From contig NZ_JAAKZV010000012.1 of assembly GCF_011044975.1 (NCBI RefSeq), positions 1 to 64,000 on the forward strand: a stretch of 64,000 nucleotides of DNA, read 5' to 3'. Positions 1 to 64,000 of the stretch are shown one piece after another. The notes below the pieces were generated by a model. That model had not been told where the DNA came from, did not search any database, and saw nothing but the letters and a program-made list of their open reading frames with translations. The stretch is from Streptomyces coryli (lineage in GTDB: Bacteria; Actinomycetota; Actinomycetes; Streptomycetales; Streptomycetaceae). Position numbers and translations under genes: made by a program. Position 1 is the stretch's first letter. Each line of letters opens with the position of its first letter.

Positions 1-47
1 CGCCCGCCCCGAGCGGAACGAGTGTGCGCGACCCCCACAGAACCCGC

Positions 48-53
48 TACGAT
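48..53 (+). promoter_or_regulatory. -10 box of the tRNA-Gly promoter
   Basis: TACGAT matches the actinobacterial -10 consensus (TANNNT) and lies 32 bases before the mature tRNA 5' end. The -35 region is weak. A small perfect inverted repeat (GTGCCG ... CGGCAC, 61-80) falls in the 5' leader that would be removed from the precursor tRNA. Confidence 0.45.
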
Positions 54-85
54 GCCCGCGGTGCCGCAACTGATCGGCACCCCAC

Positions 86-159
86 GCGGGCGTAGCTCAA
101 TGGTAGAGCCCCAGTCTTCCAAACTGGCTACGCGGGTTCGATTCCCGTCGCCCGCTCCA
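86..159 (+). tRNA. tRNA-Gly (anticodon UCC)
   Basis: A complete cloverleaf can be read. The acceptor arms are GCGGGCG (86-92) and CGCCCGC (149-155), with discriminator T156 and an encoded CCA at 157-159. The D arm contains GCTCAATGGTAGAGC and the T arm has GGTTCGATTCC. The anticodon stem CCAGT/ACTGG encloses the loop CTTCCAA, which gives anticodon TCC at 118-120, so it reads GGA and GGG glycine codons. tRNA 3' ends are common integration sites for actinobacterial mobile elements, and two orphan genes follow this one. Confidence 0.97.
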
Positions 160-163
160 GCAG

Positions 164-208
164 TCAAAGCCCCAGCTCAGCGACATGATCGCCGGGCTGG
201 GGCTTTGA
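164..208 (+). terminator. Terminator hairpin after tRNA-Gly
   Basis: A perfect 13-bp inverted repeat (164-176 with 196-208, core AAAGCCCCAGC/GCTGGGGCTTT) has a 19-base loop and starts five bases after the tRNA CCA. It has no long T tract, which is usual for Streptomyces terminators. Confidence 0.8.
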
Positions 209-220
209 TCGTTCTGAGGG

Positions 221-247
221 TCGTTGCCCCTCCGCGTGCCACATACG
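221..247 (+). repeat. Imperfect direct repeat, copy 1
   Basis: The sequence TCGTTGCCCCTCCGCGTGCC and following bases is repeated with a few differences at 964-989. Within this copy CGTGCCACA also occurs twice in tandem (235-243 and 246-254). The two copies bracket the first orphan gene. Confidence 0.55.
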
Positions 248-344
248 TGCCACACCGGTCAGGTTTCGCGCTTCGCGAACCGTGATGAGTGTCGAGCTTT
301 GGCCCAGGGTGTTGCCGTCCGCCCGACCCTCCTACGCTGCCGCC

Positions 345-956
345 ATGCCTGATCTCAAGTACTTCGACCCCGAACTCTGCTGCAACTGCGGGGAGAAGCT
401 GCCCGACTTGGGGCTTCGGAGGATACGGATCTTCTGCACCGAGGCCTGCGAGGCCGTTGCACTGTACGTTCGGGATGAGCGCTGGAACTTCCACTGCGAG
501 ACTGACGACGACAGGCAACGACGCGAAGAGCGTCGAGTCCAGCTCGCCCGCTTCCTAGGCAAGGACCCAGAGCAGATCTCGCGTGATCCCGCCGATACTC
601 GGGCGGTTCACCGTGTGGCTCGCACGAAGTTCATGCCGTTGCGCAGCGCGTACGAGTGGCTGCAGAACACCTGCCTGGAGCGGATCATGAGTGAGCAGCC
701 GCTCCAGAAGTGCGACCGTCCCGACTGGGGGGACCTCAAACCAGAACTGATGGAGCAGCGCAAGAGCTTCCTCCGGTCTGGGCTACGGCCACTCGACCCC
801 GACTTCACCAAGGAACACTGCTGGGCATCCCTGTCCATCTCTCGCGACGAGGACGGGGATGAACTCCATGAAGGCTGTTTCACGCGCCTCAGAGACGACG
901 GGTCCTGCCCGAACGCGGAGCAGCACGTCGAGCCTGATGTGAACGCGGCCAGCTGA
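345..956 (+). CDS. Hypothetical protein with an N-terminal zinc-ribbon-like Cys pattern
   Basis: This encodes a 203-residue protein I do not recognise. Near the N terminus it has CCNCGEKLP followed about 17 residues later by FCTEAC. This CxxC...CxxxC pattern resembles a small zinc ribbon of the kind found next to HNH nucleases or in phage proteins. The rest is hydrophilic and Arg/Glu-rich, with a Cys/His-rich C-terminal third (HCWASL, GCF, CPN), and no membrane segment. I chose ATG 345 over an in-frame ATG at 282 because TACGCT (333-338) gives a -10 box placed for a leaderless start. Codon use is less GC-biased at third positions than in the neighbours. With the tRNA upstream and flanking repeats, this suggests acquired DNA. 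Confidence 0.6.
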   Translation: MPDLKYFDPELCCNCGEKLPDLGLRRIRIFCTEACEAVALYVRDERWNFHCETDDDRQRREERRVQLARFLGKDPEQISRDPADTRAVHRVARTKFMPLRSAYEWLQNTCLERIMSEQPLQKCDRPDWGDLKPELMEQRKSFLRSGLRPLDPDFTKEHCWASLSISRDEDGDELHEGCFTRLRDDGSCPNAEQHVEPDVNAAS

Positions 957-963
957 CACAGTC

Positions 964-989
964 GTCGTTATCCCTCTGCGTGCCATACC
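964..989 (+). repeat. Imperfect direct repeat, copy 2
   Basis: TCGTTATCCCTCTGCGTGCC and following bases match the copy at 221-247 at about 20 of 26 positions after one small gap. It lies between the two orphan genes and just before the likely promoter of the second. Confidence 0.5.
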
Positions 990-998
990 GGCGATGGG

Positions 999-1004
999 TA
1001 GCCT
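999..1004 (+). promoter_or_regulatory. -10 box for a leaderless orphan gene
   Basis: TAGCCT ends 6 bases before ATG 1011 and no ribosome-binding site precedes that ATG. The spacing is what leaderless Streptomyces transcripts show. Confidence 0.4.
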
Positions 1005-1010
1005 CCGCGC

Positions 1011-1283
1011 ATGTCTTCTACTGATCCCGGTATGAAGTGGGCCTTGGCGGGCTTCGGCGCGGACGAATGGCTCTGCAGTGAGCACCCGATCAACAAGGAT
1101 CAGCTGGTCAAATTGCGGTCAGTTGTCCCGCCTGCCGCCGACGATCCCTGGTACGTGCACAGCTACCCGGTGCCGCGTGAGGCCTGGCCGGCAGTGGCCG
1201 GGATCCTGGAGTGCGCCCCACTGGATCCCGAAGTCGAGTACTTCATCGAGGGGTCCACCGCGTGGTCGTGCTCCCTCGACTGA
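1011..1283 (+). CDS. Small hypothetical protein
   Basis: This is a 90-residue acidic protein of unknown function. It is rich in Trp and Pro (DDPWYVHSYPVP, REAWPAVAG) and ends in a cysteine-containing tail (STAWSCSLD). It has no signal peptide, membrane segment or catalytic motif that I can name. The start at ATG 1011 is supported by a -10 box at leaderless spacing. It follows the zinc-ribbon-like gene in the same direction. The next gene has its own promoter and operator, so this gene is probably the end of a two-gene orphan block after the tRNA. Confidence 0.55.
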   Translation: MSSTDPGMKWALAGFGADEWLCSEHPINKDQLVKLRSVVPPAADDPWYVHSYPVPREAWPAVAGILECAPLDPEVEYFIEGSTAWSCSLD

Positions 1284-1285
1284 AC

Positions 1286-1303
1286 TACAATAATCCATGG
1301 ATT
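1286..1303 (+). promoter_or_regulatory. Promoter -10 and palindromic operator of the ArsR-rhodanese gene
   Basis: TACAAT (1286-1291) is a strong -10 box. The perfect 12-bp palindrome AATCCATGGATT (1292-1303) follows directly and would cover the transcription start. That is a typical position for self-repression by an ArsR/SmtB dimer. The ribosome-binding site GGAGGAAG is at 1307-1314. Confidence 0.6.
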
Positions 1304-1316
1304 CATGGAGGAAGCC

Positions 1317-1982
1317 ATGGCGGAGAGCACGAAAACGCGGCTGTACGACGCGTTCGCGGCCAGTGGCAAGGCCCTGGCCAGCGGGAAGCGGCTGGAGTTG
1401 CTTGATCTGCTGGCGCAGGGCGAGCGCACCGTGGACGCGCTGGCCAAGGCGGCGGGCCTGAACCTGACCACGGCCTCCGCCCACCTGCAGACGCTCAAGC
1501 AGGCCGGTTTCGTCGCCACCCGGCGCGAGGGGGTGCGCATCCATTACCGGCTCGCCGGCGACGATGTCGCCCAGCTGTTCGTGCTGCTGCGGAAGGTGGC
1601 CGAGGCGCACCAGGCCGCCGTCCCCGCCGCTCGCGACGCCTATCTCGGCGACGACGGCGCGCGGGAGCTCACGCGGGCGGAGCTGGCGGCCCGTATCGAA
1701 TCCGGCCGGGCGGTGGTGCTGGATGTACGGCCGGTGGAGGAGTACCTCGCCGGGCACATCCCCGGCGCCCTGTCCATCCCGGTGGACGAGCTGGCCGAGC
1801 GGATCGGCGAACTCCCTGCGGAAACGGAAGTCGTCGTTTACTGCCGGGGTGAGTACTGCGTGCTGGCCCACGACGCGGTGCGGCTGCTGACCGACCGCGG
1901 CCGCCGCGCGGTCCGCCTGAACGACGGCATGCTCGAGTGGCGGCTGTCCGAGATGCCCGTTGACGCCGGAGACCTGCTGTGA
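1317..1982 (+). CDS. ArsR-family regulator fused to a rhodanese domain
   Basis: The protein has 221 residues. Residues about 5-95 form an ArsR winged helix (KRLELLDLLAQGERTVDALA, then the recognition-helix region TTASAHLQTLKQAGFV). Residues about 115-215 form a rhodanese domain with VLDVRPVEEYLAGHIPGA and the active-site loop CRGEYC. The active-site cysteine is retained, so the domain may sense or carry sulfane sulfur or a thiol-reactive ligand. ATG 1317 was chosen because GGAGGAAG sits 3 bases upstream; an in-frame ATG at 1305 has no such site. The stop overlaps the GTG of the next gene, so the regulator and exporter form one operon, probably self-repressed at the palindrome upstream. Confidence 0.9.
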   Translation: MAESTKTRLYDAFAASGKALASGKRLELLDLLAQGERTVDALAKAAGLNLTTASAHLQTLKQAGFVATRREGVRIHYRLAGDDVAQLFVLLRKVAEAHQAAVPAARDAYLGDDGARELTRAELAARIESGRAVVLDVRPVEEYLAGHIPGALSIPVDELAERIGELPAETEVVVYCRGEYCVLAHDAVRLLTDRGRRAVRLNDGMLEWRLSEMPVDAGDLL

Positions 1983-3244
1983 CCGAAACGGCCGGCCTGG
2001 CCACGCCCGCAGACATATCCGCCCCCGCCGCGGCGCAGCGCCGCATCCTGCGCGTCCTGGTCGCCTCTCAGGTCCTCAGCGGCGCCGGGCTGGCGGCCGG
2101 TGTCGCCGTCGGTGCGCTGCTGGCGCAGGACATGCTCGGTTCCACCAGCCTCGCCGGGCTGCCCAGCGCCCTGTTCACCGCGGGCTCGGCGCTCGCCGCC
2201 GTCGGTGTGGGCCGCATCTCCCAGGCCCGCGGCCGCCGCCCCGGACTTGCCGCGGGGTACCTGACCGGCGCCATCGGCAGCGCGGGCGTCATCGTCGCCG
2301 CGGTCGCGGACCACCCGGTGCTGCTGTTCTTCTTCCTGTTCGTCTACGGCGCCGGCACCGCCACCAACCTCCAGGCGCGCTATGCCGGCGCCGACCTCGC
2401 CACCCCCGATCACCGCGGCCGTGCCGTTTCCACCGTCCTGGTCGCCACCACCCTCGGCGGCGTCATCGGCCCCAACCTCGCCTCGCCGACGGGCACTTTC
2501 GCCGAAACCGTCGGCATCCCCAACCTGGCCGGCCCGTTCCTGCTGTCCGGCGCCGCCTACGCTCTTGCCGCCCTTGTCCTCACCATCTGGCTGCGCCCCG
2601 ACCCGCTGCTCCTGGCCCGCGCGCACGCCGCCCACGCGGCCAAGGCCGCCGCCGGCACCGGTCCGACGTCACCCCAGCAGCCCGCGGAGAAGGCTCCCGG
2701 TGGCGTACTCCTGGGCGCACTGGTGATGGTCCTGACTCAGCTCGTGATGGTCGCGATCATGACGATGACGCCCGTCCACATGCACGACCACGGCCATTCC
2801 ACCGCCGCCTCCGGCCTCGTCATCGGCATCCACATCGGCGCCATGTACCTGCCGTCTCCGCTGACCGGCTGGCTCGTCGACCGCTACGGCCGCATGAAGA
2901 TCGCCGCCGCCTCCGGCGCAACCCTGCTGGCCGCGGGCGTACTTGCCGCGTCAGCACCCAGTGAGTCCGTAGCCCTGCTCGCCCTGGCGCTGGCCCTGCT
3001 CGGCCTGGGCTGGAACTTCGGCCTCGTGTCCGGCACCGCGATCATCACGGACACCGTGCCGCTGGCCACCCGCGCCAAGACCCAGGGCCTGGTCGACGTC
3101 TCCATCGCCATCGCCGGCGCCACCGGCGGCATGGCCTCCGGCCTCGTCGTGGCTGCCGCGAGCTATCCCGTACTCGCCCTGGCCGGCGGCGTCCTCGCCC
3201 TGGCCGTGCTGCCCGCCATCGTCGCCACCGCGTACCGCCGGTGA
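1979..3244 (+). CDS. MFS efflux transporter
   Basis: This is a 421-residue major facilitator superfamily protein with about 12 hydrophobic segments. It has the loop motif DRYGRMK in the second half, equivalent to the conserved DRxGR motif between helices 2 and 3, and a hydrophilic central linker near residues 215-245. A His-rich stretch (HMHDHGHS) lies at an extracellular or membrane-edge position. It begins with GTG and overlaps the ArsR-rhodanese gene by four bases. The likely role is export of whatever the regulator senses, plausibly a thiol-reactive compound or metal-like stress. The substrate cannot be told from sequence. Confidence 0.85.
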   Translation: MTETAGLATPADISAPAAAQRRILRVLVASQVLSGAGLAAGVAVGALLAQDMLGSTSLAGLPSALFTAGSALAAVGVGRISQARGRRPGLAAGYLTGAIGSAGVIVAAVADHPVLLFFFLFVYGAGTATNLQARYAGADLATPDHRGRAVSTVLVATTLGGVIGPNLASPTGTFAETVGIPNLAGPFLLSGAAYALAALVLTIWLRPDPLLLARAHAAHAAKAAAGTGPTSPQQPAEKAPGGVLLGALVMVLTQLVMVAIMTMTPVHMHDHGHSTAASGLVIGIHIGAMYLPSPLTGWLVDRYGRMKIAAASGATLLAAGVLAASAPSESVALLALALALLGLGWNFGLVSGTAIITDTVPLATRAKTQGLVDVSIAIAGATGGMASGLVVAAASYPVLALAGGVLALAVLPAIVATAYRR

Positions 3245-3278
3245 GCCACGGGACGGGCCGGCACCCCGCTCCGGCCGG

Positions 3279-3401
3279 TCACTTGCGGCGGCGTATGCGG
3301 CGTATGACGTAGACCACCAGGAGCACCAGCAGGATCAGCGTGAACAGGCGGCCCGCCGTCGCCCCGGCCGCTCTGGCCGTGTTCGCAAGAAAGAGTTCCA
3401 T
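3279..3401 (-). CDS. Small single-pass membrane protein (40 residues)
   Basis: I read a 40-residue protein beginning MELFLANTARAAGATAG. It continues with one hydrophobic helix (LFTLILLVLLVVYVI) and ends in a strongly basic tail (RRIRRRK). The single helix with a positive cytoplasmic end looks like a genuine small membrane protein. GGGGAC and GAGGTG lie 5-15 bases upstream as possible ribosome-binding sites. It lies downstream of, and in the same direction as, the UvrA-like gene. A second tiny membrane protein lies on the other side of that gene. The function is unknown. Confidence 0.6.
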   Translation of the reverse strand: MELFLANTARAAGATAGRLFTLILLVLLVVYVIRRIRRRK

Positions 3402-3424
3402 GTACGTCCCCGTTCACCTCGTCG

Positions 3425-3453
3425 GTAGGCGGCAGTACGCCGCCGGATCCTAC
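3425..3453 (-). terminator. Hairpin after the UvrA-like gene
   Basis: GGCGGC (3428-3433) pairs with GCCGCC (3439-3444), and GTAGG/CCTAC (3425-3429 and 3449-3453) adds an outer arm. It lies just after the UvrA-like stop codon and before the 40-residue gene. It could act as a partial terminator. Confidence 0.45.
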
Positions 3454-3458
3454 GTCGC

Positions 3459-5843
<2,385 letters not shown>

Positions 5844-5925
5844 GGCGACCAGATTATGCGGGGCGCGGCGCCGATGCTTCTCGGTTTCTGACCGCTTACG
5901 GACCGGTACGGACCGGGACGCAGAG

Positions 5926-6120
5926 CTACGAGCCGACCGCGCTGATCGACTCCGCGAGCTGGTCGAGGAAGTCCCTTATGTCCGGGGCCGCGCCCGTGGA
6001 CGCGAGGAAGAAGCCGAAGAGCACCGCGACGATGGCCGGTCCGGCCTTGATCGAACCGCCACGCATGAGCACAACCAGGATGATGCCCAGCATCAGCACC
6101 ACAGACAGTGAAATGGCCAC
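5926..6120 (-). CDS. Small membrane protein (64 residues)
   Basis: The 64-residue protein starts MAISLSVVLMLGIILVVLM and has two hydrophobic stretches (about 2-18 and 28-42). Between them is RGGSIKAG, and a short amphipathic acidic C terminus follows (DIRDFLDQLAESISAVG). Small proteins of this layout are common and conserved among streptomycetes, but no function is known to me. It is transcribed toward the UvrA-like gene, with an 82-bp gap. About 565 bp of apparently non-coding DNA lies upstream. Confidence 0.7.
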   Translation of the reverse strand: MAISLSVVLMLGIILVVLMRGGSIKAGPAIVAVLFGFFLASTGAAPDIRDFLDQLAESISAVGS

Positions 6121-6685
6121 GCCTGATCACCCCTTGCTCCAACAACGCCGCCCAAGGAGGCGCACCGCCCGTACGCCACCCCGTCGTTCCATCCTGCCAT
6201 TAATCGGCGCGCGTGGTAGGCAGCCGGAGCAATCAGGCCGACCCGCGCGCCCCCCGCGGTCATTGGGCAGGTATTTTCGAGCTGATCGTTTCCGTACACA
6301 CCAATACGCCACGGGGAATTAACGGAAGCGTCGCCGGGATCGCCGCAGAAGGCGCGCTGTTGATGCGTCGCAGATACAACCACGGCCCGGCAAGTCACGA
6401 TGAGTCGGGCATATCGCGATCAGGTTCCGCGGGGGTTATGTCCCTTTTAGGTTGGACAAAACCGATCAAAGTGCCGATCCCAGCACGTCATCGGCATGTA
6501 CGGGAGACGAGTAATTCAGCGGCGAACGGACACTCGACACGGCAAGTGTGAGATGAGTCCACTTTGAATTTACTCCCGAGGCACGTGGAGGCTATGGTTC
6601 CTGGGATGTTCCCCGCTGCCTTTATCCCCCCCGCTCGTGCAGTGCGGCACGGATCCTCAGTCCCCGGCACCCGGGAGGAGGGCCC
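6121..6685. other. Intergenic region of 565 bp
   Basis: No convincing gene is seen on either strand; short open frames here have poor codon bias. It is less GC-rich than its surroundings between about 6260 and 6590, as expected for a divergent promoter region. An 8-bp palindrome ATCGCGAT and a small inverted repeat CACT ... AGTG (6531-6548) are present. It should hold the promoters of the 64-residue protein (leftward) and the acyltransferase (rightward). Confidence 0.6.
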
Positions 6686-7894
6686 GTGAGTAGCTCGCTG
6701 CACCCGCATGCCCCTGCGGATGCCCACACCCGCTTCCCGGCCCCCCACCCGGAAGCAACCCGCCGTCCCGACCAGCCCCGCCCGGGCCAGGGGGACGCCG
6801 CCGCGCAGGCCGGGCCGCCCGCGAAGAAGCCGAAGCCGAAGGGGCGCGACCCGTACTTCGACAACGCGAAGTACCTGGCGATCGTCCTCGTCGCCTGCGG
6901 GCACGCGTGGGAGCCGCTGCGCGACGACAGCAGGGCCGCCGCCGCCCTGTACATGATCGTGTACGCCTTCCACATGCCGGCGTTCATCATGATCTCCGGC
7001 TTCATGTCGCGGAACTTCGACATGACCGGCAAGCGGATCCAGCGCCTGGTCACCGGCGTGCTGGTGCCGTACATCCTGTTCGAGATCGCATACACCCTCT
7101 TCAAGCGGTACGCGGACGACGACCCGGGCTATGCCTTCAGCATCCTGGACCCCTGGTATCTGACCTGGTTCCTGATCGCCCTGTTCGTCTGGCGGGTCAC
7201 CACCCCCATCTGGCGCGTGATCAAGTGGCCGGTCCCGCTCGCGCTGGCGATCGCCGCCCTCGCCGCGATGAGCCCGGAGATCGGCGATGACCTGGACCTG
7301 CAGCGGGTGCTCCAGTTCATGCCGTTCTTCGTCATCGGCCTGTTCCTCAAGCCTGAGCACTTCCAGCTGGTGCACAGCTGGCGCGGCCGCTTCCTGTCGA
7401 TGCCGGTCTTCGCCGTCGCGCTGCTGGTCGCCTACTGGGCGGCCCCCCGGATGAGCGCCGCCTGGTTCTACCGCCGCGACTCCGCCCAGGAGCTGCAGGC
7501 CCCGCACGCCTGGTACGGCGGCGTGATGACGCTCGCCCTCTTCGGCGCCTCGATGGTGTTGTGCGCCTGCTTCTTCGCCTGGGTGCCGCGGCGCAAGATG
7601 TGGTTCACGGTGCTCGGCGCGGGCACGCTGTACGGCTATCTGCTGCACGGCTTCATCGCGAAGGGCTCGCGCTTCTGGGGCTGGTACGAGGAGAACGACT
7701 GGGTCCACACCCCGTTGGGCGCGATCGTGGTGACCTTCCTCGCCGCGGGCCTGATCACCTTCCTCTGTACGCCACCGTTCCAGCGCGCCTTCCGCTGGGC
7801 GATGGAGCCCAAGATGGACTGGGCCTTCAAGAAGGACGCCGGCAAGAAGGCGGAGGCGAAGAACCACCGCGGCAAGATGCGCTCGCTGCTCTGA
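6686..7894 (+). CDS. Acyltransferase family 3 membrane protein
   Basis: The protein has 402 residues with a Pro/Ala-rich cytoplasmic N-terminal tail (about 1-55) and about 10 membrane helices. It ends in a basic Lys-rich C terminus. The family signature is clear: DPYFDNAKYLAIVLVACGHAWEPL, in which the His after ACG is the conserved catalytic residue, followed by AFHMPAFIMISGFM and an FLIALF region. Members of the family transfer acetyl, succinyl or fatty acyl groups onto sugars, cell-wall polymers or antibiotics at the membrane. The start is GTG 6686 with GGAGGAGG about 10 bases upstream. It stands alone, followed by a strong terminator. The acceptor is unknown. Confidence 0.85.
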   Translation: MSSSLHPHAPADAHTRFPAPHPEATRRPDQPRPGQGDAAAQAGPPAKKPKPKGRDPYFDNAKYLAIVLVACGHAWEPLRDDSRAAAALYMIVYAFHMPAFIMISGFMSRNFDMTGKRIQRLVTGVLVPYILFEIAYTLFKRYADDDPGYAFSILDPWYLTWFLIALFVWRVTTPIWRVIKWPVPLALAIAALAAMSPEIGDDLDLQRVLQFMPFFVIGLFLKPEHFQLVHSWRGRFLSMPVFAVALLVAYWAAPRMSAAWFYRRDSAQELQAPHAWYGGVMTLALFGASMVLCACFFAWVPRRKMWFTVLGAGTLYGYLLHGFIAKGSRFWGWYEENDWVHTPLGAIVVTFLAAGLITFLCTPPFQRAFRWAMEPKMDWAFKKDAGKKAEAKNHRGKMRSLL

Positions 7895-7906
7895 GGCCTG
7901 ATGTGC

Positions 7907-7943
7907 AGTAAGGGGCGGGAGCCATTGGCTTCCGCCCCTTACT
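7907..7943. terminator. Bidirectional terminator
   Basis: AGTAAGGGGCGG(G)A (7907-7920) pairs with TCCGCCCCTTACT (7931-7943) around the 10-base loop GCCATTGGCT, with one bulged G. It lies between the converging acyltransferase and ABC permease genes and would serve both. Confidence 0.85.
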
Positions 7944-7979
7944 CACGCCCGCCCGCATGCCCGCCCGCATGCCCGTCCG

Positions 7980-10475
7980 CTACGACCAGCGGCGCAGCGC
8001 CTCCCGCGCCGGCAGCGTGACCGCGAGCAGCGCCAGGCCGCCCGCGGCCGCCACGAAGGATCCGTAGATCAGCGGGGGCACGTACGGCCCCTCGCCGGTC
8101 AGGCCGCGCATCATCGGGATCAGCGTGGCCGCGGCGATCGCGGAGCCGAGGACGATGCCCACCGTGGAGACCAGCAGGCCCTCCCAGCGGAGCATCTGCA
8201 TCACCTGGCGGCGCGTGGTGCCGACGAGACGCAGCGTGCCCAGCTCGCGGCGGCGGTCCAGGACCGTCATCACCAGGGTGTTGACGGCGGCGATGGCGGC
8301 GAAGCCGCCGAGGACACCGGCCATCGTGTAGTTGGCCCAGGCGTTCGTCTTGGCGTCGAGGCTCTGCTCGGTGGCGTAGCCGGAGGCGTCGGTGACCTCG
8401 CCCAGGTCCTTGAGCGACGCGGCGTCCCCGCCCCGTACGAGCAGGGTGCTGTCGAAGCCGGACGTGACGTGCCCGGCCAGCGATGCCCGGTCCATGGTCA
8501 CCGTGGCGATGCCGAGGCCGCGGCCGTAGACCGCGACGACCTCGGGGCTCTCCTTGGTGCCGTCGGGGAGGTAGAGCGGCATCCGGTCGCCGACCTCGAC
8601 CTTCGCCGAGGTCGCCAGGGTCTTGTCGATGGCGATACGGCCCTTGCCGAGCCGGTCCAGGCTGCCTTCCGTTACGTCCAGGTCCTGCACCTTCGCAAGC
8701 TCGGCCCCTGAGCCGGTGACGCCCTGGGCCGCCGAGCCCTGCAGCCACCTGCCGCCGCCGGAGCCGACCGGGACCAGCACCTGCGTGTTCAGCACGCCGA
8801 CGGCCGCGTCGACGCCCGGCGCCCGGGCGGCGCGCTCCGCCGTGTCGACCGGGAGCCCGGCCGGGTCGGTGACCACGTGGTCGGCGGTGATGCCCGCGCG
8901 CAGCTGCTTGTCCGCGACGTGGCTCTCGCTCGTATGCATGAAGACCAGCGTCGAGGCGAAGGCCATGGCCAGCACGATCGGGGTGATCGCGGAGGCGAGA
9001 CGGCGGGAGTTGCTGCGGGAGTTGGCGGCCGCGAGCGAGGCGGCCGCGCCCGCGCCGCGCAGCGGCAGGCCGAAGAGGCCCGCGCACAGCCGCGCCACCA
9101 GCGGGCCGAGCAGCGCGACAGCGAACATGAAGCACATCACGACGCCGAGCGCGGCGTTGGCCGCGTCCTCCCCCGCCTCACCGGCGGCGACGCTCGTGAA
9201 GAACCCGCCGCCGACCAGGGCGCCGATGCCCAGCGTCGTACGGATGATGCCGGGCCGCAGCCGCTCCACCGACGCCTCGGTGAGGGCCTGTCCCGGCTTG
9301 ATCTTCGCGGGCCGCCGCCCCGCCATCCAGCCGGCGCCGAGCGCGGTGAGCAGCCCGGCACCGACGGCGACGAGGAGCGGAATCCAGGAGACATGGACCT
9401 GGACGGCCTCGGGGATGGCGCCGCGGTCCTGCAACTGCCCGAACCACCAGTGCGCGAGCCCGATGCCGGGCAGGGTGCCGAGGATGCCCGCGAGTGGGGC
9501 GACGAGCAGCGCTTCCGAGGCGACCGCGCGGCGGATCTGCCGCGGGGTGGCACCGATGGCGCGCAGCAGCGCGTATTCGCGGGCCCGTTGGGAGACCGAC
9601 AGGGCGACCGTTCCGGCCGCGGTGAAGACCGCGACCATGGTGGCGATGCCGCCGAAGGAGCCGCCGATCCCGGCGAGCATCTCCTTGGCGTAGCCGAGGC
9701 CCGGGTCCTCGACGGCGCCGCGGTCGGTGCCGGTGTGCACCTTGGCGCCGGAGCCGGACAGGGCCTTCTCGACGCCGTCCGCGAGGGTGTCGGCCTTCGT
9801 GCCGTCCTTGGCGAGGACGGCAATGGCATCCGCCTTGCCGGGGTGTCCGGCGAGCGTGGGGGCCTGGGCGTCGGCGAACCAGGCGGTGGGGCCGGCGCTA
9901 CGGGCCGTATCCCCCGGCCCTACCTTGGCCACGCCCGCGACGCGGAAGTCCCGCTGCCCGGCGGCGGTGTTGAGGGCGACCGTGTCGCCGACGCCGGCCT
10001 TTGCGGTACGGGCGGCGGCCGCGTCGAGCACGACCTCGCCGGTACGGGGCGCGCTGCCGGAGGTGAGCGCGGTGCCGGTGAAGGCGTGCGAGCCCCAGCC
10101 GTGCGCGGTGAGCGCGCCGTCCCCGGCCCGTACCGGGAACGTGAAGTCCGGAACCGCAGACTTCGCCCCCGGCGCCTGGGCGGCCTTCGCGGCCAGCCCG
10201 GCGTCCACCCGCGCCGTGTCCGGCAGCGGGGTCGCCTCCTCCGTACGGTCCTCGCCGCTGCCCGTGACGAGGCGCTCGTACTGATCCGCGGCCGCGACAA
10301 CCGGCGCCTTCGCGTACCGCTCGGCCGGCACGGACGCACGCAGACCCGTTTCCAGGAGAATCCCGCACGCCGAGACGATCAGCGCGGACATCAGCAGCGC
10401 GACGAACGTGCCCGCGAAGGACGCGGGCTTGAAGCGGACGGCCGCGCGGGCAAGGCCGTTAGGGGCCAGCTTCAT
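7980..10475 (-). CDS. ABC transporter permease, FtsX-like
   Basis: The protein has 831 residues. The N-terminal helix (about 20-40, FVALLMSALIVSACGILLETG) is followed by a large extracytoplasmic domain and then three-helix FtsX blocks near 285-420 and 700-820. This is the duplicated layout of streptomycete FtsX/MacB-like permeases. Typical FtsX segments are visible: SQRAREYALLRAIGATPRQIRRAV and DRRRELGTLRLVGTTRRQV. ATG 10475 was chosen because it overlaps the ATPase stop in an ATGA junction; the longer open frame runs backward inside the ATPase gene. With its ATPase it should form an exporter or envelope-acting complex. The substrate is unknown. Confidence 0.9.
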   Translation of the reverse strand: MKLAPNGLARAAVRFKPASFAGTFVALLMSALIVSACGILLETGLRASVPAERYAKAPVVAAADQYERLVTGSGEDRTEEATPLPDTARVDAGLAAKAAQAPGAKSAVPDFTFPVRAGDGALTAHGWGSHAFTGTALTSGSAPRTGEVVLDAAAARTAKAGVGDTVALNTAAGQRDFRVAGVAKVGPGDTARSAGPTAWFADAQAPTLAGHPGKADAIAVLAKDGTKADTLADGVEKALSGSGAKVHTGTDRGAVEDPGLGYAKEMLAGIGGSFGGIATMVAVFTAAGTVALSVSQRAREYALLRAIGATPRQIRRAVASEALLVAPLAGILGTLPGIGLAHWWFGQLQDRGAIPEAVQVHVSWIPLLVAVGAGLLTALGAGWMAGRRPAKIKPGQALTEASVERLRPGIIRTTLGIGALVGGGFFTSVAAGEAGEDAANAALGVVMCFMFAVALLGPLVARLCAGLFGLPLRGAGAAASLAAANSRSNSRRLASAITPIVLAMAFASTLVFMHTSESHVADKQLRAGITADHVVTDPAGLPVDTAERAARAPGVDAAVGVLNTQVLVPVGSGGGRWLQGSAAQGVTGSGAELAKVQDLDVTEGSLDRLGKGRIAIDKTLATSAKVEVGDRMPLYLPDGTKESPEVVAVYGRGLGIATVTMDRASLAGHVTSGFDSTLLVRGGDAASLKDLGEVTDASGYATEQSLDAKTNAWANYTMAGVLGGFAAIAAVNTLVMTVLDRRRELGTLRLVGTTRRQVMQMLRWEGLLVSTVGIVLGSAIAAATLIPMMRGLTGEGPYVPPLIYGSFVAAAGGLALLAVTLPAREALRRWS

Positions 10476-11287
10476 GCCGCCGCACCCGCCATGACGCCCG
10501 CGCGGCCGGTGAGCGCCGTCATCCGGGCCGCGATCTGCTCCGCGGAGCCGCGGTCCAGACCGCCGGCGAAGGTGCCGTCGGCGAGGAAGAGCACGCGGTC
10601 CGCCCACGCGGCCGCGGCCGGGTCGTGCGTGACCATCACGACGGTGGCACCCAGCTGATCCACCGCATGCCGCAGCAGCCCAAGGACCTCCGCAGCGGTG
10701 CCGGTGTCCAATGCACCCGTCGGCTCGTCGGCGAAGACCACATCCGGGCTGGTCACCAGCGCGCGGGCAATGGCCACCCGCTGCTGCTGACCACCGGACA
10801 GCTCGCCCGGACGGCGCCTCGCCTTGTCGGCCAGCCCGACCCGATTCAGCACCTCGCCGGCAAGGCGGTGGTCCTGCCGCTGTCCCGCCAGCCGCATCGG
10901 CAGCAGCACATTCTGCTCAACCGTCAGCGACGGCAGCAGATTGAAAGCCTGGAACACGAACCCCAGCCGACTCCGCCGCAGTTCAGTGAGCTCGTTCTCC
11001 TTCATCCCGGTGATCTCGGTGCCACCCAGCCGCACCGACCCGGCAGTCGGCCGGTCCAGCCCGGCCGCGCACTGCAAGAACGTGGACTTGCCCGACCCCG
11101 AAGGACCCATCACCGCGGTAAAAGTCCCCCGCGGCAGCGCCAGATCGACACCCGCCAGCGCATGCACCGCACCGCTCCCCCGCCCGTACTGCCGCCGGAC
11201 GCCGCGCAGTTCGACGGCGAGGCCGGGGGTACCCGTGACCTCCGGCCCTTCGTCCGCCTTCTGTCGCTTGCTGCGGCGCAGCCCCAT
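10472..11287 (-). CDS. ABC transporter ATP-binding protein (MacB/LolD type)
   Basis: The 271-residue ATPase has Walker A GPSGSGKST, a Q-loop in GFVFQAFNLLP, signature LSGGQQQR, Walker B VVFADEPTGALD and an H-loop VTHD. The QAFNLLP and DEPTGALD motifs belong to the LolD/MacB/FtsE branch, which always pairs with FtsX-like permeases, and such a permease follows with a four-base overlap. AGAGGA precedes the ATG. The C terminus is extended by about 35 residues (GGLDRGSAEQIAARMTALTG). An inverted repeat just upstream suggests control by a local repressor that is not in the window. Confidence 0.93.
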   Translation of the reverse strand: MGLRRSKRQKADEGPEVTGTPGLAVELRGVRRQYGRGSGAVHALAGVDLALPRGTFTAVMGPSGSGKSTFLQCAAGLDRPTAGSVRLGGTEITGMKENELTELRRSRLGFVFQAFNLLPSLTVEQNVLLPMRLAGQRQDHRLAGEVLNRVGLADKARRRPGELSGGQQQRVAIARALVTSPDVVFADEPTGALDTGTAAEVLGLLRHAVDQLGATVVMVTHDPAAAAWADRVLFLADGTFAGGLDRGSAEQIAARMTALTGRAGVMAGAAA

Positions 11288-11299
11288 GTCGTGTCCTCT

Positions 11300-11320
11300 C
11301 TTCGAGCCGATATCTCGAAG
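11300..11320. promoter_or_regulatory. Inverted-repeat operator upstream of the ABC operon
   Basis: A perfect repeat CTTCGAG (11300-11306) and CTCGAAG (11314-11320) with a 7-base spacer lies 13 bases upstream of the ATPase start codon. It looks like a repressor site, possibly for a TetR or PadR protein encoded elsewhere. Confidence 0.5.
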
Positions 11321-11513
11321 CTACGGATCACGGTCTTTACGGACCATGGCGGCTGCTGGCGGATCGGGGGTGGGGAAAACCCGAGGCCGTCCCGAATCGA
11401 GGGGGCCACCAACAGTTGTAAGGTAAACTAAGTAAAGACGTCCGTCCCCTGCTTCGCAGGACCAACGACTCTTTGGGAGTGAAAGCATCGGACACGCCGA
11501 CACACTGATAGCG

Positions 11514-12680
11514 ATGGGCGGCGCCTTCGTGGCCGCCGCCCTGCTCGCCCGTCTGGGCGGCCGCATCGGACTGCCGACGATCCCCCTGTTCATCCTGGCC
11601 GGCATCCTGCTCGGCCCCAACACCCCCGGCTTCGTCCTGGTCGCCGACCCGCACGACCTGGAGATGCTCTCCGCGCTCGGCCTGGTATTGCTCCTCTTCT
11701 ACCTGGGCCTCGAATTCCACATGGACGACCTGAAGCAGGGCGGCCGGCGGATGGCGCTGGCAGGTGGCACGTACCTCCTGCTCAACGTCGGCGCCGGACT
11801 CGCCTTCGGCTTCCTGACCGGCTGGGGCACCCGCGAGGCCCTCGTCCTCGCCGGAGTGCTCGGCATCTCGTCGTCCGCGATCGTGACGAAGATCCTCGTG
11901 GACCTGGGCCGGGTCGGCTCGCCCGAGACCAAGCCAATCCTCGGCATCATCGTGGTCGAGGACGTGTTCCTGGCCGTCTACCTGGCGATCCTGCAGCCGC
12001 TGCTGTCCGGCACGAACGGGCCCGGCGACGCGGCCCTCAAGGCGGCGAAGGCGCTGGCCTTCCTGCTGTTGCTAGCGGCGGCCGCCCGCTACGGCACGAA
12101 GATCATCGGACGGCTCTTCGACACCCGCGACAACGAACTCCTCGTCATCTCGTTCCTCGGCGCCGCCGTGCTGGTGGCCGGGGTGTCGGAATGGTTCGGG
12201 GTGGCCGACGCGATCGGCGCCTTCATGGTCGGCCTGATGCTGGGCAGCACGACCTCCGCAAAGCGGATCATGACGCTGGTGCATCCACTGCGGGACGCCT
12301 TCGGCGCGATCTTCTTCTTCGCCTTCGGGCTGTCGATCGATCCAGGGGATCTGCCCTCGGTGGCCGGTCCGGTGGCGATCGCGGTGGCGCTGACCATCGT
12401 CATGAATGTGCTGGCCGGACTGGCGACGGCCAAGATGTACGACTTCGGCCGCGGGCCGGCCGGCCGGGTCGCGACGACGCTGCTGGCGCGCGGCGAGTTC
12501 GCGCTGATCCTCGCCACGATGGCGGCGAGCGCGGGCCTGAACCCGCGGCTGTCCCCGTTCATCGCGGGGTACGTCCTGGTGCTCGCGGTACTCGGCCCGC
12601 TGGCGGCGGGCCGCTCCGACTGGCTGGCGCGGGTCCGCCCGGGCGAGCCGCAGCCGGAACTGGTGGGGGCGGGCAAGTAG
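11514..12680 (+). CDS. Cation/proton antiporter (CPA2/Kef family)
   Basis: The protein has 388 residues and is almost entirely membrane helices. It matches the sodium/hydrogen exchanger fold of the CPA2 family: GLPTIPLFILAGILLGP near the N terminus, SSSAIVTKIL, and a conserved unwound-helix region with VGLMLGST and FGAIFFFAFGLSIDPG. It would exchange K+ or Na+ for H+ across the membrane. There is no TrkA-N/C domain. The start is uncertain. ATG 11514 has no ribosome-binding site and trims the first helix, while GGGAG (11475-11479) sits well before an in-frame ATC at 11487. The TAG stop overlaps the edge of the MITE-like element, so the C terminus may have been altered by its insertion. Confidence 0.85.
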   Translation: MGGAFVAAALLARLGGRIGLPTIPLFILAGILLGPNTPGFVLVADPHDLEMLSALGLVLLLFYLGLEFHMDDLKQGGRRMALAGGTYLLLNVGAGLAFGFLTGWGTREALVLAGVLGISSSAIVTKILVDLGRVGSPETKPILGIIVVEDVFLAVYLAILQPLLSGTNGPGDAALKAAKALAFLLLLAAAARYGTKIIGRLFDTRDNELLVISFLGAAVLVAGVSEWFGVADAIGAFMVGLMLGSTTSAKRIMTLVHPLRDAFGAIFFFAFGLSIDPGDLPSVAGPVAIAVALTIVMNVLAGLATAKMYDFGRGPAGRVATTLLARGEFALILATMAASAGLNPRLSPFIAGYVLVLAVLGPLAAGRSDWLARVRPGEPQPELVGAGK

Positions 12681-12890
12681 GGCCTGTCTTATGGATCTTG
12701 TCGGCGAGCACGGGTATGCCACGAGCGGCTGAGCATGCGGCCTGAGTGCGGCACCGGAGCGTCGTCCGGTGCGTGGCCTCGGCGTGCGGTGTCGCCGGTC
12801 CTGTGGCGGAGCCACCGGTCCGGTGGCTCCGTGCGGCGAGGGTGCGTGCCGGGCGGCGCGGGACCCGGCAAGATCCGTAAGACAGGCCCT
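12679..12890. mobile_element. MITE-like element (212 bp) with 22-bp terminal inverted repeats
   Basis: The ends are AGGGCCTGTCTTA plus TGGATCTTG (12679-12700) and the reverse complement at 12869-12890, with one mismatch in 22. The interior is non-coding. It has an 11-bp hairpin-forming palindrome (GGAGCCACCGG T CCGGTGGCTCC) and GCACCGGA ... TCCGGTGC. Size, ends and lack of a transposase fit a miniature inverted-repeat element mobilised by a full-length insertion sequence elsewhere. I see no clear target-site duplication. The left end supplies the last two bases of the antiporter stop codon. Confidence 0.8.
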
Positions 12891-12911
12891 GGGCCCGCCC
12901 CCTCCGGGGGT

Positions 12912-13511
12912 TCAGCCCTTGCGGCCGGCCAGCTTCCAGGCGGCCGGGAGGGCGCCCATGGCGAGCGCGACCTTCAGGGCGTCGCCCAGCAGGTACGGGG
13001 TCAGGCCCATGGCGATCGCCTGCGAGAGCGACACGTTGAGCGCCAGCGCCAGGTACGTCACGCCGATCGCGTAGATGATCGCGCTGCCCAGCGCCATCGT
13101 GCCGAGCGTGCGCCACACGTTCCGGTCGCCGCCGCGGCGGGCCAGCGCGCCGACGACCGTGCCGGCGAGCAGCATGCCCAGCACGTAACCGAACGACGGC
13201 ATGCCGACGCCGGACGACGCCTCGGCGAACCACGGCATGCCCGCCGCGCCCGCGAGGGCGTACAGCGCCAGCGCGAGGAAGCCGCGCTGCGCGCCGAGGC
13301 CCGCGCCGACCAGCAGCGCGGCGAAGGTCTGGCCTGTCACCGGGACCGGGGAGCCGGGCACCGGGAGCGAGATCTGCGCGCAGACGCCGGTGAGCGCGGC
13401 GCCGCCGATGACGAGCGCGGCGTCGCGGACGCGGGCGCGGGTGGCGGTGGTGGCGGGCAGGACGTCGGCGAGGACGCTGCCCGGGCTCGTAATAGCGGCG
13501 TTGCTGCTCAT
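12912..13511 (-). CDS. bioY: Biotin transporter substrate-binding component BioY
   Basis: The 199-residue membrane protein has six hydrophobic segments and the BioY hallmarks: QISLPVPGSPVPVTGQTFAALLVGAGLG, LYALAGAAGMPWFA, and GYVLGMLLAG. BioY is the S component of an ECF importer that takes up biotin. No energising EcfA/EcfT genes are adjacent, so it may share a general ECF module or work alone. ATG 13511 was chosen because GGAG lies 6 bases upstream; the in-frame extension to 13598 has no such site. I could not find a convincing BirA or BioQ operator upstream. Confidence 0.93.
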   Translation of the reverse strand: MSSNAAITSPGSVLADVLPATTATRARVRDAALVIGGAALTGVCAQISLPVPGSPVPVTGQTFAALLVGAGLGAQRGFLALALYALAGAAGMPWFAEASSGVGMPSFGYVLGMLLAGTVVGALARRGGDRNVWRTLGTMALGSAIIYAIGVTYLALALNVSLSQAIAMGLTPYLLGDALKVALAMGALPAAWKLAGRKG

Positions 13512-13581
13512 CGGTGCTCCGGCGGTGAGGGTGTTCTTACGGGGACTCTGCGACGTTAACGGAGGCTTGCTCCGGGACGGG

Positions 13582-13615
13582 ACGCGGGCTGCCGCCAAGA
13601 GCCGGCGGCCCGCGT
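13582..13615 (-). terminator. Terminator of the amino-acid permease gene
   Basis: A 13-bp stem (13582-13594 with 13603-13615, core CGCGGGC/GCCCGCG, one mismatch) with an 8-base loop lies just after the permease stop codon and before bioY. Confidence 0.7.
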
Positions 13616-13622
13616 CGTCGTG

Positions 13623-15035
13623 TTACGACAACTGCTTCACGCGGCGGCGCTGCAGCACCACGCCGAGGACCAGGACCAGCGCCCCGACCACGACGGACAT
13701 GATCATCTGCTCGCGGCCGTCCTTGTCGTAGAACATGTAGCCGATCACGAAGAGGATCAGCCCGATCGTCGCGTACGTCAGATACGGGAAGAGCCACATC
13801 TTCACCGTGTGCCGCTCCGGCATCTCCCGCTCGATGATCTTCCGGTAGCGCAGCTGCGACAGGCAGATGACCAGCCAGACGAAGAGCGCGACCGCGCCGG
13901 AGGAGTTCAGCAGGAAGGTGAAGACCGTCTCCGGGGATGTGTAGTTGAAGATCACCGCGACGAAGCCGAAGGCCACCGACGCCCAGATCGCCGCGGCCGG
14001 GACGCCGCGCTTGTTCGTACGCCCGAAGGCCGCCGGCGCGTCGCCGCGCTTGCCGAGCGAGAAGGCCATCCGGGAGGCGGTGTACAGGCCCGAGTTGAGG
14101 CAGGACAGCACCGCCGTGACGATGATCACGTCCATGATGGTGCCGGCGTGCGGGATGCCGATCTGGTTCAGCGCCGCCACGTACGAGCCCTGGTCCTCGA
14201 GCTTCTTCGAGTCCCACGGGAGCAGGGTGACGACCAGGGCCATCGAGCCCAGGTAGAAGATGCCGATCCGCCAGATCACGGAGTTGGTGGCGCGGGAGAC
14301 CATCTTGGCCGGCTCCGCCGACTCGCCCGCGGCGAGGGTGACGATCTCGCTGCCCATGAAGGAGAAGACGACCAGCAGCATGCCGGAGAGGATCGCCCCT
14401 GGCCCGTTGGGCAGGAAGCCGTCATGTCCGGTCAGATTCCCGGTGCCGGGTGCGGCCATGTCCGTGCCGGGCAGCATGCCGAAGACGGCGAGGCCGGCGA
14501 TCACGATGAAGGCGCCGATCGCGACGACCTTGATGCCGGCGAACCAGAACTCGAATTCGCCGTACGAGCCCACCGACGCGAGGTTGGTGACGGTCAGGAT
14601 CACCATCACCAGCAGCGCCCACGACCACTGCGGGACCGCGGGTATCCACTCGGTGAGGATCTGCGCGGCCGCGGTCGCCTCGACGGCGAGCACCACGACC
14701 CAGAAGAACCAGTACAGCCAGCCGATGGTGAAGCCGGCCCAGCGGCCCAGGGCCCGGTCCGCGTACTCCGAGAAGGAGCCGGAGGCGGGGCTGGCCGCGG
14801 CCATCTCGCCGAGCATCCGCATGACCAGGACGACCAGCAGGCCGGCCAGGGCGTAGCTGATCAGGATGCCGGGGCCGGCCTTGGCGATGCCGGCGCTGGA
14901 GCCGACGAACAGGCCCGCGCCGATCACACCGCCGATGGCGATCATGGACAGGTGGCGGTTCTTGAGCCCTGCTTTGAGGCCGTCGGGGCCGGGATCGCCG
15001 GTCTTGGTGGCCTCTTCGCGTGTGTGCACGCTCAT
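13623..15035 (-). CDS. Amino-acid permease (APC superfamily, GabP/AnsP-like)
   Basis: The 470-residue protein has 12 hydrophobic segments. The family signatures are GLKNRHLSMIAIGGVIGAGLFVGSS at the start of helix 1, MRMLGEMAAASPASGSF around helix 2, and GSEIVTLAAGESAEP. These identify the amino-acid transporter group that includes GABA, asparagine and proline permeases. It should import an amino acid with H+ across the cytoplasmic membrane. A second permease of the same size and layout is at 20376-21788. It is monocistronic, with its own terminator. The exact substrate is not predictable. Confidence 0.9.
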   Translation of the reverse strand: MSVHTREEATKTGDPGPDGLKAGLKNRHLSMIAIGGVIGAGLFVGSSAGIAKAGPGILISYALAGLLVVLVMRMLGEMAAASPASGSFSEYADRALGRWAGFTIGWLYWFFWVVVLAVEATAAAQILTEWIPAVPQWSWALLVMVILTVTNLASVGSYGEFEFWFAGIKVVAIGAFIVIAGLAVFGMLPGTDMAAPGTGNLTGHDGFLPNGPGAILSGMLLVVFSFMGSEIVTLAAGESAEPAKMVSRATNSVIWRIGIFYLGSMALVVTLLPWDSKKLEDQGSYVAALNQIGIPHAGTIMDVIIVTAVLSCLNSGLYTASRMAFSLGKRGDAPAAFGRTNKRGVPAAAIWASVAFGFVAVIFNYTSPETVFTFLLNSSGAVALFVWLVICLSQLRYRKIIEREMPERHTVKMWLFPYLTYATIGLILFVIGYMFYDKDGREQMIMSVVVGALVLVLGVVLQRRRVKQLS

Positions 15036-15155
15036 ATGGGGGGATTTCCTTCGCGCCTCGGGTGACGAGCCGGACGATTAGATCTTGTGGGGGCGATCAA
15101 ACGGAAGGGCCGTCTCCGGATCGTTGTCTTCCGCCGGTCTGGCAAACTCATGCCC

Positions 15156-15641
15156 ATGCGCGTTTACCTCGGCAGCGATCATGCCGGATTCGAACTCAAG
15201 GCCCACCTCGTCGAGTGGCTGCAGGCCAACGGCCACGAGCCCGTGGACTGCGGTGCCCTGATCTACGACGCCGTCGACGACTACCCGCCGTTCTGCCTGC
15301 GCGCCGCCGAGCGCACCGTGGCGGACCCGGGCAGCCTCGGCATCGTGATCGGCGGCTCCGGCAATGGTGAGCAGATCGCCGCCAACAAGGTCAAGGGCGC
15401 CCGCGCGGCGCTGGCCTGGAACCTGGACACCGCGAAGCTGGCGCGCGAGCACAACAACGCCAACGTGATCAGCATCGGCGGCCGCCAGCACACCCTCGAG
15501 GAGGCGACGAGCTTTGTCGAGGCCTTCCTGTCCACCCCGTTCACGGGCGAGGAGCGCCACCAGCGCCGCATCGACATGCTCAGCGCGTACGAGGAGACGG
15601 GCAAGCTGCCGGACGTCCCCGCGCACCACCCGCAGAGCTGA
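15156..15641 (+). CDS. rpiB: Ribose-5-phosphate isomerase B
   Basis: The 161-residue enzyme interconverts ribose 5-phosphate and ribulose 5-phosphate in the pentose phosphate pathway. It starts MRVYLGSDHAGFELK, the RpiB/LacAB signature. The active-site loop GGSGNGEQIAANK carries Ser68 and Glu72. This corresponds to the Ser71/Glu75 arrangement of the Mycobacterium enzyme, in which Glu replaces the catalytic Cys of E. coli RpiB. HNNANV and the C-terminal phosphate-binding arginines are present. ATG 15156 or ATG 15150 could start; I prefer 15156. The stop overlaps the next start (TGATG), so it is coupled to the DNA glycosylase gene. Confidence 0.93.
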   Translation: MRVYLGSDHAGFELKAHLVEWLQANGHEPVDCGALIYDAVDDYPPFCLRAAERTVADPGSLGIVIGGSGNGEQIAANKVKGARAALAWNLDTAKLAREHNNANVISIGGRQHTLEEATSFVEAFLSTPFTGEERHQRRIDMLSAYEETGKLPDVPAHHPQS

Positions 15642-16447
15642 TGCCCGAGGGTCACACGATCCACCGGCTGGCGGCCGAGTACGGCATCCGGTTCGCCGGC
15701 CGGGTGCTGCGGGCCGCCAGCCCGCAGGGCAAGTTCGCCGATGGCGCGGCGCTGCTGGACGGCGCCCGCCTCACCGGCACCGACGCCCACGGCAAGCATC
15801 TCTTCCTGGACTTCGCCGCGGTGGGGCACGTCCACATCCACCTGGGGCTGTACGGGAAGGTCACCTTCGGGGACGGTCCCGCGCCGGCGCCCGTCGGGCA
15901 GGTGCGGCTGCGGCTCCTCACCGGGTCGGCCTACGCCGACCTCCGCGGGCCGACCGCCTGCGAGCTGATCACCGACGGCGAGAAGGACGCCCTGCACGCC
16001 CGGCTCGGCGACGATCCGCTGCGGGGCGGGGACGGCGGGCAGGCCCGGGAGCGGATCTCCCGGTCCCGTACGCCCATCGCCACCCTGCTCATGGACCAGA
16101 AGGTGATCTCCGGCGTCGGCAACGTCTACCGCGCCGAGGTGCTCTTCCGGCACCGCATCGACCCGTACCGGCCGGGCCGCGATCTGAGCGCGGACGAGTG
16201 GCAGGCGATCTGGTCCGACCTCGTCGCCCTCATGCGCGAGGGCGTGCGCAGCGGCCGGATCGACACCGTACGGCCCGAGCACACTCCTGAGGCGATGGGC
16301 CGCCCGCCGCGCGTGGACGATCACGGCGGCGAGGTGTACGTCTACCGCCGGGCGGCCATGCCCTGCCACCTCTGCGGCAGCGAGATCCGCACCGCGGAGC
16401 TCGCCGCCCGCAACCTCTTCTGGTGCCCCGGCTGTCAGAAGCCGTGA
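15641..16447 (+). CDS. Fpg/Nei-family DNA glycosylase (endonuclease VIII type)
   Basis: The 268-residue base-excision repair enzyme starts MPEGHTIHRLA. The N-terminal Pro2 is the catalytic nucleophile, and Glu3 is the conserved acid. The helix-two-turn-helix (MDQKVISGVGNVYRAEVLFRH) and the C-terminal zinc finger CHLCGSEI ... FWCPGCQ are complete, so it should be active. The PEGHT start, rather than PELPE of Fpg, points to the Nei branch that removes oxidised pyrimidines. It overlaps rpiB by one base and the converging Eis-type gene by 13 bases. Linkage of rpiB and nei is common in actinobacteria. Confidence 0.93.
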   Translation: MPEGHTIHRLAAEYGIRFAGRVLRAASPQGKFADGAALLDGARLTGTDAHGKHLFLDFAAVGHVHIHLGLYGKVTFGDGPAPAPVGQVRLRLLTGSAYADLRGPTACELITDGEKDALHARLGDDPLRGGDGGQARERISRSRTPIATLLMDQKVISGVGNVYRAEVLFRHRIDPYRPGRDLSADEWQAIWSDLVALMREGVRSGRIDTVRPEHTPEAMGRPPRVDDHGGEVYVYRRAAMPCHLCGSEIRTAELAARNLFWCPGCQKP

Positions 16448-17658
16448 GGGAACCAGGGCGCGACATGGCTCCCGAAGGCCGCTGACGCCTGGGCGAGGGC
16501 CCCTTCCCGCAGCGGCGTGACCCGCCCGGCGCCGGCCAGCGCGGTGAGCGAGACGCCGCCGAGGTACGCCGCGCCCAGCTCGCGCGCCGAGAGCGCCAGG
16601 TCCGCCGGGTCCTCCGTGCGCTTGCAGGAGGCTCCCGAGGAGTCGCCGAACAGCCGCCAACGGCCCTCGTTCCAGGGGCAGAAGAGGTCGGTCACGTCCA
16701 GGACGACGTCGACCGGGGTGAGATACGTACGCGCCTCGAGGGCGCCGGGGACATCGACGATGCGTACGTACATGCCGTCGCCGTAGGAGACGCCGCAGCG
16801 GCGGATGTCCGAGACGAGGTGCTGCCAGGGGGCGTCCACGGGGGTGGCGCGGGTGCGCACGACCGAGGTGAGGTCGATGCCGAAGAGGTAGCGCCACAGC
16901 GCCGCCTCGGCCGCCGGGGTCAGCGCCTGGACGGCGTGCGCGGTGACGGTGCCCTCGCCGCTGTGGTTCTGCGGCGTGACCGTGTAGCGGGCGTAGCCGG
17001 CCACCTCGCCGTCGTCCGTCGTCGCCAGCACGGCCTGGAGCTGCGACTGGCCGGGGGCCGGGGCGATGTCGCTGAGCTGCTTCTCGGCCCAGCCGGGCGG
17101 CCGGGCCAGGGTGCCCGGGCGGGAGTACAGCAGGCGCTCGTAGACGGTCTCGCAGGCGGCGAGCGACTCCTCGGGGTCCGCGAAGCGGATACGTACCGCG
17201 TCCGCTCCCTCGGGCATCCGCAGCGTGACCCGGGCGGTGTCGATCTCCGCGGAGAGGACCTGGGTGGCGGCGCCGTAGCCGAATCGCCCGTAGATGTCCG
17301 GCTCCGAGGCGAGCAGCGCGGCCAGCGGCTCGCCGCGTTGGCGCACGTCGTCCAACTGCCGCCGCATCATGGACGTCAGCAGCCCGCGCCTGCGGTGCGT
17401 GGGCAGCACCGTGACAAACGTCACGCCGGCGGTCGGCACGAGGGCGCCGCCGGGCACCACCATACGAAAGCTGTACGCCCCTGTGGTGCCCACCAGTTGA
17501 CTCTCGTCCCAGGCGGCGATGGACCGCTCCGGCTCGATCACCCGCAGCCAGCCGCCGCGCTTCTCCTCCGGCATCTGCACGCCGCCGAAGGCCGTCATCG
17601 CGGTGCCGAACCAGTCGGCCACGCCGTCCGCTCGCAGTTCCCGCAGCTCAATCGTCAT
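16435..17658 (-). CDS. Eis-type GNAT N-acetyltransferase with SCP2-like domain
   Basis: The 407-residue protein has the Eis layout: an N-terminal GNAT domain (acetyl-CoA loop VLPTHRRRGLLTSMM near residues 84-98), a second GNAT-like domain, and a C-terminal SCP2-like region. Eis of Mycobacterium tuberculosis acetylates several amines of aminoglycosides and needs the C-terminal carboxylate of its last Phe; this protein also ends in Phe (WFPHGF). It could acetylate aminoglycosides, polyamines or proteins. ATG 17658 is the first Met of the frame. It converges with and overlaps the nei gene, and its promoter is divergent from that of the PP2C phosphatase. Confidence 0.9.
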   Translation of the reverse strand: MTIELRELRADGVADWFGTAMTAFGGVQMPEEKRGGWLRVIEPERSIAAWDESQLVGTTGAYSFRMVVPGGALVPTAGVTFVTVLPTHRRRGLLTSMMRRQLDDVRQRGEPLAALLASEPDIYGRFGYGAATQVLSAEIDTARVTLRMPEGADAVRIRFADPEESLAACETVYERLLYSRPGTLARPPGWAEKQLSDIAPAPGQSQLQAVLATTDDGEVAGYARYTVTPQNHSGEGTVTAHAVQALTPAAEAALWRYLFGIDLTSVVRTRATPVDAPWQHLVSDIRRCGVSYGDGMYVRIVDVPGALEARTYLTPVDVVLDVTDLFCPWNEGRWRLFGDSSGASCKRTEDPADLALSARELGAAYLGGVSLTALAGAGRVTPLREGALAQASAAFGSHVAPWFPHGF

Positions 17659-17743
17659 CCCCTATCCGTAACAGGGGAATTCACCCTGGCGCACGCCAAT
17701 TCGCATACGATTTCGGGGCAAAGCACGGACGGCGCGCCGCGAA

Positions 17744-17773
17744 TCGACGCGTCGCCGATCGGGTGGATAGGGT
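17744..17773 (+). promoter_or_regulatory. Promoter of the PP2C phosphatase gene (leaderless)
   Basis: TCGACG (17744-17749) and TAGGGT (17768-17773) are spaced by 18 bases, and the ATG follows 8 bases after the -10. No ribosome-binding site is present, so the mRNA is probably leaderless. Confidence 0.5.
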
Positions 17774-17781
17774 CCCGGGGC

Positions 17782-18936
17782 ATGGCACGTGGTGCGGGCG
17801 CAGGGGGAGCGGAGAAGTCCCCCGTGGCGCGGTGGCGGAAGTCCTTCCACCGGGTCCGCATCAGTGTGCGCCGCTCCGGCGTCGACTACTTCCGCGGGGA
17901 CGGCTCCGACTGGATCGCCTTCGTCGTGCTGCTCGCCTCGGTGCCGGCCATCGCGCTGGGCACCATCACCGCACCCGAGTGGATCTCCGCGTCCGCGCTG
18001 GTGCTGCCGGTGATCGTCGGCGGCCTGGTGCTGCGGCCCGCGAGCCTGCTGGCGCTGTACGCCGCTGCGGCGGCCGCGCTGATAGTGGAGACGGTGGTGC
18101 TCGGCCCGTACAAGGAGGGCCCGGCCCGGGTGACGCCAGGCACGGTGCTGGTGGTCGCCGCGGTGGGGCTCACCGGGCTGACCATCGCGCAGTTCCGCAG
18201 CCGGGTCGGCGTGCCCTGGCTGCGCGGCGGCACCATGCTCTTCGACCTGCGCGAACGCATCCGCGTGCAGAGCAAGCTGCCGCGGCTGCCGCGCGGCTGG
18301 CATGCCGAGATGTCACTGCGCCCGGCCGGCGGCCAGTCCTTCTCCGGCGACTTCGTGGTCGCCGCCAGGACGCAGCGCGGCCAGATCCTGGAGGTCGTCC
18401 TGACGGACGTCTCGGGCAAGGGCATGGACGCCGCGTCGCGCTCACTGCTCCTGTCCGGCGCCTTCGGCGGCCTGCTGGGCTCGCTGCCGCCGCACGACTT
18501 CCTCCCGGCGGCGAACGGCTACCTCCTCCGCCAGTCCTGGGACGAGGGCTTCGCCACGTCGGTCCATCTGGTCCTCGACCTGGAGTCCGGCGACTACGAG
18601 CTGCTGTCGGCCGGGCACGTACCCGGGCTGCAGCTGAGCAAGGGCACCGGGGTCTGGGAGGAGAAGACCGCGGACGGCCCGCTGCTGGGCGTGCTGGACG
18701 GGGCGCACTTCGACCCGGTGAAGGGCACGCTGCGGCCCGGCGACGTGCTGATGCTCTTCACGGACGGGCTGGTGGAGAGCCCGGACCGGGACCTGACGGA
18801 GGGCATCGACCGGCTGACGGGCGAGGCGGACAAGTACGCGAGCACGAGCTTCCGCGGGGCGGCGTGGCATCTGATCGAGGCGGTCGCCAAGGACGTACGG
18901 GACGACCGGGCGCTGCTGCTGATCTGCCGGGACTGA
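17782..18936 (+). CDS. Membrane PP2C-type (SpoIIE) serine phosphatase
   Basis: The protein has 384 residues with a basic N terminus, then four membrane helices (about 45-150), and a cytoplasmic SpoIIE/PP2C domain (about 170-380). The metal-binding motifs are present: SFSGDFV, TDVSGKGMDAA, LLSAGHVP, LFTDGLVES and a terminal DDRALLLI. Such phosphatases dephosphorylate anti-anti-sigma factors to control alternative sigma factors, and they are numerous in Streptomyces. There is no PAS, GAF or kinase domain, so the signal is probably sensed in the membrane part. ATG 17782 is supported by a leaderless promoter. It is monocistronic and converges on the ArsB-like gene with an 11-bp gap. Confidence 0.92.
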   Translation: MARGAGAGGAEKSPVARWRKSFHRVRISVRRSGVDYFRGDGSDWIAFVVLLASVPAIALGTITAPEWISASALVLPVIVGGLVLRPASLLALYAAAAAALIVETVVLGPYKEGPARVTPGTVLVVAAVGLTGLTIAQFRSRVGVPWLRGGTMLFDLRERIRVQSKLPRLPRGWHAEMSLRPAGGQSFSGDFVVAARTQRGQILEVVLTDVSGKGMDAASRSLLLSGAFGGLLGSLPPHDFLPAANGYLLRQSWDEGFATSVHLVLDLESGDYELLSAGHVPGLQLSKGTGVWEEKTADGPLLGVLDGAHFDPVKGTLRPGDVLMLFTDGLVESPDRDLTEGIDRLTGEADKYASTSFRGAAWHLIEAVAKDVRDDRALLLICRD

Positions 18937-18947
18937 CGGTCGCGGCT

Positions 18948-20204
18948 TCAGGCTCCGAGCACGTGCAGTGAGGCCCACAGCGCCGGCACGGCGAGCAGCA
19001 GGGCGGCGGGCACGGTGAGGGCGCCGAGGCGGGTGAATTCGCCCAGCTCCACATCGGTGTCGTGGGCGCGCACAATGCGCCGCCACAGCAGCGTGGCCAG
19101 GGAGCCGGCGTAGGTCAGGTTGGGGCCGATGTTCACCCCGAGCAGCATGGCGAGGACGGCACCGGGACCGCTGGGGGCGGTCAGCGGGAGCAGCACCAGG
19201 ACGGCGGGCAGGTTGTTGATCACGTTGGCCAGCACGGCGGCCAGCGCCGCGATGCCGAGCAGCGCCAACAGCCCGGTGCCGTCCGGGACCAGGTGCCCCA
19301 GTCCGTCGGCGAGGCCGTTGTCGACGACCGCGCGGACCACGATGCCCAGCGCCAGCACGAAGGCGCAGAACGGCAGCGCCGCCGCTCTCACGATGGCCAT
19401 CGGGGTGGTACGGCCCCTGGCCAGGGCGCGGCCGGCCAGCAGCACCGCGCCCGCCGCTGCCGCCCACGCGGGGTCGATCCCGAGTACGGAGGCCACCACG
19501 AAGCCGGCCAGCGTGCCCGCCACCGTGACCAGCGCGAACACCGGCACCTCAGAGGGCCCGGACGGAAGCGCGGCCGCGGCCCCGGCATCCAGGTCGGCGG
19601 CGAAGAACCGGCGGATGACCACGTATTCGACGCCGATGGCGACCAGCCAGGGCAGGGCCATCAAGGCGGCGAAGCGGGTGAAGCTCAGGCCGCTCGCGGC
19701 GAACGCGAGCAGATTGGTGAGGTTGGAGACCGGCAGCAGCAGCGAGGCGCTGTTCGACAGGTGGGTGCAGGCGTAGACATGCGGCTTGGGGCGGGCGCCC
19801 AGCCGGGTGGCGGTGGCGAACACCACCGGCGTCAGCAGCACCACCGTGGCGTCCAGGCTGAGGACCGCCGTGATCAGCGACGCCGTCACGAACACCTGCG
19901 CCAGCAGTCGGCGCGGGCGCCCCGCGGCGGTACGGGCCATCCACGCGCCGCAGGCCTGGAACAGGCCCTCGTCCGCACACAGCTGGGCCATCACCAGCAC
20001 GGCGGCCAGGAAGCCGATCACCGGCCCCAGCCGGGCGGCCTCCTCCCCCGCGTGGTCGAGGCTGATCGCCCCGGTGGCGACGACCAGCCCGGCGGCCGGG
20101 ACGGCGAAGAGCGCCTCCGACCGGCCCCAGGGCCGGATGACCGCGCAGGCCAGCACCGCCAGCAGCAGGACGGCGGACAGGACCTCCGCGAGCGAGGTGT
20201 TCAA
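18948..20204 (-). CDS. ArsB/SLC13-type ion transporter
   Basis: The 418-residue protein has about 11 membrane helices of the ion transporter superfamily. Motifs shared with arsenite permease ArsB are LSLDATVVLLTPVVFA and the HLSNSASLLLPVSNLTNLL hairpin, repeated in the second half as ANVINNLPAVLVLLPL and GVNIGPNLTYAGSLA. It could export arsenite or move dicarboxylate or Na+. No arsR, arsC or acr3 genes are adjacent, so arsenic resistance is only one option. I prefer TTG 20204, with GGGGAAGGG about 8 bases upstream, over the ATG at 20255, which extends toward the divergent permease. Confidence 0.85.
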   Translation of the reverse strand: MNTSLAEVLSAVLLLAVLACAVIRPWGRSEALFAVPAAGLVVATGAISLDHAGEEAARLGPVIGFLAAVLVMAQLCADEGLFQACGAWMARTAAGRPRRLLAQVFVTASLITAVLSLDATVVLLTPVVFATATRLGARPKPHVYACTHLSNSASLLLPVSNLTNLLAFAASGLSFTRFAALMALPWLVAIGVEYVVIRRFFAADLDAGAAAALPSGPSEVPVFALVTVAGTLAGFVVASVLGIDPAWAAAAGAVLLAGRALARGRTTPMAIVRAAALPFCAFVLALGIVVRAVVDNGLADGLGHLVPDGTGLLALLGIAALAAVLANVINNLPAVLVLLPLTAPSGPGAVLAMLLGVNIGPNLTYAGSLATLLWRRIVRAHDTDVELGEFTRLGALTVPAALLLAVPALWASLHVLGA

Positions 20205-20280
20205 GGTCAGACCCTTCCCCTGGCACGCGATCCGCCGGCGAGGATACGGCGCCACGGCGCTCCGGCGGCGGAACCCGGGG

Positions 20281-20319
20281 ACCTATGGCCCGCAGCCGGG
20301 TGACCTACGCCCGCAGCCG
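20281..20319 (+). repeat. Tandem repeat in the divergent promoter region
   Basis: ACCTATGGCCCGCAGCCG and ACCTACGCCCGCAGCCG lie 22 bases apart, about two helical turns. A small inverted repeat GGGAG/CTCCC follows at 20344-20357, just before the permease ribosome-binding site. They could be regulator sites for the permease. Confidence 0.4.
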
Positions 20320-20375
20320 CACCGCCGCCCGGCGGGCAGGCTTGGGAGGTCACTCCCGTACCACCGGAAGAGCGC

Positions 20376-21788
20376 ATGCCGACCACCCTGGCCGAGAGGC
20401 CCACCGCCGCCGGCGGCACCACCGGCCCGGCGCCGGCCCACAGCCTTAAGTCCCGCCACATGACGATGATCGCCCTCGGCGGCGTCATCGGCGCGGGGCT
20501 CTTCGTCAGCTCCGGCCAGGGCATCGCCGGCACCGGGCCCGCCATCGTGCTCGCGTACGCCATCGGCGGCGCCCTCGTCATGCTGATCATGCGGATGCTC
20601 GGCGAGATGTCCGCCGCGCACCCGTCCTCCGGCTCCTTCTCCACCCACGCCGAGCGCGCCATGGGCCCCTGGGCGGGCCTGACCGCCGGCTGGATGTACT
20701 GGATGCTGATGAGCGTCGCCGTGGCCGCACAGGCGATGGGCGCCGCCGACATCGTCACCGGCTGGCTGCCCGGCACCGAGCCGTGGATGTGGGTGGCCGT
20801 CCTCATGGTGCTGGTCCTGGGCGCGAACCTGGCCGTCGCCGCCAAGTTCGGCGAGGTCGAGTACTGGCTCGCCGGCGTCAAGATCGTCGCGATCTTCCTC
20901 TTCCTCGCGCTGGGCGCCCTCGCCGCCTTCGGCCTGCTGGGCAATGACGCCGCCGGTACGGCCAATCTGACCGGCGCGGGCCACGGCTTCCTGCCGCACG
21001 GCAGCGACGGCCTGATCACCGCGCTGATCGCGTCCGCCTTCGCGTACGGCGGCCTGGAGAACGCCACCATCGCGGCCGCCGAGGGCGAGAACCCGCGCCG
21101 CGACGTCGCCAAGGCGATCAAGACCTCGATGACCGCCATCGCGGTGATCTACATCGGCTCCATGCTGGTGGCCGTCACGGTGCTGCCGTGGAACGACCCG
21201 GAGGTGGCGGCGAAGGGCCCGTTCGTGGCCACGCTCGACCACCTGGGTGTCCCGGGCGCGGGCCAGATCATGAACGTGGTCATCCTCTTCGCCCTGGTCT
21301 CCGCCATGGCCGCCTGCGTCTACGGCGCGTCCCGGATGGCCCACTCCCTGGTCGAGCGCGACCAGGGCCCGCGGGCGCTCAAGCCCCGCAACCGCGCCGG
21401 CGTCCCCGCCCGCGCCGTCGCCGCCACCTGCTCCTTCGGCTTCGCGGCCGTGCTGCTCGCCTACTGGTTCCCCGACACCCTCTTCAAGTGGCTGCTGAAC
21501 ATGGTCGGCGCCACGGTGCTGGTCGTCTGGGGCTTCATCGCCGTCGCCCAGCTGCGGTTGCGCCGGCGTTACGAGCGCGAGGCACCGGAGCAGCTGACGG
21601 TGAAGATGTGGGCGTTCCCGTACCTCACCTGGCTGGCGCTGGCCGCCATCGCGGCGATCCTGGTGCTGATGGCGCGTACCCCGAACGGGCGCGCCGAGCT
21701 GATCACGACGGGTGCGACGGCGATCGCACTGTCGGCGCTGGGTCTGCTGCGCGACGCCCGGCGGCGGCGCCGGGCACCGGCCGCGTAA
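20376..21788 (+). CDS. Amino-acid permease (APC superfamily)
   Basis: The 470-residue protein has 12 hydrophobic segments and the same signatures as the permease at 13623-15035: LKSRHMTMIALGGVIGAGLFVSS, MRMLGEMSAAHPSSGSF, and LENATIAAAEGENP. The two differ across most of the helix sequence, so they are paralogues rather than a recent duplication. It imports an amino acid by proton symport. GGAAGAG lies 6 bases before the ATG. Its last 86 bases overlap, on the other strand, the 3' end of the next gene. Substrate options include GABA, asparagine, proline and aromatic amino acids. Confidence 0.9.
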   Translation: MPTTLAERPTAAGGTTGPAPAHSLKSRHMTMIALGGVIGAGLFVSSGQGIAGTGPAIVLAYAIGGALVMLIMRMLGEMSAAHPSSGSFSTHAERAMGPWAGLTAGWMYWMLMSVAVAAQAMGAADIVTGWLPGTEPWMWVAVLMVLVLGANLAVAAKFGEVEYWLAGVKIVAIFLFLALGALAAFGLLGNDAAGTANLTGAGHGFLPHGSDGLITALIASAFAYGGLENATIAAAEGENPRRDVAKAIKTSMTAIAVIYIGSMLVAVTVLPWNDPEVAAKGPFVATLDHLGVPGAGQIMNVVILFALVSAMAACVYGASRMAHSLVERDQGPRALKPRNRAGVPARAVAATCSFGFAAVLLAYWFPDTLFKWLLNMVGATVLVVWGFIAVAQLRLRRRYEREAPEQLTVKMWAFPYLTWLALAAIAAILVLMARTPNGRAELITTGATAIALSALGLLRDARRRRRAPAA

Positions 21789-22428
21789 AGCTGAGGCCGT
21801 CGACCTCGCCGATCACCTCGTACTCGCGGGCGATGCCGGCCTCGTGCAGCCGCGCGAAGGGCGAGAACGGGATGCCGTACTCGGCTTCCCCGTGGTCGAA
21901 GTTCCAGCTCTTGTGCACCTGGAAGCGGTGGTCGACGGTCACCGTGCCGTCGCTGCCGACGTGCGCCGTGCCGGCCAGGCGGTAGCTCAGGCCGCGCAGC
22001 GCCAGCCACCAGTCGAGGCTGGCGGCGCGGTCGATGACCAGGCTGCGCCAGCCGCTGTCGGCCCGGTAGATCTTCTCCCCGCGGCCCTCCTCGGCCCACC
22101 GCTGCAGCGCCTCCGCCCGCCAGCGCGCCAGCTGCTCGGCCACCGCCTCCTGCGCCGCCGGTACGGCCATCAGCGAGGCCGCGTCCGCCCGGTACGGGAG
22201 CCCGGTGCCGCCCGCGTAATGCCGCAGCATCCCGGCCGCGTGCCGGAGCCCCATGGCCCGCCACAGCCCCGCCATGACGCGGCAGGACAGCCGGACCAGA
22301 TGGTCACGCAGCCGGGGGAGCGTGCTGCCGTACGGGGCGGCGGCGACGTCGCCGGTCAGATACGGCTCGGCGCGGCCGCCGTCGCGGCCCAGCGGGGGTA
22401 TCGCCTGTATTCCAACGGGGTCGTCCAT
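21703..22428 (-). CDS. Hypothetical protein overlapping the permease 3' end
   Basis: The 241-residue protein is not one I recognise. It has a Trp/Arg-rich helical N-terminal half (WRAMGLRHAAGMLRHY, WRAEALQRWAEEGRG). Its C-terminal half has strand-like segments with many His and aromatic residues (VDHRFQVHKSWNFDHGEAEYG) and an acidic turn (EYEVIGEVDG). It has no signal peptide or membrane helix. ATG 22428 fits a leaderless start, because TAGCTT (22436-22441 on the coding strand) ends 7 bases upstream. Codon bias supports it as the coding strand up to the overlap. The final 86 bases are shared antisense with the permease, so its C terminus is Pro/Ala/Arg-rich. Confidence 0.65.
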   Translation of the reverse strand: MDDPVGIQAIPPLGRDGGRAEPYLTGDVAAAPYGSTLPRLRDHLVRLSCRVMAGLWRAMGLRHAAGMLRHYAGGTGLPYRADAASLMAVPAAQEAVAEQLARWRAEALQRWAEEGRGEKIYRADSGWRSLVIDRAASLDWWLALRGLSYRLAGTAHVGSDGTVTVDHRFQVHKSWNFDHGEAEYGIPFSPFARLHEAGIAREYEVIGEVDGLSFTRPVPGAAAGRRAADPAPTVRSPSHPS

Positions 22429-22551
22429 AGCCCGGAAGCTAGGTGACCGCGGGCGATACGGCATCTCGGGAGCGGCGGCTGTCAGCAGTGCGTGACATGA
22501 TTCTTATCGTCCGACAGGCGAGACGAAGCCAGCTGAGATTTAGGAGCGGTC

Positions 22552-25143
22552 GTGCCCGGTGAAAACCTCACCCGCGAGGAAGCCCAGCAGCGAGCCGAGC
22601 TGCTCACCGTGGACGGCTATGAGGTGGATCTGGACCTGCGCCCGGCCGTCGCCCCGGTGGGCCCGCAGCCGTTCCGCTCGCAGACCACCATCCGCTTCCG
22701 CTGCGCCCGCCCCGGCGCCGCCACCTTCGTCGACCTGATCGCGCCGTACGTCCAGTCGGTGCAGCTGAACGGGACCAGCCTCGACGTGGCGGCCGTCTTC
22801 GACGGCTCCCGCATCCAGCTGGACGGGCTGCAGGCCGAGAATGTGCTGGTCGTGGACGCCCAGTGCGCCTTCAGCCGTACGGGTGAGGGGATGCACCGCT
22901 TCGCCGACCCGGAGGACGGCGAGGTCTATCTCTATACGCAGTACGAACCGGCCGACGCCCGCCGCGTCTTCGCCAACTTCGAGCAGCCGGACCTGAAGGC
23001 CCCCTTCACCTTCTCGGTGACCGCCCCGAGCGACTGGCTGGTGCTGAGCAACGGCGAGCAGCGCGGCGCCCCCGAGCAGCACCACGACGCCTCGGCCACC
23101 TGGCACTTCGAGCCGACGAAGCCGATCTCCACGTACATCACGGCGGTGGCCGCCGGGCCGTACTACTACGTCAACGACCGCTATCAGCGCACCCTCGACG
23201 ACGGCAGCTCGCTCGACATCAAGCTGGGCGCGCTGTGCCGCAAGTCGCTCGCCAAGCACTTCGACCCGGACGACATCTTCACGGTCACCAAGCAGGGCCT
23301 GGACTTCTTCCACGACGCCTTCGACTTCCCGTATCCCTGGGGCAAGTACGACCAGGCCTTCGTGCCGGAGTACAACATCGGCGCGATGGAGAACCCCGGA
23401 CTGGTCACGTTCCGGGAGGAGTTCGTCTTCCGCGGCAAGGTGACCGAGGCGTCGTACGAGCGCCGGGCCAACGTCATCCTGCACGAGATGGCCCACATGT
23501 GGTTCGGCGACCTGGTGACCATGGAGTGGTGGGACGACCTGTGGCTGAAGGAGTCCTTCGCGGACTTCATGGGCGCCCTGGCGCTCGCCCGCGCCACCCG
23601 CTTCAAGGACGCCTGGATCACCTTCGCCAACCAGCGCAAGGCGTGGGCCTATCGGGCCGATCAGCTGCCCACCACCCACCCGATCACGGCGGACATCCAC
23701 GACCTGGAGGACGCCAAGCTCAACTTCGACGGCATCACGTACGCCAAGGGCGCGAGCGTGCTGAAGCAGCTGGTGGCGTATGTCGGCCAGGACGCCTTCA
23801 TGGAGGGCGCGCGGCGGTACTTCAAGCGGCATGCCTACGGCAATACGCGGCTGGCCGACCTGCTGTCGGTGCTGGAGGAGACCTCGGGGCGGGACATGAA
23901 GACCTGGTCCCGGTCGTGGCTGCAGACCGCCGGGGTCAATGTGCTGACGCCGCAGGTGACGTGTGACGCGGGCGGCCGGGTCACGGAGCTGGTGGTGCAC
24001 CAGGAGCCGGCTAGCGACGCTTACCCCGAGCTGCGCCCGCACCGCGTCCGCGTCGGGCTCTACCACCGCCGGGACGCCGACGGCGCGCTGGTGCGCTACG
24101 CCCAGGCCGAGGTGGACGTCACCGGGCCGCGCACGACGGTGCCGGAGCTGGTCGGGCAGACCGCCCCGGACCTGGTGCTGGTCAATGACGACGACCTGAC
24201 CTTCTGCAAGATCCGCTTCGACGAGCGCTCGCTGCGGACGATCCGCGAGCAACTCGGCCGGATCGAGGACCCGTTGGCGCGGGCGCTGTGCTGGTCCGCG
24301 GTGTGGAATCTGACCCGGGACGGGCTGATGCCGACCGGCGACTATCTCGACCTGGTGCTGCGGTACGCCGGCGAGGAGAGCGGGATCGGCGTGCTGCAGT
24401 CGCTGCACCAGCAGGCCGGTTATGCGCTGGCGCACTATGCCGCGCCCGAGCACCGCGAGGCGTATGCGGCCAAGGCCGCCGAGGGGGCGCTGCGGGAGCT
24501 GCGCCGCGCGGCGCCGGGCAGCGACCATCAGCTGGCCTGGGCCCGCTTCTTCGCCTCCACGGCGACCGCGGAGCCCGAACTGCAGCTGCTCGAGCAGCTG
24601 CTGGACGGCCAGGCCCGGATCGACGGCCTCGAGGTGGACCAGGAGCTGCGCTGGTCGTTCCTGCTCACCCTGGCGGCGAAGGGCCGCGCCGACGCCTCGC
24701 GGATCGCGGCCGAGCTCTCCCGCGACAACACCGCGTCCGGCAAGCGCTGGGAGACCCGCTGCCTCGCCGCCCGCCCGTCGGCCGAGGTCAAGGCGAAGGC
24801 CTGGGCGGACGTCGTCGACTCGGACGAGCTGTCCAACGCCCTGACCGAGGCCACCATCTCCGGCTGGGCGCAGCCGGAGCAGCGCGGGCTGCTGGCGCCG
24901 TATGCCGGCCAGTACTTCGACGTGATCGAGCGGCTCTGGCGCGACCGGTCGATCGAGATCGGCATGGCGGTGGTGCGCGGGCTGTATCCGGGGCTGCAGG
25001 ACAGCGCGGAGACGGTGGCCGCGACGGACAGCTGGCTGGCGGAACACCCCTCCGCTCCCCCGGCGCTGCGGCGGCTGGTGCTCGAATCGCGGGACGACCT
25101 GGCGCGGGCGCTGCGCGCGCAGCGCTGCGACGCGAGGGTCTGA
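22552..25143 (+). CDS. pepN: Aminopeptidase N (M1 metallopeptidase)
   Basis: The 863-residue zinc enzyme removes N-terminal residues from peptides. The exopeptidase motif GAMEN is at 277-281, and the zinc site HEMAH is at 311-315 with Glu334 about 18 residues later (LKESFADF). The M1 N-terminal domain begins TVDGYEVDLDLR and the C-terminal ERAP1-like helical domain is full length. The size fits actinobacterial PepN. It starts with GTG, and GGAG lies 6 bases upstream. There is no signal peptide, so it is cytosolic. It is followed by a short tandem repeat and then the AbiEi-like gene; the two do not look functionally linked. Confidence 0.96.
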   Translation: MPGENLTREEAQQRAELLTVDGYEVDLDLRPAVAPVGPQPFRSQTTIRFRCARPGAATFVDLIAPYVQSVQLNGTSLDVAAVFDGSRIQLDGLQAENVLVVDAQCAFSRTGEGMHRFADPEDGEVYLYTQYEPADARRVFANFEQPDLKAPFTFSVTAPSDWLVLSNGEQRGAPEQHHDASATWHFEPTKPISTYITAVAAGPYYYVNDRYQRTLDDGSSLDIKLGALCRKSLAKHFDPDDIFTVTKQGLDFFHDAFDFPYPWGKYDQAFVPEYNIGAMENPGLVTFREEFVFRGKVTEASYERRANVILHEMAHMWFGDLVTMEWWDDLWLKESFADFMGALALARATRFKDAWITFANQRKAWAYRADQLPTTHPITADIHDLEDAKLNFDGITYAKGASVLKQLVAYVGQDAFMEGARRYFKRHAYGNTRLADLLSVLEETSGRDMKTWSRSWLQTAGVNVLTPQVTCDAGGRVTELVVHQEPASDAYPELRPHRVRVGLYHRRDADGALVRYAQAEVDVTGPRTTVPELVGQTAPDLVLVNDDDLTFCKIRFDERSLRTIREQLGRIEDPLARALCWSAVWNLTRDGLMPTGDYLDLVLRYAGEESGIGVLQSLHQQAGYALAHYAAPEHREAYAAKAAEGALRELRRAAPGSDHQLAWARFFASTATAEPELQLLEQLLDGQARIDGLEVDQELRWSFLLTLAAKGRADASRIAAELSRDNTASGKRWETRCLAARPSAEVKAKAWADVVDSDELSNALTEATISGWAQPEQRGLLAPYAGQYFDVIERLWRDRSIEIGMAVVRGLYPGLQDSAETVAATDSWLAEHPSAPPALRRLVLESRDDLARALRAQRCDARV

Positions 25144-25166
25144 CCTCGATCGCGTGACCTCGATCG
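25141..25166 (+). repeat. 14-bp tandem repeat at the pepN stop
   Basis: TGACCTCGATCGCG is followed at once by TGACCTCGATCG; the first copy supplies the pepN TGA stop codon. It is probably a local slippage duplication. Confidence 0.5.
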
Positions 25167-25291
25167 TTAGGCCGTTCGGGCAACGCTGATCGGCAGTCGA
25201 ACGCTTGCCCTTTAGTGCCGGGCTGTCCGGTTTTGTCGACGGACGTGTAACAGCGGTTAGGGGGCCGGTCGGAGCCGGGAATCCAGGGCGC

Positions 25292-26353
25292 ATGAACCAC
25301 AACACCCCCCTGAGCCCCCGCCCCCTCAACGAGCTCTCCGGCGCCCAGCGCCGGGTGCTCTCCGCCCGCCAGCTCCGCGAGCACGGCATCACCGCCGCCC
25401 TCGCGGCGGAGCGCTGCCGGCCCGGCGGCCCCTGGCAGCAGCTGCTGCCCGGCGTGTACCTACTGCACTCCGGGCCGCCCACCGGCGAGGAGCGGCTGCA
25501 CGCGGTGCTGCTGTACGCCGGGCGGGTCCCGGCCGGCGCCGGGCCGCGCGGGTCCGTACCGGCGCAGAGCGCGCCCGCCGACCGCGGCGGCCGCCGGCCC
25601 AATCCGTACGGCGATGCCATGATCACCGGCCTCGCCGCGCTGACCCTGCACGGCTTCGCCACCGCGCCGCCGCTGCCCGCCATCGACCGGATCGACGTGC
25701 TGGTGCCGCGCACCCGGCGGCTGCGCTCGACCGAGCATGTGCACATCGTGCGGGCGCACGCCCTGCCGCGGCCGCTGAACGTCACCGACCTGCCCGTCGC
25801 GCCGGTGCCGCGGGCGCTCGCGGACGCCGTCGGGCAGCTCACCGACGCGGCGGCCGTGCGTCGGCTGCTCACCGAGGCGGTGCGCGGCGGCCACTGCGAA
25901 GCGGCCGCCGTGGTACGGGAGTTGACGCAGGCGCGGCTGCTGTCGCGGTCGCACGTGGTCGACGCCGTCGACACCCTCATCGCCGAGGGCCGGGCCATGG
26001 CGGAGAACCGGCTCTACGAGATGGTGCGGCTGCACGCGCTGCCGGACCCGCTGTGGAACGTGGACCTGCGGCTGCCGGGCGGACCGCCGCTGGGCGGGCT
26101 CGACGCGTACTGGCCCGAGCACGCGGTGGCCCTGGAGATCGACGCGCGCTCGCCGCGGACGGACGACGACGCGCTGTGGTCGGAGTACGCGCGCAAGCGG
26201 GAGACGCTGGAGCGGCTGGGCATCACGGTCGTGCACGTGACGCCGAAGAAGCTGCGGGAGGCGCTGGAGCAGCAGGCCGAGGTCGTACGGGCCGCGCTGC
26301 TGGCGGCGTCGGAGCGGGAGCCCGCGGCTTATGTCGTGGTGCTGCCGAGGTAG
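25292..26353 (+). CDS. AbiEi-type antitoxin-like protein with a C-terminal DUF559/Vsr-like domain
   Basis: The protein has 353 residues. The N-terminal region (about 10-60: VLSARQLREHGITAALAAERCR, then WQQLLPGVYLLHSG) resembles the winged helix of type IV antitoxins of the AbiEi family. A central region (about 110-230) contains ALTLHGF and DVLVPRTRR. The C-terminal part (about 265-350) has LDAYWPEHAVALEID ... RETLERLGITVVHV, like DUF559 proteins related to Vsr endonucleases. No AbiEii-like nucleotidyltransferase toxin is next to it, so a complete toxin-antitoxin pair is not present. Its function is unproven. ATG 25292 has only a weak ribosome-binding site. Confidence 0.75.
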   Translation: MNHNTPLSPRPLNELSGAQRRVLSARQLREHGITAALAAERCRPGGPWQQLLPGVYLLHSGPPTGEERLHAVLLYAGRVPAGAGPRGSVPAQSAPADRGGRRPNPYGDAMITGLAALTLHGFATAPPLPAIDRIDVLVPRTRRLRSTEHVHIVRAHALPRPLNVTDLPVAPVPRALADAVGQLTDAAAVRRLLTEAVRGGHCEAAAVVRELTQARLLSRSHVVDAVDTLIAEGRAMAENRLYEMVRLHALPDPLWNVDLRLPGGPPLGGLDAYWPEHAVALEIDARSPRTDDDALWSEYARKRETLERLGITVVHVTPKKLREALEQQAEVVRAALLAASEREPAAYVVVLPR

Positions 26354-26403
26354 CAAGTGGACCAGCGCCGTCATCCGCGACTGGCCCTCCCTCCCCGTCC
26401 ATT

Positions 26404-26432
26404 GTCCTGGCATGCTCATCCCATGCCAGGAC
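26404..26432. promoter_or_regulatory. Inverted repeat spanning the start codon of the MFS gene
   Basis: GTCCTGGCATG (26404-26414) and CATGCCAGGAC (26422-26432) form a perfect 11-bp repeat with a 7-base spacer, and the ATG at 26423 lies inside the right arm. CATGCT within the left arm could be the -10 of a leaderless transcript. A protein bound here would block transcription, so a DNA operator is likely. Confidence 0.55.
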
Positions 26433-27700
26433 ACCAGATCGTCCCGCCACCCGGTTCGCCCCGCCGCCTCGCCTACGCCCAGCTGGCCAACTCCGTCGGC
26501 GACGGGGCCTATTACGTCACCTCCGCGCTCTACTTCACCGACATCGTCGGCCTCTCCCCCGCCCGGGTGGGGCTCGCGCTCACCCTCGGCTGGGGGCTCG
26601 GAGCCGTGGCCGGGGTGCCGCTGGGGCATCTCGCGGACCGGCGCGGAGCGCGCGGCACGGCGGTGCTGCTGTCGATAGCCACCGCCGCCGCGGTCGCCTC
26701 GTTCCTCTTCGCCAGGTCCTGGCCCGCCTTCCTCGCGGCCGCCCTGCTCTACACCTGCTGCCAGTGCGGGCTCGGCGCCGCCCGGCAGGCACTGCTCGCG
26801 GGGCTGGTCGAGCCCGACCAGCGCACCGCCGTACGGGCGCATCTGCAGTCAACGACCAACGCGGGGCTGGCGATCGGCGCCGCCCTCGGTGGCGTGGCGC
26901 TCGCCATCGGCACCGAGAGCGCCTATCTGGCCGCCTTCGCGCTCGACGCCGCCTGCTTCCTGCTCTCCGCGCTCGTCCTGCTGCGGCTCCCGAAGCTCGC
27001 TCCCACCCCGCCCGCGACGGGCGGCGAAGCCACCTTCGGCGTCGTACGCGACCGGCCGTACGCGCTCATCACGGTCCTCAACGCCGTCCTGCTGCTCTAC
27101 ATGCCGCTGCTCAGCCTCATCATCCCGCTGTGGATCGTGCGCCGCACCGACGCTCCGGCCTGGCTGGTCTCCGGGCTGCTGGTGCTCAACACCGTGAGCG
27201 TCGTCGTCTTCCAGGTCCGTATCGCCCAGCGGGTCAACGGGATCACCTCCGCCGCCCGGGCGGTGCGGAGCGCCGGGGCGCTGATGCTGGTCGCCTGCGT
27301 GGGATTCGCCGCCGCGGCCCACGGGTCGGGGGCCTGGGTCGCGGCGCTGCTGCTGCTCGCCGGGGCCGTCATCCAGGTCGCCGCCGAGATGATGCTCGCC
27401 TCCGGCGGGTGGGAGCTCAGCTTCGGCCTGGCGCCCGAGGGGAAGCACGGGCAGTACCAGGGGTTCTTCGGGTCGGGGCAGGCCGTGGCGCGGATGCTGG
27501 GGCCGCTGCTGCTGACCTCGCTGATTCTCGGCTGGGGCGCCGGCGGCTGGCTGCTGCTCGGGGGCGTCTTCCTCGCGGCGGGGGCCGGGATGGTGCCCGC
27601 CGCGCGGTGGGCGGCGGGGGATCGCGCGGCGGGCGGCTCGCCGGCCGTCAAGGCTTCCTCAGCAGCAGCTCCGTATTCCGGTCCGACGGCTGCCCCGTGA
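26423..27700 (+). CDS. MFS transporter
   Basis: The 425-residue protein has about 12 membrane helices. It starts with a short tail and helix 1 (YAQLANSVGDGAYYVTSALYFTDIVGLSP). The signature loop GHLADRRGARGTA after helix 2 matches the conserved DRxGR motif. A conserved segment LAPEGKHGQYQGFFGSGQAVARMLGPLL near residue 345 is typical of the drug-exporter group. It probably exports a small molecule. The start codon sits inside a perfect inverted repeat and no ribosome-binding site is seen. The 3' end overlaps the converging phosphoesterase gene by 53 bases. No regulator gene is adjacent. Confidence 0.82.
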   Translation: MPGHQIVPPPGSPRRLAYAQLANSVGDGAYYVTSALYFTDIVGLSPARVGLALTLGWGLGAVAGVPLGHLADRRGARGTAVLLSIATAAAVASFLFARSWPAFLAAALLYTCCQCGLGAARQALLAGLVEPDQRTAVRAHLQSTTNAGLAIGAALGGVALAIGTESAYLAAFALDAACFLLSALVLLRLPKLAPTPPATGGEATFGVVRDRPYALITVLNAVLLLYMPLLSLIIPLWIVRRTDAPAWLVSGLLVLNTVSVVVFQVRIAQRVNGITSAARAVRSAGALMLVACVGFAAAAHGSGAWVAALLLLAGAVIQVAAEMMLASGGWELSFGLAPEGKHGQYQGFFGSGQAVARMLGPLLLTSLILGWGAGGWLLLGGVFLAAGAGMVPAARWAAGDRAAGGSPAVKASSAAAPYSGPTAAP

Positions 27701-29402
27701 GCGGCTCCGCGCGGTCCGGGGCCGGGGCGTTGAAGGCCAGTTCGCGGTAGAGCGCCGCGAGGCCGGTCTGGGTGAGGTCGGTGAGGTCCGCGGCGTCGGG
27801 GGCCGCGGACTCGATCAGGGTGGTGAACAGCGACAGGGTGCCGTCGCCGTTGTCCGTCAGCTCGATGATGCGGGCCAGCTGCGGATAGTCGATGTGGGAG
27901 GCGGTGGATATCTCCCACAGGGTGCCGTGCGGCGTGATCTTGTTCTTGTGGCTGTGGCCGTTGATCCAGGCCAGCACCCCGGGGTGGGACTTCAGCAGCT
28001 CCAGGACCTCGTCGCCGCCGTGCCGCTTCTCCTTCGGGGCGGACGGGTCGGGCTGGGTGTTCGTCATCGTCTCGCTGGTGTGGTGGCTGAAGACGATCGT
28101 GTACGCGGCCCCGTCCGCCCGCTGGGCCTGCTTCAGCGTCCGCTCCAGCCAGCGCAGCTGCGAAGTGCCCACCGAGCCGCGGTAGTCGCCGCCGGGGTCG
28201 GTGGTGTCGAGGCTGATGCCGAGCACGCCCGGGGCGATCTCGAAGGTGTAGTAGAGGTGGCCCTCCATCAGGTTGGCGCGGGTGTAGCCGTGGCCGACCG
28301 GGCCGGCGCCCCGGTGCCGCGGGTCCAGGTGCGCGGCCACGTATTCGCGGCGGCTGAACGGGGCCCGGCGCAGGTCGGGGGTCACGCCGCGCATCTTCTT
28401 CCGGTGCGAGCGCAGCAGCTCCTCGAAGTCGTGGCCCTTCGGGTCCAGGCCCTTCTTGACCGCCTTCCAGGCGCGGGCCGCCTGCTCCGGCGGCAGCGTC
28501 TCCAGCTTGCGGCCGCCGACCGCGAAGTCGGCGAAGAAGCCGTTCACCGAGGAGCCGTAGCAGCCGCCGGGGAGCAGGTCGTGGTTGCCGATGGTGGAGT
28601 ACCAGGGGAGGTTGAGGCCCGGGGACTTCGCCTCCCGGATAGCGGCCTTCAGGAAGCCGTCGACGCGCGGGAAGCCGAGCTTCTTGTCGGAGTCGCGGTG
28701 GTCGGACTCCGGCTGCCAGTAGAGCGGCAGGCCGCTGTTCTGGACGCCCTCGTACGCCTTCGGGTCGCCGCTGTTGGGGACGATCGGGCCGCCGGACATG
28801 GCGGTCAGGAACCAGTCCAGCTCCAGCTTCGAGTTGTTGTCGGTGTTGTCGCCGGTGGTCATGACGAAGGACAGCGGGGCGCCGGTCGCGGGAGCGTTGC
28901 GGAGCGCGTTGACCCGCTCGATCAGCGCCACCGTCGCCGGGATCGTCAGCGCCTCCTGCGGGCGCCAGGCGCTGGCGGTCTCGGTGCGCAGGTACTCGTA
29001 GCGCAGCGGGTGCTGCACGTCGACGATGTGCAGATCGGTGAACTGGGCGAAGGCGGCGAGGGTCTTGCGGCGCTCGTCGCGGCCCTTCTTGCCGCCGGCC
29101 AGGTCGTTGCGGATGACGCGCTGCCAGCCGGGGCCCTTGGCCAGCCGCCGGTACCCGGCGTGGCCGCGGGCGGCGGCCGCCGTCTCCAGGGTGGTGCCCG
29201 CCGCGGAGGGCGCGACGGCTTTGGCGGCGCCCACGGCGCCATGCTCGCGCCCTCCGCGGAGGAGTGCAAGGGACGGCGGGGGGACGGCGGCGGCGGCCCT
29301 GCTGCCGCCGGAGCCGAGGCTGACGCCGAAGCCCGTGGCTGCGCCCGCGACGCCGACGGCGCCGGCGGCGGTGAGGAAGGCGCGGCGATTGAGCCCGTTC
29401 AT
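27648..29402 (-). CDS. Tat-exported metallophosphoesterase
   Basis: The 584-residue protein begins MNGLNRRAFLTAAGAVGVAGAATG, a twin-arginine signal followed by an Ala-rich cleavage region. The calcineurin-like metal motifs are FTDLHIVD, TTGDNTDN, TIGNHD, FSHH and NGHSH, in the right order for an active two-metal site. The family resembles a described actinobacterial group (PPA1498-type metallophosphoesterases). It should hydrolyse a phosphate ester outside the cell. The start at 29402 was chosen because it gives the canonical Tat signal; an in-frame extension upstream adds non-signal sequence. The substrate is unknown. Confidence 0.9.
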   Translation of the reverse strand: MNGLNRRAFLTAAGAVGVAGAATGFGVSLGSGGSRAAAAVPPPSLALLRGGREHGAVGAAKAVAPSAAGTTLETAAAARGHAGYRRLAKGPGWQRVIRNDLAGGKKGRDERRKTLAAFAQFTDLHIVDVQHPLRYEYLRTETASAWRPQEALTIPATVALIERVNALRNAPATGAPLSFVMTTGDNTDNNSKLELDWFLTAMSGGPIVPNSGDPKAYEGVQNSGLPLYWQPESDHRDSDKKLGFPRVDGFLKAAIREAKSPGLNLPWYSTIGNHDLLPGGCYGSSVNGFFADFAVGGRKLETLPPEQAARAWKAVKKGLDPKGHDFEELLRSHRKKMRGVTPDLRRAPFSRREYVAAHLDPRHRGAGPVGHGYTRANLMEGHLYYTFEIAPGVLGISLDTTDPGGDYRGSVGTSQLRWLERTLKQAQRADGAAYTIVFSHHTSETMTNTQPDPSAPKEKRHGGDEVLELLKSHPGVLAWINGHSHKNKITPHGTLWEISTASHIDYPQLARIIELTDNGDGTLSLFTTLIESAAPDAADLTDLTQTGLAALYRELAFNAPAPDRAEPLTGQPSDRNTELLLRKP

Positions 29403-29735
29403 TGCTGCTCCCCAGATGCGAATGCAATGTGCGGCCGCTGTACGGCCCCTCACCAGGGAGCTTTGGCAGGCCGGATGACCGCAGGCTGAACGGGTAAGAA
29501 ACGCGCGCGTCCGATTCCCTACGTGGATCATCGCCATCGCGAATGTCCATGGGATGCACGCCAAGCCGTGGCTCCGCGCTCACCGTCCGTTAACCGGACA
29601 TGGGCATGGCGGGTTTCCGCCATTTCGGAATTCCGCCACCGGCAACCCTCGCTGAACGACCCTCACTTGCGGTTATCTATGCGGACAATCGGCCCAGCGG
29701 GCCGGTCCCGTCTCACGTCATGACAGGGATGCCGT
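29403..29735. other. Divergent intergenic region of 333 bp
   Basis: It lies between the phosphoesterase and the subtilase, transcribed away from each other, and should hold both promoters. It is AT-richer near 29640-29680, where TATCTA could be a -10 for the subtilase. A small inverted repeat GTCCG/CGGAC (around TTAAC) is near 29590. No gene was seen. Confidence 0.5.
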
Positions 29736-32700
29736 ATGCCCAGACGCATATCCGGTGCGAGACGCACCGTCCGCACTACCCGCGTAGTTCTCGCCGCCGG
29801 CCTGGTCGCCGCCCTCTCGGCCGCCACCCCGGGCCTGGCAGGCGCCGCGCCCAAGCAGCAGGACCCCGGGCCGCCCACCGTCAAGTCCGCCGCGGACAAG
29901 CTCGGTTCCGCCGACGCGGAGCGGCTGGAGAAGGCCAAGGCGAAGGGCGACAAGAACGTCACGTTCATGATCGCCACCGCCCCCGGGGCGACCGAGCAGG
30001 TCGCGAAGCAGCTCGACGCCGTCAAGGGCGGAGCCGTGGGGCGCACGTACGACAAGCTCGGGTACGTACGGGCCACCGTCCCCACCAAGCGCGCCGAGGC
30101 CGCCATCGCGGGCGCCGCGAAGCTCAGCAGCGTGCACGGCATCGACCTCCGCGAGGTCGTCAAGCTCCCCGATCCTTCGCCGCGCGCCGACGCCGTGAAG
30201 GGCGAGCAGGCCGACGTGACCGGCAGCTATCCGGCGCCCGGCAAGAACACCCCGGCGAAGAACCCGTACCAGCCGTCCCACGAGACCGGCGCCGTCGACT
30301 TCGTCGAGGAGCACCCGAAGGCCGACGGCCGCGGCGTCACCATCGGTGTCCTCGACTCCGGCGTGGACCTGGCGCACCCGGCGCTGCAGAAGACCACCAC
30401 CGGCGAGCGGAAGATCACCGACTGGGTGACCGCGACCGACCCGATCGTGGACGGCGACGGCACCTGGCGGCCGATGGTCACCAAGGTCGAGGGCCCGTCC
30501 TTCACCTTCAACAACCGCACGTACAAAGCCCCCGCGGGCTCGTACGAGGTCAGCCTCTTCCGCGAGTCCGCCACCACCGGCGGCGAGATGGCCGGCGACC
30601 TCAACCGCGACGGCGACACCACCGACTCGTGGGCGCTGCTCTACGACGCGAAGGCCGGCACGGTCCGCGTCGACCTCGGCGACGACGCCGACTTCGGCAA
30701 TGACGAGGTCATGAAGCCGTACGGGACCGGCCACCAGGTCGGCTACTTCGGCAAGGACGACCCGGCGACGGCGATCGCCGAGCGGATCCCGTTCGTCGTG
30801 GAGATCCGCAAGGACGTGCCGATGGATCCGTACGGCGGCGACTGGGTCGGGCAGAAGCGCGACTTCGTCTCCATCGGCGTCGTCGAGGGCGCGCACGGCA
30901 CCCACGTCGCCGGCATCACCGCCGCCAACGGCCTCTTCGGCGGCAAGATGAACGGCGCCGCCCCCGGCGCCAACGTCGTCTCCTCGCGCGCCTGCACCTG
31001 GAGCGGTGGCTGCACCAACATCGCGTTGACCGAGGGCATGATCGACCTGGTCACCGAGCGCGGCGTCGACATCGTCAACATGTCGATCGGCGGCCTGCCG
31101 CCGCTCAACGACGGCAACAACGCCCGCGCCGAGCTCTACACCCGGCTCATCGACACATACGGCGTCCAGCTCGTGATCTCCGCGGGCAACTCGGGCCCGG
31201 GCGTGAACACCATCGGCGACCCGGCCCTCGCGGACAAGGTCATCAGCGTCGGCGCCTCGGTCTCCAAGGCCACCTGGGCCGCCAACTACGGCTCCCAGGT
31301 CGAGGATCCGTACGCGATGATGCCCTTCTCCTCCCGCGGCCCGCGTGAGGACGGCGGCCAGACACCGACCATCAGCGCCCCGGGCGCGTCGGTCAACTCC
31401 GTCCCGACCTGGCAGCCGGGCCAGCCCGTCGCCGAGGCCGGCTACGCGCTGCCGCCGGGCTACGGGATGCTCCAGGGCACCTCGATGGCCTCCCCGCAGG
31501 CCGCCGGCGCCTCGGCGCTGCTGCTCTCGCAGGCCAAGCGCAAGGGCGTCGACCTCTCGCCGCTCACCCTGCGCACCGCGCTGGCCTCGACCGCCCGCCA
31601 CATTTCCGGTGAGCAGGCATACGAGGAAGGTGCGGGCCTCATCGACATCGAGGAGGCGTGGGAGTCGATCGAGGACGGCGCCACGGCGCACGCGTACAGC
31701 GTGAAGGCGCCCGTGGACAGCGCCCTCGACGGCTATCTGAAGACGCCGGGCTTCGGCACCGGCATCTACGACCGCGAGTCGGGTCCCGCGGTGGGGAAGT
31801 CGGAGACGTACGAGGTGACGCTGACCCGCACCTCGGGGTCCGCGAAGTCCTCCCTGCACACGCTGACCTGGAAGAACAATGACGGCACCTTCCGGCTGCT
31901 GAGCTCCCCCGTGGTCTCGCTGCCGCTGAACAAGCCGGTCACGGTGAAGGTGGCGGCCACCCCGCGCAGCCACGGCGCACACTCCGCGATCCTGAAGGTC
32001 GACGACCGCGGGACGGAGGGCGTGGACCGGCAGCTGCTGGCCACGGTGCTCACGTCGAAGGCGCAGGCGAAGCCGTCGTACGCGGTCAAGGAGTCCGGCT
32101 CGGTGCAGCGCAACAGCCCCAGGTCGTACTTCATCAAGGTGCCGGAAGGCGCGAAGTCGCTCGAGGTCGCGATGAGCGGTCTCAAGGGCAAGAGCCAGAC
32201 CCGCTGGATCGCCATCGACCCGTGGGGCCTGCCGGCCGACCCGACCGCGACGACCGGGTGCTACCCGAACTACAACCCGGCCAACACCTGCCGTCCGGAC
32301 CTGCGCTCCTACCCCAACCCGATCCCGGGCGTGTGGGAGATCGAGGTCGAGTCGCGGCGTACGTCGCCGCTGCTGGACAACCCGTACACGGTGGAGGCGA
32401 CCGCGCTGGGCACCACCTTCGACCCGGAGACGGCGACGATCGCCGAGGCGAAGGCGGGCACCCCGACGCCGGTGGACTTCAAGGTCACCAACGGCTTCGC
32501 GCCGATCGACGGGAAGCTGCGGGGCGGCTCGCTCGGCTCGGCCAAGCAGGCCAGGCCGTCCATCAAGGAGGGCGAGGCGCAGACCACGGAGGTCGTGATC
32601 GGCGAGGGCGTGGAGCGCTTCGACGCGACGATCGGCAACACCTCCGACCCCGGCGCCGACCTGGACCTGCTCGTCTTCCGGGACGGGGAGCTGGTCGGCC

Positions 32701-33032
32701 AGGCCGCGGACGGCGACTCGGAGGAGTCGGTGTCGATCGAGAAGCCGGAGCCGGGGACGTACACGATCGAGGTGGACGGCTACGCGGTGCCGGGTGGCAC
32801 GACGGAGTACGACTACCGCGATGTGTACTACGCGGCCTCGCTGGGCTCGGTCGAGGTGGACGATGCGCCGGTGAAGCTGGGCAATGGCGCGTCGGCCTCG
32901 GTGCAGGCCTCGGTGACCGCGGCGGGTGCGGCGCCGGAGGGGCGTGAGTTCTTCGGTGAGGTCACGCTGCTGAATGGGCGCGGGACCGCGACCGGGAAGG
33001 GCTCGATCGCGATCGAGAAGGTAGTGCCGTAG
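29736..33032 (+). CDS. Secreted S8-family serine peptidase (large subtilase)
   Basis: The 1098-residue protein has a signal peptide (basic MPRRISGARRTVRTTR, then a hydrophobic core ending near AGAA) and an inhibitor-like propeptide (about 60-150). The catalytic residues are Asp207 (VLDSGVD), His387 (GAHGTHVAG) and Ser583 (GTSMASPQ). A 180-residue stretch separates Asp and His, and an insert of that size is a feature of tripeptidyl-peptidase II-like subtilases. The C-terminal 500 residues are beta-rich modules that could bind substrate or the cell surface. It is a single gene ended by a strong terminator. It probably degrades extracellular protein or processes secreted proteins. Confidence 0.92.
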   Translation: MPRRISGARRTVRTTRVVLAAGLVAALSAATPGLAGAAPKQQDPGPPTVKSAADKLGSADAERLEKAKAKGDKNVTFMIATAPGATEQVAKQLDAVKGGAVGRTYDKLGYVRATVPTKRAEAAIAGAAKLSSVHGIDLREVVKLPDPSPRADAVKGEQADVTGSYPAPGKNTPAKNPYQPSHETGAVDFVEEHPKADGRGVTIGVLDSGVDLAHPALQKTTTGERKITDWVTATDPIVDGDGTWRPMVTKVEGPSFTFNNRTYKAPAGSYEVSLFRESATTGGEMAGDLNRDGDTTDSWALLYDAKAGTVRVDLGDDADFGNDEVMKPYGTGHQVGYFGKDDPATAIAERIPFVVEIRKDVPMDPYGGDWVGQKRDFVSIGVVEGAHGTHVAGITAANGLFGGKMNGAAPGANVVSSRACTWSGGCTNIALTEGMIDLVTERGVDIVNMSIGGLPPLNDGNNARAELYTRLIDTYGVQLVISAGNSGPGVNTIGDPALADKVISVGASVSKATWAANYGSQVEDPYAMMPFSSRGPREDGGQTPTISAPGASVNSVPTWQPGQPVAEAGYALPPGYGMLQGTSMASPQAAGASALLLSQAKRKGVDLSPLTLRTALASTARHISGEQAYEEGAGLIDIEEAWESIEDGATAHAYSVKAPVDSALDGYLKTPGFGTGIYDRESGPAVGKSETYEVTLTRTSGSAKSSLHTLTWKNNDGTFRLLSSPVVSLPLNKPVTVKVAATPRSHGAHSAILKVDDRGTEGVDRQLLATVLTSKAQAKPSYAVKESGSVQRNSPRSYFIKVPEGAKSLEVAMSGLKGKSQTRWIAIDPWGLPADPTATTGCYPNYNPANTCRPDLRSYPNPIPGVWEIEVESRRTSPLLDNPYTVEATALGTTFDPETATIAEAKAGTPTPVDFKVTNGFAPIDGKLRGGSLGSAKQARPSIKEGEAQTTEVVIGEGVERFDATIGNTSDPGADLDLLVFRDGELVGQAADGDSEESVSIEKPEPGTYTIEVDGYAVPGGTTEYDYRDVYYAASLGSVEVDDAPVKLGNGASASVQASVTAAGAAPEGREFFGEVTLLNGRGTATGKGSIAIEKVVP

Positions 33033-33051
33033 CGCTCGGCACGGCATGAGT

Positions 33052-33085
33052 GAGGGGCGGGCGTCCGGCTGGATGCCCGCCCCTC
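33052..33085. terminator. Bidirectional terminator after the subtilase
   Basis: GAGGGGCGGGC (33052-33062) pairs perfectly with GCCCGCCCCTC (33075-33085) around a 12-base loop. It separates the converging subtilase and ankyrin lipoprotein genes. Confidence 0.85.
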
Positions 33086-33101
33086 GCGCTTGCGCTGGGG
33101 A

Positions 33102-33872
33102 TCAGCCCCGGAGCAGCTCCGCGATCTCGTCCTGGCCCTTGTCCTCGGCGTGGTCGAGGGCCGTCATGCCGTTCTTGTCCTCGATGTTCTTGTCGGCGCC
33201 GCCCTCCAGGAGGAGCTTCACCGACTCCTGGTGGCGCTCGCCGCCGTCGCCGAGGATGACGGCCTCGAGCAGGGCGGTCCAGCCGAGGTTGTTGACGTGG
33301 TCGATGTCGACGTCGATCTTCGGGTTGGTGGTGACCTCCCGGATGTACTCGACGTGGCCGTGCTCGCCCGCCGGGATCAGGGAGGTGCCGCCGTAGCGGT
33401 TGAGGAGCTTGTAGTCCGGCTCCGCCTCGGCCAGCACCTTGGCCATCTCGGCGCTGCCGGTGACGCCGGTGACCAGCCACGGGGTGTCCTGCTGGTGGTC
33501 CACGGCGTCCGGGTCGGCGCCCGCGTCGACGAGCACCTTCGCGGCCTCTACGTGATCGCCGGTAGAGGCCAGCAGCAGCGGCGTGTGGCGCTCGCCGTCG
33601 CGGGTCTCCAGGTCGGCCCCGCGCTCGATGGCATCCCGAACGGCGTCGGCGTCGCCCTTCTCCGCGGCCTCCAGGAGGTCCTTGCTCGCGGCCGGGTCGG
33701 CTTCCTTGTTCTTGGCGCCGGACGAGGCGGAGCCGGAGCCGGCGTCGGCGGACTGGGAGGCCGACGCCTTCGGCAGCTCCTCGGCCTCCGAGGGCGTGCT
33801 GCAGGCGGTCGCGAGCACGGCGGAGCCGGCCAGTGAGGCGAGCAGCAGGGTGGTGCGGCGAATGGTGGCCAT
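33102..33872 (-). CDS. Ankyrin-repeat lipoprotein
   Basis: The 256-residue protein has a lipoprotein signal (MATIRRTTLLLASLAGSAVLA then the lipobox Cys at residue 24) and a Ser/Ala-rich linker (about 27-60). Five or six ankyrin repeats follow, with motifs such as TPLLLAS, AAKVLVDAGADPDA, GWTALLEAV and GMTALDHAEDKGQDEIAELL. It would sit on the outer face of the membrane and bind a protein partner. AGAGGAA precedes the ATG. Exported ankyrin proteins occur near catalases and peptidases in other bacteria; here the neighbour is a secreted subtilase, but they converge and are not co-transcribed. The partner is unknown. Confidence 0.85.
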   Translation of the reverse strand: MATIRRTTLLLASLAGSAVLATACSTPSEAEELPKASASQSADAGSGSASSGAKNKEADPAASKDLLEAAEKGDADAVRDAIERGADLETRDGERHTPLLLASTGDHVEAAKVLVDAGADPDAVDHQQDTPWLVTGVTGSAEMAKVLAEAEPDYKLLNRYGGTSLIPAGEHGHVEYIREVTTNPKIDVDIDHVNNLGWTALLEAVILGDGGERHQESVKLLLEGGADKNIEDKNGMTALDHAEDKGQDEIAELLRG

Positions 33873-33946
33873 GAGGTTCCTCTTCTCTGTGGGGTGGCTG
33901 AGGGACCGTAAATCCATGGTCGAGGCGGTTCTCGTGCGCCGGGGTC

Positions 33947-33959
33947 AACCGATCGGTCG
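33947..33959. promoter_or_regulatory. TetR-like palindrome ACCGATCGGT
   Basis: AACCGATCGGTCG contains a 10-bp palindrome and lies in the divergent region between the ankyrin lipoprotein and the GntR regulator. The same 13 bases recur at 56299-56311 upstream of the polyester hydrolase gene. Confidence 0.4.
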
Positions 33960-33974
33960 ATAAAGGTGTCGTTC

Positions 33975-33984
33975 TGGTATACCA
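33975..33984. promoter_or_regulatory. Operator TGGTATACCA, site 1
   Basis: A perfect 10-bp palindrome upstream of the GntR/FCD gene. The same sequence lies in the carbamate kinase/DUF2877 divergent promoter (35719-35728). FCD-type GntR proteins often bind such TGGTNNACCA sites, so this is probably self-regulation. Confidence 0.75.
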
Positions 33985-34024
33985 AAAACGACTACTGTCC
34001 TGGGCTGATGACAGAATGGGGCGC

Positions 34025-34681
34025 ATGGCAAGCGCTGAAGGTTTTGAGCCCGAATCGGACCGGGTGACGCGGCAGCTGCGGGACCAGATCCTGGACGGGG
34101 TCAGAGCGCCCGGCAGCAAGCTCGTCGAGCGCGAGGTCGCGGCCGAGCTCGGAGTGAGCCGGCTGCCGGTGCGCGAGGCGCTGAAGGCGCTGGTGAACGA
34201 GGGCCTCGTCACGCCGCGGCCGCGGACCTGGGCGGTGGTGCGGGAGTTCAGCCCGACCGATGTGTCCGACCTGGACGAGGTGCGGACCGCGCTGGAGACG
34301 CTGACGTTCCGGCTGGCGGCGCAGCGCTGCACCCGCGAGGGCCTGGAGCGGCTGCGCGGGGACCTGGACGCGGAGCTGGAGGCGGCACGCAAGGGCGATG
34401 CGGTGAAGGCGCGGCGGGCGGCCGCCGACTTCCACGAGACGGTGACCTGGCTGGCGGCCAATGAGCTGCTCAGCGAGCTGGAGCGGACGCTGCGCAGCCG
34501 GATGCGCTGGCTGCTCAGCCGGCACGACGACCTGATGGCGGTGGCGCAGGAGCACGAGGAGCTCTACGAGGCGATCGCCGCCCGGGACGTGCCGCGGGTG
34601 GAGGACCTGGCGATGAAGCACCTGGAGACGGGGCGCAGCGCGGCGGCGGCGCATCTGCGGGCGAAGAAGGAGCAGGAGTAG
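34025..34681 (+). CDS. GntR-family regulator, FCD type
   Basis: The 218-residue protein has an N-terminal winged helix (about 10-75: RQLRDQILDGVRAPGSKLVEREVAAELGVSRLPVREALKAL, the classic GntR signature). A C-terminal FCD domain follows, with the conserved EVRTALE, the metal/ligand histidines in DFHETV and KHLETG, and an all-helical pattern. It is the likely local regulator of the carbamate kinase and oxamate carbamoyltransferase-like genes that follow, since the palindrome TGGTATACCA lies upstream of both. ATG 34025 fits the family start (MASAEGF); an in-frame ATG at 34016 is possible. The ligand may be a ureide or a related catabolite. Confidence 0.9.
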   Translation: MASAEGFEPESDRVTRQLRDQILDGVRAPGSKLVEREVAAELGVSRLPVREALKALVNEGLVTPRPRTWAVVREFSPTDVSDLDEVRTALETLTFRLAAQRCTREGLERLRGDLDAELEAARKGDAVKARRAAADFHETVTWLAANELLSELERTLRSRMRWLLSRHDDLMAVAQEHEELYEAIAARDVPRVEDLAMKHLETGRSAAAAHLRAKKEQE

Positions 34682-34702
34682 CAGCACCAGCGGCACAGCA
34701 CT

Positions 34703-34736
34703 GAGCCCGCCTCCCGATCGCCCGGGTGGCGGGCTC
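34703..34736. terminator. Bidirectional terminator between the GntR gene and the carbamate kinase
   Basis: GAGCCCGCC (34703-34711) pairs perfectly with GGCGGGCTC (34728-34736). It lies between two converging genes. Confidence 0.75.
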
Positions 34737-34752
34737 GTGCGTGCCTGAGAGC

Positions 34753-35682
34753 TCACACGAAGCGGATGCCCTCCGCCAGATCCGGGCGGATCTCCGTCCC
34801 GATACGCCGCTCGATCAGGTCGTCCAGCCGGTCCAGCGGGCCGATCAGCGCGCGGCCGCCGGCCTTGGCGACCCGTATCGCGGCGTCGACCTTCGGCTGC
34901 ATCGAGCCCTCGGCGAAGGCGAGTTCGCCGATCGCCGCCGCCGAGGCGGTGTGGATGTCGCGCTGCTCGGGGGTGCCCCAGTTCTCGCTGACGTAGTCGC
35001 CGTCGGTGAGCATCACCAGCATGTCGGCCTCCAGCTCGGCGGCGAGCGCGGCGCTGGCGGCGTCCTTGTCGACGACCGCCTGCAGGCCGATCTGGCGACC
35101 CTTGGAGTCGGTCTTCACCGGCACGCCACCGCCGCCGACGCAGACGACGAGGTGCCCGCCCTCCAGCAGGCCGCGCACCAGCGGCGCCTGCATGATCCGC
35201 AGCGGCTCCGGGGACGGGACGACGCGGCGGAAGCCCTTGCCGTCGCGGGCGATGGTCCAGCGGTACTCGGCCGCGGCGTCGGCGGCGTCGTCCGCCGAGT
35301 ACATCGGGCCGATCAGCTTCGTCGGCCGGTCGAAGGCCGGGTCGGACTCGTCGACCTCGGTGGTGGTGAGGACGGCGGCGACGTCGCGCTCGCCGGCGAG
35401 GGCGTTGGAGAGCTCCTGCTGGATGACGTAGCCGATCATCCCCTGCGTCTCGGCGCCCAGGATGTCCAGCGGGTACGCCGCGACGTCCTGGTAGGCGAGG
35501 TTCTGCAGGGCCAGCAGCCCCACCTGTGGGCCGTTGCCGTGGGTGATGACCACCTCGTGCTCGCGGGCCAGGTCGGTGAGGGCCTCGCAGGAGGCCCGGA
35601 CGTTGGCCCGCAGGTGGTCGGCCGTCATCGGCTCGCCCCGTCGGGCCAGTGCGTTGCCTCCGAGAGCCACGACGATGCGCAT
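34753..35682 (-). CDS. Carbamate kinase (AllK-like)
   Basis: The 309-residue amino-acid kinase-fold enzyme makes ATP from carbamoyl phosphate and ADP, releasing ammonia and CO2. The signatures are VALGGNAL near the N terminus, ITHGNGPQVG, VVCVGGGGVPV and VDKDAASAALA. No arginine deiminase or ornithine carbamoyltransferase is nearby. Instead it is divergent from DUF2877, FdrA and DUF1116 genes, which matches the allantoin-derived oxalurate route, where carbamoyl phosphate comes from oxamate carbamoyltransferase. AGAGGAG precedes ATG 35682, and the operator TGGTATACCA lies 37 bases upstream of that ATG. Confidence 0.93.
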   Translation of the reverse strand: MRIVVALGGNALARRGEPMTADHLRANVRASCEALTDLAREHEVVITHGNGPQVGLLALQNLAYQDVAAYPLDILGAETQGMIGYVIQQELSNALAGERDVAAVLTTTEVDESDPAFDRPTKLIGPMYSADDAADAAAEYRWTIARDGKGFRRVVPSPEPLRIMQAPLVRGLLEGGHLVVCVGGGGVPVKTDSKGRQIGLQAVVDKDAASAALAAELEADMLVMLTDGDYVSENWGTPEQRDIHTASAAAIGELAFAEGSMQPKVDAAIRVAKAGGRALIGPLDRLDDLIERRIGTEIRPDLAEGIRFV

Positions 35683-35718
35683 AAGTCTCCTCTGACTGAA
35701 TTGCTCTTGCGAAGTAAA

Positions 35719-35728
35719 TGGTATACCA
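35719..35728. promoter_or_regulatory. Operator TGGTATACCA, site 2
   Basis: An identical copy of site 1, extended here to AATGGTATACCAAT, lies between the divergent carbamate kinase and DUF2877 genes. It would control both directions at once. It ends 9 bases before the ATG of the DUF2877 gene. Confidence 0.8.
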
Positions 35729-35737
35729 ATCTGAGTG

Positions 35738-36697
35738 ATGGATTCGGAGCGGACCGGAGTGGCGGTGACAGCCGTGCGCAGCACACATGCGGTGTTCCGC
35801 GCGCTCTCCTGCGACGCCGTACTGCTCGCGCACCTGCGCGCGCCGCTCGGGCGCGGGCGGGTGGAGAGCACCTATCACCGGGTGCTCAACCTCCTGCTGC
35901 CGGACGGCAGATTGATGGCACTGGCCGGCCGGGACGCGGGCGACGCCCCCTGGACGCTCGTCGTCGACACCCCGCACTGGTCGGCGTACGACATCGAGGC
36001 GGGGCAGCCGGTCGAGTTCACGCCGGGGCGTATCGCACTCCCCGGCATCGAGATCGATGTGGACCCCGCCGAGGAATGGCATACCATCCTTCCCGCCCTC
36101 GGCGATCTCACCCCGCAGCACCTGGGCGTCGCCGCCCGCTCGCTCTACGCGCTCACCCGCGCGCACGGCGAGTTCGGCGGCATGCTCGGCGCCTCCCGGA
36201 ACGCCTGGCCCATGGAGTCCGTCGTCTGCGCCGCCCTCGACGAGGGCCGGGCCGCGCTCACCCGCGCCGTCCTCGCCCGGGATCCGGCCGGCATCCGCGA
36301 CGGCGTCCTCGCCCTCCTCGGCCTCGGCCCCGGACTCACCCCGGCCGGCGACGACTTCCTCACCGGCATCGCCGTGCTGTCCGCGCTCGACGGCACCCGG
36401 CTCGGCCCGTTCGCGACCGTGCTCGGCGACGTACTCGACGAGCGGTCCGGCCGCACGACTCTGCTGAGCGCCACCACCCTCCGCGAAGCGCTCGCAGGCC
36501 GCGTCCGCGCCTCCCTCGCCGACGTGCTGTGCGCGATCCCCGCCACCCGTCGCCAGGACACCGCGCAGGCCGCCGACGCCCTCAAGAACCCGGTCCGCCG
36601 CGCGTTGGCCCACGGCCACACCTCCGGCACCGACACCCTGTCCGGTCTGGTGACCGGGCTGCACCTGGAGAAAGAACTGCGAGGTCAGCAGCTGTGA
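35738..36697 (+). CDS. DUF2877 protein (AllH/YlbF-like)
   Basis: The 319-residue protein is the first gene of the operon. It shows the DUF2877 signature LLGLGPGLTPAGDDFLTG near residues 190-210, then DERSGRTTLLSATTLREAL. In E. coli the homologue YlbF (AllH) is a subunit of oxamate carbamoyltransferase, together with FdrA and YlbE. That identification follows from family knowledge plus the gene order here. The start can be ATG 35738 or GTG 35735; both lie just after the operator. Its TGA overlaps the GTG of fdrA by four bases, so the subunits are translationally coupled. Confidence 0.88.
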   Translation: MDSERTGVAVTAVRSTHAVFRALSCDAVLLAHLRAPLGRGRVESTYHRVLNLLLPDGRLMALAGRDAGDAPWTLVVDTPHWSAYDIEAGQPVEFTPGRIALPGIEIDVDPAEEWHTILPALGDLTPQHLGVAARSLYALTRAHGEFGGMLGASRNAWPMESVVCAALDEGRAALTRAVLARDPAGIRDGVLALLGLGPGLTPAGDDFLTGIAVLSALDGTRLGPFATVLGDVLDERSGRTTLLSATTLREALAGRVRASLADVLCAIPATRRQDTAQAADALKNPVRRALAHGHTSGTDTLSGLVTGLHLEKELRGQQL

Positions 36698-38238
36698 GCA
36701 CTACAGCAGTCGTCAAAAAGAACACGTACTTCGACTCCGTGTCCCTGATGGCCATTTCGACGAAGGCCAACGGCCTCGACGGTGTGGCGCAGGCCTTCGT
36801 GGCCATGGGCACGGAGATGAACAAGGGGGTGCTGGGCAACCTCGGCCTGCTCACACCCGAACTGGAGGCGGCGGGCACCGGCGACCTCATGATCGTGGCG
36901 GAGACCACCGACGGCACCGACACCGACGCCGTGCTCGCCGCGATCGAGGAGCTGCTCGTCCGCAAGGCCCCGGCCGGCGGCGAGAGCGCCGTGACGTACC
37001 GGACCATCGCGGCCGCCGCGCAGGACCGCCCGGACGCCAACCTGGCCGTCATCGCGGTCAACGGCACGTTTGCCGGTCGCGAGGCCCGCAAGGCGCTCGA
37101 GAACGGCCTCAACGTGATGCTCTTCAGCGACAACGTGCCCGTCGGGGAAGAGGTCGCCCTCAAGCAACTCGCCCACGACAAGGGCCTGCTGATGATGGGC
37201 CCCGACTGCGGCACCGCGATCATCAACAACGTCGGCCTGTGCTTCGCCAACGCCGTCCGCCCTGGCTCCGTCGGCATCGTCGCCGCCTCCGGTACGGGCT
37301 CGCAGGAGGTCTCCGTACGGGTGCACGCCCTCGGCGCCGGCATCTCGCAGCTCATCGGCACCGGCGGCCGCGACCTCAGCGAGGAGGTCGGCGGCATCAT
37401 GATGATCGACGGCATCCGCGCGCTCGCCGCCGACCCGGCCACGTCCGTCATCGTCCTCATCTCCAAGCCGCCGGCCGCGGCCGTGGAGAAGAAGGTGCTC
37501 GCCGAGATAGCCACCGCCGGGAAGCCGGTTGTCGTGTGGTTCGTCGGCGGCTCCGAGGAGGCCGTCGTCGCGGCCGGCGGGCACTTCGCCACCGGCTCCG
37601 AGGACGCGGCCGTGCAGGCCGTACGGCTCGGGACGGAGCTGGAGGCCGTCGCCGGAGAGCTCGACACCGCCCGTATCGACGCGGTCGTCGCGAAGCTGGG
37701 CGCCGAACAGCGCTATGTCCGCGGCCTGTTCTGCGGCGGCACCCTCACCGACGAGGCGATGTACGCGCTGCTGGAGGACACTTCCGACGTCTGGTCCAAC
37801 ATCCAGAAGAACCCCGACCGCAAGCTCTCCGCCGACAGCCCCAGCACCGGCCACACCTTCCTGGACTTCGGCGACGACGAGTTCACCAACGGCCGTCCGC
37901 ACCCGATGATCGATCCGTCGCTGCGCCTGGCCCGCCTGGTGGAGGAGGCGCGCGATCCCGAGGTCGCCGTCATCGTCATGGACTTCATCCTCGGCTTCGG
38001 CGCCCACGAGGACCCGGTGGGCGTGACGCTCCCGGCCATCGCCGAGGCCCGGCAGATCGCCGCCGACGCGGGGCGTCACCTGGAGATCGTCGGCTACGTC
38101 CTCGGCACCGACCGCGACGCCCCGGTCCTCGCCGACCAGATCGCGGCCCTCGAGGCCGCCGGGGTCACCGTCACCGCCAGCAGCACCGAGACGGGCCAGT
38201 ACGCCCGCGCCATCGCCCGGAAGGTCACGAACGCATGA
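36694..38238 (+). CDS. fdrA: FdrA-family protein (AllF-like, acyl-CoA synthetase fold)
   Basis: The 514-residue protein resembles the succinyl-CoA synthetase alpha/beta layout. It has an N-terminal domain (about 1-110) and a Rossmann-like ligase region with MMGPDCGTAIINNVGL and GIVAASGTGSQEVS near 160-215. FdrA from E. coli, long annotated as an acyl-CoA synthetase, is now assigned as a subunit of oxamate carbamoyltransferase, which uses phosphate to split oxalurate into oxamate and carbamoyl phosphate. The open frame runs on upstream, but GTG 36694 overlaps the DUF2877 stop and is the natural start. It ends in an ATGA overlap with the DUF1116 gene. Confidence 0.9.
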   Translation: MSTTAVVKKNTYFDSVSLMAISTKANGLDGVAQAFVAMGTEMNKGVLGNLGLLTPELEAAGTGDLMIVAETTDGTDTDAVLAAIEELLVRKAPAGGESAVTYRTIAAAAQDRPDANLAVIAVNGTFAGREARKALENGLNVMLFSDNVPVGEEVALKQLAHDKGLLMMGPDCGTAIINNVGLCFANAVRPGSVGIVAASGTGSQEVSVRVHALGAGISQLIGTGGRDLSEEVGGIMMIDGIRALAADPATSVIVLISKPPAAAVEKKVLAEIATAGKPVVVWFVGGSEEAVVAAGGHFATGSEDAAVQAVRLGTELEAVAGELDTARIDAVVAKLGAEQRYVRGLFCGGTLTDEAMYALLEDTSDVWSNIQKNPDRKLSADSPSTGHTFLDFGDDEFTNGRPHPMIDPSLRLARLVEEARDPEVAVIVMDFILGFGAHEDPVGVTLPAIAEARQIAADAGRHLEIVGYVLGTDRDAPVLADQIAALEAAGVTVTASSTETGQYARAIARKVTNA

Positions 38239-39659
38239 GCACCACCAACAGCCTGTTTTCCAGCGACCTCAACGTCGTCAACGTCGGCCTCGCCATGTTC
38301 GAGGACGACATAGCCGCCCAGGGCGCCGAGGTCACCACCCTCGACTGGACCCCGCCGGCCGGCGGCAAGCCCGAGGTGCTCGCCGCCCTCGACGCGCTGG
38401 GGGACCTCGAGGTCGCCCAGAAAATCGAGGCCGCCAATGCGGAGGCCGTCGAGCGCATCGCCAACTCCCAGCCGATGCTGGTCGGTTTCGGCCGCGCCCT
38501 CGACGTCGTCCCCGGCATGACCCCGACGACGATCCTGCACTCGGGCCCGCCCATCACCTGGGACCGGATGAACGGCCCGATGCAGGGCGCGGTGACCGGC
38601 GCGCTGGTCTTCGAGGGCCTGGCGAAGGACCTCGACGAGGCCGCTGCCCTCGCCGCCTCCGGGGAGATCACCTTCTCCCCCTGCCACGAGCACGACGCCG
38701 TCGGCTCGATGGCGGGCGTGACGTCCGCGTCGATGTACATGCACATCGTCAGGAACGAGACGCACGGCAACTACGCGTACACGAACCTCTCCGAGCAGAT
38801 GGCGAAGATCCTCCGCATGGGCGCCAACGACGGCTCCGTCGTCGAGCGGCTGGTGTGGATGCGCGACGTCCTCGGCCCCATGCTCAAGGAGGCCATGGAG
38901 ATCGGCGGCCCGATCGACCTGCGGCTGATGCTGGCGCAGGCGCTGCACATGGGCGACGAGTGCCACAACCGCAACAACGCGGGCACGCTGCTGCTGCAGC
39001 AGGCGCTGGCCCCGTCGCTGCTCCAGACGTCCTTCACCACGGAGCAGAAGAAGCAGGTCTTCGACTTCATCGCGTCGTCCGACTACTTCTCCGGCCCGAC
39101 CTGGATGGCCACCGCGAAGGCCGCCCTGGACGCCGCGCACGGCATCGAGAACTCGACGGTCGTGACGACCATGGCCCGTAACGGCGTCGAATTCGGCATC
39201 CGCGTCTCCGGCCTCGCCGGCAACCAGTGGTTCACCGGCCCGGCGGGGACAGTCGTCGGCCCGATGTTCGCCGGCTACAAGCCGGAGGACTCCGGCCGCG
39301 ACATCGGCGACAGCGCGATCACCGAGACGTACGGCTTCGGCGGCTTCACGATGTCGGCCGCGCCCGCCATCGTCGCGCTCGTCGGCGGCACGGTGCAGGA
39401 GGCGATGGCGTACACGCGGGAGATGGGCGAGATCACGACGTCGCAGAACCCCAACGTCACCATCCCGGCCCTCGACTTCCAGGGCATCCCGACCGGCATC
39501 GACGTACGGAAGGTGCTGGACACCGGCATCCTCCCGATCATCAACACCGCCATCGCTCACAAGGACGCGGGCATCGGCATGATCGGCGCCGGCGTCGTCA
39601 ACCCGCCCGTCGAGGCCTTCGAGAAGGCCGCCGCGGCGCTGGCCGAGGTCATCGGCTGA
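38235..39659 (+). CDS. DUF1116 protein (AllG/YlbE-like)
   Basis: The 474-residue protein begins MSTTNSLFSSDLNVVNVGLAMF. It has DUF1116 family features: VVPGMTPTTILHSGPPITWDRM, FSPCHEHDAVGSMAGV, and GDECHNRNNAGTLLL. In E. coli the homologue YlbE (AllG) is the third subunit of oxamate carbamoyltransferase. All three subunits therefore lie in one tightly overlapping operon here, which supports a heteromeric enzyme. It starts four bases inside fdrA (ATGA) and its stop overlaps the next ATG (TGATG), so the permease is coupled as well. Confidence 0.9.
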   Translation: MSTTNSLFSSDLNVVNVGLAMFEDDIAAQGAEVTTLDWTPPAGGKPEVLAALDALGDLEVAQKIEAANAEAVERIANSQPMLVGFGRALDVVPGMTPTTILHSGPPITWDRMNGPMQGAVTGALVFEGLAKDLDEAAALAASGEITFSPCHEHDAVGSMAGVTSASMYMHIVRNETHGNYAYTNLSEQMAKILRMGANDGSVVERLVWMRDVLGPMLKEAMEIGGPIDLRLMLAQALHMGDECHNRNNAGTLLLQQALAPSLLQTSFTTEQKKQVFDFIASSDYFSGPTWMATAKAALDAAHGIENSTVVTTMARNGVEFGIRVSGLAGNQWFTGPAGTVVGPMFAGYKPEDSGRDIGDSAITETYGFGGFTMSAAPAIVALVGGTVQEAMAYTREMGEITTSQNPNVTIPALDFQGIPTGIDVRKVLDTGILPIINTAIAHKDAGIGMIGAGVVNPPVEAFEKAAAALAEVIG

Positions 39660-40957
39660 TGGCCGGCCTGGACACGGCCGCGGACAGCGCGGCGGCCGAC
39701 TCCGAGTACGAGCACAGCCCCGTTCCCGTAGAACGCCGCAAGTCGCTGCTGACCGTGTCGGCGGTGTGGTTCGGCTTCCCGATGATCCTCACCAACGCCG
39801 TCCCCGGCGGCGTCGTCGTCGCCATGCTGGGCTTCTGGCGCGGCCTCGGCGCCATCATGGTCGCGAACCTGGTGATGTTCGCGTACGTCGGTCTGCTCAG
39901 CTACCGCTCGGGCGCGACCGGCGAGAACTTCGCGCTCCAGGCGACGAAGACGTTCGGCCGCATCGGGTACGTGGTCGCGTCCGGCTTCCTGGCGACGATC
40001 GTGGTGGGCTGGTTCGCCTTCAATACGGGCGCCACCGGGGCCACGCTGCACCAGGCCTTCGGCTGGCAGGAGCAGCTGGTGTCGGTGCTCGCGGGCGTGC
40101 TCTTCATCGGCATTACGTATCTGGGCATCCGCGCCCTGTCCTGGCTGGGCGCGGTGGCGGCCCCGCTCTTCATCCTCGTCGGCGTCATCGCCATCGTCCT
40201 GGTGGCGCGGGAGCACAGCCTCGGCGCGATCTTCGACTACCAGGGCGTGGCGGGCGACAGCGCGATCACCTTCGGCGCGGCCGTCTCGATGATCATGGCG
40301 ACCTTCGCCGACTCGGGGACGATGACGGCGGACTTCACGCGCTGGTCCCGTAATGGCAAGGAAGCGGTGCTCGCGACCGCGACCGCCTTCCCGGTGGCGT
40401 CGCTGATCGCGCAGATCACCGGCGGCATCGTGGTGGCGGCCGGCGCGATCGCCTCGGCGGCGACGGTGGGCGGCAACTTCCTGCCGATCCTGACGGGCGG
40501 CCACGGCGTGGTGCTGGACGCCCTGGCGGCGGTCTTCGTCTTCGTCAATCTCGGCTCGGTGTGCAGCCATTGCCTCTACAACGGCGCGCTGAGCTGGTCG
40601 CATCTGACGCGGACGAAGATGCGGCTGATGACGCTGATCCTGGGCGTCATCGGCACGATCGCCGCGCTGGCGGGGGTCTGGAACCACTTCCTCGACTGGC
40701 TGGTCATCCTGTCCGTCTTCGTCCCGCCGCTGGGCGGCGTGCTGATCGCCGACCAGGTGCTGCTGCGCCGCCGGGCGGAGGGCCGTGCCGATACGGCGGT
40801 CCGCCCGACGGCCTTCGCGGCCTGGGCGGCGGGGGCGCTGGTGGGCGGGCTGGTGCACTGGTACGCGCCGCAGTTCTCGGACGCGGTGAGCGGCCTGGTG
40901 GTGGCGCTGGTGGTGTACGTGGCCGCGGAGCGGCTCGGCAGCCGCACGACCTCGTAG
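39659..40957 (+). CDS. NCS1-type nucleobase permease (CodB-like)
   Basis: The 432-residue protein has 12 hydrophobic segments after an acidic 28-residue N-terminal tail. Characteristic NCS1 features are SLLTVSAVWFGFPMI, the GWFAFNTGATGATL motif of helix 3, and ATFADSGTMTADFTRW. The family imports cytosine, purines, allantoin or hydantoins with Na+ or H+. As the fourth gene of the oxamate carbamoyltransferase operon, coupled by one base, it probably imports the nitrogen-rich substrate fed to the pathway. Allantoin, hydantoin and pyrimidines are candidates. No allantoinase or allantoicase gene is in the window. Confidence 0.9.
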   Translation: MAGLDTAADSAAADSEYEHSPVPVERRKSLLTVSAVWFGFPMILTNAVPGGVVVAMLGFWRGLGAIMVANLVMFAYVGLLSYRSGATGENFALQATKTFGRIGYVVASGFLATIVVGWFAFNTGATGATLHQAFGWQEQLVSVLAGVLFIGITYLGIRALSWLGAVAAPLFILVGVIAIVLVAREHSLGAIFDYQGVAGDSAITFGAAVSMIMATFADSGTMTADFTRWSRNGKEAVLATATAFPVASLIAQITGGIVVAAGAIASAATVGGNFLPILTGGHGVVLDALAAVFVFVNLGSVCSHCLYNGALSWSHLTRTKMRLMTLILGVIGTIAALAGVWNHFLDWLVILSVFVPPLGGVLIADQVLLRRRAEGRADTAVRPTAFAAWAAGALVGGLVHWYAPQFSDAVSGLVVALVVYVAAERLGSRTTS

Positions 40958-42196
40958 ATGGGAACGAGGGGGGCTTTCTCATCGCTGCGGGCCAGCCCGG
41001 GATTCCGCTGGCTCTGGTGCTCCAACCTGTTCTTCTTCTGCGGGACATGGACCCAGACCCTGATCCTGGGCTGGCTGGTCTTCGAGTCGACGGGGTCGGA
41101 GTTCCTGCTGGCGGTGTTCACGTCCGTACGGCTGGCACCGATGCTGCTCGGCCCGGTCGCGGGGGTGCTGTCGGACCGCTACGACCGGGTGCGGCTGCTG
41201 GTGGTGGCGTGCGTGTGGGCGCTGGTGGCGGTGTCGGTGGTGGCGGCGGCGGAATCGCTGTTCACGGTCCCGTACTGGCTGCTCCTGGCGGGCGGTCTGG
41301 TGCTGGGCCTGTCGCAGTCACCGTCGCAGCCGGCGCGGATGGCGCTGGTGATGGACCTGGTGGGGAGGGAGAACCTGTCCAACGCCAACGCCCTGAACGC
41401 GATGGCGATGAACATGACCCAGGTGGTCGGTCCCGCCATCGGCGGCGCGATGATCAGCGCGGTGGGCGCGGAGGCATCGCTGTGGATCTCGACGGCTTGG
41501 TACGGGGTGTCGCTGGCGGCGCTGTGGCCGTTGCGGGGGCGGGCTTCGGTCCGTAAGACGGCGGCATCGGACGCCGACCGCGAGTCGGTGACGCGGATGC
41601 TCACCGCGGGCATCCGCACGGTCCTCACCAACCGCCTGTCGGCAGCGGTCCTGGGCGTCACCCTCTCGACCAACGTCCTTCTGTGGCCGATCTTCCAGGG
41701 CTTCATGCCGGCTTTCGCGGCTGAGCTGTCGCTGGATGCCACGGGGCTGAGCTGGCTGCTGGCGTGCAGTGGGGTGGGCGGTCTGGTGGGCTCGCTGATC
41801 ATCGCGCGGCTGGGCGACTTCCGCTTCAAGGGCGGTGTCTTTGTCATCGGCACGGCGACGTGGGGTGGGCTGTGGACTCTGTTCTCCCTTTCTGAGGTAC
41901 TGCCGCTGGCCTTCACGCTGATGGCCTGCATCGGCGTACTGAGCGCTTTCTTCGGCGTCCTGCAGACGACACTGCTCCTGATGACGACGGAGCCGGAGGT
42001 CCAGGGCCGCGCTCTGGGCATTCAGGAACTGGCCATCGGCGCGATCCCGGTGGCGTCGCTGGGCTTGGGGGCGGTGGCGGAGGAATACGGCGTCCGGGCC
42101 ACGACCGTGGTCAGCAGCCTGCTGCTGGTCATCATCCTGACGGCGGTGGCAATACGGGTGCCGCGGCTGCTGGCTTTCAGTGGAAAAGGGGATTGA
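40958..42196 (+). CDS. MFS transporter (EntS-like)
   Basis: The 412-residue protein has about 12 membrane helices and matches the MFS group that includes the enterobactin exporter EntS. Motifs are GTWTQTLILGWLVFESTGS, GVLSDRYDRVRLL after helix 2, and SNANALNAMAMNMTQVVGPAIGG. The ATG follows the permease TAG directly with no gap, so it belongs to the same transcript. It could export a product or analogue of the pathway, or it may simply be co-transcribed. The gene is followed by the long inverted repeat that ends this transcription unit. Confidence 0.85.
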   Translation: MGTRGAFSSLRASPGFRWLWCSNLFFFCGTWTQTLILGWLVFESTGSEFLLAVFTSVRLAPMLLGPVAGVLSDRYDRVRLLVVACVWALVAVSVVAAAESLFTVPYWLLLAGGLVLGLSQSPSQPARMALVMDLVGRENLSNANALNAMAMNMTQVVGPAIGGAMISAVGAEASLWISTAWYGVSLAALWPLRGRASVRKTAASDADRESVTRMLTAGIRTVLTNRLSAAVLGVTLSTNVLLWPIFQGFMPAFAAELSLDATGLSWLLACSGVGGLVGSLIIARLGDFRFKGGVFVIGTATWGGLWTLFSLSEVLPLAFTLMACIGVLSAFFGVLQTTLLLMTTEPEVQGRALGIQELAIGAIPVASLGLGAVAEEYGVRATTVVSSLLLVIILTAVAIRVPRLLAFSGKGD

Positions 42197-42214
42197 CCTC
42201 TTTCTTCTTCCCCC

Positions 42215-42406
42215 GCTCCCAACCACCACCCGGCAGCGGAAAGCCCCCCGCCCCCTCTCCCCTTCCGTAGCCAGCCTTCCGTTTCTCACACCGAGCTACG
42301 ACGGGAGACGGCGACGCGTCCGGGCGCGGTGCGAGAAACGGATGGCTGGCTGCGGAAGGGGAGAGGGGGGCGGGGCGCCTTGGCTTGCCGGGCGGCGGTT
42401 GGGAGC
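42215..42406. repeat. Long imperfect inverted repeat (arms about 79 bp)
   Basis: The left arm (42215-42293) and right arm (42328-42406) are inverted copies around a 34-bp centre. The best matched block pairs CCCCTCTCCCCTTCCG with CGGAAGGGGAGAGGGG. It continues through AGCCAGCC/GGCTGGCT and CCGTTTCTC/GAGAAACGG, with single mismatches, mostly transitions. A further outer block pairs GCTCCCAACC with GGTTGGGAGC. It lies between converging genes and could be an extreme bidirectional terminator or a relic of a small mobile element. No coding potential was seen. Confidence 0.8.
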
Positions 42407-42483
42407 CTTGCGGAGGTTCGAAGCCGGGCGGCGGTTCGGAGCAGCCGTGAAAGGACCGGCAAGGCCGGCGGCGGTTCGGAGCC
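42391..42483 (+). repeat. Three copies of a 17-bp repeat
   Basis: GGCGGCGGTTSGGAGCM occurs at 42391-42407, 42427-42443 and 42467-42483, spaced 36 and 40 bases apart. The first copy overlaps the outer end of the long inverted repeat, and the last ends 11 bases before the laccase stop codon. Confidence 0.6.
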
Positions 42484-42493
42484 TGGCAGCGGC

Positions 42494-43534
42494 TCAGTGC
42501 GCGTCGTGCCCCGAAGCCTTCGCATCCTCGGCGCCCTCGGCGCCCTTCGCATCCTTGCCCGCAGCCTTAGGCACCGCCATAGGCCGATGCTTCCCCGCCA
42601 CCGTCCCATCCGGGTTCTGCACGATCAGCATCCCCGCCATCCCCTGATCCGAGTGCGACTGCACATGGCAGTGGTACATCCAATGCCCGGACCCCACCAG
42701 CTCCCCGGCCACCACCTGAAAGCCGAAGGAATCCCCCGGTCCGCAGATCTTGTTGTCCGTCAGCGGCGTCGGGTCATCCGCACTCGTGAGCATCCCCGTC
42801 CGGTTGTCAGCCCACCGATGTCCGTGCAGGTGGAAGGTGTGGTAGAGCTCCCCGTGCGTGATCATCAGGATCTCGACCCGATCACCCAGCTTCGCCGTGA
42901 AGTTGGGGACCTCGTCACCCGCCACACCAGTCTTGTTGTTGATCGTCATGTCGTTGAAGACGATCGTGAAGGTCTTGTCCGGGAGGGGGTCGCCCTTCCG
43001 GCGGACGATCAAGCCGCCGTACAGGCCCCTCCGTACGCCGCCCGTCCCGTGCTCGGTCCCCACCATGTGGTCGTGGTAGTGCCAGTAGCCGGCGCTGCCT
43101 GCCACGATCGTGCCGTCGGAGCGTTCCCGTTGGGCGTGCGATGACCAGGTGTACGTGCGTTTGCCGCCCGGGGGGACGACGCTGTCGGTCATCGCCGTGC
43201 CATCGTTGTCAATCGTGTAGTCGACGCCGTGCGGGTGGATGCTGACGGGGACATCCAGGGTGTTGTTCAGCTCGATGACCAGGGTGTCGCCCTCGTCGAT
43301 GACCAGCAGGGGGCCGGGGATCGTGGCCTTTCCCGGCTCCAGGCCGTAGCCGAGCTGGTTGTTGGGGAGGGCCTCGGCGTACATGGTCACGTTCTTGACG
43401 ACGCCCTTCGGCTCCACCTCGCCGTCCGGCCGGGTCGCGGCGCTGGTGGACAGCGCGGCCGCGGGGGCCACGACCGCTGCCGCGGCGCCGGTGGTGAAGG
43501 TTCTCCTCGAGAAGCGACGCTCCGGCATCCGCAT
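42494..43534 (-). CDS. Two-domain laccase (small laccase, multicopper oxidase)
   Basis: The 346-residue protein has a Tat signal ([24 protein letters not shown]). Two cupredoxin domains carry all four copper-binding motifs: [17 protein letters not shown], and [12 protein letters not shown] with the T1 Cys and a Met axial ligand. The length and layout match the trimeric small laccases (SLAC) of Streptomyces, which oxidise phenols and other donors and reduce O2 to water outside the cell. The C terminus has a charged Lys/Ala/His tail (about 325-346). ATG 43534 has GGAGGG 10 bases upstream. It is divergent from the sugar dehydrogenase operon. Confidence 0.95.
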
Positions 43535-43644
43535 GCGCTGCCTGCCCTCCGCTATGAGCCAGCTCTACCGGCCACGGATGGTATGAGCACGACAAGAGTT
43601 TGAACAGTCGCAGGACAAAGTTCGTTGAAACTCGGTAGTAGGTA

Positions 43645-43673
43645 TTGGCGAGTTGGCCAAAGCGGTCTAGCTT
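43645..43673 (+). promoter_or_regulatory. Promoter of the ThuA-dehydrogenase operon
   Basis: TTGGCG (43645-43650) and TAGCTT (43668-43673) are separated by 17 bases, a good sigma-70-type arrangement. A leader of about 35 bases with GGGGAGG leads to ATG 43715. Confidence 0.6.
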
Positions 43674-43714
43674 CCCCCCGACAACGCTGTCACGTCAGGG
43701 GAGGCGGGTGCGCG

Positions 43715-46153
43715 ATGAGGCACAGAGGCCGGAAGGTGCGCGGCTGGGCCGGTGGTGCCATCGCCACTGGGCTTGTCATGAGCCTGATATTCGGCGGTGG
43801 CGGTCCGGCCGCCGCCCGTACCGACGCACCTCCCGCCGACGGGCCGCCCGGCTCGAATATCGCGGGCAAGACCGCGGTGCTGGTCTTCCACGGCAAGGAC
43901 GCGGCCGACCCGGTGACCGCCGCCGGCGTGAAGGCCATCACCGAGCTGGGGCAACAGGCGCCCGCGGAGCAGCAGTTCGACGTCACGGCCACCAAGGACC
44001 CCGCCGTCTTCAACGACGCCGACCTGGCCTCGTACAACGCCGTCGTCTTCCTCTCCTCCGGGGGCGATCTGCTCAGCGACGCGCAGGAAGCCTCCTTCAC
44101 CAAGTACGTCCAGTCGGGCGGCGGCTTCCTCGGCATCCATGAGGCGGCCAAGTCCGAGCCCGCCTCCGAGTGGTTCACCAAGCTCATCGGCACCCGCCCG
44201 GCCGCCACCAGCCCCGCGGACCCGCAGACCGCCACCGTCGAGGCCGGCGACCGGCAGCACCCGAGCACGAAGGGGCTGCCGGTGGAGTGGGCCCGCAAGG
44301 ACACCTGGTTCAACTGGGCGCCCAACCCCTCCGGCAGCGTGCACACCGTCGCCCGCGTCCGCGAGCGCTCGTACGCACCCGGCGAGGGCGCCAACGGCTG
44401 GGACCACCCGATCTCCTGGTGCCGCGACTACGACGGCGGCCGGTCCTTCTACACGGGCATGGGCGGCACCGCCTCGAGCTTTACGGAGAACAACTTCCGC
44501 AAGCACCTCTTCGGCGGGCTGCTCTGGACCACCCGCCTCTCCCGCGCCGACTGCAAGGCCACCATCGACGCCAACTACAAGGCCGAGCGGCTGACCAAGC
44601 CCAACCAGCCCGAGCGGCAGGACCAGATCGGCGAGCCGCACGGCATCGCCGTCGCCGATGACGGCCGGGTCTTCTACATCGGGCGCGGCGGGCGCTGGCC
44701 GAGCGCCCCCGTGGTCACCGACTGGAACAACCCCGAGATGGGCAAGGGGCCCGGCACCATCCACGTGTGGGACCCCAAGACCAAGCAGGTCACCCAGGTC
44801 GGCTCGCTCGACGTCTTCGGCAACAAGGGCGGCGGCGATGAGCTGGTGAAGGTCGAGGAGGGCATGCTCGGCATCGCCCTCGACCCCGACTTCCTCACCA
44901 ACGGCTACGTCTACCTGCACTACACGCCGCACTCCGGGCTCGATCGCGCCAAGCACCTGGCCGAGCGCCGCGTCTCCCGCTTCACGGTCGATCTCACCAC
45001 CAACAAGCTCGACCCGGCCTCCGAGAAGACCCTGCTCAAGTGGCCGGTCCAGGCGCACAGCTGCTGCCACGCCGGCGGCGGCATGGCCTGGGACTCCAAG
45101 GGCAATCTCTACATCGCCACCGGCGACAACAACTCCTCCCGCTTCTCGGACGGCTACTCCGGCAATAACCCGGAGCCCAACTTCCAGGGCGTCTCCTTCG
45201 CCGACGCCCGTCGGACCGCGGGCAACACCAACAACCTCAACGGCAAGATCCTGCGCATCCACCCGGAGCCGGACGGCACGTACACCACCCCCGCCGGCAA
45301 TCTCTTCACCGGCGAGGAAGGCGGCGGGGGCAAGGCCCGTAAAGAGATCTACGTGATGGGCGTCCGCAACCCCGCCCGCATCTGGGTCGATCCCAAGACC
45401 GACTACCTCTACGCCGGGTGGGTCGGCCCGGATGCCGGCGAGCCGTCGGCGACCTGGGGCCCGGCGAAGTACGACACCTTCGCCGTGATCACCAGCGCGG
45501 GCAACCAGGGCTGGCCGTACTGCATGGGCAACCGGCAGCCGTACCGGGACCGCAATCTGCCGGACCCGACGCAGCCGCTCGGCTGGTACGACTGCCAGCA
45601 CCTGGAGAACAACTCGCCCAACAACGACGGCCTGACCGACCTCCCGCCGGCCCGTAACAACACCATCTGGTACTCGCCCCAGGGCGGCGGTCCCGACTAT
45701 CCGCGGGACGCGAACGGCATCCCGAGCTACAAGCTCGGTGACGAGAAGTTCCTGCTGCCGTGGCTGAAGGGCGGCGGGCAGGCGACCATGAACGGGCCCG
45801 TCTATCGCTACGACGCCGAGAAGGCGGGGGCCGGGGCCTGGCCGGCGTACTGGTCCGGCAAGTGGTTCGTCGGCGACTTCTACGACCAGGACCAGCCGCG
45901 GCACGCCGTGCTGATGGATCCGGGAAACATGGGCGGCACGCCCGTCCACGCCGAGTCGCTGGCGAAGATGATCCCCAAGGGCAATGACGGCATCAAGAAC
46001 CTCATGGACTGGAAGTTCGGCCCCGACGGGACGCTCTACGTCCTCGACTACGGCCGCGGCTTCTTCAACTACGACGACAAGTCGGCGCTGTGGCAGGTCA
46101 CGTACACCGGTGGCGGGCCGACGCCGAGTGCCGAGCAGGTGGTGGGGAAGTGA
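43715..46153 (+). CDS. Secreted ThuA-domain / PQQ-type sugar dehydrogenase fusion
   Basis: The 812-residue protein has a signal peptide (basic MRHRGRKVRGW, hydrophobic core, cleavage near AAARTDA). A ThuA-like domain spans about 50-270 (VLVFHGKDAADPVT, NAVVFLSSGGDLLS, GGGFLGIHEAA). A six-bladed glucose/sorbosone dehydrogenase domain spans about 310-790 (HGIAVADDGRVFYIGRGG, GMLGIALDPDF, HSCCHAGGGMAWD, GNLYIATGDNN, VMGVRNPARI). The second domain normally binds PQQ and oxidises sugars. The first is related to trehalose-utilisation protein ThuA, linked to 3-keto sugars. The stop is 17 bases before the next gene, so they form an operon. Whether this organism makes PQQ is not shown here. Confidence 0.88.
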   Translation: MRHRGRKVRGWAGGAIATGLVMSLIFGGGGPAAARTDAPPADGPPGSNIAGKTAVLVFHGKDAADPVTAAGVKAITELGQQAPAEQQFDVTATKDPAVFNDADLASYNAVVFLSSGGDLLSDAQEASFTKYVQSGGGFLGIHEAAKSEPASEWFTKLIGTRPAATSPADPQTATVEAGDRQHPSTKGLPVEWARKDTWFNWAPNPSGSVHTVARVRERSYAPGEGANGWDHPISWCRDYDGGRSFYTGMGGTASSFTENNFRKHLFGGLLWTTRLSRADCKATIDANYKAERLTKPNQPERQDQIGEPHGIAVADDGRVFYIGRGGRWPSAPVVTDWNNPEMGKGPGTIHVWDPKTKQVTQVGSLDVFGNKGGGDELVKVEEGMLGIALDPDFLTNGYVYLHYTPHSGLDRAKHLAERRVSRFTVDLTTNKLDPASEKTLLKWPVQAHSCCHAGGGMAWDSKGNLYIATGDNNSSRFSDGYSGNNPEPNFQGVSFADARRTAGNTNNLNGKILRIHPEPDGTYTTPAGNLFTGEEGGGGKARKEIYVMGVRNPARIWVDPKTDYLYAGWVGPDAGEPSATWGPAKYDTFAVITSAGNQGWPYCMGNRQPYRDRNLPDPTQPLGWYDCQHLENNSPNNDGLTDLPPARNNTIWYSPQGGGPDYPRDANGIPSYKLGDEKFLLPWLKGGGQATMNGPVYRYDAEKAGAGAWPAYWSGKWFVGDFYDQDQPRHAVLMDPGNMGGTPVHAESLAKMIPKGNDGIKNLMDWKFGPDGTLYVLDYGRGFFNYDDKSALWQVTYTGGGPTPSAEQVVGK

Positions 46154-46170
46154 GGGAGAGACACCGGATC

Positions 46171-48078
46171 ATGTCGATACGACGCGCGCTGATCGCGCTG
46201 CTCGTCGGGTGCCTGGCGCTGCTGTCGCCCGGGCTCACCGCGCAGGCCGCGGACCCGGACAAGGAGCGGTCCGAGGCCGCCGCGCAGACGCTGACCTGGA
46301 CCGCGGACAACAGCATGACCGCGTACAAGACCCAGCCGTCGACGGCGGTCGCGGGCGCGACCACCATCGTCTTCGAGAACAGCGCCGCCACCGGCAACAC
46401 CACCGGCATGACGCACACCCTCACCTTCGACACGTCCACGCCCGGCTACAACCACGACGTGTCGGTGAACCTCACCGCCAGCCCGAACGACGCGCAGGGC
46501 GGCAAATGGCAGGTGGACGTCAATCTCACCCCGGGCAAGTACCGGTTCTTCTGCGCCATCCCGGGCCATGAGCAGATGCAGGGCGAGCTGATCGTCACCG
46601 AGGGCGGGCCCGACACCACGCCGCCGGAGACGAAGGCCGAGGTGACCGGCACCAAGGACACGGCCGGTAACTATGTCGGCAGCGCCACCGTGAACCTCGC
46701 GGCCACGGACGCGGGCTCGGGCGTGGACCGTATCGACTACGCGGTGGACGGCGGGGAGTTCTCCGCCTACGAGGCGCCGGTCGTCGTGAATACCGTCGGG
46801 GATCACACGGTCAAATACCGCGCCACCGACAAGGCCGGGAATGTGGAGACCGAGAAATCGGTGGCCTTCAAGGTCGTCGAGGCGCCGGGCGGTGATGCGA
46901 CGCCGCCCGAAGTGGCCGCGGAGGTCACCGGGGAGAAGAACTCCGCCGGTTACTTCAAGGACATGGCGACGGTGACGCTGACGGCCACGGACAACGAGGG
47001 CGGGTCCGGGGTCGGCAAGATCGAGTACTCGATCGGCGGCGGCGCGTTCGCCACCTATACGGCGCCGTTCATGGTGCACGCCCTCGGCACTCACACGGTG
47101 ACGTACAAGGCGACCGACAAGGCGGGCAACGCCTCCGAGCCGAAGACGGTCACCTTCACCATCGCCCCGGGCGACCCGGACCCCGATCCCAACTGCGCCG
47201 AGAACGACGACCGTCCGATCGTCTTCGTCGGCGCCGAGACCACCGGCGTCCCGAACCGGGTCACCGGCACCGGCTGCAAGATCAATGAGGTGATCCAGGA
47301 CGAGAAGGCCTGGCCGGGCCACGCCGCCTTCGTCGACCATGTCAAGACGCTCACCGCCGAGTGGCAGGGCGACGGCGTCCTGGACAAGGCCGAGAAGGCC
47401 GAGATCGACGACGCGGCGCAGCGCAGCGACGTCGGCGTCGACGGCAAGGGCTACAAGACCCTCTTCGACGGCACCCAAGACACCTTCGGCAAGTGGGAGC
47501 AGGTCGGCGGCGGGTCGTTCGGCCTCAATGGCGATGGCTCGATGACGTCTGGGACTACGAAGGCCGGGCTCGGGATGCTCTGGTATCCGCAGCAGAAATA
47601 CGGCGACTTCTCGCTGAAGCTGCAGTTCCGCGACGACGCACCGTCGACGAGCCGCGCCAACAGCGGCGTCTTCGTCCGCTTCCCGCAGCCGCACGACTTC
47701 CCCGGGGAGTCGCGGCCCGAGTGGGTGGCCATCAAGTACGGCCATGAGGTGCAGATCTTCGACGGTGAGTACGGGGACCAGTACAAGACCGGGTCCGTCT
47801 ACGGCTTCGACGTGAACAACCACGGCGAGGGCATGGCGACGGACAAGGGCGTGTGGAACGACTACGAGATCAAGGTGGTCGGGCAGCACTACTCGGTCTA
47901 CCGGAACGGCATCCTGATCAACGAGTTCCACAACACCCCCGGTCAGCTCTTCTCCCCGCCCCGGGCGGACGACCCGGGGACGGACGGGAGGCAGCGGGTC
48001 CAGGGCTATGTCGGGCTCCAGGTGCACGGGACGACGGATGTCGTCTCGTACCGGGATGTGCGGATCAAGGCGCTGTAA
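46171..48078 (+). CDS. Secreted cupredoxin / DUF1080 (3-keto-glycoside hydrolase-like) protein
   Basis: The 635-residue protein has a signal peptide (about 1-26, ending AQAA). A blue-copper domain (about 35-145) has likely ligands His82, Cys128, His133 and Met136 in CAIPGHEQM. Two Ig-like repeats follow (about 150-240 and 245-335), each with DxxPPE ... GSGV ... YRATDKAGN-type ends. A linker leads to a DUF1080 beta-sandwich (about 430-635: LFDGTQDTFGKW, RANSGVFVRF, YEIKVVGQHYSVYRNGILINEF). DUF1080 proteins include 3-keto-disaccharide hydrolases. Joining an electron-carrier domain to such a domain next to a sugar dehydrogenase is unusual. GGGAG precedes ATG 46171. Confidence 0.85.
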   Translation: MSIRRALIALLVGCLALLSPGLTAQAADPDKERSEAAAQTLTWTADNSMTAYKTQPSTAVAGATTIVFENSAATGNTTGMTHTLTFDTSTPGYNHDVSVNLTASPNDAQGGKWQVDVNLTPGKYRFFCAIPGHEQMQGELIVTEGGPDTTPPETKAEVTGTKDTAGNYVGSATVNLAATDAGSGVDRIDYAVDGGEFSAYEAPVVVNTVGDHTVKYRATDKAGNVETEKSVAFKVVEAPGGDATPPEVAAEVTGEKNSAGYFKDMATVTLTATDNEGGSGVGKIEYSIGGGAFATYTAPFMVHALGTHTVTYKATDKAGNASEPKTVTFTIAPGDPDPDPNCAENDDRPIVFVGAETTGVPNRVTGTGCKINEVIQDEKAWPGHAAFVDHVKTLTAEWQGDGVLDKAEKAEIDDAAQRSDVGVDGKGYKTLFDGTQDTFGKWEQVGGGSFGLNGDGSMTSGTTKAGLGMLWYPQQKYGDFSLKLQFRDDAPSTSRANSGVFVRFPQPHDFPGESRPEWVAIKYGHEVQIFDGEYGDQYKTGSVYGFDVNNHGEGMATDKGVWNDYEIKVVGQHYSVYRNGILINEFHNTPGQLFSPPRADDPGTDGRQRVQGYVGLQVHGTTDVVSYRDVRIKAL

Positions 48079-48094
48079 CCCACAGCTGCCGCGA

Positions 48095-48140
48095 TGAGCC
48101 GGCCCTCGCCTCCTCCCCCGGGCGAGGGCCGGCTCGTCTT
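48095..48140 (+). terminator. Strong terminator after the cupredoxin-DUF1080 gene
   Basis: GAGCCGGCCCTCGCC (48096-48110) pairs perfectly with GGCGAGGGCCGGCTC (48121-48135) around a 10-base loop and is followed by TCTTTTGC. It separates this operon from the converging dehydrogenase gene. Confidence 0.9.
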
Positions 48141-48148
48141 TTGCTGGG

Positions 48149-49018
48149 TCACACCTTTCCCAGCACCTCGAACAGGCTCGAGAACCCCTGATCCCCGTGG
48201 CCGTCCGCGATCCGGCGGTCCATCAGCTTCTTGACCTCCCGCATCCGGACCGCGTCCACGCCCACGGACTCGCGGTGGCTGATCATGTCATCCATGAGCG
48301 CGGCCTGTACGTCCAGCGAGCCGAGGTCGGGCCCGTACGCGCCGGTGGTCACCGCCTGCGCCATCGAGGAGAGCAGCGCCGGGTAGAGGGGGAGCGAGCC
48401 GCCGACCCGGTCGGCGAAAGCGGTGACGTCGGCGCCTTCGGCCCGTACCAGACGCAGCGTGTGCAGGAAGCCGATGAGGAGCTCGTACGACACCGCCACC
48501 TGGGCCAGGAATTCCACCGCGGCCGCGCCGGCGTCCTCGCCGTGGTACGCGACGGTGCCCAGCTCCTTCAGCGTCGTCTCGTGGGCGGCGAAGGCGTCGC
48601 GGGAGCCGCTGAACGGGAACATGATGTCCGGCGTGCCCACGTAGGGCGGGTCGCCCATGATCTTGCCATCGAGATACGCGGCGCCGTGCTCGCGGGCCCA
48701 ACGCTCGGTGTCCCGGGCGCGGGCGGGGGAGCCGCTGGTGACGTTCGCGAGCACCTTGCCGTCCACGGCGGTGCCGAGGGACTTCAGCACCTCGTCGACG
48801 GCGGGGCCGTCGAGGAGGGCGATCACGACGAGCGGGCTGGCCGCCGCCGCCTCGGCGGGGGTCGCGGCGACCGTCGCGCCGGCGTCGGCGAGCGGTGCGG
48901 CCTTGCTCGGGGTGCGGTTCCAGACGGTGGTGCGGTAGCCGCGGTCGAGGAAGGTCTTGGCAATGGCCGATCCCATGGCGCCGAGGCCGAGCACGGTGAC
49001 TGCGTTGTTTGTCGTCAT
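48149..49018 (-). CDS. NAD(P)-dependent oxidoreductase (beta-hydroxyacid dehydrogenase / imine reductase type)
   Basis: The 289-residue enzyme has the N-terminal nucleotide-binding loop VTVLGLGAMGSAIA and VWNRTPSKAAPL, where the Asn-Arg pair suggests NADPH. A C-terminal all-helical domain completes the 6-phosphogluconate dehydrogenase-like fold. The catalytic Lys of classical hydroxyisobutyrate dehydrogenases is not obvious at the usual position. VSYELLIGFLHTLRL and the general layout resemble imine reductases and their relatives. The promoter upstream has the 19-bp spacer of MerR-regulated genes, so it may respond to a drug, aldehyde or redox signal. Confidence 0.85.
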   Translation of the reverse strand: MTTNNAVTVLGLGAMGSAIAKTFLDRGYRTTVWNRTPSKAAPLADAGATVAATPAEAAAASPLVVIALLDGPAVDEVLKSLGTAVDGKVLANVTSGSPARARDTERWAREHGAAYLDGKIMGDPPYVGTPDIMFPFSGSRDAFAAHETTLKELGTVAYHGEDAGAAAVEFLAQVAVSYELLIGFLHTLRLVRAEGADVTAFADRVGGSLPLYPALLSSMAQAVTTGAYGPDLGSLDVQAALMDDMISHRESVGVDAVRMREVKKLMDRRIADGHGDQGFSSLFEVLGKV

Positions 49019-49025
49019 GGCAGCG

Positions 49026-49056
49026 ACGTTAGGAGCTGAACCAAACTTGAGGTCAA
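49026..49056 (-). promoter_or_regulatory. MerR-type promoter with 19-bp spacer
   Basis: On the minus strand TTGACC (49051-49056) and TAACGT (49026-49031) are separated by exactly 19 bases. The spacer is partly symmetrical (CCTCAAGTTTGGTTCAGCT-like). Such long spacers are a mark of promoters that MerR-family activators untwist. The start codon lies 7 bases after the -10, so the mRNA is probably leaderless. No merR gene is in the window. Confidence 0.65.
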
Positions 49057-49135
49057 GACCCGCAATAGACCAGCGGACATGACTCGGCCCCGGCAACCCG
49101 CTACCGCTGCCGGGGCCGAGGACCGAGGGGCCGGA

Positions 49136-50044
49136 TCAGGGCGTCAGCACGTACGCCTCCGTGGCGGCCGCGGTGCCGCGCTGCGGCGGGACGGCCCAGC
49201 GCGGCTTCGGCGCCGGCGCGACCGCGGGCTCCGGCTGGGTCAGGGCGAACACCCCGCGCGCCGCCACCGCCGCCGCGGCCAGCGCGCCCACGATGCCGAG
49301 CGCGCCGCCGCTGAACTGCTCGCCCAGCAGGGTGAGTCCGACCAGCGCGGCGACGGCCGGGTTGACCAGGTTCGAGGTGGCCAGCGGGGCGCCGAGCCCG
49401 CCGCGGTACGCGGCCTGCGCGAGCATCAGCCCGGCCGGGGCGAGAGCGATCACCGCGATGGAGGTGAGCACGGTCGCGGTGTCCAGCGTCGGCCGTACCG
49501 CCACCGTCTGGCTCAGCACGGAGCCGATGCCGAAGGCGACGCCGGAGGCCGTCGCGTACGCCAGGCTGCGCACCGTGGAGCTGCCCGTCCGCAGCGCCGT
49601 CAGGCCGAGTGCCGCCAGCGCGACGGCGGTTGCCGTCACGGTGATCGCGGTCTGGGTGGGGGAGAGGACCTGGTCGGGGCCGGTCGGCCGGGTCAGCAGC
49701 ACGATGCCGGCGAGCCCGGCCATCGTCAGTGCAGCGCCGCGCCACTGCACCGCGCTGACCCGGCGGTGCACGACCGCGGCCTGCAGCGGCAGGGCCAGCA
49801 CCAGGGTCAGCGCGCCGAGCGGCTGGACTATGGTCAGCGGGCCGTAGCGCAGGGCCAGCACGTGCAGCAGCGCGCCGGCCAGGTTCAGCCCGACCGCCAG
49901 CCACCAGCTGCCGCGCAGCAGCGCCTTCGCGGCGGAGGCGCCGCCTGCCGAGACCCGCTCCTGGAGGACGGCCGCACCGGCGTACGCGGCTGCCGACACG
50001 AGCGCCAGAATCAGCGCTGTCGCGAGGCTGTTGAAGCCGTTCAT
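49136..50044 (-). CDS. DMT-family transporter (EamA-like)
   Basis: The 302-residue protein has ten hydrophobic segments in two repeats, the layout of drug/metabolite transporters. Conserved features are LRYGPLTIVQPLGALTLVLALPL in the first half and ATSNLVNPAVAALVGLTLLGEQF in the second. The C terminus is a cytoplasmic Pro/Ala tail. The substrate is unknown; relatives export amino acids or metabolites, or in the NIPA-like group move magnesium. The 171-bp upstream region contains the inverted repeat GGACAG ATC CTGTCC. Confidence 0.82.
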   Translation of the reverse strand: MNGFNSLATALILALVSAAAYAGAAVLQERVSAGGASAAKALLRGSWWLAVGLNLAGALLHVLALRYGPLTIVQPLGALTLVLALPLQAAVVHRRVSAVQWRGAALTMAGLAGIVLLTRPTGPDQVLSPTQTAITVTATAVALAALGLTALRTGSSTVRSLAYATASGVAFGIGSVLSQTVAVRPTLDTATVLTSIAVIALAPAGLMLAQAAYRGGLGAPLATSNLVNPAVAALVGLTLLGEQFSGGALGIVGALAAAAVAARGVFALTQPEPAVAPAPKPRWAVPPQRGTAAATEAYVLTP

Positions 50045-50102
50045 GGCCGTACCGTCCTCTCGTCTTCTTCCCTGCTCACGTCTTCAATCTATGAGCCATA
50101 TA

Positions 50103-50117
50103 GGACAGATCCTGTCC
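50103..50117. promoter_or_regulatory. Inverted repeat upstream of the DMT transporter gene
   Basis: GGACAG (50103-50108) and CTGTCC (50112-50117) with a 3-base spacer lie 58 bases upstream of the start codon, next to an AT-rich TATGGCTCATAG stretch that could hold the -10. It is a candidate repressor site. Confidence 0.45.
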
Positions 50118-50215
50118 GCGATGGCCGACTGTGCTGTTGTTCTTTTGACGGATCTCCCGCCGCGGTTGTGACGTCCTGCGCGGGCCTTGTGACGGAGGTC
50201 TCGCGGCCCTTGCTG

Positions 50216-51247
50216 CTACTGACCCGCGGGGGCCGCGGAATTCATCGCGAGGAGCGGCTCTACGGCGTCGTCGTCCGAGCGGGCCAGGATCTTCGTGCCG
50301 TCGTCGTCCCGGCGGCGCTTGATGACGCTGCCGAGCCCGATCAGCGCCAGGCCGCCCACCGACCAGGCGCCGAGCACGATCAGCGGCCCGGTCACCGCAC
50401 TGCCGTCGAAGAAGGCCACGGAGCGCAGCAGTTGGCCGCCGGCGCCCGGCGGCAGCCACTGGCCGATCATGCCGACCGGCTGCGGCAGCATCTCGGGCGC
50501 GGAGGTGACGCCGGAGAAGGGGTTGCCGAGGAAGACGTTGAACAGCGCGCCGATGCCGATGCCGGCCGGGCCGATGAGCGCGGCGAAACCGGCCACGGCG
50601 GCGCTGCCGGCGAGCGCGGTCAGGCCGAAGGCGCCGGCCTCCTGCCACCAGTCGCCGGCCAGGATGCCCAGCCAGCTGTCCGCGACAGCGGCGCCGATCA
50701 GACCGATCCCGGCGGACGCGCCGACCAGCGCGATGACGGCGCGGGTGCCGCGCAGCCCCATCATCGTGACAACGGCGCCGGCCATCACTCCGGCGAGCGC
50801 CATCGGCAGCACGCTGGAGCCGAGCGCGGAGCCGCGCGGGTCGGCCTTGGGCGCGGCCACGACGTCGACGGTGTCGACCTTGGTGCCGGGCGGGGCCTGC
50901 TCGCTCGCGGCGGTGGTCAGCAGCTGGGCGACCGTGGGGCTCGCGGCGGTGGCGGTGAGCACCTTCGGGCCCTGCTGGGTGACGACGAAGGCACCGTAGA
51001 TGTCGCGGTCCTTGATCGCCTCGCGGGCCTGCGCCTCGGTGTCGTACGACGTGACGTCGAAGGCGTCGCCGCGGGCGCCGAGCTGCTGGGCGAGCTGGGC
51101 GGTGGCGGTCGGTGGTCCGGCCACGCCGACCGGGAGGTCGCGTGGGGCGAGGCGGGCGGAGGGCCAGACGAAGGCGAGCAGGGCGAGGGCGATCACGACG
51201 GGGACGAGGATCATCGCGATGATCGTCTTGCGGTTCATGGTGGACAT
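50216..51247 (-). CDS. Membrane protein of the ABC-2/YhgE (Pip) type
   Basis: The 343-residue protein has an N-terminal helix (about 8-28), an extracytoplasmic domain (about 35-140) and about five further helices (145-310), then a hydrophilic tail. This matches ABC-2-type permeases and YhgE/Pip-like proteins. ATG 51247 or the internal ATG at residue 4 may start it. It is divergent from a TetR gene with two similar operator sequences between them, so it is very likely the repressor's target. Such pairs usually handle lipophilic drugs, but no ATPase gene is adjacent. Confidence 0.78.
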   Translation of the reverse strand: MSTMNRKTIIAMILVPVVIALALLAFVWPSARLAPRDLPVGVAGPPTATAQLAQQLGARGDAFDVTSYDTEAQAREAIKDRDIYGAFVVTQQGPKVLTATAASPTVAQLLTTAASEQAPPGTKVDTVDVVAAPKADPRGSALGSSVLPMALAGVMAGAVVTMMGLRGTRAVIALVGASAGIGLIGAAVADSWLGILAGDWWQEAGAFGLTALAGSAAVAGFAALIGPAGIGIGALFNVFLGNPFSGVTSAPEMLPQPVGMIGQWLPPGAGGQLLRSVAFFDGSAVTGPLIVLGAWSVGGLALIGLGSVIKRRRDDDGTKILARSDDDAVEPLLAMNSAAPAGQ

Positions 51248-51283
51248 CCGGGCCTCCGGGCAGGGTGCCGATTCTAAGAGAAG

Positions 51284-51356
51284 GAGCGTTCGTTTTTGCG
51301 TTGGGCACCACTGTCCTACCGGTCTGCTGCCTTGTCAAGAATGAACGTTCGTTTTA
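51284..51356. promoter_or_regulatory. Two TetR operator-like sites
   Basis: AATGAACGTTCGTTTTAA (51340-51356) is centred on the palindrome GAACGTTC, a common TetR-type operator. GAGCGTTCGTTTTT (51284-51297) is a second, degenerate copy next to the permease start. One site sits at each divergent promoter. Confidence 0.75.
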
Positions 51357-51366
51357 AGGTGAGGGC

Positions 51367-51993
51367 ATGCCCCGCGTATCCCAGGCCCACCTCGACGCCA
51401 AGCGCCGCCAGATCATCGACGGCGCCAAGCGCACCTTCACGCGCAACGGCTTCCACGCCTCATCCATGCAGGACGTGCTGGCCGAGACGGGCCTGTCGGC
51501 GGGGGCGCTGTACCGCTACTTCCGCAGCAAGGAAGAGCTCATCCAGGCGGTCGCCGCGGACGCCTTCGGTGAGATGCGGGCGGCGTACGAGTCGGCGGTG
51601 CACGAGGCGCCGCTGCGCCCGCTGCCCGACGTGCTCACGGGCGTGCTGGACGTCGCCTTCAGGAAGCAGAGCGAGCTGGCCGGCGCGAGCGATCCGCAGG
51701 CCTTCCCGCGCCTGGTGGTCCAGGTGTGGGGCGAAGCCGCGCGCAACGAGTCGCTGCGCGCGGCACTGCGCGACGGTTACGACCGGATGCGCGGCATCTG
51801 GGGCGAGCTGATCACGGCGTACCAGGAGGCCGGGCAGCTCCGTAAGGACATCCCGACGGACCACATCGTGCGCACGCTGATGGCGGTCACCCAGGGCTTC
51901 ATCTTCCAGAAGGCGCTCTTCGGCGAGGAGGTGGGCGAGGTCATCAGGGACGGGCTGCGGGCGCTGATGATGACCGACCCGGCGGAGGACTGA
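51367..51993 (+). CDS. TetR/AcrR-family repressor
   Basis: The 208-residue protein has an N-terminal HTH (about 10-55: RRQIIDGAKRTFTRNGFHASSMQDVLAETGLSAGALYRYF, a textbook TetR signature). A C-terminal ligand-binding domain follows. It probably represses itself and the divergent membrane protein gene through the two GTTCGTTTT sites. AAGGTGAGG precedes ATG 51367. The ligand is unknown. It converges on the P450 gene, with a 13-bp gap, so the P450 is not in its operon. Confidence 0.93.
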   Translation: MPRVSQAHLDAKRRQIIDGAKRTFTRNGFHASSMQDVLAETGLSAGALYRYFRSKEELIQAVAADAFGEMRAAYESAVHEAPLRPLPDVLTGVLDVAFRKQSELAGASDPQAFPRLVVQVWGEAARNESLRAALRDGYDRMRGIWGELITAYQEAGQLRKDIPTDHIVRTLMAVTQGFIFQKALFGEEVGEVIRDGLRALMMTDPAED

Positions 51994-52006
51994 AGACCGG
52001 AGCCGC

Positions 52007-53353
52007 TCAGCGCGGGGTGAGCTCCATGTGGATGTCCTCGGCGGCCCACAGCACGAAGCGCTCGATGGGCGTGACGGTCCGGCCCTCCGCCGGCCGGAAC
52101 CGGAACCGCTTGAGCAGGGTCGCCAGCACCAGCGTGGCCTCGACCATCGCCAGTGCGGCGCCCTCGCAGCTGCGCGGCCCTATCCCGAACGGGATGTAGG
52201 CGAGCCGGTGCCGCCCGGCCGACGCCTCGGGCGTGAACCGGTCGGGGTCGAACACCTCCGGTTCCGGCCAGTACTCGGGGTTCATGTGCACGGCCCAGAA
52301 CGGATAGAAGAGGGTCGTGCCCGCGGGCACGGTGTACTCGCCCAGCCGGAGCTCCTCGGTCGCCTCCCGGGCGCCGTAAGGACCCGGCGGATACAGCCGC
52401 ATCGCCTCCCGGAGCACCCGGTCCAGGTAGGACAGTTGCCGGAGGTCGCCGTAACCGGGCGCCTCGCGGTCGCCCAGCACCCGGTCGACCTCCTCCGCGA
52501 CCCGCTCGGCCGCCTCCGGGTGCCGGGACAGCAGGTACAGCGCCCACGAGATGGCGACGCCGGTGGTGTGGTGGGCGGCCATCATCGTCATCAGCACCGT
52601 GTCGCGGATCCGCGGCGCCGCTTCGCCCGCCTCGGCCAGGGCCGCGACCAGGTCGCTCTGCTCGGTCCGCGCGCCGGCGCCGCGCTCCTGGTGTGCGGCG
52701 AGCACCTGGTCGACGGTCCCGCGCAGATACGTCAGGGCTTCCGCGGAGCGCGTGCGGCGCTCCTCCTCCGTGCCTCCCACGTCCACCTGGTAGAGCTTCG
52801 CCAGCTGGTCGGTGAGCAGGTCCTCGAATGCGGCCACCACCCGGCCGGCGGTCTCCTCCGACTCCAGCCCGCTGCCCAGCGCGTACTCGCAGACCATCTG
52901 CAGTGACAGCCGGCTGAGGTCCTGCTGCAGCGCGACGGGGCCGCGGGCGGCGGCTTCCGCCCACCGGTCGGCCATCGCGGTCGTCAGCGCGGTGAACTGC
53001 GCGAAGTGCGCCTCGTGCGACGGGCGTCCGGCCAGCACCTGCAGCATGACGCGACGCCAGGGCACGTGCTCGGCCTCCGGGAGCGTCTGCACATTGCCCG
53101 ACTCCTGCAGCGGCACCAGGAACTCGAACAGCTTCTCCGGCCGCTTGTTGATCTTCGCGGTCGCCTCCAGGAGCACTGGATCGGCGACCGAGACCGCCAG
53201 GTCCGCACCCGGCAGCGGAAACCGCACCACCGGGCCGTATTCGGCGTGCAGCTGCAGCTGGTAGTTGTGCAGTCCTCCCGCCGCCACGATGGCCTTGACG
53301 CCGTCGCTCTCCGCGGACGGGCCGGGGATCCGGTCGATGCCGTGGTCCGGCAT
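52007..53353 (-). CDS. Cytochrome P450
   Basis: The 448-residue protein has the heme loop FGIGPRSCEGAAL with the axial Cys396, the ExxR pair in LREAMRLYPPGPYG, and an oxygen-binding I-helix segment AAHHTTGVA in place of the usual AGxDTT. The acidic residue before the Thr pair is replaced by His, which may alter proton delivery. It is nearer to class E (fatty acid or carotenoid-type) than to the typical soluble streptomycete CYPs, judging by the PERF-like DPDRFTPE region. No ferredoxin gene is adjacent. GGAAGGAG precedes ATG 53353. Confidence 0.92.
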   Translation of the reverse strand: MPDHGIDRIPGPSAESDGVKAIVAAGGLHNYQLQLHAEYGPVVRFPLPGADLAVSVADPVLLEATAKINKRPEKLFEFLVPLQESGNVQTLPEAEHVPWRRVMLQVLAGRPSHEAHFAQFTALTTAMADRWAEAAARGPVALQQDLSRLSLQMVCEYALGSGLESEETAGRVVAAFEDLLTDQLAKLYQVDVGGTEEERRTRSAEALTYLRGTVDQVLAAHQERGAGARTEQSDLVAALAEAGEAAPRIRDTVLMTMMAAHHTTGVAISWALYLLSRHPEAAERVAEEVDRVLGDREAPGYGDLRQLSYLDRVLREAMRLYPPGPYGAREATEELRLGEYTVPAGTTLFYPFWAVHMNPEYWPEPEVFDPDRFTPEASAGRHRLAYIPFGIGPRSCEGAALAMVEATLVLATLLKRFRFRPAEGRTVTPIERFVLWAAEDIHMELTPR

Positions 53354-53493
53354 GGCGCTCCTTCCTTACGTCGCTTCCCGGTAACTCGGCTGCTCCGCAC
53401 CGGAGTTGGTGGGGGTCCGGGAAGGCCAGGTCGGTATGCTCGCATGCTTGCACGTATTCTGTGGCCCGTCCGGGACGCGAGGGGAGGCCGCGA

Positions 53494-54360
53494 ATGGACA
53501 AGCCGTCACAGGCCGGCGGAGGACGGATACCGAAGGCGCCGCTCGACCTGCGGACGCCCAACGTCCCCCGGATATACGACTACTTCCTCGGCGGCAAGGA
53601 CAACTACGCCGCCGACCGGGAGATCATGGAGGAGGTCCGGCGGCACGTGCCGGACGCGCCGCTGCTGGCCCGCGAGAACCGCGCCTTCCTGTGCCGCGCC
53701 GTGCGGCACCTGGCCGCCGCCGGCATCCGGCAGTTCATCGACATCGGCTCGGGCATGCCGGTCGAAGGCCTCGAGAACCTGCACGAGATCGCCCAGGACG
53801 CCGCCCCGGACGCGCGCGTCGCCTACGTCGACATCGACCCCGTGGTGCTCAGCCACGGACGGGCGCTGCTCGGCAAGGCGCCCGGGGTAGCCGTGCTCCA
53901 GGGCGACGTCCGGCGCCCGGAGGACATCCTGGCCGCCCCCGAGCTGCACGGCGTCATCGACTTCGACGAGCCGGTCGCCGTGATCATGCTGCTGTTGCTG
54001 CATTTCGTCCGCGACGAGGAGGACCCGCCGGGAATCCTGGCCCGGCTGCGGGCCGCCTTGGCGCCCGGCAGCCACCTGGTCATCACGCACTCCACCTCGG
54101 AGTTCGACACCGACGGCCGGGTGCAGAAGGCCGCCGACGTCTACGAGAAGGCCGGCGCCCCGCTCACCCTGCGCGGCCGGGCGGAGATTATGCGGCTCTT
54201 CGACGGCTTCGACCTGCTCGACCCGGGCCTGACCACCGTATCCCTGTGGCACCCCGAGCCGGCCACCCCATCGCCACCGCGCCCCGGCCCGGGCTGGACC
54301 GTGCCCCCGGGCGCCGAACGGCAGTGGATATACGCCGGCGTCGGACGCAAGGCCGGCTAG
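53494..54360 (+). CDS. SAM-dependent methyltransferase-like protein (DUF574 type)
   Basis: The 288-residue protein has the features of the actinobacterial DUF574 family: PNVPRIYDYFLGGKDNYAADR near the N terminus, the Rossmann SAM loop FIDIGSGMP, VAYVDIDPVVLSHGRALL and a VIMLLLLHFV strand. Streptomyces genomes carry many copies of this family, with little known about targets. ATG 53494 has GGGGAGG about 7 bases upstream, better than GTG 53461. It is divergent from the P450, so the two could form a small tailoring pair, but no biosynthetic core is nearby. Confidence 0.9.
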   Translation: MDKPSQAGGGRIPKAPLDLRTPNVPRIYDYFLGGKDNYAADREIMEEVRRHVPDAPLLARENRAFLCRAVRHLAAAGIRQFIDIGSGMPVEGLENLHEIAQDAAPDARVAYVDIDPVVLSHGRALLGKAPGVAVLQGDVRRPEDILAAPELHGVIDFDEPVAVIMLLLLHFVRDEEDPPGILARLRAALAPGSHLVITHSTSEFDTDGRVQKAADVYEKAGAPLTLRGRAEIMRLFDGFDLLDPGLTTVSLWHPEPATPSPPRPGPGWTVPPGAERQWIYAGVGRKAG

Positions 54361-54376
54361 CCCCGAAGTCGCTCGG

Positions 54377-55042
54377 TCACCCGCGCTCCGTGTCGCCGTC
54401 CGCCGCTTCCGTCAGGCGCCGCGTGACGTAGAACTCCGCGAACTCGCTGATGAGCTGGAGGCGCTGTTCCTCCGCCTCCGGGTCGGGGTCGATCTCGCGG
54501 CGGATGGCCTCGCCGTCGAAGGTGTGCTCCACGGTGTTGAGCAGCATCTCCAGCTCGGCGTCGGTGAACAGCTCGCTGCCCGGCACCGTCCGGCCGACCC
54601 GGACGATGTCGTCGAAGAAGCGCCGGCCCACCTCGCTCAGCCGGGCACGCAGGTCCGGGTCGGTACGGGCGGCCACCATCAGCTCGAACCACACCACGTT
54701 CTCCGTGGCCCGGTGCCGGGCGCGCATCAGCCGGAACGCCTCCGCGAGCGTCGGCGGCTCCGGCAGCTCGGCGAACTGCTCCCGGATCCGGTCGATATGC
54801 CGCCGCGCCACCTCGTCCGCCGCCGTGACCATCAGGTCGAGGCGGGAGTCGAAATGGCGGAAGAGGCCGCCGCGGGAGACTCCGGAGCGGGTGCAGATCT
54901 CGCCGAGCGAGGCCCTGGCGTAGCCGACCTCGGCGATCGCCTCGACCGTCGCGTCGATCAGCCGGCCGATCGTCGCCTCGCGCCGCTCCTGCTGGGTCCG
55001 CCGCTCCGGGCGCCGCGGCATGGTCGCCGAGTTGTCCACCAT
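54377..55042 (-). CDS. TetR-family regulator
   Basis: The 221-residue protein has a TetR HTH near residues 15-65 (ATIGRLIDATVEAIAEVGYARASLGEICTRSGVSRGGLFRHF) and a helical ligand domain. ATG 55042 fits a leaderless start: TAGGCT (55050-55055 on the coding strand) ends 7 bases before it. An internal ATG at 55021 is the alternative. Its target may be the neighbouring methyltransferase, which converges with it, or the lost gene whose remnant lies just upstream (55100-55315). That remnant begins 58 bp away in divergent orientation, the usual place for a TetR-controlled gene. Confidence 0.88.
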   Translation of the reverse strand: MVDNSATMPRRPERRTQQERREATIGRLIDATVEAIAEVGYARASLGEICTRSGVSRGGLFRHFDSRLDLMVTAADEVARRHIDRIREQFAELPEPPTLAEAFRLMRARHRATENVVWFELMVAARTDPDLRARLSEVGRRFFDDIVRVGRTVPGSELFTDAELEMLLNTVEHTFDGEAIRREIDPDPEAEEQRLQLISEFAEFYVTRRLTEAADGDTERG

Positions 55043-55099
55043 GCGCCCCAGCCTAAGTCGACCTGCGGTTCCGGCAGCGGCGGCCGGACGTATTGACAG

Positions 55100-55315
55100 G
55101 GCTTCATCGACATCGACACCCACTACGACGCCGAGGTGCTGCTCGCTCCTGGCCTCACCGAGTCGGTACGGCACGGCGCGACGACCGTCGTCTTCGGCTC
55201 CTGTCCGACGCGGGTGCGCATCTGCGCAACATGCACCGGCTCACCGGTGAGCTCGGCCAGTGGTACGGCATCGACGCCGGCAGGCTGCGCGCCGCGGGCT
55301 GCGGTCGGCGGCGTA
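55100..55315 (+). pseudogene. Remnant of an N-acyl-D-amino-acid deacylase-type amidohydrolase
   Basis: Two pieces of one family are read in different frames. The first (55100-55207) gives GFIDIDTHYDAEVLLAP and TTVVFGSC, the metal-binding N-terminal part of D-aminoacylase-like amidohydrolases. The second (from about 55202) gives SDAGAHLRNM and then RLTGELGQWYGIDAG, both from the C-terminal third of the same family. The 300-400 residues between them and both ends are missing. So this is a decayed gene with at least two deletions and a frameshift. It sits divergent from a TetR gene. Confidence 0.75.
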
Positions 55316-55367
55316 CCGGACGCTTCCTGCGCGCGGGGGAGCGGCCCGGTACGGTCGATCCGCTGTG

Positions 55368-56252
55368 TCAGCCGAGCGGGCAGGTCTCCTCGATCGCGGA
55401 GAGCTTGGGGTCCTTCGGGACGGGGCACAGGAACTGGTCGTAGCGGGTGTCGTTGTCCACGAATCGCTTCAGCCAGGAAATGCTGTACTTGGCGTAGGTG
55501 ACATTCGGGAACAGGGGGTCGAAATGACTGCCCCCGGCCAATTCCACATAGCCCTTCTCGGTGGAGTCCGGAATGCTCTGGTAGAACGACTTCCCCATGG
55601 AGGCGGGGGCCACGAAGTCGGCCTGTCCGGTGAAGACCAGCGTCGGCACCTGGACCTTCGAGAAGTCCGAGGTGAGCTCCCACGGTGTGAGCGGGATGGC
55701 CGCCTGGAGGCCCGGCGTCCTGGCCGCCGCGTGCAGGGTGCCGCCGCCGCCCATCGAGTGGCCCATCAACGCCAGCCGGGTGCCGTCCACCCGGTCCTTG
55801 GCGGGACTCTTCTCGACCAGGAACTTCAGCGAAGCCAGTAACTGGTCGGCGCGACTGCTCGGTATGTCCATCGGGGTGAAGGTGCCGATGGTGAAGACCA
55901 CAAAGCCCTGCGAGGCGAGCCTCGGGCCGTACCAGGAGACCATGGCCTCGAACGACATGAAGCCGGGCGAGATGGCGACTCCGCCGAACTTGCCCTTGCT
56001 GGTGTCCTTGGGGAAGTAGATCGTGCCGCCGGCGAAGCCGTCGCCGCCGGGGACGGTGACCTTGTCGACCTCGAAGGGCCCCTTCTCGGCCTCGATGCTC
56101 TGCTGCGTGGGGGCCGGGCCGCGTTCATGGGGATTGTCCTCGGCGGCGCCGGCCGTCGGTTGGCCGATGAGCAGCGCCGCGAGCACGCCGCCTGCGGCGA
56201 GTGCGGAGCCGGCTCTGGTCAACAGGCGCCGGCGGTGGGTGGGTCGGGGCAT
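55368..56252 (-). CDS. Secreted polyester hydrolase / lipase (cutinase, PETase-like)
   Basis: The 294-residue protein has a signal peptide (about 1-37) and the actinobacterial cutinase/lipase fold. The mature N terminus has NPHERGPAPT, as in Streptomyces exfoliatus lipase and Thermobifida cutinases. The catalytic triad is Ser166 (GHSMGGGG), Asp212 (GQADFVAP) and His243 (GGSHFDP). The oxyanion-hole position has Phe101 (PGFMSFEA) where characterised enzymes usually have Tyr. Cys276 and Cys291 would form the C-terminal disulfide. It should cleave esters of cutin, triglycerides or synthetic polyesters outside the cell. A palindrome of TetR type lies upstream. Confidence 0.93.
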   Translation of the reverse strand: MPRPTHRRRLLTRAGSALAAGGVLAALLIGQPTAGAAEDNPHERGPAPTQQSIEAEKGPFEVDKVTVPGGDGFAGGTIYFPKDTSKGKFGGVAISPGFMSFEAMVSWYGPRLASQGFVVFTIGTFTPMDIPSSRADQLLASLKFLVEKSPAKDRVDGTRLALMGHSMGGGGTLHAAARTPGLQAAIPLTPWELTSDFSKVQVPTLVFTGQADFVAPASMGKSFYQSIPDSTEKGYVELAGGSHFDPLFPNVTYAKYSISWLKRFVDNDTRYDQFLCPVPKDPKLSAIEETCPLG

Positions 56253-56298
56253 GGAGCACTCCTCGTCGAGTGGACGGATGCGTGGCCGAACAGATAGG

Positions 56299-56311
56299 AA
56301 CCGATCGGTCG
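56299..56311. promoter_or_regulatory. TetR-like palindrome upstream of the polyester hydrolase gene
   Basis: AACCGATCGGTCG contains the 10-bp palindrome ACCGATCGGT and lies 47 bases upstream of the start codon. It is identical over 13 bases to the site at 33947-33959. Confidence 0.45.
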
Positions 56312-56438
56312 CAAAACGTCAAGGAGGTGCTCCGCAGGTCGTGCGCCCGGTGACAACGGGGCCTCCGGGCGCCGTGGGTGTTACGCCTCCAGGTGCGTAC
56401 GCAGCCGGTGCTCCGCGCCGCTCACTTCACCGCGCCCC

Positions 56439-57287
56439 TCACTTCACCGCGCCCCGCGCGAACCCGTTGTAGATGTACCGCTGCAGGAACAGGAAGATCA
56501 GCAGCGACGGCAGGATCACCAGGATCACCCCGGCCGAGATGTTCTCCCAGTGCGCGCCGAACGGGCCCTTGAAGCGGAACAGGGATGTGGAGATCACGCC
56601 CAGATCCTTCGCCGGCATGTACAGGAACGGGATGTAGAAGTCCTGGTACACCGTGATCCCCTTGACGATCACGACCGTCGCGGTGGCCGGCTTCAGCAGC
56701 GGGAAAATGATCTTCCGGTAGATGGTGAAGTAGTTCGCCCCGTCGAGCCGCGCCGCCTCGTCGAGGGACACCGGGATCGCGCGGATGAACTGCAGGAAGA
56801 TATAGATCGAGATGATGTCGGTGCCCATGTAGAGCAGAATCGGCGCCCACCGGGTGTTGAACAGCCCCATGCTCGTGACCACTTGGAAGGTCGCCACCTG
56901 CGTGGTCACCCCAGGCACCAGCGACGCGAACAGGAAGAGCCCCACCACCAGCTTCCGGAAGCGGAAGTGGAAGCGGTCGATCGCGTACGCCGTCATCGAT
57001 CCGATCACCACTGTCCCGGCGACGGCGAAGACCATGATGAAGCCCGTATTGGCGAAGGCGCGCAGCATCTCGCCGTCGCGGAAGGCGGTGGCGTAGTTGG
57101 AGAAGTTCAGCCAGTCCCCGGGCAGCGAGAAGGCGGCGTCGTCCGCGGCCGCCTCCTGCGGGGTCTTCAGGGACGTCAGGAAGATGACGATCAGCGGGAC
57201 GATCACGACGGCCGAGGCGAGGACCAGCGACAGGTACTTCAGCCCGGTGGCCGTGGCCCGGCGGACGGCAATGCGCTTGTCGGTCAC
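56439..57287 (-). CDS. Sugar ABC transporter permease (MalG type)
   Basis: The 282-residue protein has six membrane helices. The inner-membrane permease EAA loop is visible as IPVSLDEAARLDGANYFTIYRKIIFPLLKP, the contact site for the ATPase. It starts with GTG 57287, overlapping the MalF-type gene by four bases; the longer open frame upstream reads through the other permease in the wrong frame. With its partner it forms the channel of a carbohydrate importer. No ATPase gene is in the operon, as usual in Streptomyces, where MsiK serves many importers. Confidence 0.93.
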   Translation of the reverse strand: MTDKRIAVRRATATGLKYLSLVLASAVVIVPLIVIFLTSLKTPQEAAADDAAFSLPGDWLNFSNYATAFRDGEMLRAFANTGFIMVFAVAGTVVIGSMTAYAIDRFHFRFRKLVVGLFLFASLVPGVTTQVATFQVVTSMGLFNTRWAPILLYMGTDIISIYIFLQFIRAIPVSLDEAARLDGANYFTIYRKIIFPLLKPATATVVIVKGITVYQDFYIPFLYMPAKDLGVISTSLFRFKGPFGAHWENISAGVILVILPSLLIFLFLQRYIYNGFARGAVK

Positions 57288-58174
57288 GTCAGTTCCGCCT
57301 TCTCGTCGGGTACGAGCCTCCGCTGCAGCCACGTCACCAGCAGCACCAGCGCCAGCAGCACGATCGCCGAGGCCGACGCCAGCCCCGTCTTGTTGAACTG
57401 GAAGGCCAGCTTCACCGTCTGGATCACGAAGGTCTGGGTGTCGGTGGCGCCGCCGGTCATGATGTACGGGATCTCGAAGACCGAGAGCGAGCCGGAGACC
57501 GACAGGATCACCGTCAGGCTGATCACCGGCTTGATCCCGGGGGCGATCAGGTAGCGGAACTGCTGCCACCGGCTCGCCCCGTCCAGCTCCGCCGCCTCGT
57601 ACTGCTCGCCGGGAATGGACTGGATCGCGCCCAGGAAGAGCACGAAGTTCAGCCCCATGTAGCGCCAGACCGACACCGCCGCGAGCGAGGTGTTCGCCGA
57701 CTCGGGCGAGCCGAGCCACGCCCGGTCGCCCTCGTACCCGAAGAGGCCGAGCACCGAGTCGAGGGTGCCGCCGTCCTGGAAGAAGTACAGGAAGACGAAG
57801 CCGATCGCGACGCCGTTGATCAGATACGGGAAGAACAGGATGCCCTTGAAGAGGTTGCGGAAGCGGGTGCTGAAGCTGAGGATCACCGCGAAGTACAGGG
57901 CCAGGACGATCTGCACCGCCGACGCGACCAGGTAGTAGACGCTGACGAAGAAGACCTGGAAGCGGTCGGCGTCGGTGAAGAGCTCGGTGTAGTTCTCCGC
58001 GCCGACGTAACTGCGGGTCGGGCTCACGCCGTCCCAGTCGGTGAAGCTGTAGTCGATCAGGCTCGCCACCGGGACGTAGGTGAAGGTCACCAGGAGGGCG
58101 AGCGGCGCCGCCAGGAAGAGCCAGGGCGTTACCTGGCGGCGCCACGTGTGCTTTCGAGCGGGGGCCGTTCGCAT
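57284..58174 (-). CDS. Sugar ABC transporter permease (MalF type)
   Basis: The 296-residue protein has six membrane helices after a basic N-terminal tail. The first helix region WLFLAAPLALLVTFTYVPVASLIDYSF is typical of MalF-like permeases. The EAA loop is IPGEQYEAAELDGASRWQQFRYLIAPGIKP. ATG 58174 lies one base after the binding-protein stop, so the three genes are one transcript. The gene set with a divergent GH2 beta-mannosidase points to manno-oligosaccharides or similar beta-linked sugars as substrate. Confidence 0.93.
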   Translation of the reverse strand: MRTAPARKHTWRRQVTPWLFLAAPLALLVTFTYVPVASLIDYSFTDWDGVSPTRSYVGAENYTELFTDADRFQVFFVSVYYLVASAVQIVLALYFAVILSFSTRFRNLFKGILFFPYLINGVAIGFVFLYFFQDGGTLDSVLGLFGYEGDRAWLGSPESANTSLAAVSVWRYMGLNFVLFLGAIQSIPGEQYEAAELDGASRWQQFRYLIAPGIKPVISLTVILSVSGSLSVFEIPYIMTGGATDTQTFVIQTVKLAFQFNKTGLASASAIVLLALVLLVTWLQRRLVPDEKAELT

Positions 58175-58175
58175 G

Positions 58176-59498
58176 TCAGGGGCCGACCTCGCCCCGCGCG
58201 TCCGCCCACTTGCCGGCCAGCTCGTCGAGCAGGGCCGTCAGGCTGCCGCTCTTCGCGCCGCGGGCCAGGTCGATCACGCGCTGCCGGTAGTCCTGCTTGT
58301 TCAGGCCCACCTCGGAGGCGTTGTCGATGGCGCTGACCTGCTCGAACTTGGCGTTGGAGAGGGGCACGTAGCGGACCCCGCCCGCCGTGTAGTCCTTCAG
58401 CGCCGCTGGCATCGGGTCCTTCTTCAGCACCGACACGGCCTGCTCGGTCTGCGCGTAACCCGACTTCTCCGCCATCCAGTCGATCCAGGCGCGGGCGGCC
58501 TCCTTGTGCTCGGAGTGGATGTTCACCGCCTGCTGGTAGTCGGGGATCAGCATGGAGCAGAACTTCCCGTCGGACTGCGCCGGGAAGGGCAGGAAGCCGA
58601 TGTCGTCGGGGTTCGCGCCGGCCTGCTTCGCGGCCGCCTGGATCTGGGAGATCGCCCAGGATCCGAGCGCCATCGTGGCGATGTCGCCCTTCGCGAGCTG
58701 GCCCTTGGACTTCTCCCAGTTGGTGGTGGTCGGGTCCTTCTCGGAGACCTTGTTCTTCACGATGTCGTGGAGCAGCGTGTCGACGGTCTTCAGGCTGCCC
58801 TGCCACGGGTCGTCGGAGGCGGCGAGCTTGTTGTTCGCCTGGGCGTCGCAGGTGGGGGAGCCGAGGAAGTTGGTCCAGTTGGTGAGCGGCCAGCCGTCCT
58901 TGAAGTTGGTGTAGTACGGGGTGGCGCCGGTCTTGGACTTGATCTTCTTCAGGGCGGCTATGAACGCGTCCGGCGTCTTCGGCCAGTCGGTGACGCCCGC
59001 CTTCTTCCACACCGCCTTGTTGTAGACGAAGCCGGTGGCGGCGCCGAAGGTGGCGATGCCGTAGACCTTGCCCTTCACCTCGGTCTTGTCCGTGAAGCGG
59101 TGGGTCTTCACCAGGTCCTTCTCGGGGCCGAGCGAGGCGAAGAACTTGGGGTAGTCGCCCTTGGAGACGGTGTTCGGGATGAGCAGGACGTCGCCGTAGT
59201 CCTCCGTGTTCATCCGGGTCTTGATCTCGCCCTCGTAGTCGGTCGCGGTCTCGAACTCGACCTTGACCTTCGGGTAGGTCTTGCGGAACTCGGCGGCGTA
59301 CTTCTTCATCGTGCCGTTCTGGACCAGGTCGCTGCGGTTGGTCAGGACGGTGATGTCACCTGAGACCGACTTCGGGTCCGACGGCGGCTTCGCCTCCTCG
59401 CCGCCGCCCGCGGTGCCCCCGCCGCCGCTGCACCCGGCGGCCGCCAGCAGGGCGCCGGCGAGCAGCAGCGCGGCTGCTGGCTTTGTTCTCGAGACCAT
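58176..59498 (-). CDS. Sugar-binding lipoprotein of the ABC importer
   Basis: The 440-residue protein has a lipoprotein signal (MVSRTKPAAALLLAGALLAAA then GCSGGGG) with lipobox Cys near residue 23. It has the fold of family 1 extracellular solute-binding proteins, with ITVLTNRSD, the hinge region YGIATFGAATGFVYNKAVWKKAG and DKGDIATMALGSWA-like segments. It would capture an oligosaccharide at the outer face of the membrane and pass it to the two permeases. It is the first gene of the operon. The control region upstream contains three CCGGT-centred sites shared with the divergent mannosidase. Confidence 0.93.
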   Translation of the reverse strand: MVSRTKPAAALLLAGALLAAAGCSGGGGTAGGGEEAKPPSDPKSVSGDITVLTNRSDLVQNGTMKKYAAEFRKTYPKVKVEFETATDYEGEIKTRMNTEDYGDVLLIPNTVSKGDYPKFFASLGPEKDLVKTHRFTDKTEVKGKVYGIATFGAATGFVYNKAVWKKAGVTDWPKTPDAFIAALKKIKSKTGATPYYTNFKDGWPLTNWTNFLGSPTCDAQANNKLAASDDPWQGSLKTVDTLLHDIVKNKVSEKDPTTTNWEKSKGQLAKGDIATMALGSWAISQIQAAAKQAGANPDDIGFLPFPAQSDGKFCSMLIPDYQQAVNIHSEHKEAARAWIDWMAEKSGYAQTEQAVSVLKKDPMPAALKDYTAGGVRYVPLSNAKFEQVSAIDNASEVGLNKQDYRQRVIDLARGAKSGSLTALLDELAGKWADARGEVGP

Positions 59499-59513
59499 GG
59501 GACCAACTCCCTG

Positions 59514-59648
59514 CTAGAGCGGTTAAGTCGATGCGTCCGCACTATGGCAGGGGAAGCTGAACCGGTAAAGCCCAGATTTCCGGGACGATGCGGAAACGTT
59601 ATATGGAGCCTTCGCGTGCTGCGGAAACATTGAACTAGACCGGTTTAT
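59514..59648. promoter_or_regulatory. Three related operator-like sites between the sugar importer and the mannosidase
   Basis: CTAGAGCGGTTAAG (59514-59527), CTGAACCGGTAAAG (59557-59570) and CTAGACCGGTTTAT (59635-59648) share the pattern CTRRANCGGTNNAN. They are near-palindromic around CCGG. The first is close to the lipoprotein start, and the third touches the -35 of the mannosidase promoter. The LacI protein encoded at 62127-63152 is the likely binder. The reverse of the third site also resembles a DasR site. Confidence 0.65.
59589..59631. repeat. Direct repeat TGCGGAAACRTT, 31 bp apart
   Basis: TGCGGAAACGTT (59589-59600) and TGCGGAAACATT (59620-59631) lie three helical turns apart, between the second and third operator-like sites. 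They could be half-sites for an additional regulator. Confidence 0.45.
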
Positions 59649-59676
59649 GGACAACGGCCGCAGACGGAGCTACGTT
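59648..59676 (+). promoter_or_regulatory. Promoter of the mannosidase-lacI operon
   Basis: TGGACA (59648-59653) and TACGTT (59671-59676) are separated by 17 bases. The operator-like site at 59635-59648 abuts the -35. The leader of about 33 bases contains GGGAG before ATG 59716. Confidence 0.6.
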
Positions 59677-59715
59677 TGTCGCCGCCGGTCGAAGCCGCGA
59701 TGGGAGCCGCAACTG

Positions 59716-62130
59716 ATGAAGCACGTCACCCAGTTCACCGAGGGCTGGACTCTGCGCCACGAAGACGCCGCCCTGCCCGCCGCCGTCCCCGGCTGCGTGC
59801 ATACGGACCTGCTCGCGGCCGGCGCGATACCGGACCCGTACCGCGGCGAGAACGAGCACGCCGTCGCCTGGGTGGCCCGCCGCGACTGGACGTACGCCAA
59901 CGAACTGCCCGCCGCCGAGGGCCACGAGCGCGCCGACCTGGTCTTCGACGGCCTCGACACCGTCGCCGAGATCGCCGTCGGCGGCGAGGTCCTCGGCAGC
60001 ACGCGCAACATGCACCGCGGCTACCGCTTCGACGTCACCGGTCTCGCAGGCGACCTCGAGGTCCGCTTCACCTCCGCGTATACGGAGGCCGAGGCGCAGC
60101 GCGAGCGGCTGGGGGCGCGGCCGAACTCGTATCCCGAACCCTTCCAGTACCTCCGCAAGATGGCCTGCTCCTTCGGCTGGGACTGGGGGCCGACGCTGGT
60201 GACCGCGGGGATGTGGCGGCCGGTGCGGATCGAGCGGTGGTCCACGGCCCGGATCGCCGGGGTACGGCCGCTGGTCACCGTCGCCTCCGACGGGGGCACG
60301 GGCCGGGTCGAGCTGCGGATCGACGTCGAGCGCACGGCGAGCGGCGCCGGGCAGCGGCTCGGGGCGCGGGCGCGCGTGGCCGGCGCCGAGGCCGAGGTCC
60401 GGTTCGAGGGCGACGAGGCCGTCCTCGTTCTCGATGTCGAGGCGCCCGAGCTGTGGTGGCCGCGCGGTTACGGGGAACAGGCGCTGTATGACGTCGAGTT
60501 GACGCTCGTAAGTGATGACGACACCCCGCTCGACACCTGGTCCCGCCGCATCGGCTTCCGCACCGTCGAGCTGCACCAGCAGCCCGACGAGCACGGCACC
60601 GGCTTCACCCTCGCCGTCAACGGCACCCCGATTTTCGCCCGCGGCGTCAACTGGATCCCGGACGACGCCCTCCCGTCCCGCATCACCCCCGAGCGCTACC
60701 GCACCCGGCTGGAGCAGACCGCCGCCGCGAACGTCGACCTGGTCCGTATCTGGGGCGGCGGCATCTACGAGGACGAGGCCTTCTACGACGCCTGCGACGA
60801 GCTCGGGCTGCTGGTCTGGCAGGACTTCCCGTTCGCCTGCGCCGCCTATCCCGAGGAGCAGCCGCTGCGCGGCGAGGTGGAGGCGGAGGCGCGGGAGAAC
60901 GTCGTACGGCTGATGCCGCACCCGTCGCTGATCCTCTGGAACGGCAACAACGAGAACCTGTGGGGCTTCCGCGACTGGGAGTGGGAGCCGCAGCTGGCCG
61001 GGGATTCCTGGGGCGAGGGCTACTACCTCGGACTGCTGCCGCGGGTCGTCGCCGAGCTGGACCCGACCCGCCCGTACACGGCGGGGAGCCCGTGGTCCGG
61101 GTCCTGGGACCACCACCCCAACGACCCGGCGCACGGCACCCACCACTCGTGGGACGTGTGGAATCGCGAGGACTACACCGACTATCTGGCCGATGTGCCG
61201 CGGTTCGTCGCCGAGTTCGGCTGGCAGGCGCCGGCGACGTGGGCGACGCTGCGGCGAGCGGTGGGCGCTGACGGTCTTGCGGTCGACTCCGACGCGATGC
61301 GGCACCGGCAGAAGGCCATCGACGGTCAGGAGAAGCTCGCCCGCGGCCTGGCCCGGCACTTCACGCTGCCGGACGACGGCGACTTCGACCGCTGGCACTA
61401 CCTCACCCAGCTCAACCAGTGCCGCGCCTTCGCCACCGGTATAGAGCACTGGCGGGGACACTGGCCGCGCTGCGCGGGCACGGTGGCGTGGCAGATCAAC
61501 GACTGCTGGCCGGTGACCTCGTGGTCGGCGATCGACGGGGACGGGCGCCCCAAGCCCTTCTATTACGAGCTGCGGCGGCTGTACGCGGACCGGCTGCTCA
61601 CGCTCCAGCCGCGCGACGGGCGGCTCGCCGTCGTCGCCGACAACCAGGGCCCGGGGGAGTGGTCCGCGACCGTACGGCTGCGGCGGCTCGCGGTGGACGG
61701 GGCGGTGCTCGGCGAGGCCGAGGTCCTGGCGGCGGCCGGGCCGCGTAATGTCGCGTATGCACCGGTGCCAGACGAGCTGCTGCCGGCGGCGGGCGCGACC
61801 AAGGAGTACCTGGTCGCCGACGCGGACGGGCTGCGGGCGCTGCACTTTCCGGTACGGGACAAGGGCTTCGGCTATCCGCAGGCGGAGTACGAGGTGGCGG
61901 TGGAGGGGAGCGATGTGGTGATCACCGCGCGCACGCTCGTACGCGACCTGGTGCTGCAGGCGGACCGGCTGGCGCCGGCGGCGGTGGCGGACACCGGGCG
62001 GGTGACGCTGCTGCCGGGGGAGCGGGTGCGGATCGGCGTACGGGGCTGGGAGCGGCCGGATGTCGAGGCGGCACGGGCGGCGCTGTTCTGCGTGAACGGG
62101 GTCCGGTCGGTGAACGGGGCCCGGTCGTGA
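59716..62130 (+). CDS. Beta-mannosidase-like GH2 glycoside hydrolase
   Basis: The 804-residue protein has the GH2 layout: an N-terminal sugar-binding domain with DGLDTVAEIAVGGEVLG, an Ig-like domain, and a TIM barrel. The acid/base is Glu413 (WNGNNEN) and the nucleophile Glu500 (VAEFGWQAP). SFGWDWGP, FARGVNWIPDDALPSRI and WGGGIYEDEAFYDACDELGLLVWQDF are diagnostic of beta-mannosidases. There is no signal peptide, so it acts in the cytosol on imported manno-oligosaccharides. ATG 59716 was chosen for GGGAG upstream and the promoter position; an in-frame ATG at 59647 lies inside the promoter. It overlaps lacI by four bases. Confidence 0.94.
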   Translation: MKHVTQFTEGWTLRHEDAALPAAVPGCVHTDLLAAGAIPDPYRGENEHAVAWVARRDWTYANELPAAEGHERADLVFDGLDTVAEIAVGGEVLGSTRNMHRGYRFDVTGLAGDLEVRFTSAYTEAEAQRERLGARPNSYPEPFQYLRKMACSFGWDWGPTLVTAGMWRPVRIERWSTARIAGVRPLVTVASDGGTGRVELRIDVERTASGAGQRLGARARVAGAEAEVRFEGDEAVLVLDVEAPELWWPRGYGEQALYDVELTLVSDDDTPLDTWSRRIGFRTVELHQQPDEHGTGFTLAVNGTPIFARGVNWIPDDALPSRITPERYRTRLEQTAAANVDLVRIWGGGIYEDEAFYDACDELGLLVWQDFPFACAAYPEEQPLRGEVEAEARENVVRLMPHPSLILWNGNNENLWGFRDWEWEPQLAGDSWGEGYYLGLLPRVVAELDPTRPYTAGSPWSGSWDHHPNDPAHGTHHSWDVWNREDYTDYLADVPRFVAEFGWQAPATWATLRRAVGADGLAVDSDAMRHRQKAIDGQEKLARGLARHFTLPDDGDFDRWHYLTQLNQCRAFATGIEHWRGHWPRCAGTVAWQINDCWPVTSWSAIDGDGRPKPFYYELRRLYADRLLTLQPRDGRLAVVADNQGPGEWSATVRLRRLAVDGAVLGEAEVLAAAGPRNVAYAPVPDELLPAAGATKEYLVADADGLRALHFPVRDKGFGYPQAEYEVAVEGSDVVITARTLVRDLVLQADRLAPAAVADTGRVTLLPGERVRIGVRGWERPDVEAARAALFCVNGVRSVNGARS

Positions 62131-63152
62131 GCGGACCCGCTCGCATCACCATCAAGGACGTCGCCGCCCGCGCCGGCGTCTCCAAGGGCGCGGTCTCGCT
62201 CGCCTTCAACGACAAGCCCGGCGTCTCCGACGCCACCCGGGAGCGGATCTTCGCCGCCGCCCGGGATCTCGGCTGGGCGCCGAATCTCGCCGCCCGCTCG
62301 CTCTCCAACGCCCGGGTGGACGCGATCGGCCTCGCCGTCTGCCGGCCGGCCCGGATGCTCGGCCTGGAGCCCTGGTACATGGAGTTCATCTCGGGCATCG
62401 AGAGCGTGCTCGCCGAGCGGTCCGCGTCCCTGCTGCTGCGGCTGGTGCCCGACCTCGACGAGGAGGTCGGGCAGCAGGCCCGCTGGTGGCAGTCGAAGCA
62501 GATCGCCGGCTCGATCCTCGTCGACTTCCACGGCGACGATCCCCGCACCACCGCCCTCCCCGGGCTCGGGCTGCCCGCGGTCGCCGTCGGACACCCGTCG
62601 CTGACCGCCCCGTTCCCCTCCTTGTGGACCGACGACGCCACCGCCGTCGGCGAGGCCGTGCGCTATCTCGCGGCGCTCGGCCACCGTCGTATCGACCGGG
62701 TCGGCGGCGCCCCCGACCTCGGCCATACCGGCATCCGCGCCGAGGCCTTCACCGCCGCCCTGGCCGGGCTCGGCCTGCCGGAGGGGCGGCAGCTGGCCAC
62801 CGACTTCTCCGGCGAGGAGGGCGCCCGCGCCACCCGCACCCTGCTCACCTCCGCCGACCGGCCGACCGCGATCCTCTACGACAACGACCTCTCTGCTGTT
62901 GCGGGCCTGTCCGTAGCGGCGGAGATGGGCCTGTCCGTACCGACCGATGTGTCCCTGCTCGCGTGGGACGATTCGCAATTGTGCACGCTCACCCACCCCA
63001 AGCTGTCCGCGATGAGCCACGACGTCCACGGCTTCGGCGCGGAGGTGGCGCGAGCACTCTTCGAGCTCCTGGAGACGGGCAGCACGGAGTCGCGTCCGGT
63101 GCCGACGCCGGTCCTGATGCCGCGCGGGTCAACGGCGCCGCCGCCGCGCTGA
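62127..63152 (+). CDS. LacI-family regulator of the sugar locus
   Basis: The 341-residue protein has a LacI HTH at about 6-30 (ITIKDVAARAGVSKGAVSLAFNDKPGVSDATRERI) followed by the hinge region ARSLSNARVDAIGL. A periplasmic-binding-protein-like sugar domain follows, with the dimer motif AWDDSQLCTLTHPKLSAM. The YRPNxxA-type hinge is replaced by WAPNLAA, common in actinobacteria. It starts with GTG overlapping the mannosidase stop, so it is made with its target enzyme. It most likely represses both divergent transcripts until mannobiose or a related sugar is present. Confidence 0.93.
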   Translation: MSGPARITIKDVAARAGVSKGAVSLAFNDKPGVSDATRERIFAAARDLGWAPNLAARSLSNARVDAIGLAVCRPARMLGLEPWYMEFISGIESVLAERSASLLLRLVPDLDEEVGQQARWWQSKQIAGSILVDFHGDDPRTTALPGLGLPAVAVGHPSLTAPFPSLWTDDATAVGEAVRYLAALGHRRIDRVGGAPDLGHTGIRAEAFTAALAGLGLPEGRQLATDFSGEEGARATRTLLTSADRPTAILYDNDLSAVAGLSVAAEMGLSVPTDVSLLAWDDSQLCTLTHPKLSAMSHDVHGFGAEVARALFELLETGSTESRPVPTPVLMPRGSTAPPPR

Positions 63153-63271
63153 GTTTCGCTTGACGTATGCCGATCGTTCACCGCGGCGATCTAGCTTCCC
63201 GGGTCGGATAGCGAAAAGATAACGGGTCTGAACCAAAGCCCGTCCGTCTCGTACCGACCGGAGGAACCCCC

Positions 63272-64000
63272 ATGCCTCACGGCATACCCCGCCGCACCGT
63301 GCTCGCCGCCGCGGTCGCCACCGTCGCCGCCGCTGCCACCGCGGGCCCGCTCGCCGGCGCCGCCCGCGCCGCGGCGCCGACGCTCCCCAAGGGCACCAGC
63401 AAGAACAAGGTCCTGGTCATCGGCATGGACGGCCTGCGCCATGACCGCATCGCCGACGCCGACGCGCCCGCGCTCAAGTCCCTGATGGTGGACGGCACTT
63501 TCGGCGCCGGCCTGCTCGACGCCTCGCTGGCCGCGACGTCATCCGGCCCCGGCTGGTCGACCATCTCCACCGGCGTGTGGCCCGACAAGCACGGCGTCAA
63601 GGACAACTCCTTCGCCGGCAAGAACTACGACACGTACCCCGGCTTCCTGGCCCGCCTCGACCAGGTCCGCCCGGAGCTGTCCACGTACGCCGCCCTCGAC
63701 TGGAAGCCGCTCGACACCCAGGGCACCGTCACCCCGGGCGCCGACGGCAAGAATGTCTACGACGGCGACGCCGACGGCTACGAGGGCCACGACGCCACCA
63801 TCGCCGACGAGGCCGAGTCGGTCATCCGCGACCAGCACCCCGACGTGCTCTTCGTCTACTTCGGCAACACCGACATCGTCGCCCACAACAAGGGCGTGAT
63901 GGGCAAGGCCTACCTCGACGCGATCGCCGTCCAGGACGGCTACACCGGTCGCCTGCTCGCCGCCATCAAGGCCCGCCCGACCTACGCCGACGAGAACTGG
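63272..64000 (+). CDS. Tat-exported alkaline phosphatase-superfamily protein (partial, 3' end cut)
   Basis: Only the first 243 residues are in the window. The protein begins MPHGIPRRTVLAAAVATVAAAATAGPLAGAA, a twin-arginine-like signal. The type I phosphodiesterase/nucleotide pyrophosphatase fold follows: the first metal motif VIGMDGLRHDR (Asp53), the nucleophile region ATSSGPGWSTISTGVWPDKHGV (Ser/Thr near 89-91), and the second metal motif YFGNTDIVAHNKG. It should hydrolyse phosphate mono- or diesters outside the cell. GGAGGAA precedes ATG 63272. The upstream region has TTGACG at 63160 and TAGCTT at 63192, but their spacing does not fit a single promoter. Confidence 0.85.
   Translation, partial: MPHGIPRRTVLAAAVATVAAAATAGPLAGAARAAAPTLPKGTSKNKVLVIGMDGLRHDRIADADAPALKSLMVDGTFGAGLLDASLAATSSGPGWSTISTGVWPDKHGVKDNSFAGKNYDTYPGFLARLDQVRPELSTYAALDWKPLDTQGTVTPGADGKNVYDGDADGYEGHDATIADEAESVIRDQHPDVLFVYFGNTDIVAHNKGVMGKAYLDAIAVQDGYTGRLLAAIKARPTYADENW

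Follow-up and report, generated by a model that had tools for sequence, protein, structure and literature searches.

The window analysed here is a stretch of 64,000 nucleotides from Streptomyces coryli, and it carries a cluster of three genes for secreted proteins. The first, located on the reverse strand (positions 42494..43534), encodes a two-domain laccase of the SLAC type (346 aa), in which the Pfam domains Cu-oxidase_3 and Cu-oxidase_2 were detected and whose top PDB matches are chains named two-domain laccase (E ~1e-133), as an earlier note on this DNA had proposed for the divergent gene. A Tat-like signal, SRRTF, was read by eye at its N-terminus. The copper-ligand motifs at positions 100, 152, 232, 288 and 296 and the axial Met, which supply the T1, T2 and T3 copper ligands, were all found, so that the protein shows the two cupredoxin domains and the ligand motifs of a SLAC-type enzyme. 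Among the clean, single-frame laccases of the best 80 of 460 relatives (76 laccases), the listed His and Cys of the motifs are identical in 75–76 of 75–76 sequences and the axial Met is kept in 74 of 75. The protein shares family, ligands and size with Streptomyces coelicolor SLAC (SCO6712) and with further two-domain laccases, and in the S. coelicoflavus cluster (L059) the laccase is almost identical to SLAC of S. coelicolor (PDB 3cg8, E 3e-220).

The second gene, on the forward strand (43715..46153), encodes a ThuA-GSDH dehydrogenase of 812 amino acids. Its ORF is listed from 43625, and the likely start is the ATG at 43715, as the promoter-like site at 43645–43673 falls inside the listed ORF. 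Pfam places a ThuA domain (43877..44530; PF06283, E 2.1e-61; 208.2 bits against a cut-off of 33.4) and a GSDH region (44657..46120; PF07995, E 2.6e-24) in this one ORF, confirming the predicted junction of ThuA with a sugar-type dehydrogenase. Residues H452, D471, R551 and N552 (counted from 43715) align to His144, Asp163, Arg228 and Asn229 of a soluble glucose dehydrogenase chain, an enzyme in which the His is catalytic and Arg and Asn belong to the PQQ site. The H, D, R and N residues are present in 40/40 dehydrogenases of the system, which form a single clade (40/40, support 1.0) when placed in a midpoint-rooted tree alongside 23 outsiders. All 23 outsiders retain H, D and R as well, and 21/23 retain N; thus, these residues are uninformative about what is specific to the laccase-cluster system. 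The GSDH region matches TIGR02604 weakly (E 3e-4, far below its cut-off), and a motif check of the three window proteins and of 29 system dehydrogenases turned up no CxxCH.

The third gene, also on the forward strand (46171..48078; ORF listed 46090–48078), encodes a 635-aa protein and likely starts either at the GTG at 46150, overlapping the dehydrogenase stop, or at the ATG at 46171. It contains a plastocyanin/azurin-type cupredoxin domain (46306..46596; PF00127, E 2.7e-5; 24.9 bits, cut-off 21.2), followed by two OmpL47-type Ig-like repeats forming a stalk (46672..47160, outer end approximate; NF047446, two stretches, E 6e-52), an unnamed module of about 85 amino acids, here called NHG (47194..47448; own HMM, E 1e-27), and a DUF1080/3-keto-disaccharide hydrolase domain (47449..48069; PF06439, E 1.1e-33; 117.3 bits against a Pfam cut-off of 26.8). 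At E 0.01, the NHG module is not the best-matching stretch of any Pfam family. The blue-copper and DUF1080 domains were both expected from the earlier note, which had overlooked the repeats and the NHG module. Counted by eye, the cupredoxin proteins carry 2 to about 8 OmpL47 repeats. The ligand set of type-1 blue copper proteins is present as His82, Cys128, His133 and Met136 (C-x4-H-x2-M, counted from ATG 46171); these residues had been correctly named beforehand and are invariant in a 34-protein alignment. Moreover, the first His and Cys are kept in 80/80 and the second His and Met in 79/79 sequences from the best 80 of 460 relatives, and the set is intact in 31/31 cupredoxins of laccase regions from a sample of the class. 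The retained ligands support the assignment of a putatively working blue-copper site.

The spacer between the divergent genes contains a conserved element, CAGGACAAAGTTCG (43611..43624), whose core ACAAAGTT occurs in 79/80 sequences, which comprise the window and 79 loci out of the best 80 of 460 relatives; the exception is L069. At a distance from it that is fixed in 27 aligned rows lies the sequence pattern TTGGCG-17-TAGCTT (43645..43673, forward strand), presumably a sigma-70 type promoter for the dehydrogenase gene. TTGGCG-N-TAGNNT is found in 67/80 of these sequences from the best 80 of 460 relatives, with a spacing of 17 in all 67.

The three genes were then considered across genomes. 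Among 121 Streptomycetaceae genomes, the laccase, ThuA-dehydrogenase and cupredoxin-DUF1080 genes occur in the same 22, where they are adjacent by coordinates in 22/22, and the other 99 gave no match for the trio at the cut-offs used. In the class sample, queried with the laccase only, 49 of 384 genomes contain the laccase, 19 of them belonging to the 22 cluster genomes. The 30 further genomes provided 34 laccase regions, with a dehydrogenase in 29 and a cupredoxin in 31, and 29 of the 30 hold at least one laccase-dehydrogenase cluster. When the dehydrogenase is present, all genes seen are co-oriented in 17 regions and the laccase is divergent in 12. The five regions without it contain either a laccase alone (L208, L212) or two laccases and a cupredoxin (L209, L219, L225). 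At the best 80 of 460 relatives, the laccase adjoins the dehydrogenase at 79/80 loci (the remaining contig begins 78 bases upstream), and next to them lie the cupredoxin at 80/80 and DUF1080 at 79/80, where one contig ends. Laccase and dehydrogenase divergence correlate with r 0.93 over the 72 clean loci of these 80 (76 clean dehydrogenases), a value that shared descent alone would give. Conserved co-occurrence, whose absence the earlier note would have counted against its reading, is therefore found in the family and class samples and at the 80 related loci. A chance neighbourhood was rejected on the co-inheritance in the family, phylum and class samples, and a chimeric window on the same architecture at 80 loci. 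The laccase, dehydrogenase and cupredoxin-DUF1080 genes are one conserved unit.

Within this unit, the position of DUF1080 varies. It lies on the dehydrogenase in 23 of the 29 class-sample regions (in L229, at a contig end, only its start is visible) and on the cupredoxin in 6; L180 is a further fusion. This is a domain swap inside one system, and the proposed tie of DUF1080 to the blue-copper protein was too narrow: the domain is part of the system, but its partner is not in every case the cupredoxin. A Pfam scan of 17 non-cluster GSDH proteins revealed two that also contain a cupredoxin-like domain (L117 above the PF00127 cut-off, L116 just below) and two with DUF1080. The scan covered 17 of the GSDH and ThuA ORFs in 20 stretches, omitting the first of L115, the second of L118, those of L128, L129 and L131 and the ThuA ORF of L133.

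The genes and their domains, their co-inheritance, the conservation of metal-site and active-site residues and the domain swap are direct observations, and the gene neighbours suggest that the small laccase is the O2-reducing terminus of an extracellular electron chain. We propose, with a probability of roughly 0.55, that the trio constitutes one extracellular oxidase system running from the dehydrogenase via cupredoxin and laccase to O2, a path that we infer from these observations. The ThuA-GSDH protein would oxidise a carbohydrate or related alcohol, and the cupredoxin on its stalk would accept the electrons singly at its type-1 copper. From there they would move on to the laccase T1 copper, and the laccase would reduce O2 to water. 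DUF1080, and perhaps ThuA, would bind or cleave carbohydrate, with DUF1080 riding on either redox partner. According to the excerpted text of PMC9692349, SLAC has a positive patch above the T1 copper, which lies 6–8 Å beneath the surface, and transfers electrons at electrodes. Arg170 of this patch is retained in 71/77 laccases, and 63/77 have Lys or Arg at position 203; Lys204, the second residue named for the patch, is Lys in just 3/77, which counts against a relay. Since all three window proteins are acidic, the acidity of the cupredoxin argues little for charge complementarity. Further points also weigh against the relay. In a type B two-domain oxidase of Cellvibrio, as excerpted from PMC13151041, the trimer encloses a central tunnel towards which the T1 sites are turned, an arrangement that could make access difficult for a bulky partner. 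The axial Met is missing from the fused cupredoxins of L116 and L117, and no laccase match at E 1e-30 came from these two genomes. Finally, 11/296 genomes of a phylum sample have weaker laccase matches without this dehydrogenase; dehydrogenases of the clade without a laccase were sought in the phylum (296) and family (121) samples.

Alternatively, the laccase could oxidise phenols, as is commonly supposed, while the dehydrogenase re-reduces the resulting quinones or phenoxy radicals with sugar electrons, with no direct protein-protein path and the cupredoxin as an auxiliary. Cellobiose dehydrogenase re-reduces quinones and phenoxy radicals in this way beside fungal laccases. This explanation accounts for the laccase-dehydrogenase linkage equally well, and excerpts of the literature report phenol oxidation by such laccases (PMC3918160) and the study of a laccase-negative S. 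ipomoeae mutant for lignin degradation (PMC5675413). We nevertheless regard it as unlikely, because it leaves unaccounted for the tie to DUF1080, the frequent cupredoxin (31/34 regions) and the cupredoxins near laccases without a dehydrogenase, namely in L209, L219 and L225 and in 4/8 distant loci. The latter were read from the 11 phylum-sample genomes (G123, G167 and G199 left out), and in four of them a secreted cupredoxin protein is encoded by the next gene. In L203 and L206 of this sample our own HMM detected no cupredoxin, and the L200 and L205 contigs stop less than 350 bases from the laccase.

Copper handling, with the laccase as a cuprous oxidase, the cupredoxin as a copper store or donor loading the laccase and the carbohydrate domains anchoring the complex, would fit the copper sites in both proteins. 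By gene order, SCO6710 is probably the S. coelicolor cupredoxin-DUF1080 gene, and the portion of PMC6414726 consulted describes it as putatively repressed by the copper regulator CsoR; the same portion gives a lower, 0.5-fold SCO6710 transcript in cultures from copper-amended spores. The CsoR operator core, with the consensus from an excerpt of PMC3902906, at most three mismatches and fixed spacing, was found in 0/80 trios from the best 80 of 460 relatives and nowhere in the window. As copper loading would moreover need no dehydrogenase, this explanation appears improbable. Glycan remodelling in development (aerial growth, cell surface), in which the redox parts would make a crosslink or activated sugar instead of a carbon feed, would suit the stalk-like OmpL47 repeats and the lack of a transporter as fixed neighbour (the window MFS gene recurs at 0/80 loci of the best 80 of 460), but we consider it very improbable, no link to developmental genes having emerged in the partly shared flanks identified (LacI-type regulator, glyoxalase-like, LigD-type).

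Returning to the proposed electron chain, its substrate, cofactor and hydrolytic step are likewise putative. The earlier note had the dehydrogenase convert sugar into a keto sugar. GSDH relatives of known chemistry, such as sGDH and aldose sugar dehydrogenase, oxidise C1 to the lactone; thus, the family does not imply a 3-keto sugar, and a 3-keto step in this system is speculative. A scan of the trio and ten neighbouring window genes with Pfam models, none of them a LacABC model, revealed no LacABC-like or C3 dehydrogenase, and filing the whole as a 3-keto pathway member was rejected on this basis. PqqE exceeds the cut-off in 6/22 cluster genomes and in 16/99 without the cluster (p = 0.23). 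PQQ biosynthesis is thus not enriched alongside the cluster, and most cluster genomes would depend on scavenged PQQ or on a different cofactor.

Several known systems resemble this one. Methylamine dehydrogenase-amicyanin and alcohol dehydrogenase-azurin likewise couple a dehydrogenase of the quinoprotein type to a type-1 copper protein, the acceptor proposed here. Those chains end at cytochromes and membrane oxidases in the Gram-negative periplasm, whereas here a secreted laccase is proposed as the end point and the dehydrogenase belongs to the ThuA-GSDH kind. In PVC-type heme-binding CxxCH proteins (TIGR02604), a dehydrogenase is fused to cytochrome c; the likeness lies in the linkage of a dehydrogenase to the protein that accepts its electrons, and the difference in that the window system has no CxxCH and the cupredoxin would replace the cytochrome. 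The 3-keto-glycoside pathway, described in PMC9007349 for BT2157 and for Caulobacter LacABC with CCNA_01705, similarly has a gene for a secreted DUF1080 protein near a sugar dehydrogenase gene, although its dehydrogenase is LacABC and that of the window cluster is GSDH.

SLAC has been studied as a stand-alone phenol oxidase, whereas here the laccase has dehydrogenase and cupredoxin partners, which go unmentioned in the titles and abstract openings of the literature searched. An excerpt of PMC13151041 (2026) calls the physiological roles of small laccases and two-domain oxidases poorly understood. These enzymes are studied for lignin and electrodes, and the conserved set offers a testable partner. 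If the chain operates as proposed, the natural electron donor would have escaped dye and phenol assays, and naturally occurring sets of the three proteins could act as sugar-driven, O2-reducing catalysts. Tentatively, the scheme might be a general one in Actinomycetes, an extracellular carbohydrate oxidase whose dehydrogenase, blue-copper protein with a variable stalk and small laccase would relay electrons from sugar to O2 outside the Gram-positive cell. Keto-glycoside cleavage would be an integral part of it, SLAC the terminal oxidase and phenol oxidation a side activity.

Regarding regulation, a 16-base pattern of the spacer element (≤2 mismatches) gave 12 matches in 8 of the 22 cluster genomes, 7 in their own spacers and 5 elsewhere, and G130 had none, its own spacer included. 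The reversed-pattern control gave 3 matches, so a wider regulon was not retained. A TACCC/GGGTA-like palindrome between the dehydrogenase and cupredoxin genes occurred in 0/81 sequences. As for the surroundings, an MFS gene (40958–42196) lies beside the laccase in the window and at 0/80 related loci (best 80 of 460), and two tested outer neighbours of the window trio were found at 0/80 of these loci within flanks of up to 10 kb. No fourth conserved gene emerged, the partly shared flanks (LacI-type regulator, LigD-type and others) being absent among the scanned window neighbours. Elsewhere, part of the loci have genes for a LacI-type regulator, a glyoxalase-like protein and a LigD-type protein in common.

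The trio comprises, by open reading frames and Pfam matches, a two-domain laccase gene on the minus strand (42494–43534), a divergent ThuA-GSDH (glucose/sorbosone dehydrogenase, PF07995) gene on the plus strand (43715–46153) and, abutting it on the plus strand, a cupredoxin-OmpL47-DUF1080 gene (46150 or 46171 to 48078). The N termini of all three proteins were judged by eye to be signal-like. The dehydrogenase start is best set at 43715, because a promoter-like site, TTGGCG-17-TAGCTT, occupies the upstream positions 43645–43673. The pattern TTGGCG-17-TAGNNT was found in 67 of 80 sequences, with identical spacing every time, and a spacer core, ACAAAGTT, in 79 of 80, the window among them; the distance from core to promoter-like site was constant in the 27 rows printed.

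Dehydrogenase relatives were scanned with one genome per species, and the best 80 of 460 relatives, all from sequence records under the name Streptomyces, were used. The laccase was adjoining and divergent at 79 of these 80 (the remaining contig begins 78 bases upstream), the cupredoxin was the next gene after the dehydrogenase at all 80, and DUF1080 followed the cupredoxin at 79, one contig stopping. The MFS and reductase neighbours present in the window were found at none of the best 80 loci within as much as 10 kb of flank. Divergence of the laccase correlated with that of the dehydrogenase (r 0.93, 72 loci), as shared descent alone would give.

At E cut-offs of 1e-200 for the dehydrogenase, 1e-50 for the laccase and 1e-60 for the cupredoxin-DUF1080 protein, each protein was recovered from 22 genomes of a Streptomycetaceae sample of 121, the identical 22, with the three genes together by coordinates in all of them (Fisher p 1e-24, a value that ignores shared descent). 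The six genomes of a phylum sample (296 genomes) with laccases above 420 bits were the six with dehydrogenase matches above 1280 bits; 11 further genomes lacked this dehydrogenase and had weaker laccases that scored at most 328 bits. In the class sample, 49 of 384 genomes contained the laccase, 19 of which belong to the Streptomycetaceae 22. From the other 30 we fetched 34 regions, representing every match listed. The dehydrogenase lay near the laccase in 29 of these regions and the cupredoxin in 31, one of the three exceptions (L229) stopping at a contig edge. All genes seen were co-directional in 17 of the 29 dehydrogenase-bearing regions, and the laccase was divergent in 12. At least one laccase-dehydrogenase cluster was present in 29 of the 30 genomes (G423 lacked one in the stretches read), and hence in 48 of 49 when the 19 Streptomycetaceae genomes are added. 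The gene set observed in the earlier note is confirmed, and it recurs as a unit across the class sample. The laccase-dehydrogenase link is not strict, since some laccases occur without the dehydrogenase: two regions (L208, L212) held a laccase alone, and three (L209, L219, L225) held a tandem pair of two-domain laccases with a divergent cupredoxin gene, the dehydrogenase being absent from the stretch read.

The copper ligands that the earlier note had assigned were right and are invariant across 34 aligned proteins, and the type-1 set H, C-x4-H-x1 to 3-M was intact in all 31 cupredoxins of the class-sample regions. Of 17 GSDH proteins scanned from outside the cluster, two also contained a cupredoxin-like domain, which exceeded the PF00127 cut-off in L117, fell slightly short of it in L116 and had His, Cys and His but no Met; two others (L114, L130) carried DUF1080. 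The L116 (2815–11520) and L117 (9223–16368) proteins are giant chains of 2902 and 2382 aa combining ThuA, GSDH, CBM6, PKD, DUF1349-like and cupredoxin-like domains with cell-wall-binding CWB2 repeats. Eight of the 11 more distant laccase genomes in the phylum sample were read. In four of them the next gene encoded a secreted cupredoxin protein, which had a NosD-like helix in three cases and two cupredoxin-like stretches in the fourth; of the remaining four loci, two stop close to the laccase. At L201, L202 and L204, a two-domain laccase adjoins a secreted fusion of a cupredoxin with a right-handed helix of the NosD-like kind.

Taken together, copper-ligand conservation, GSDH-cupredoxin fusions and cupredoxins beside distant laccases point to a chain in which the dehydrogenase would pass electrons to the cupredoxin, and a cupredoxin would pass them to the laccase. 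On this genomic evidence, such a chain is the best reading, with a probability of about 0.55. Four GSDH residues that align with active-site positions in soluble glucose dehydrogenase (His, Asp, Arg and Asn) were kept in 40 of 40 domains of the system; they argue for a working dehydrogenase and not specifically for this chain, because outsiders nearly always keep them too (H, D and R in 23 of 23, N in 21 of 23). A Cellvibrio two-domain oxidase of type B has its T1 sites turned towards a tunnel in the trimer (PMC13151041), which speaks against the chain. SLAC, the small laccase of S. coelicolor, has a positive patch above its T1 copper, which lies 6–8 Å below the surface, and its electrode transfer works (PMC9692349). 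Of the two patch residues named for SLAC, Arg170 was conserved in 71 of the 77 laccases aligned and Lys204 in just 3; position 203 was Lys or Arg in 63. PQQ synthesis is not linked to the cluster, which likewise speaks against the chain: PqqE occurred in 6 of 22 cluster genomes versus 16 of 99 others. The earlier note also proposed that sugar is oxidised to a keto sugar and that DUF1080 cleaves the keto glycoside. GSDH relatives of known chemistry oxidise C1, so the dehydrogenase lends a 3-keto step no support, although DUF1080 relatives are tied to 3-keto sugars (PMC9007349).

The position of DUF1080 varies. It is C-terminal on the dehydrogenase chain, with a separate cupredoxin, in 23 of the 29 regions (fused type; L229 shows the DUF1080 start only) and on the cupredoxin chain, as in the window, in six, whose genomes may be Streptomyces. 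One Streptomycetaceae locus, L180, is of the fused type. In one of the six window-type regions, L241 (9966–12241), DUF1080 of the cupredoxin gene is divided between two frames, through assembly error or frameshift. When 63 GSDH domains were placed in a midpoint-rooted tree, those of the trio system (40) formed one clade (support 1.0) against 23 outsiders; within it, the window type was well supported (0.96) and the fused type weakly (0.46). DUF1080 is preceded in the window by a module of some 85 residues that has no name (47194–47448), where no Pfam family had its best stretch. Across the two types, this module stands ahead of DUF1080 in 125 ORFs, a count in which overlapping stretches recur. 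It is also the last part of the L180 cupredoxin protein and of 6 out of 9 complete cupredoxins printed for the fused type or the laccase pairs, and it occurs outside the system in other GSDH or DUF1080 proteins (L114, L120, L125, L126, L158, L160). A simple account would be that DUF1080 was relocated by recombination between two module copies in neighbouring genes.

SLAC (3cg8) and the cluster laccase of S. coelicoflavus (L059) are near-identical, which makes it most likely that SLAC has the same dehydrogenase and cupredoxin neighbours; by gene order these would be SCO6711 and SCO6710. The latter is listed as a glycosyl hydrolase, putatively CsoR-repressed (PMC6414726); at the 80 loci, no trio yielded the CsoR core. 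Among the open-licence papers listed as matches to the laccase-dehydrogenase-cupredoxin combination or to the S. coelicolor gene numbers, no title or abstract opening described this combination. Just outside the trio, L059 carries LigD-type primase-polymerase and ATP-dependent ligase genes (14551–16712), with relatives of these stretches in 57–62 of the other 79 loci and none among the window neighbours scanned. Elsewhere in the window, a CoA-ligase-like gene, the oxamate carbamoyltransferase subunit AllG (E 2.5e-89) and a cytosine/purine/allantoin-type permease lie in series at 36646–40957 and may together serve to break down purines or allantoin.
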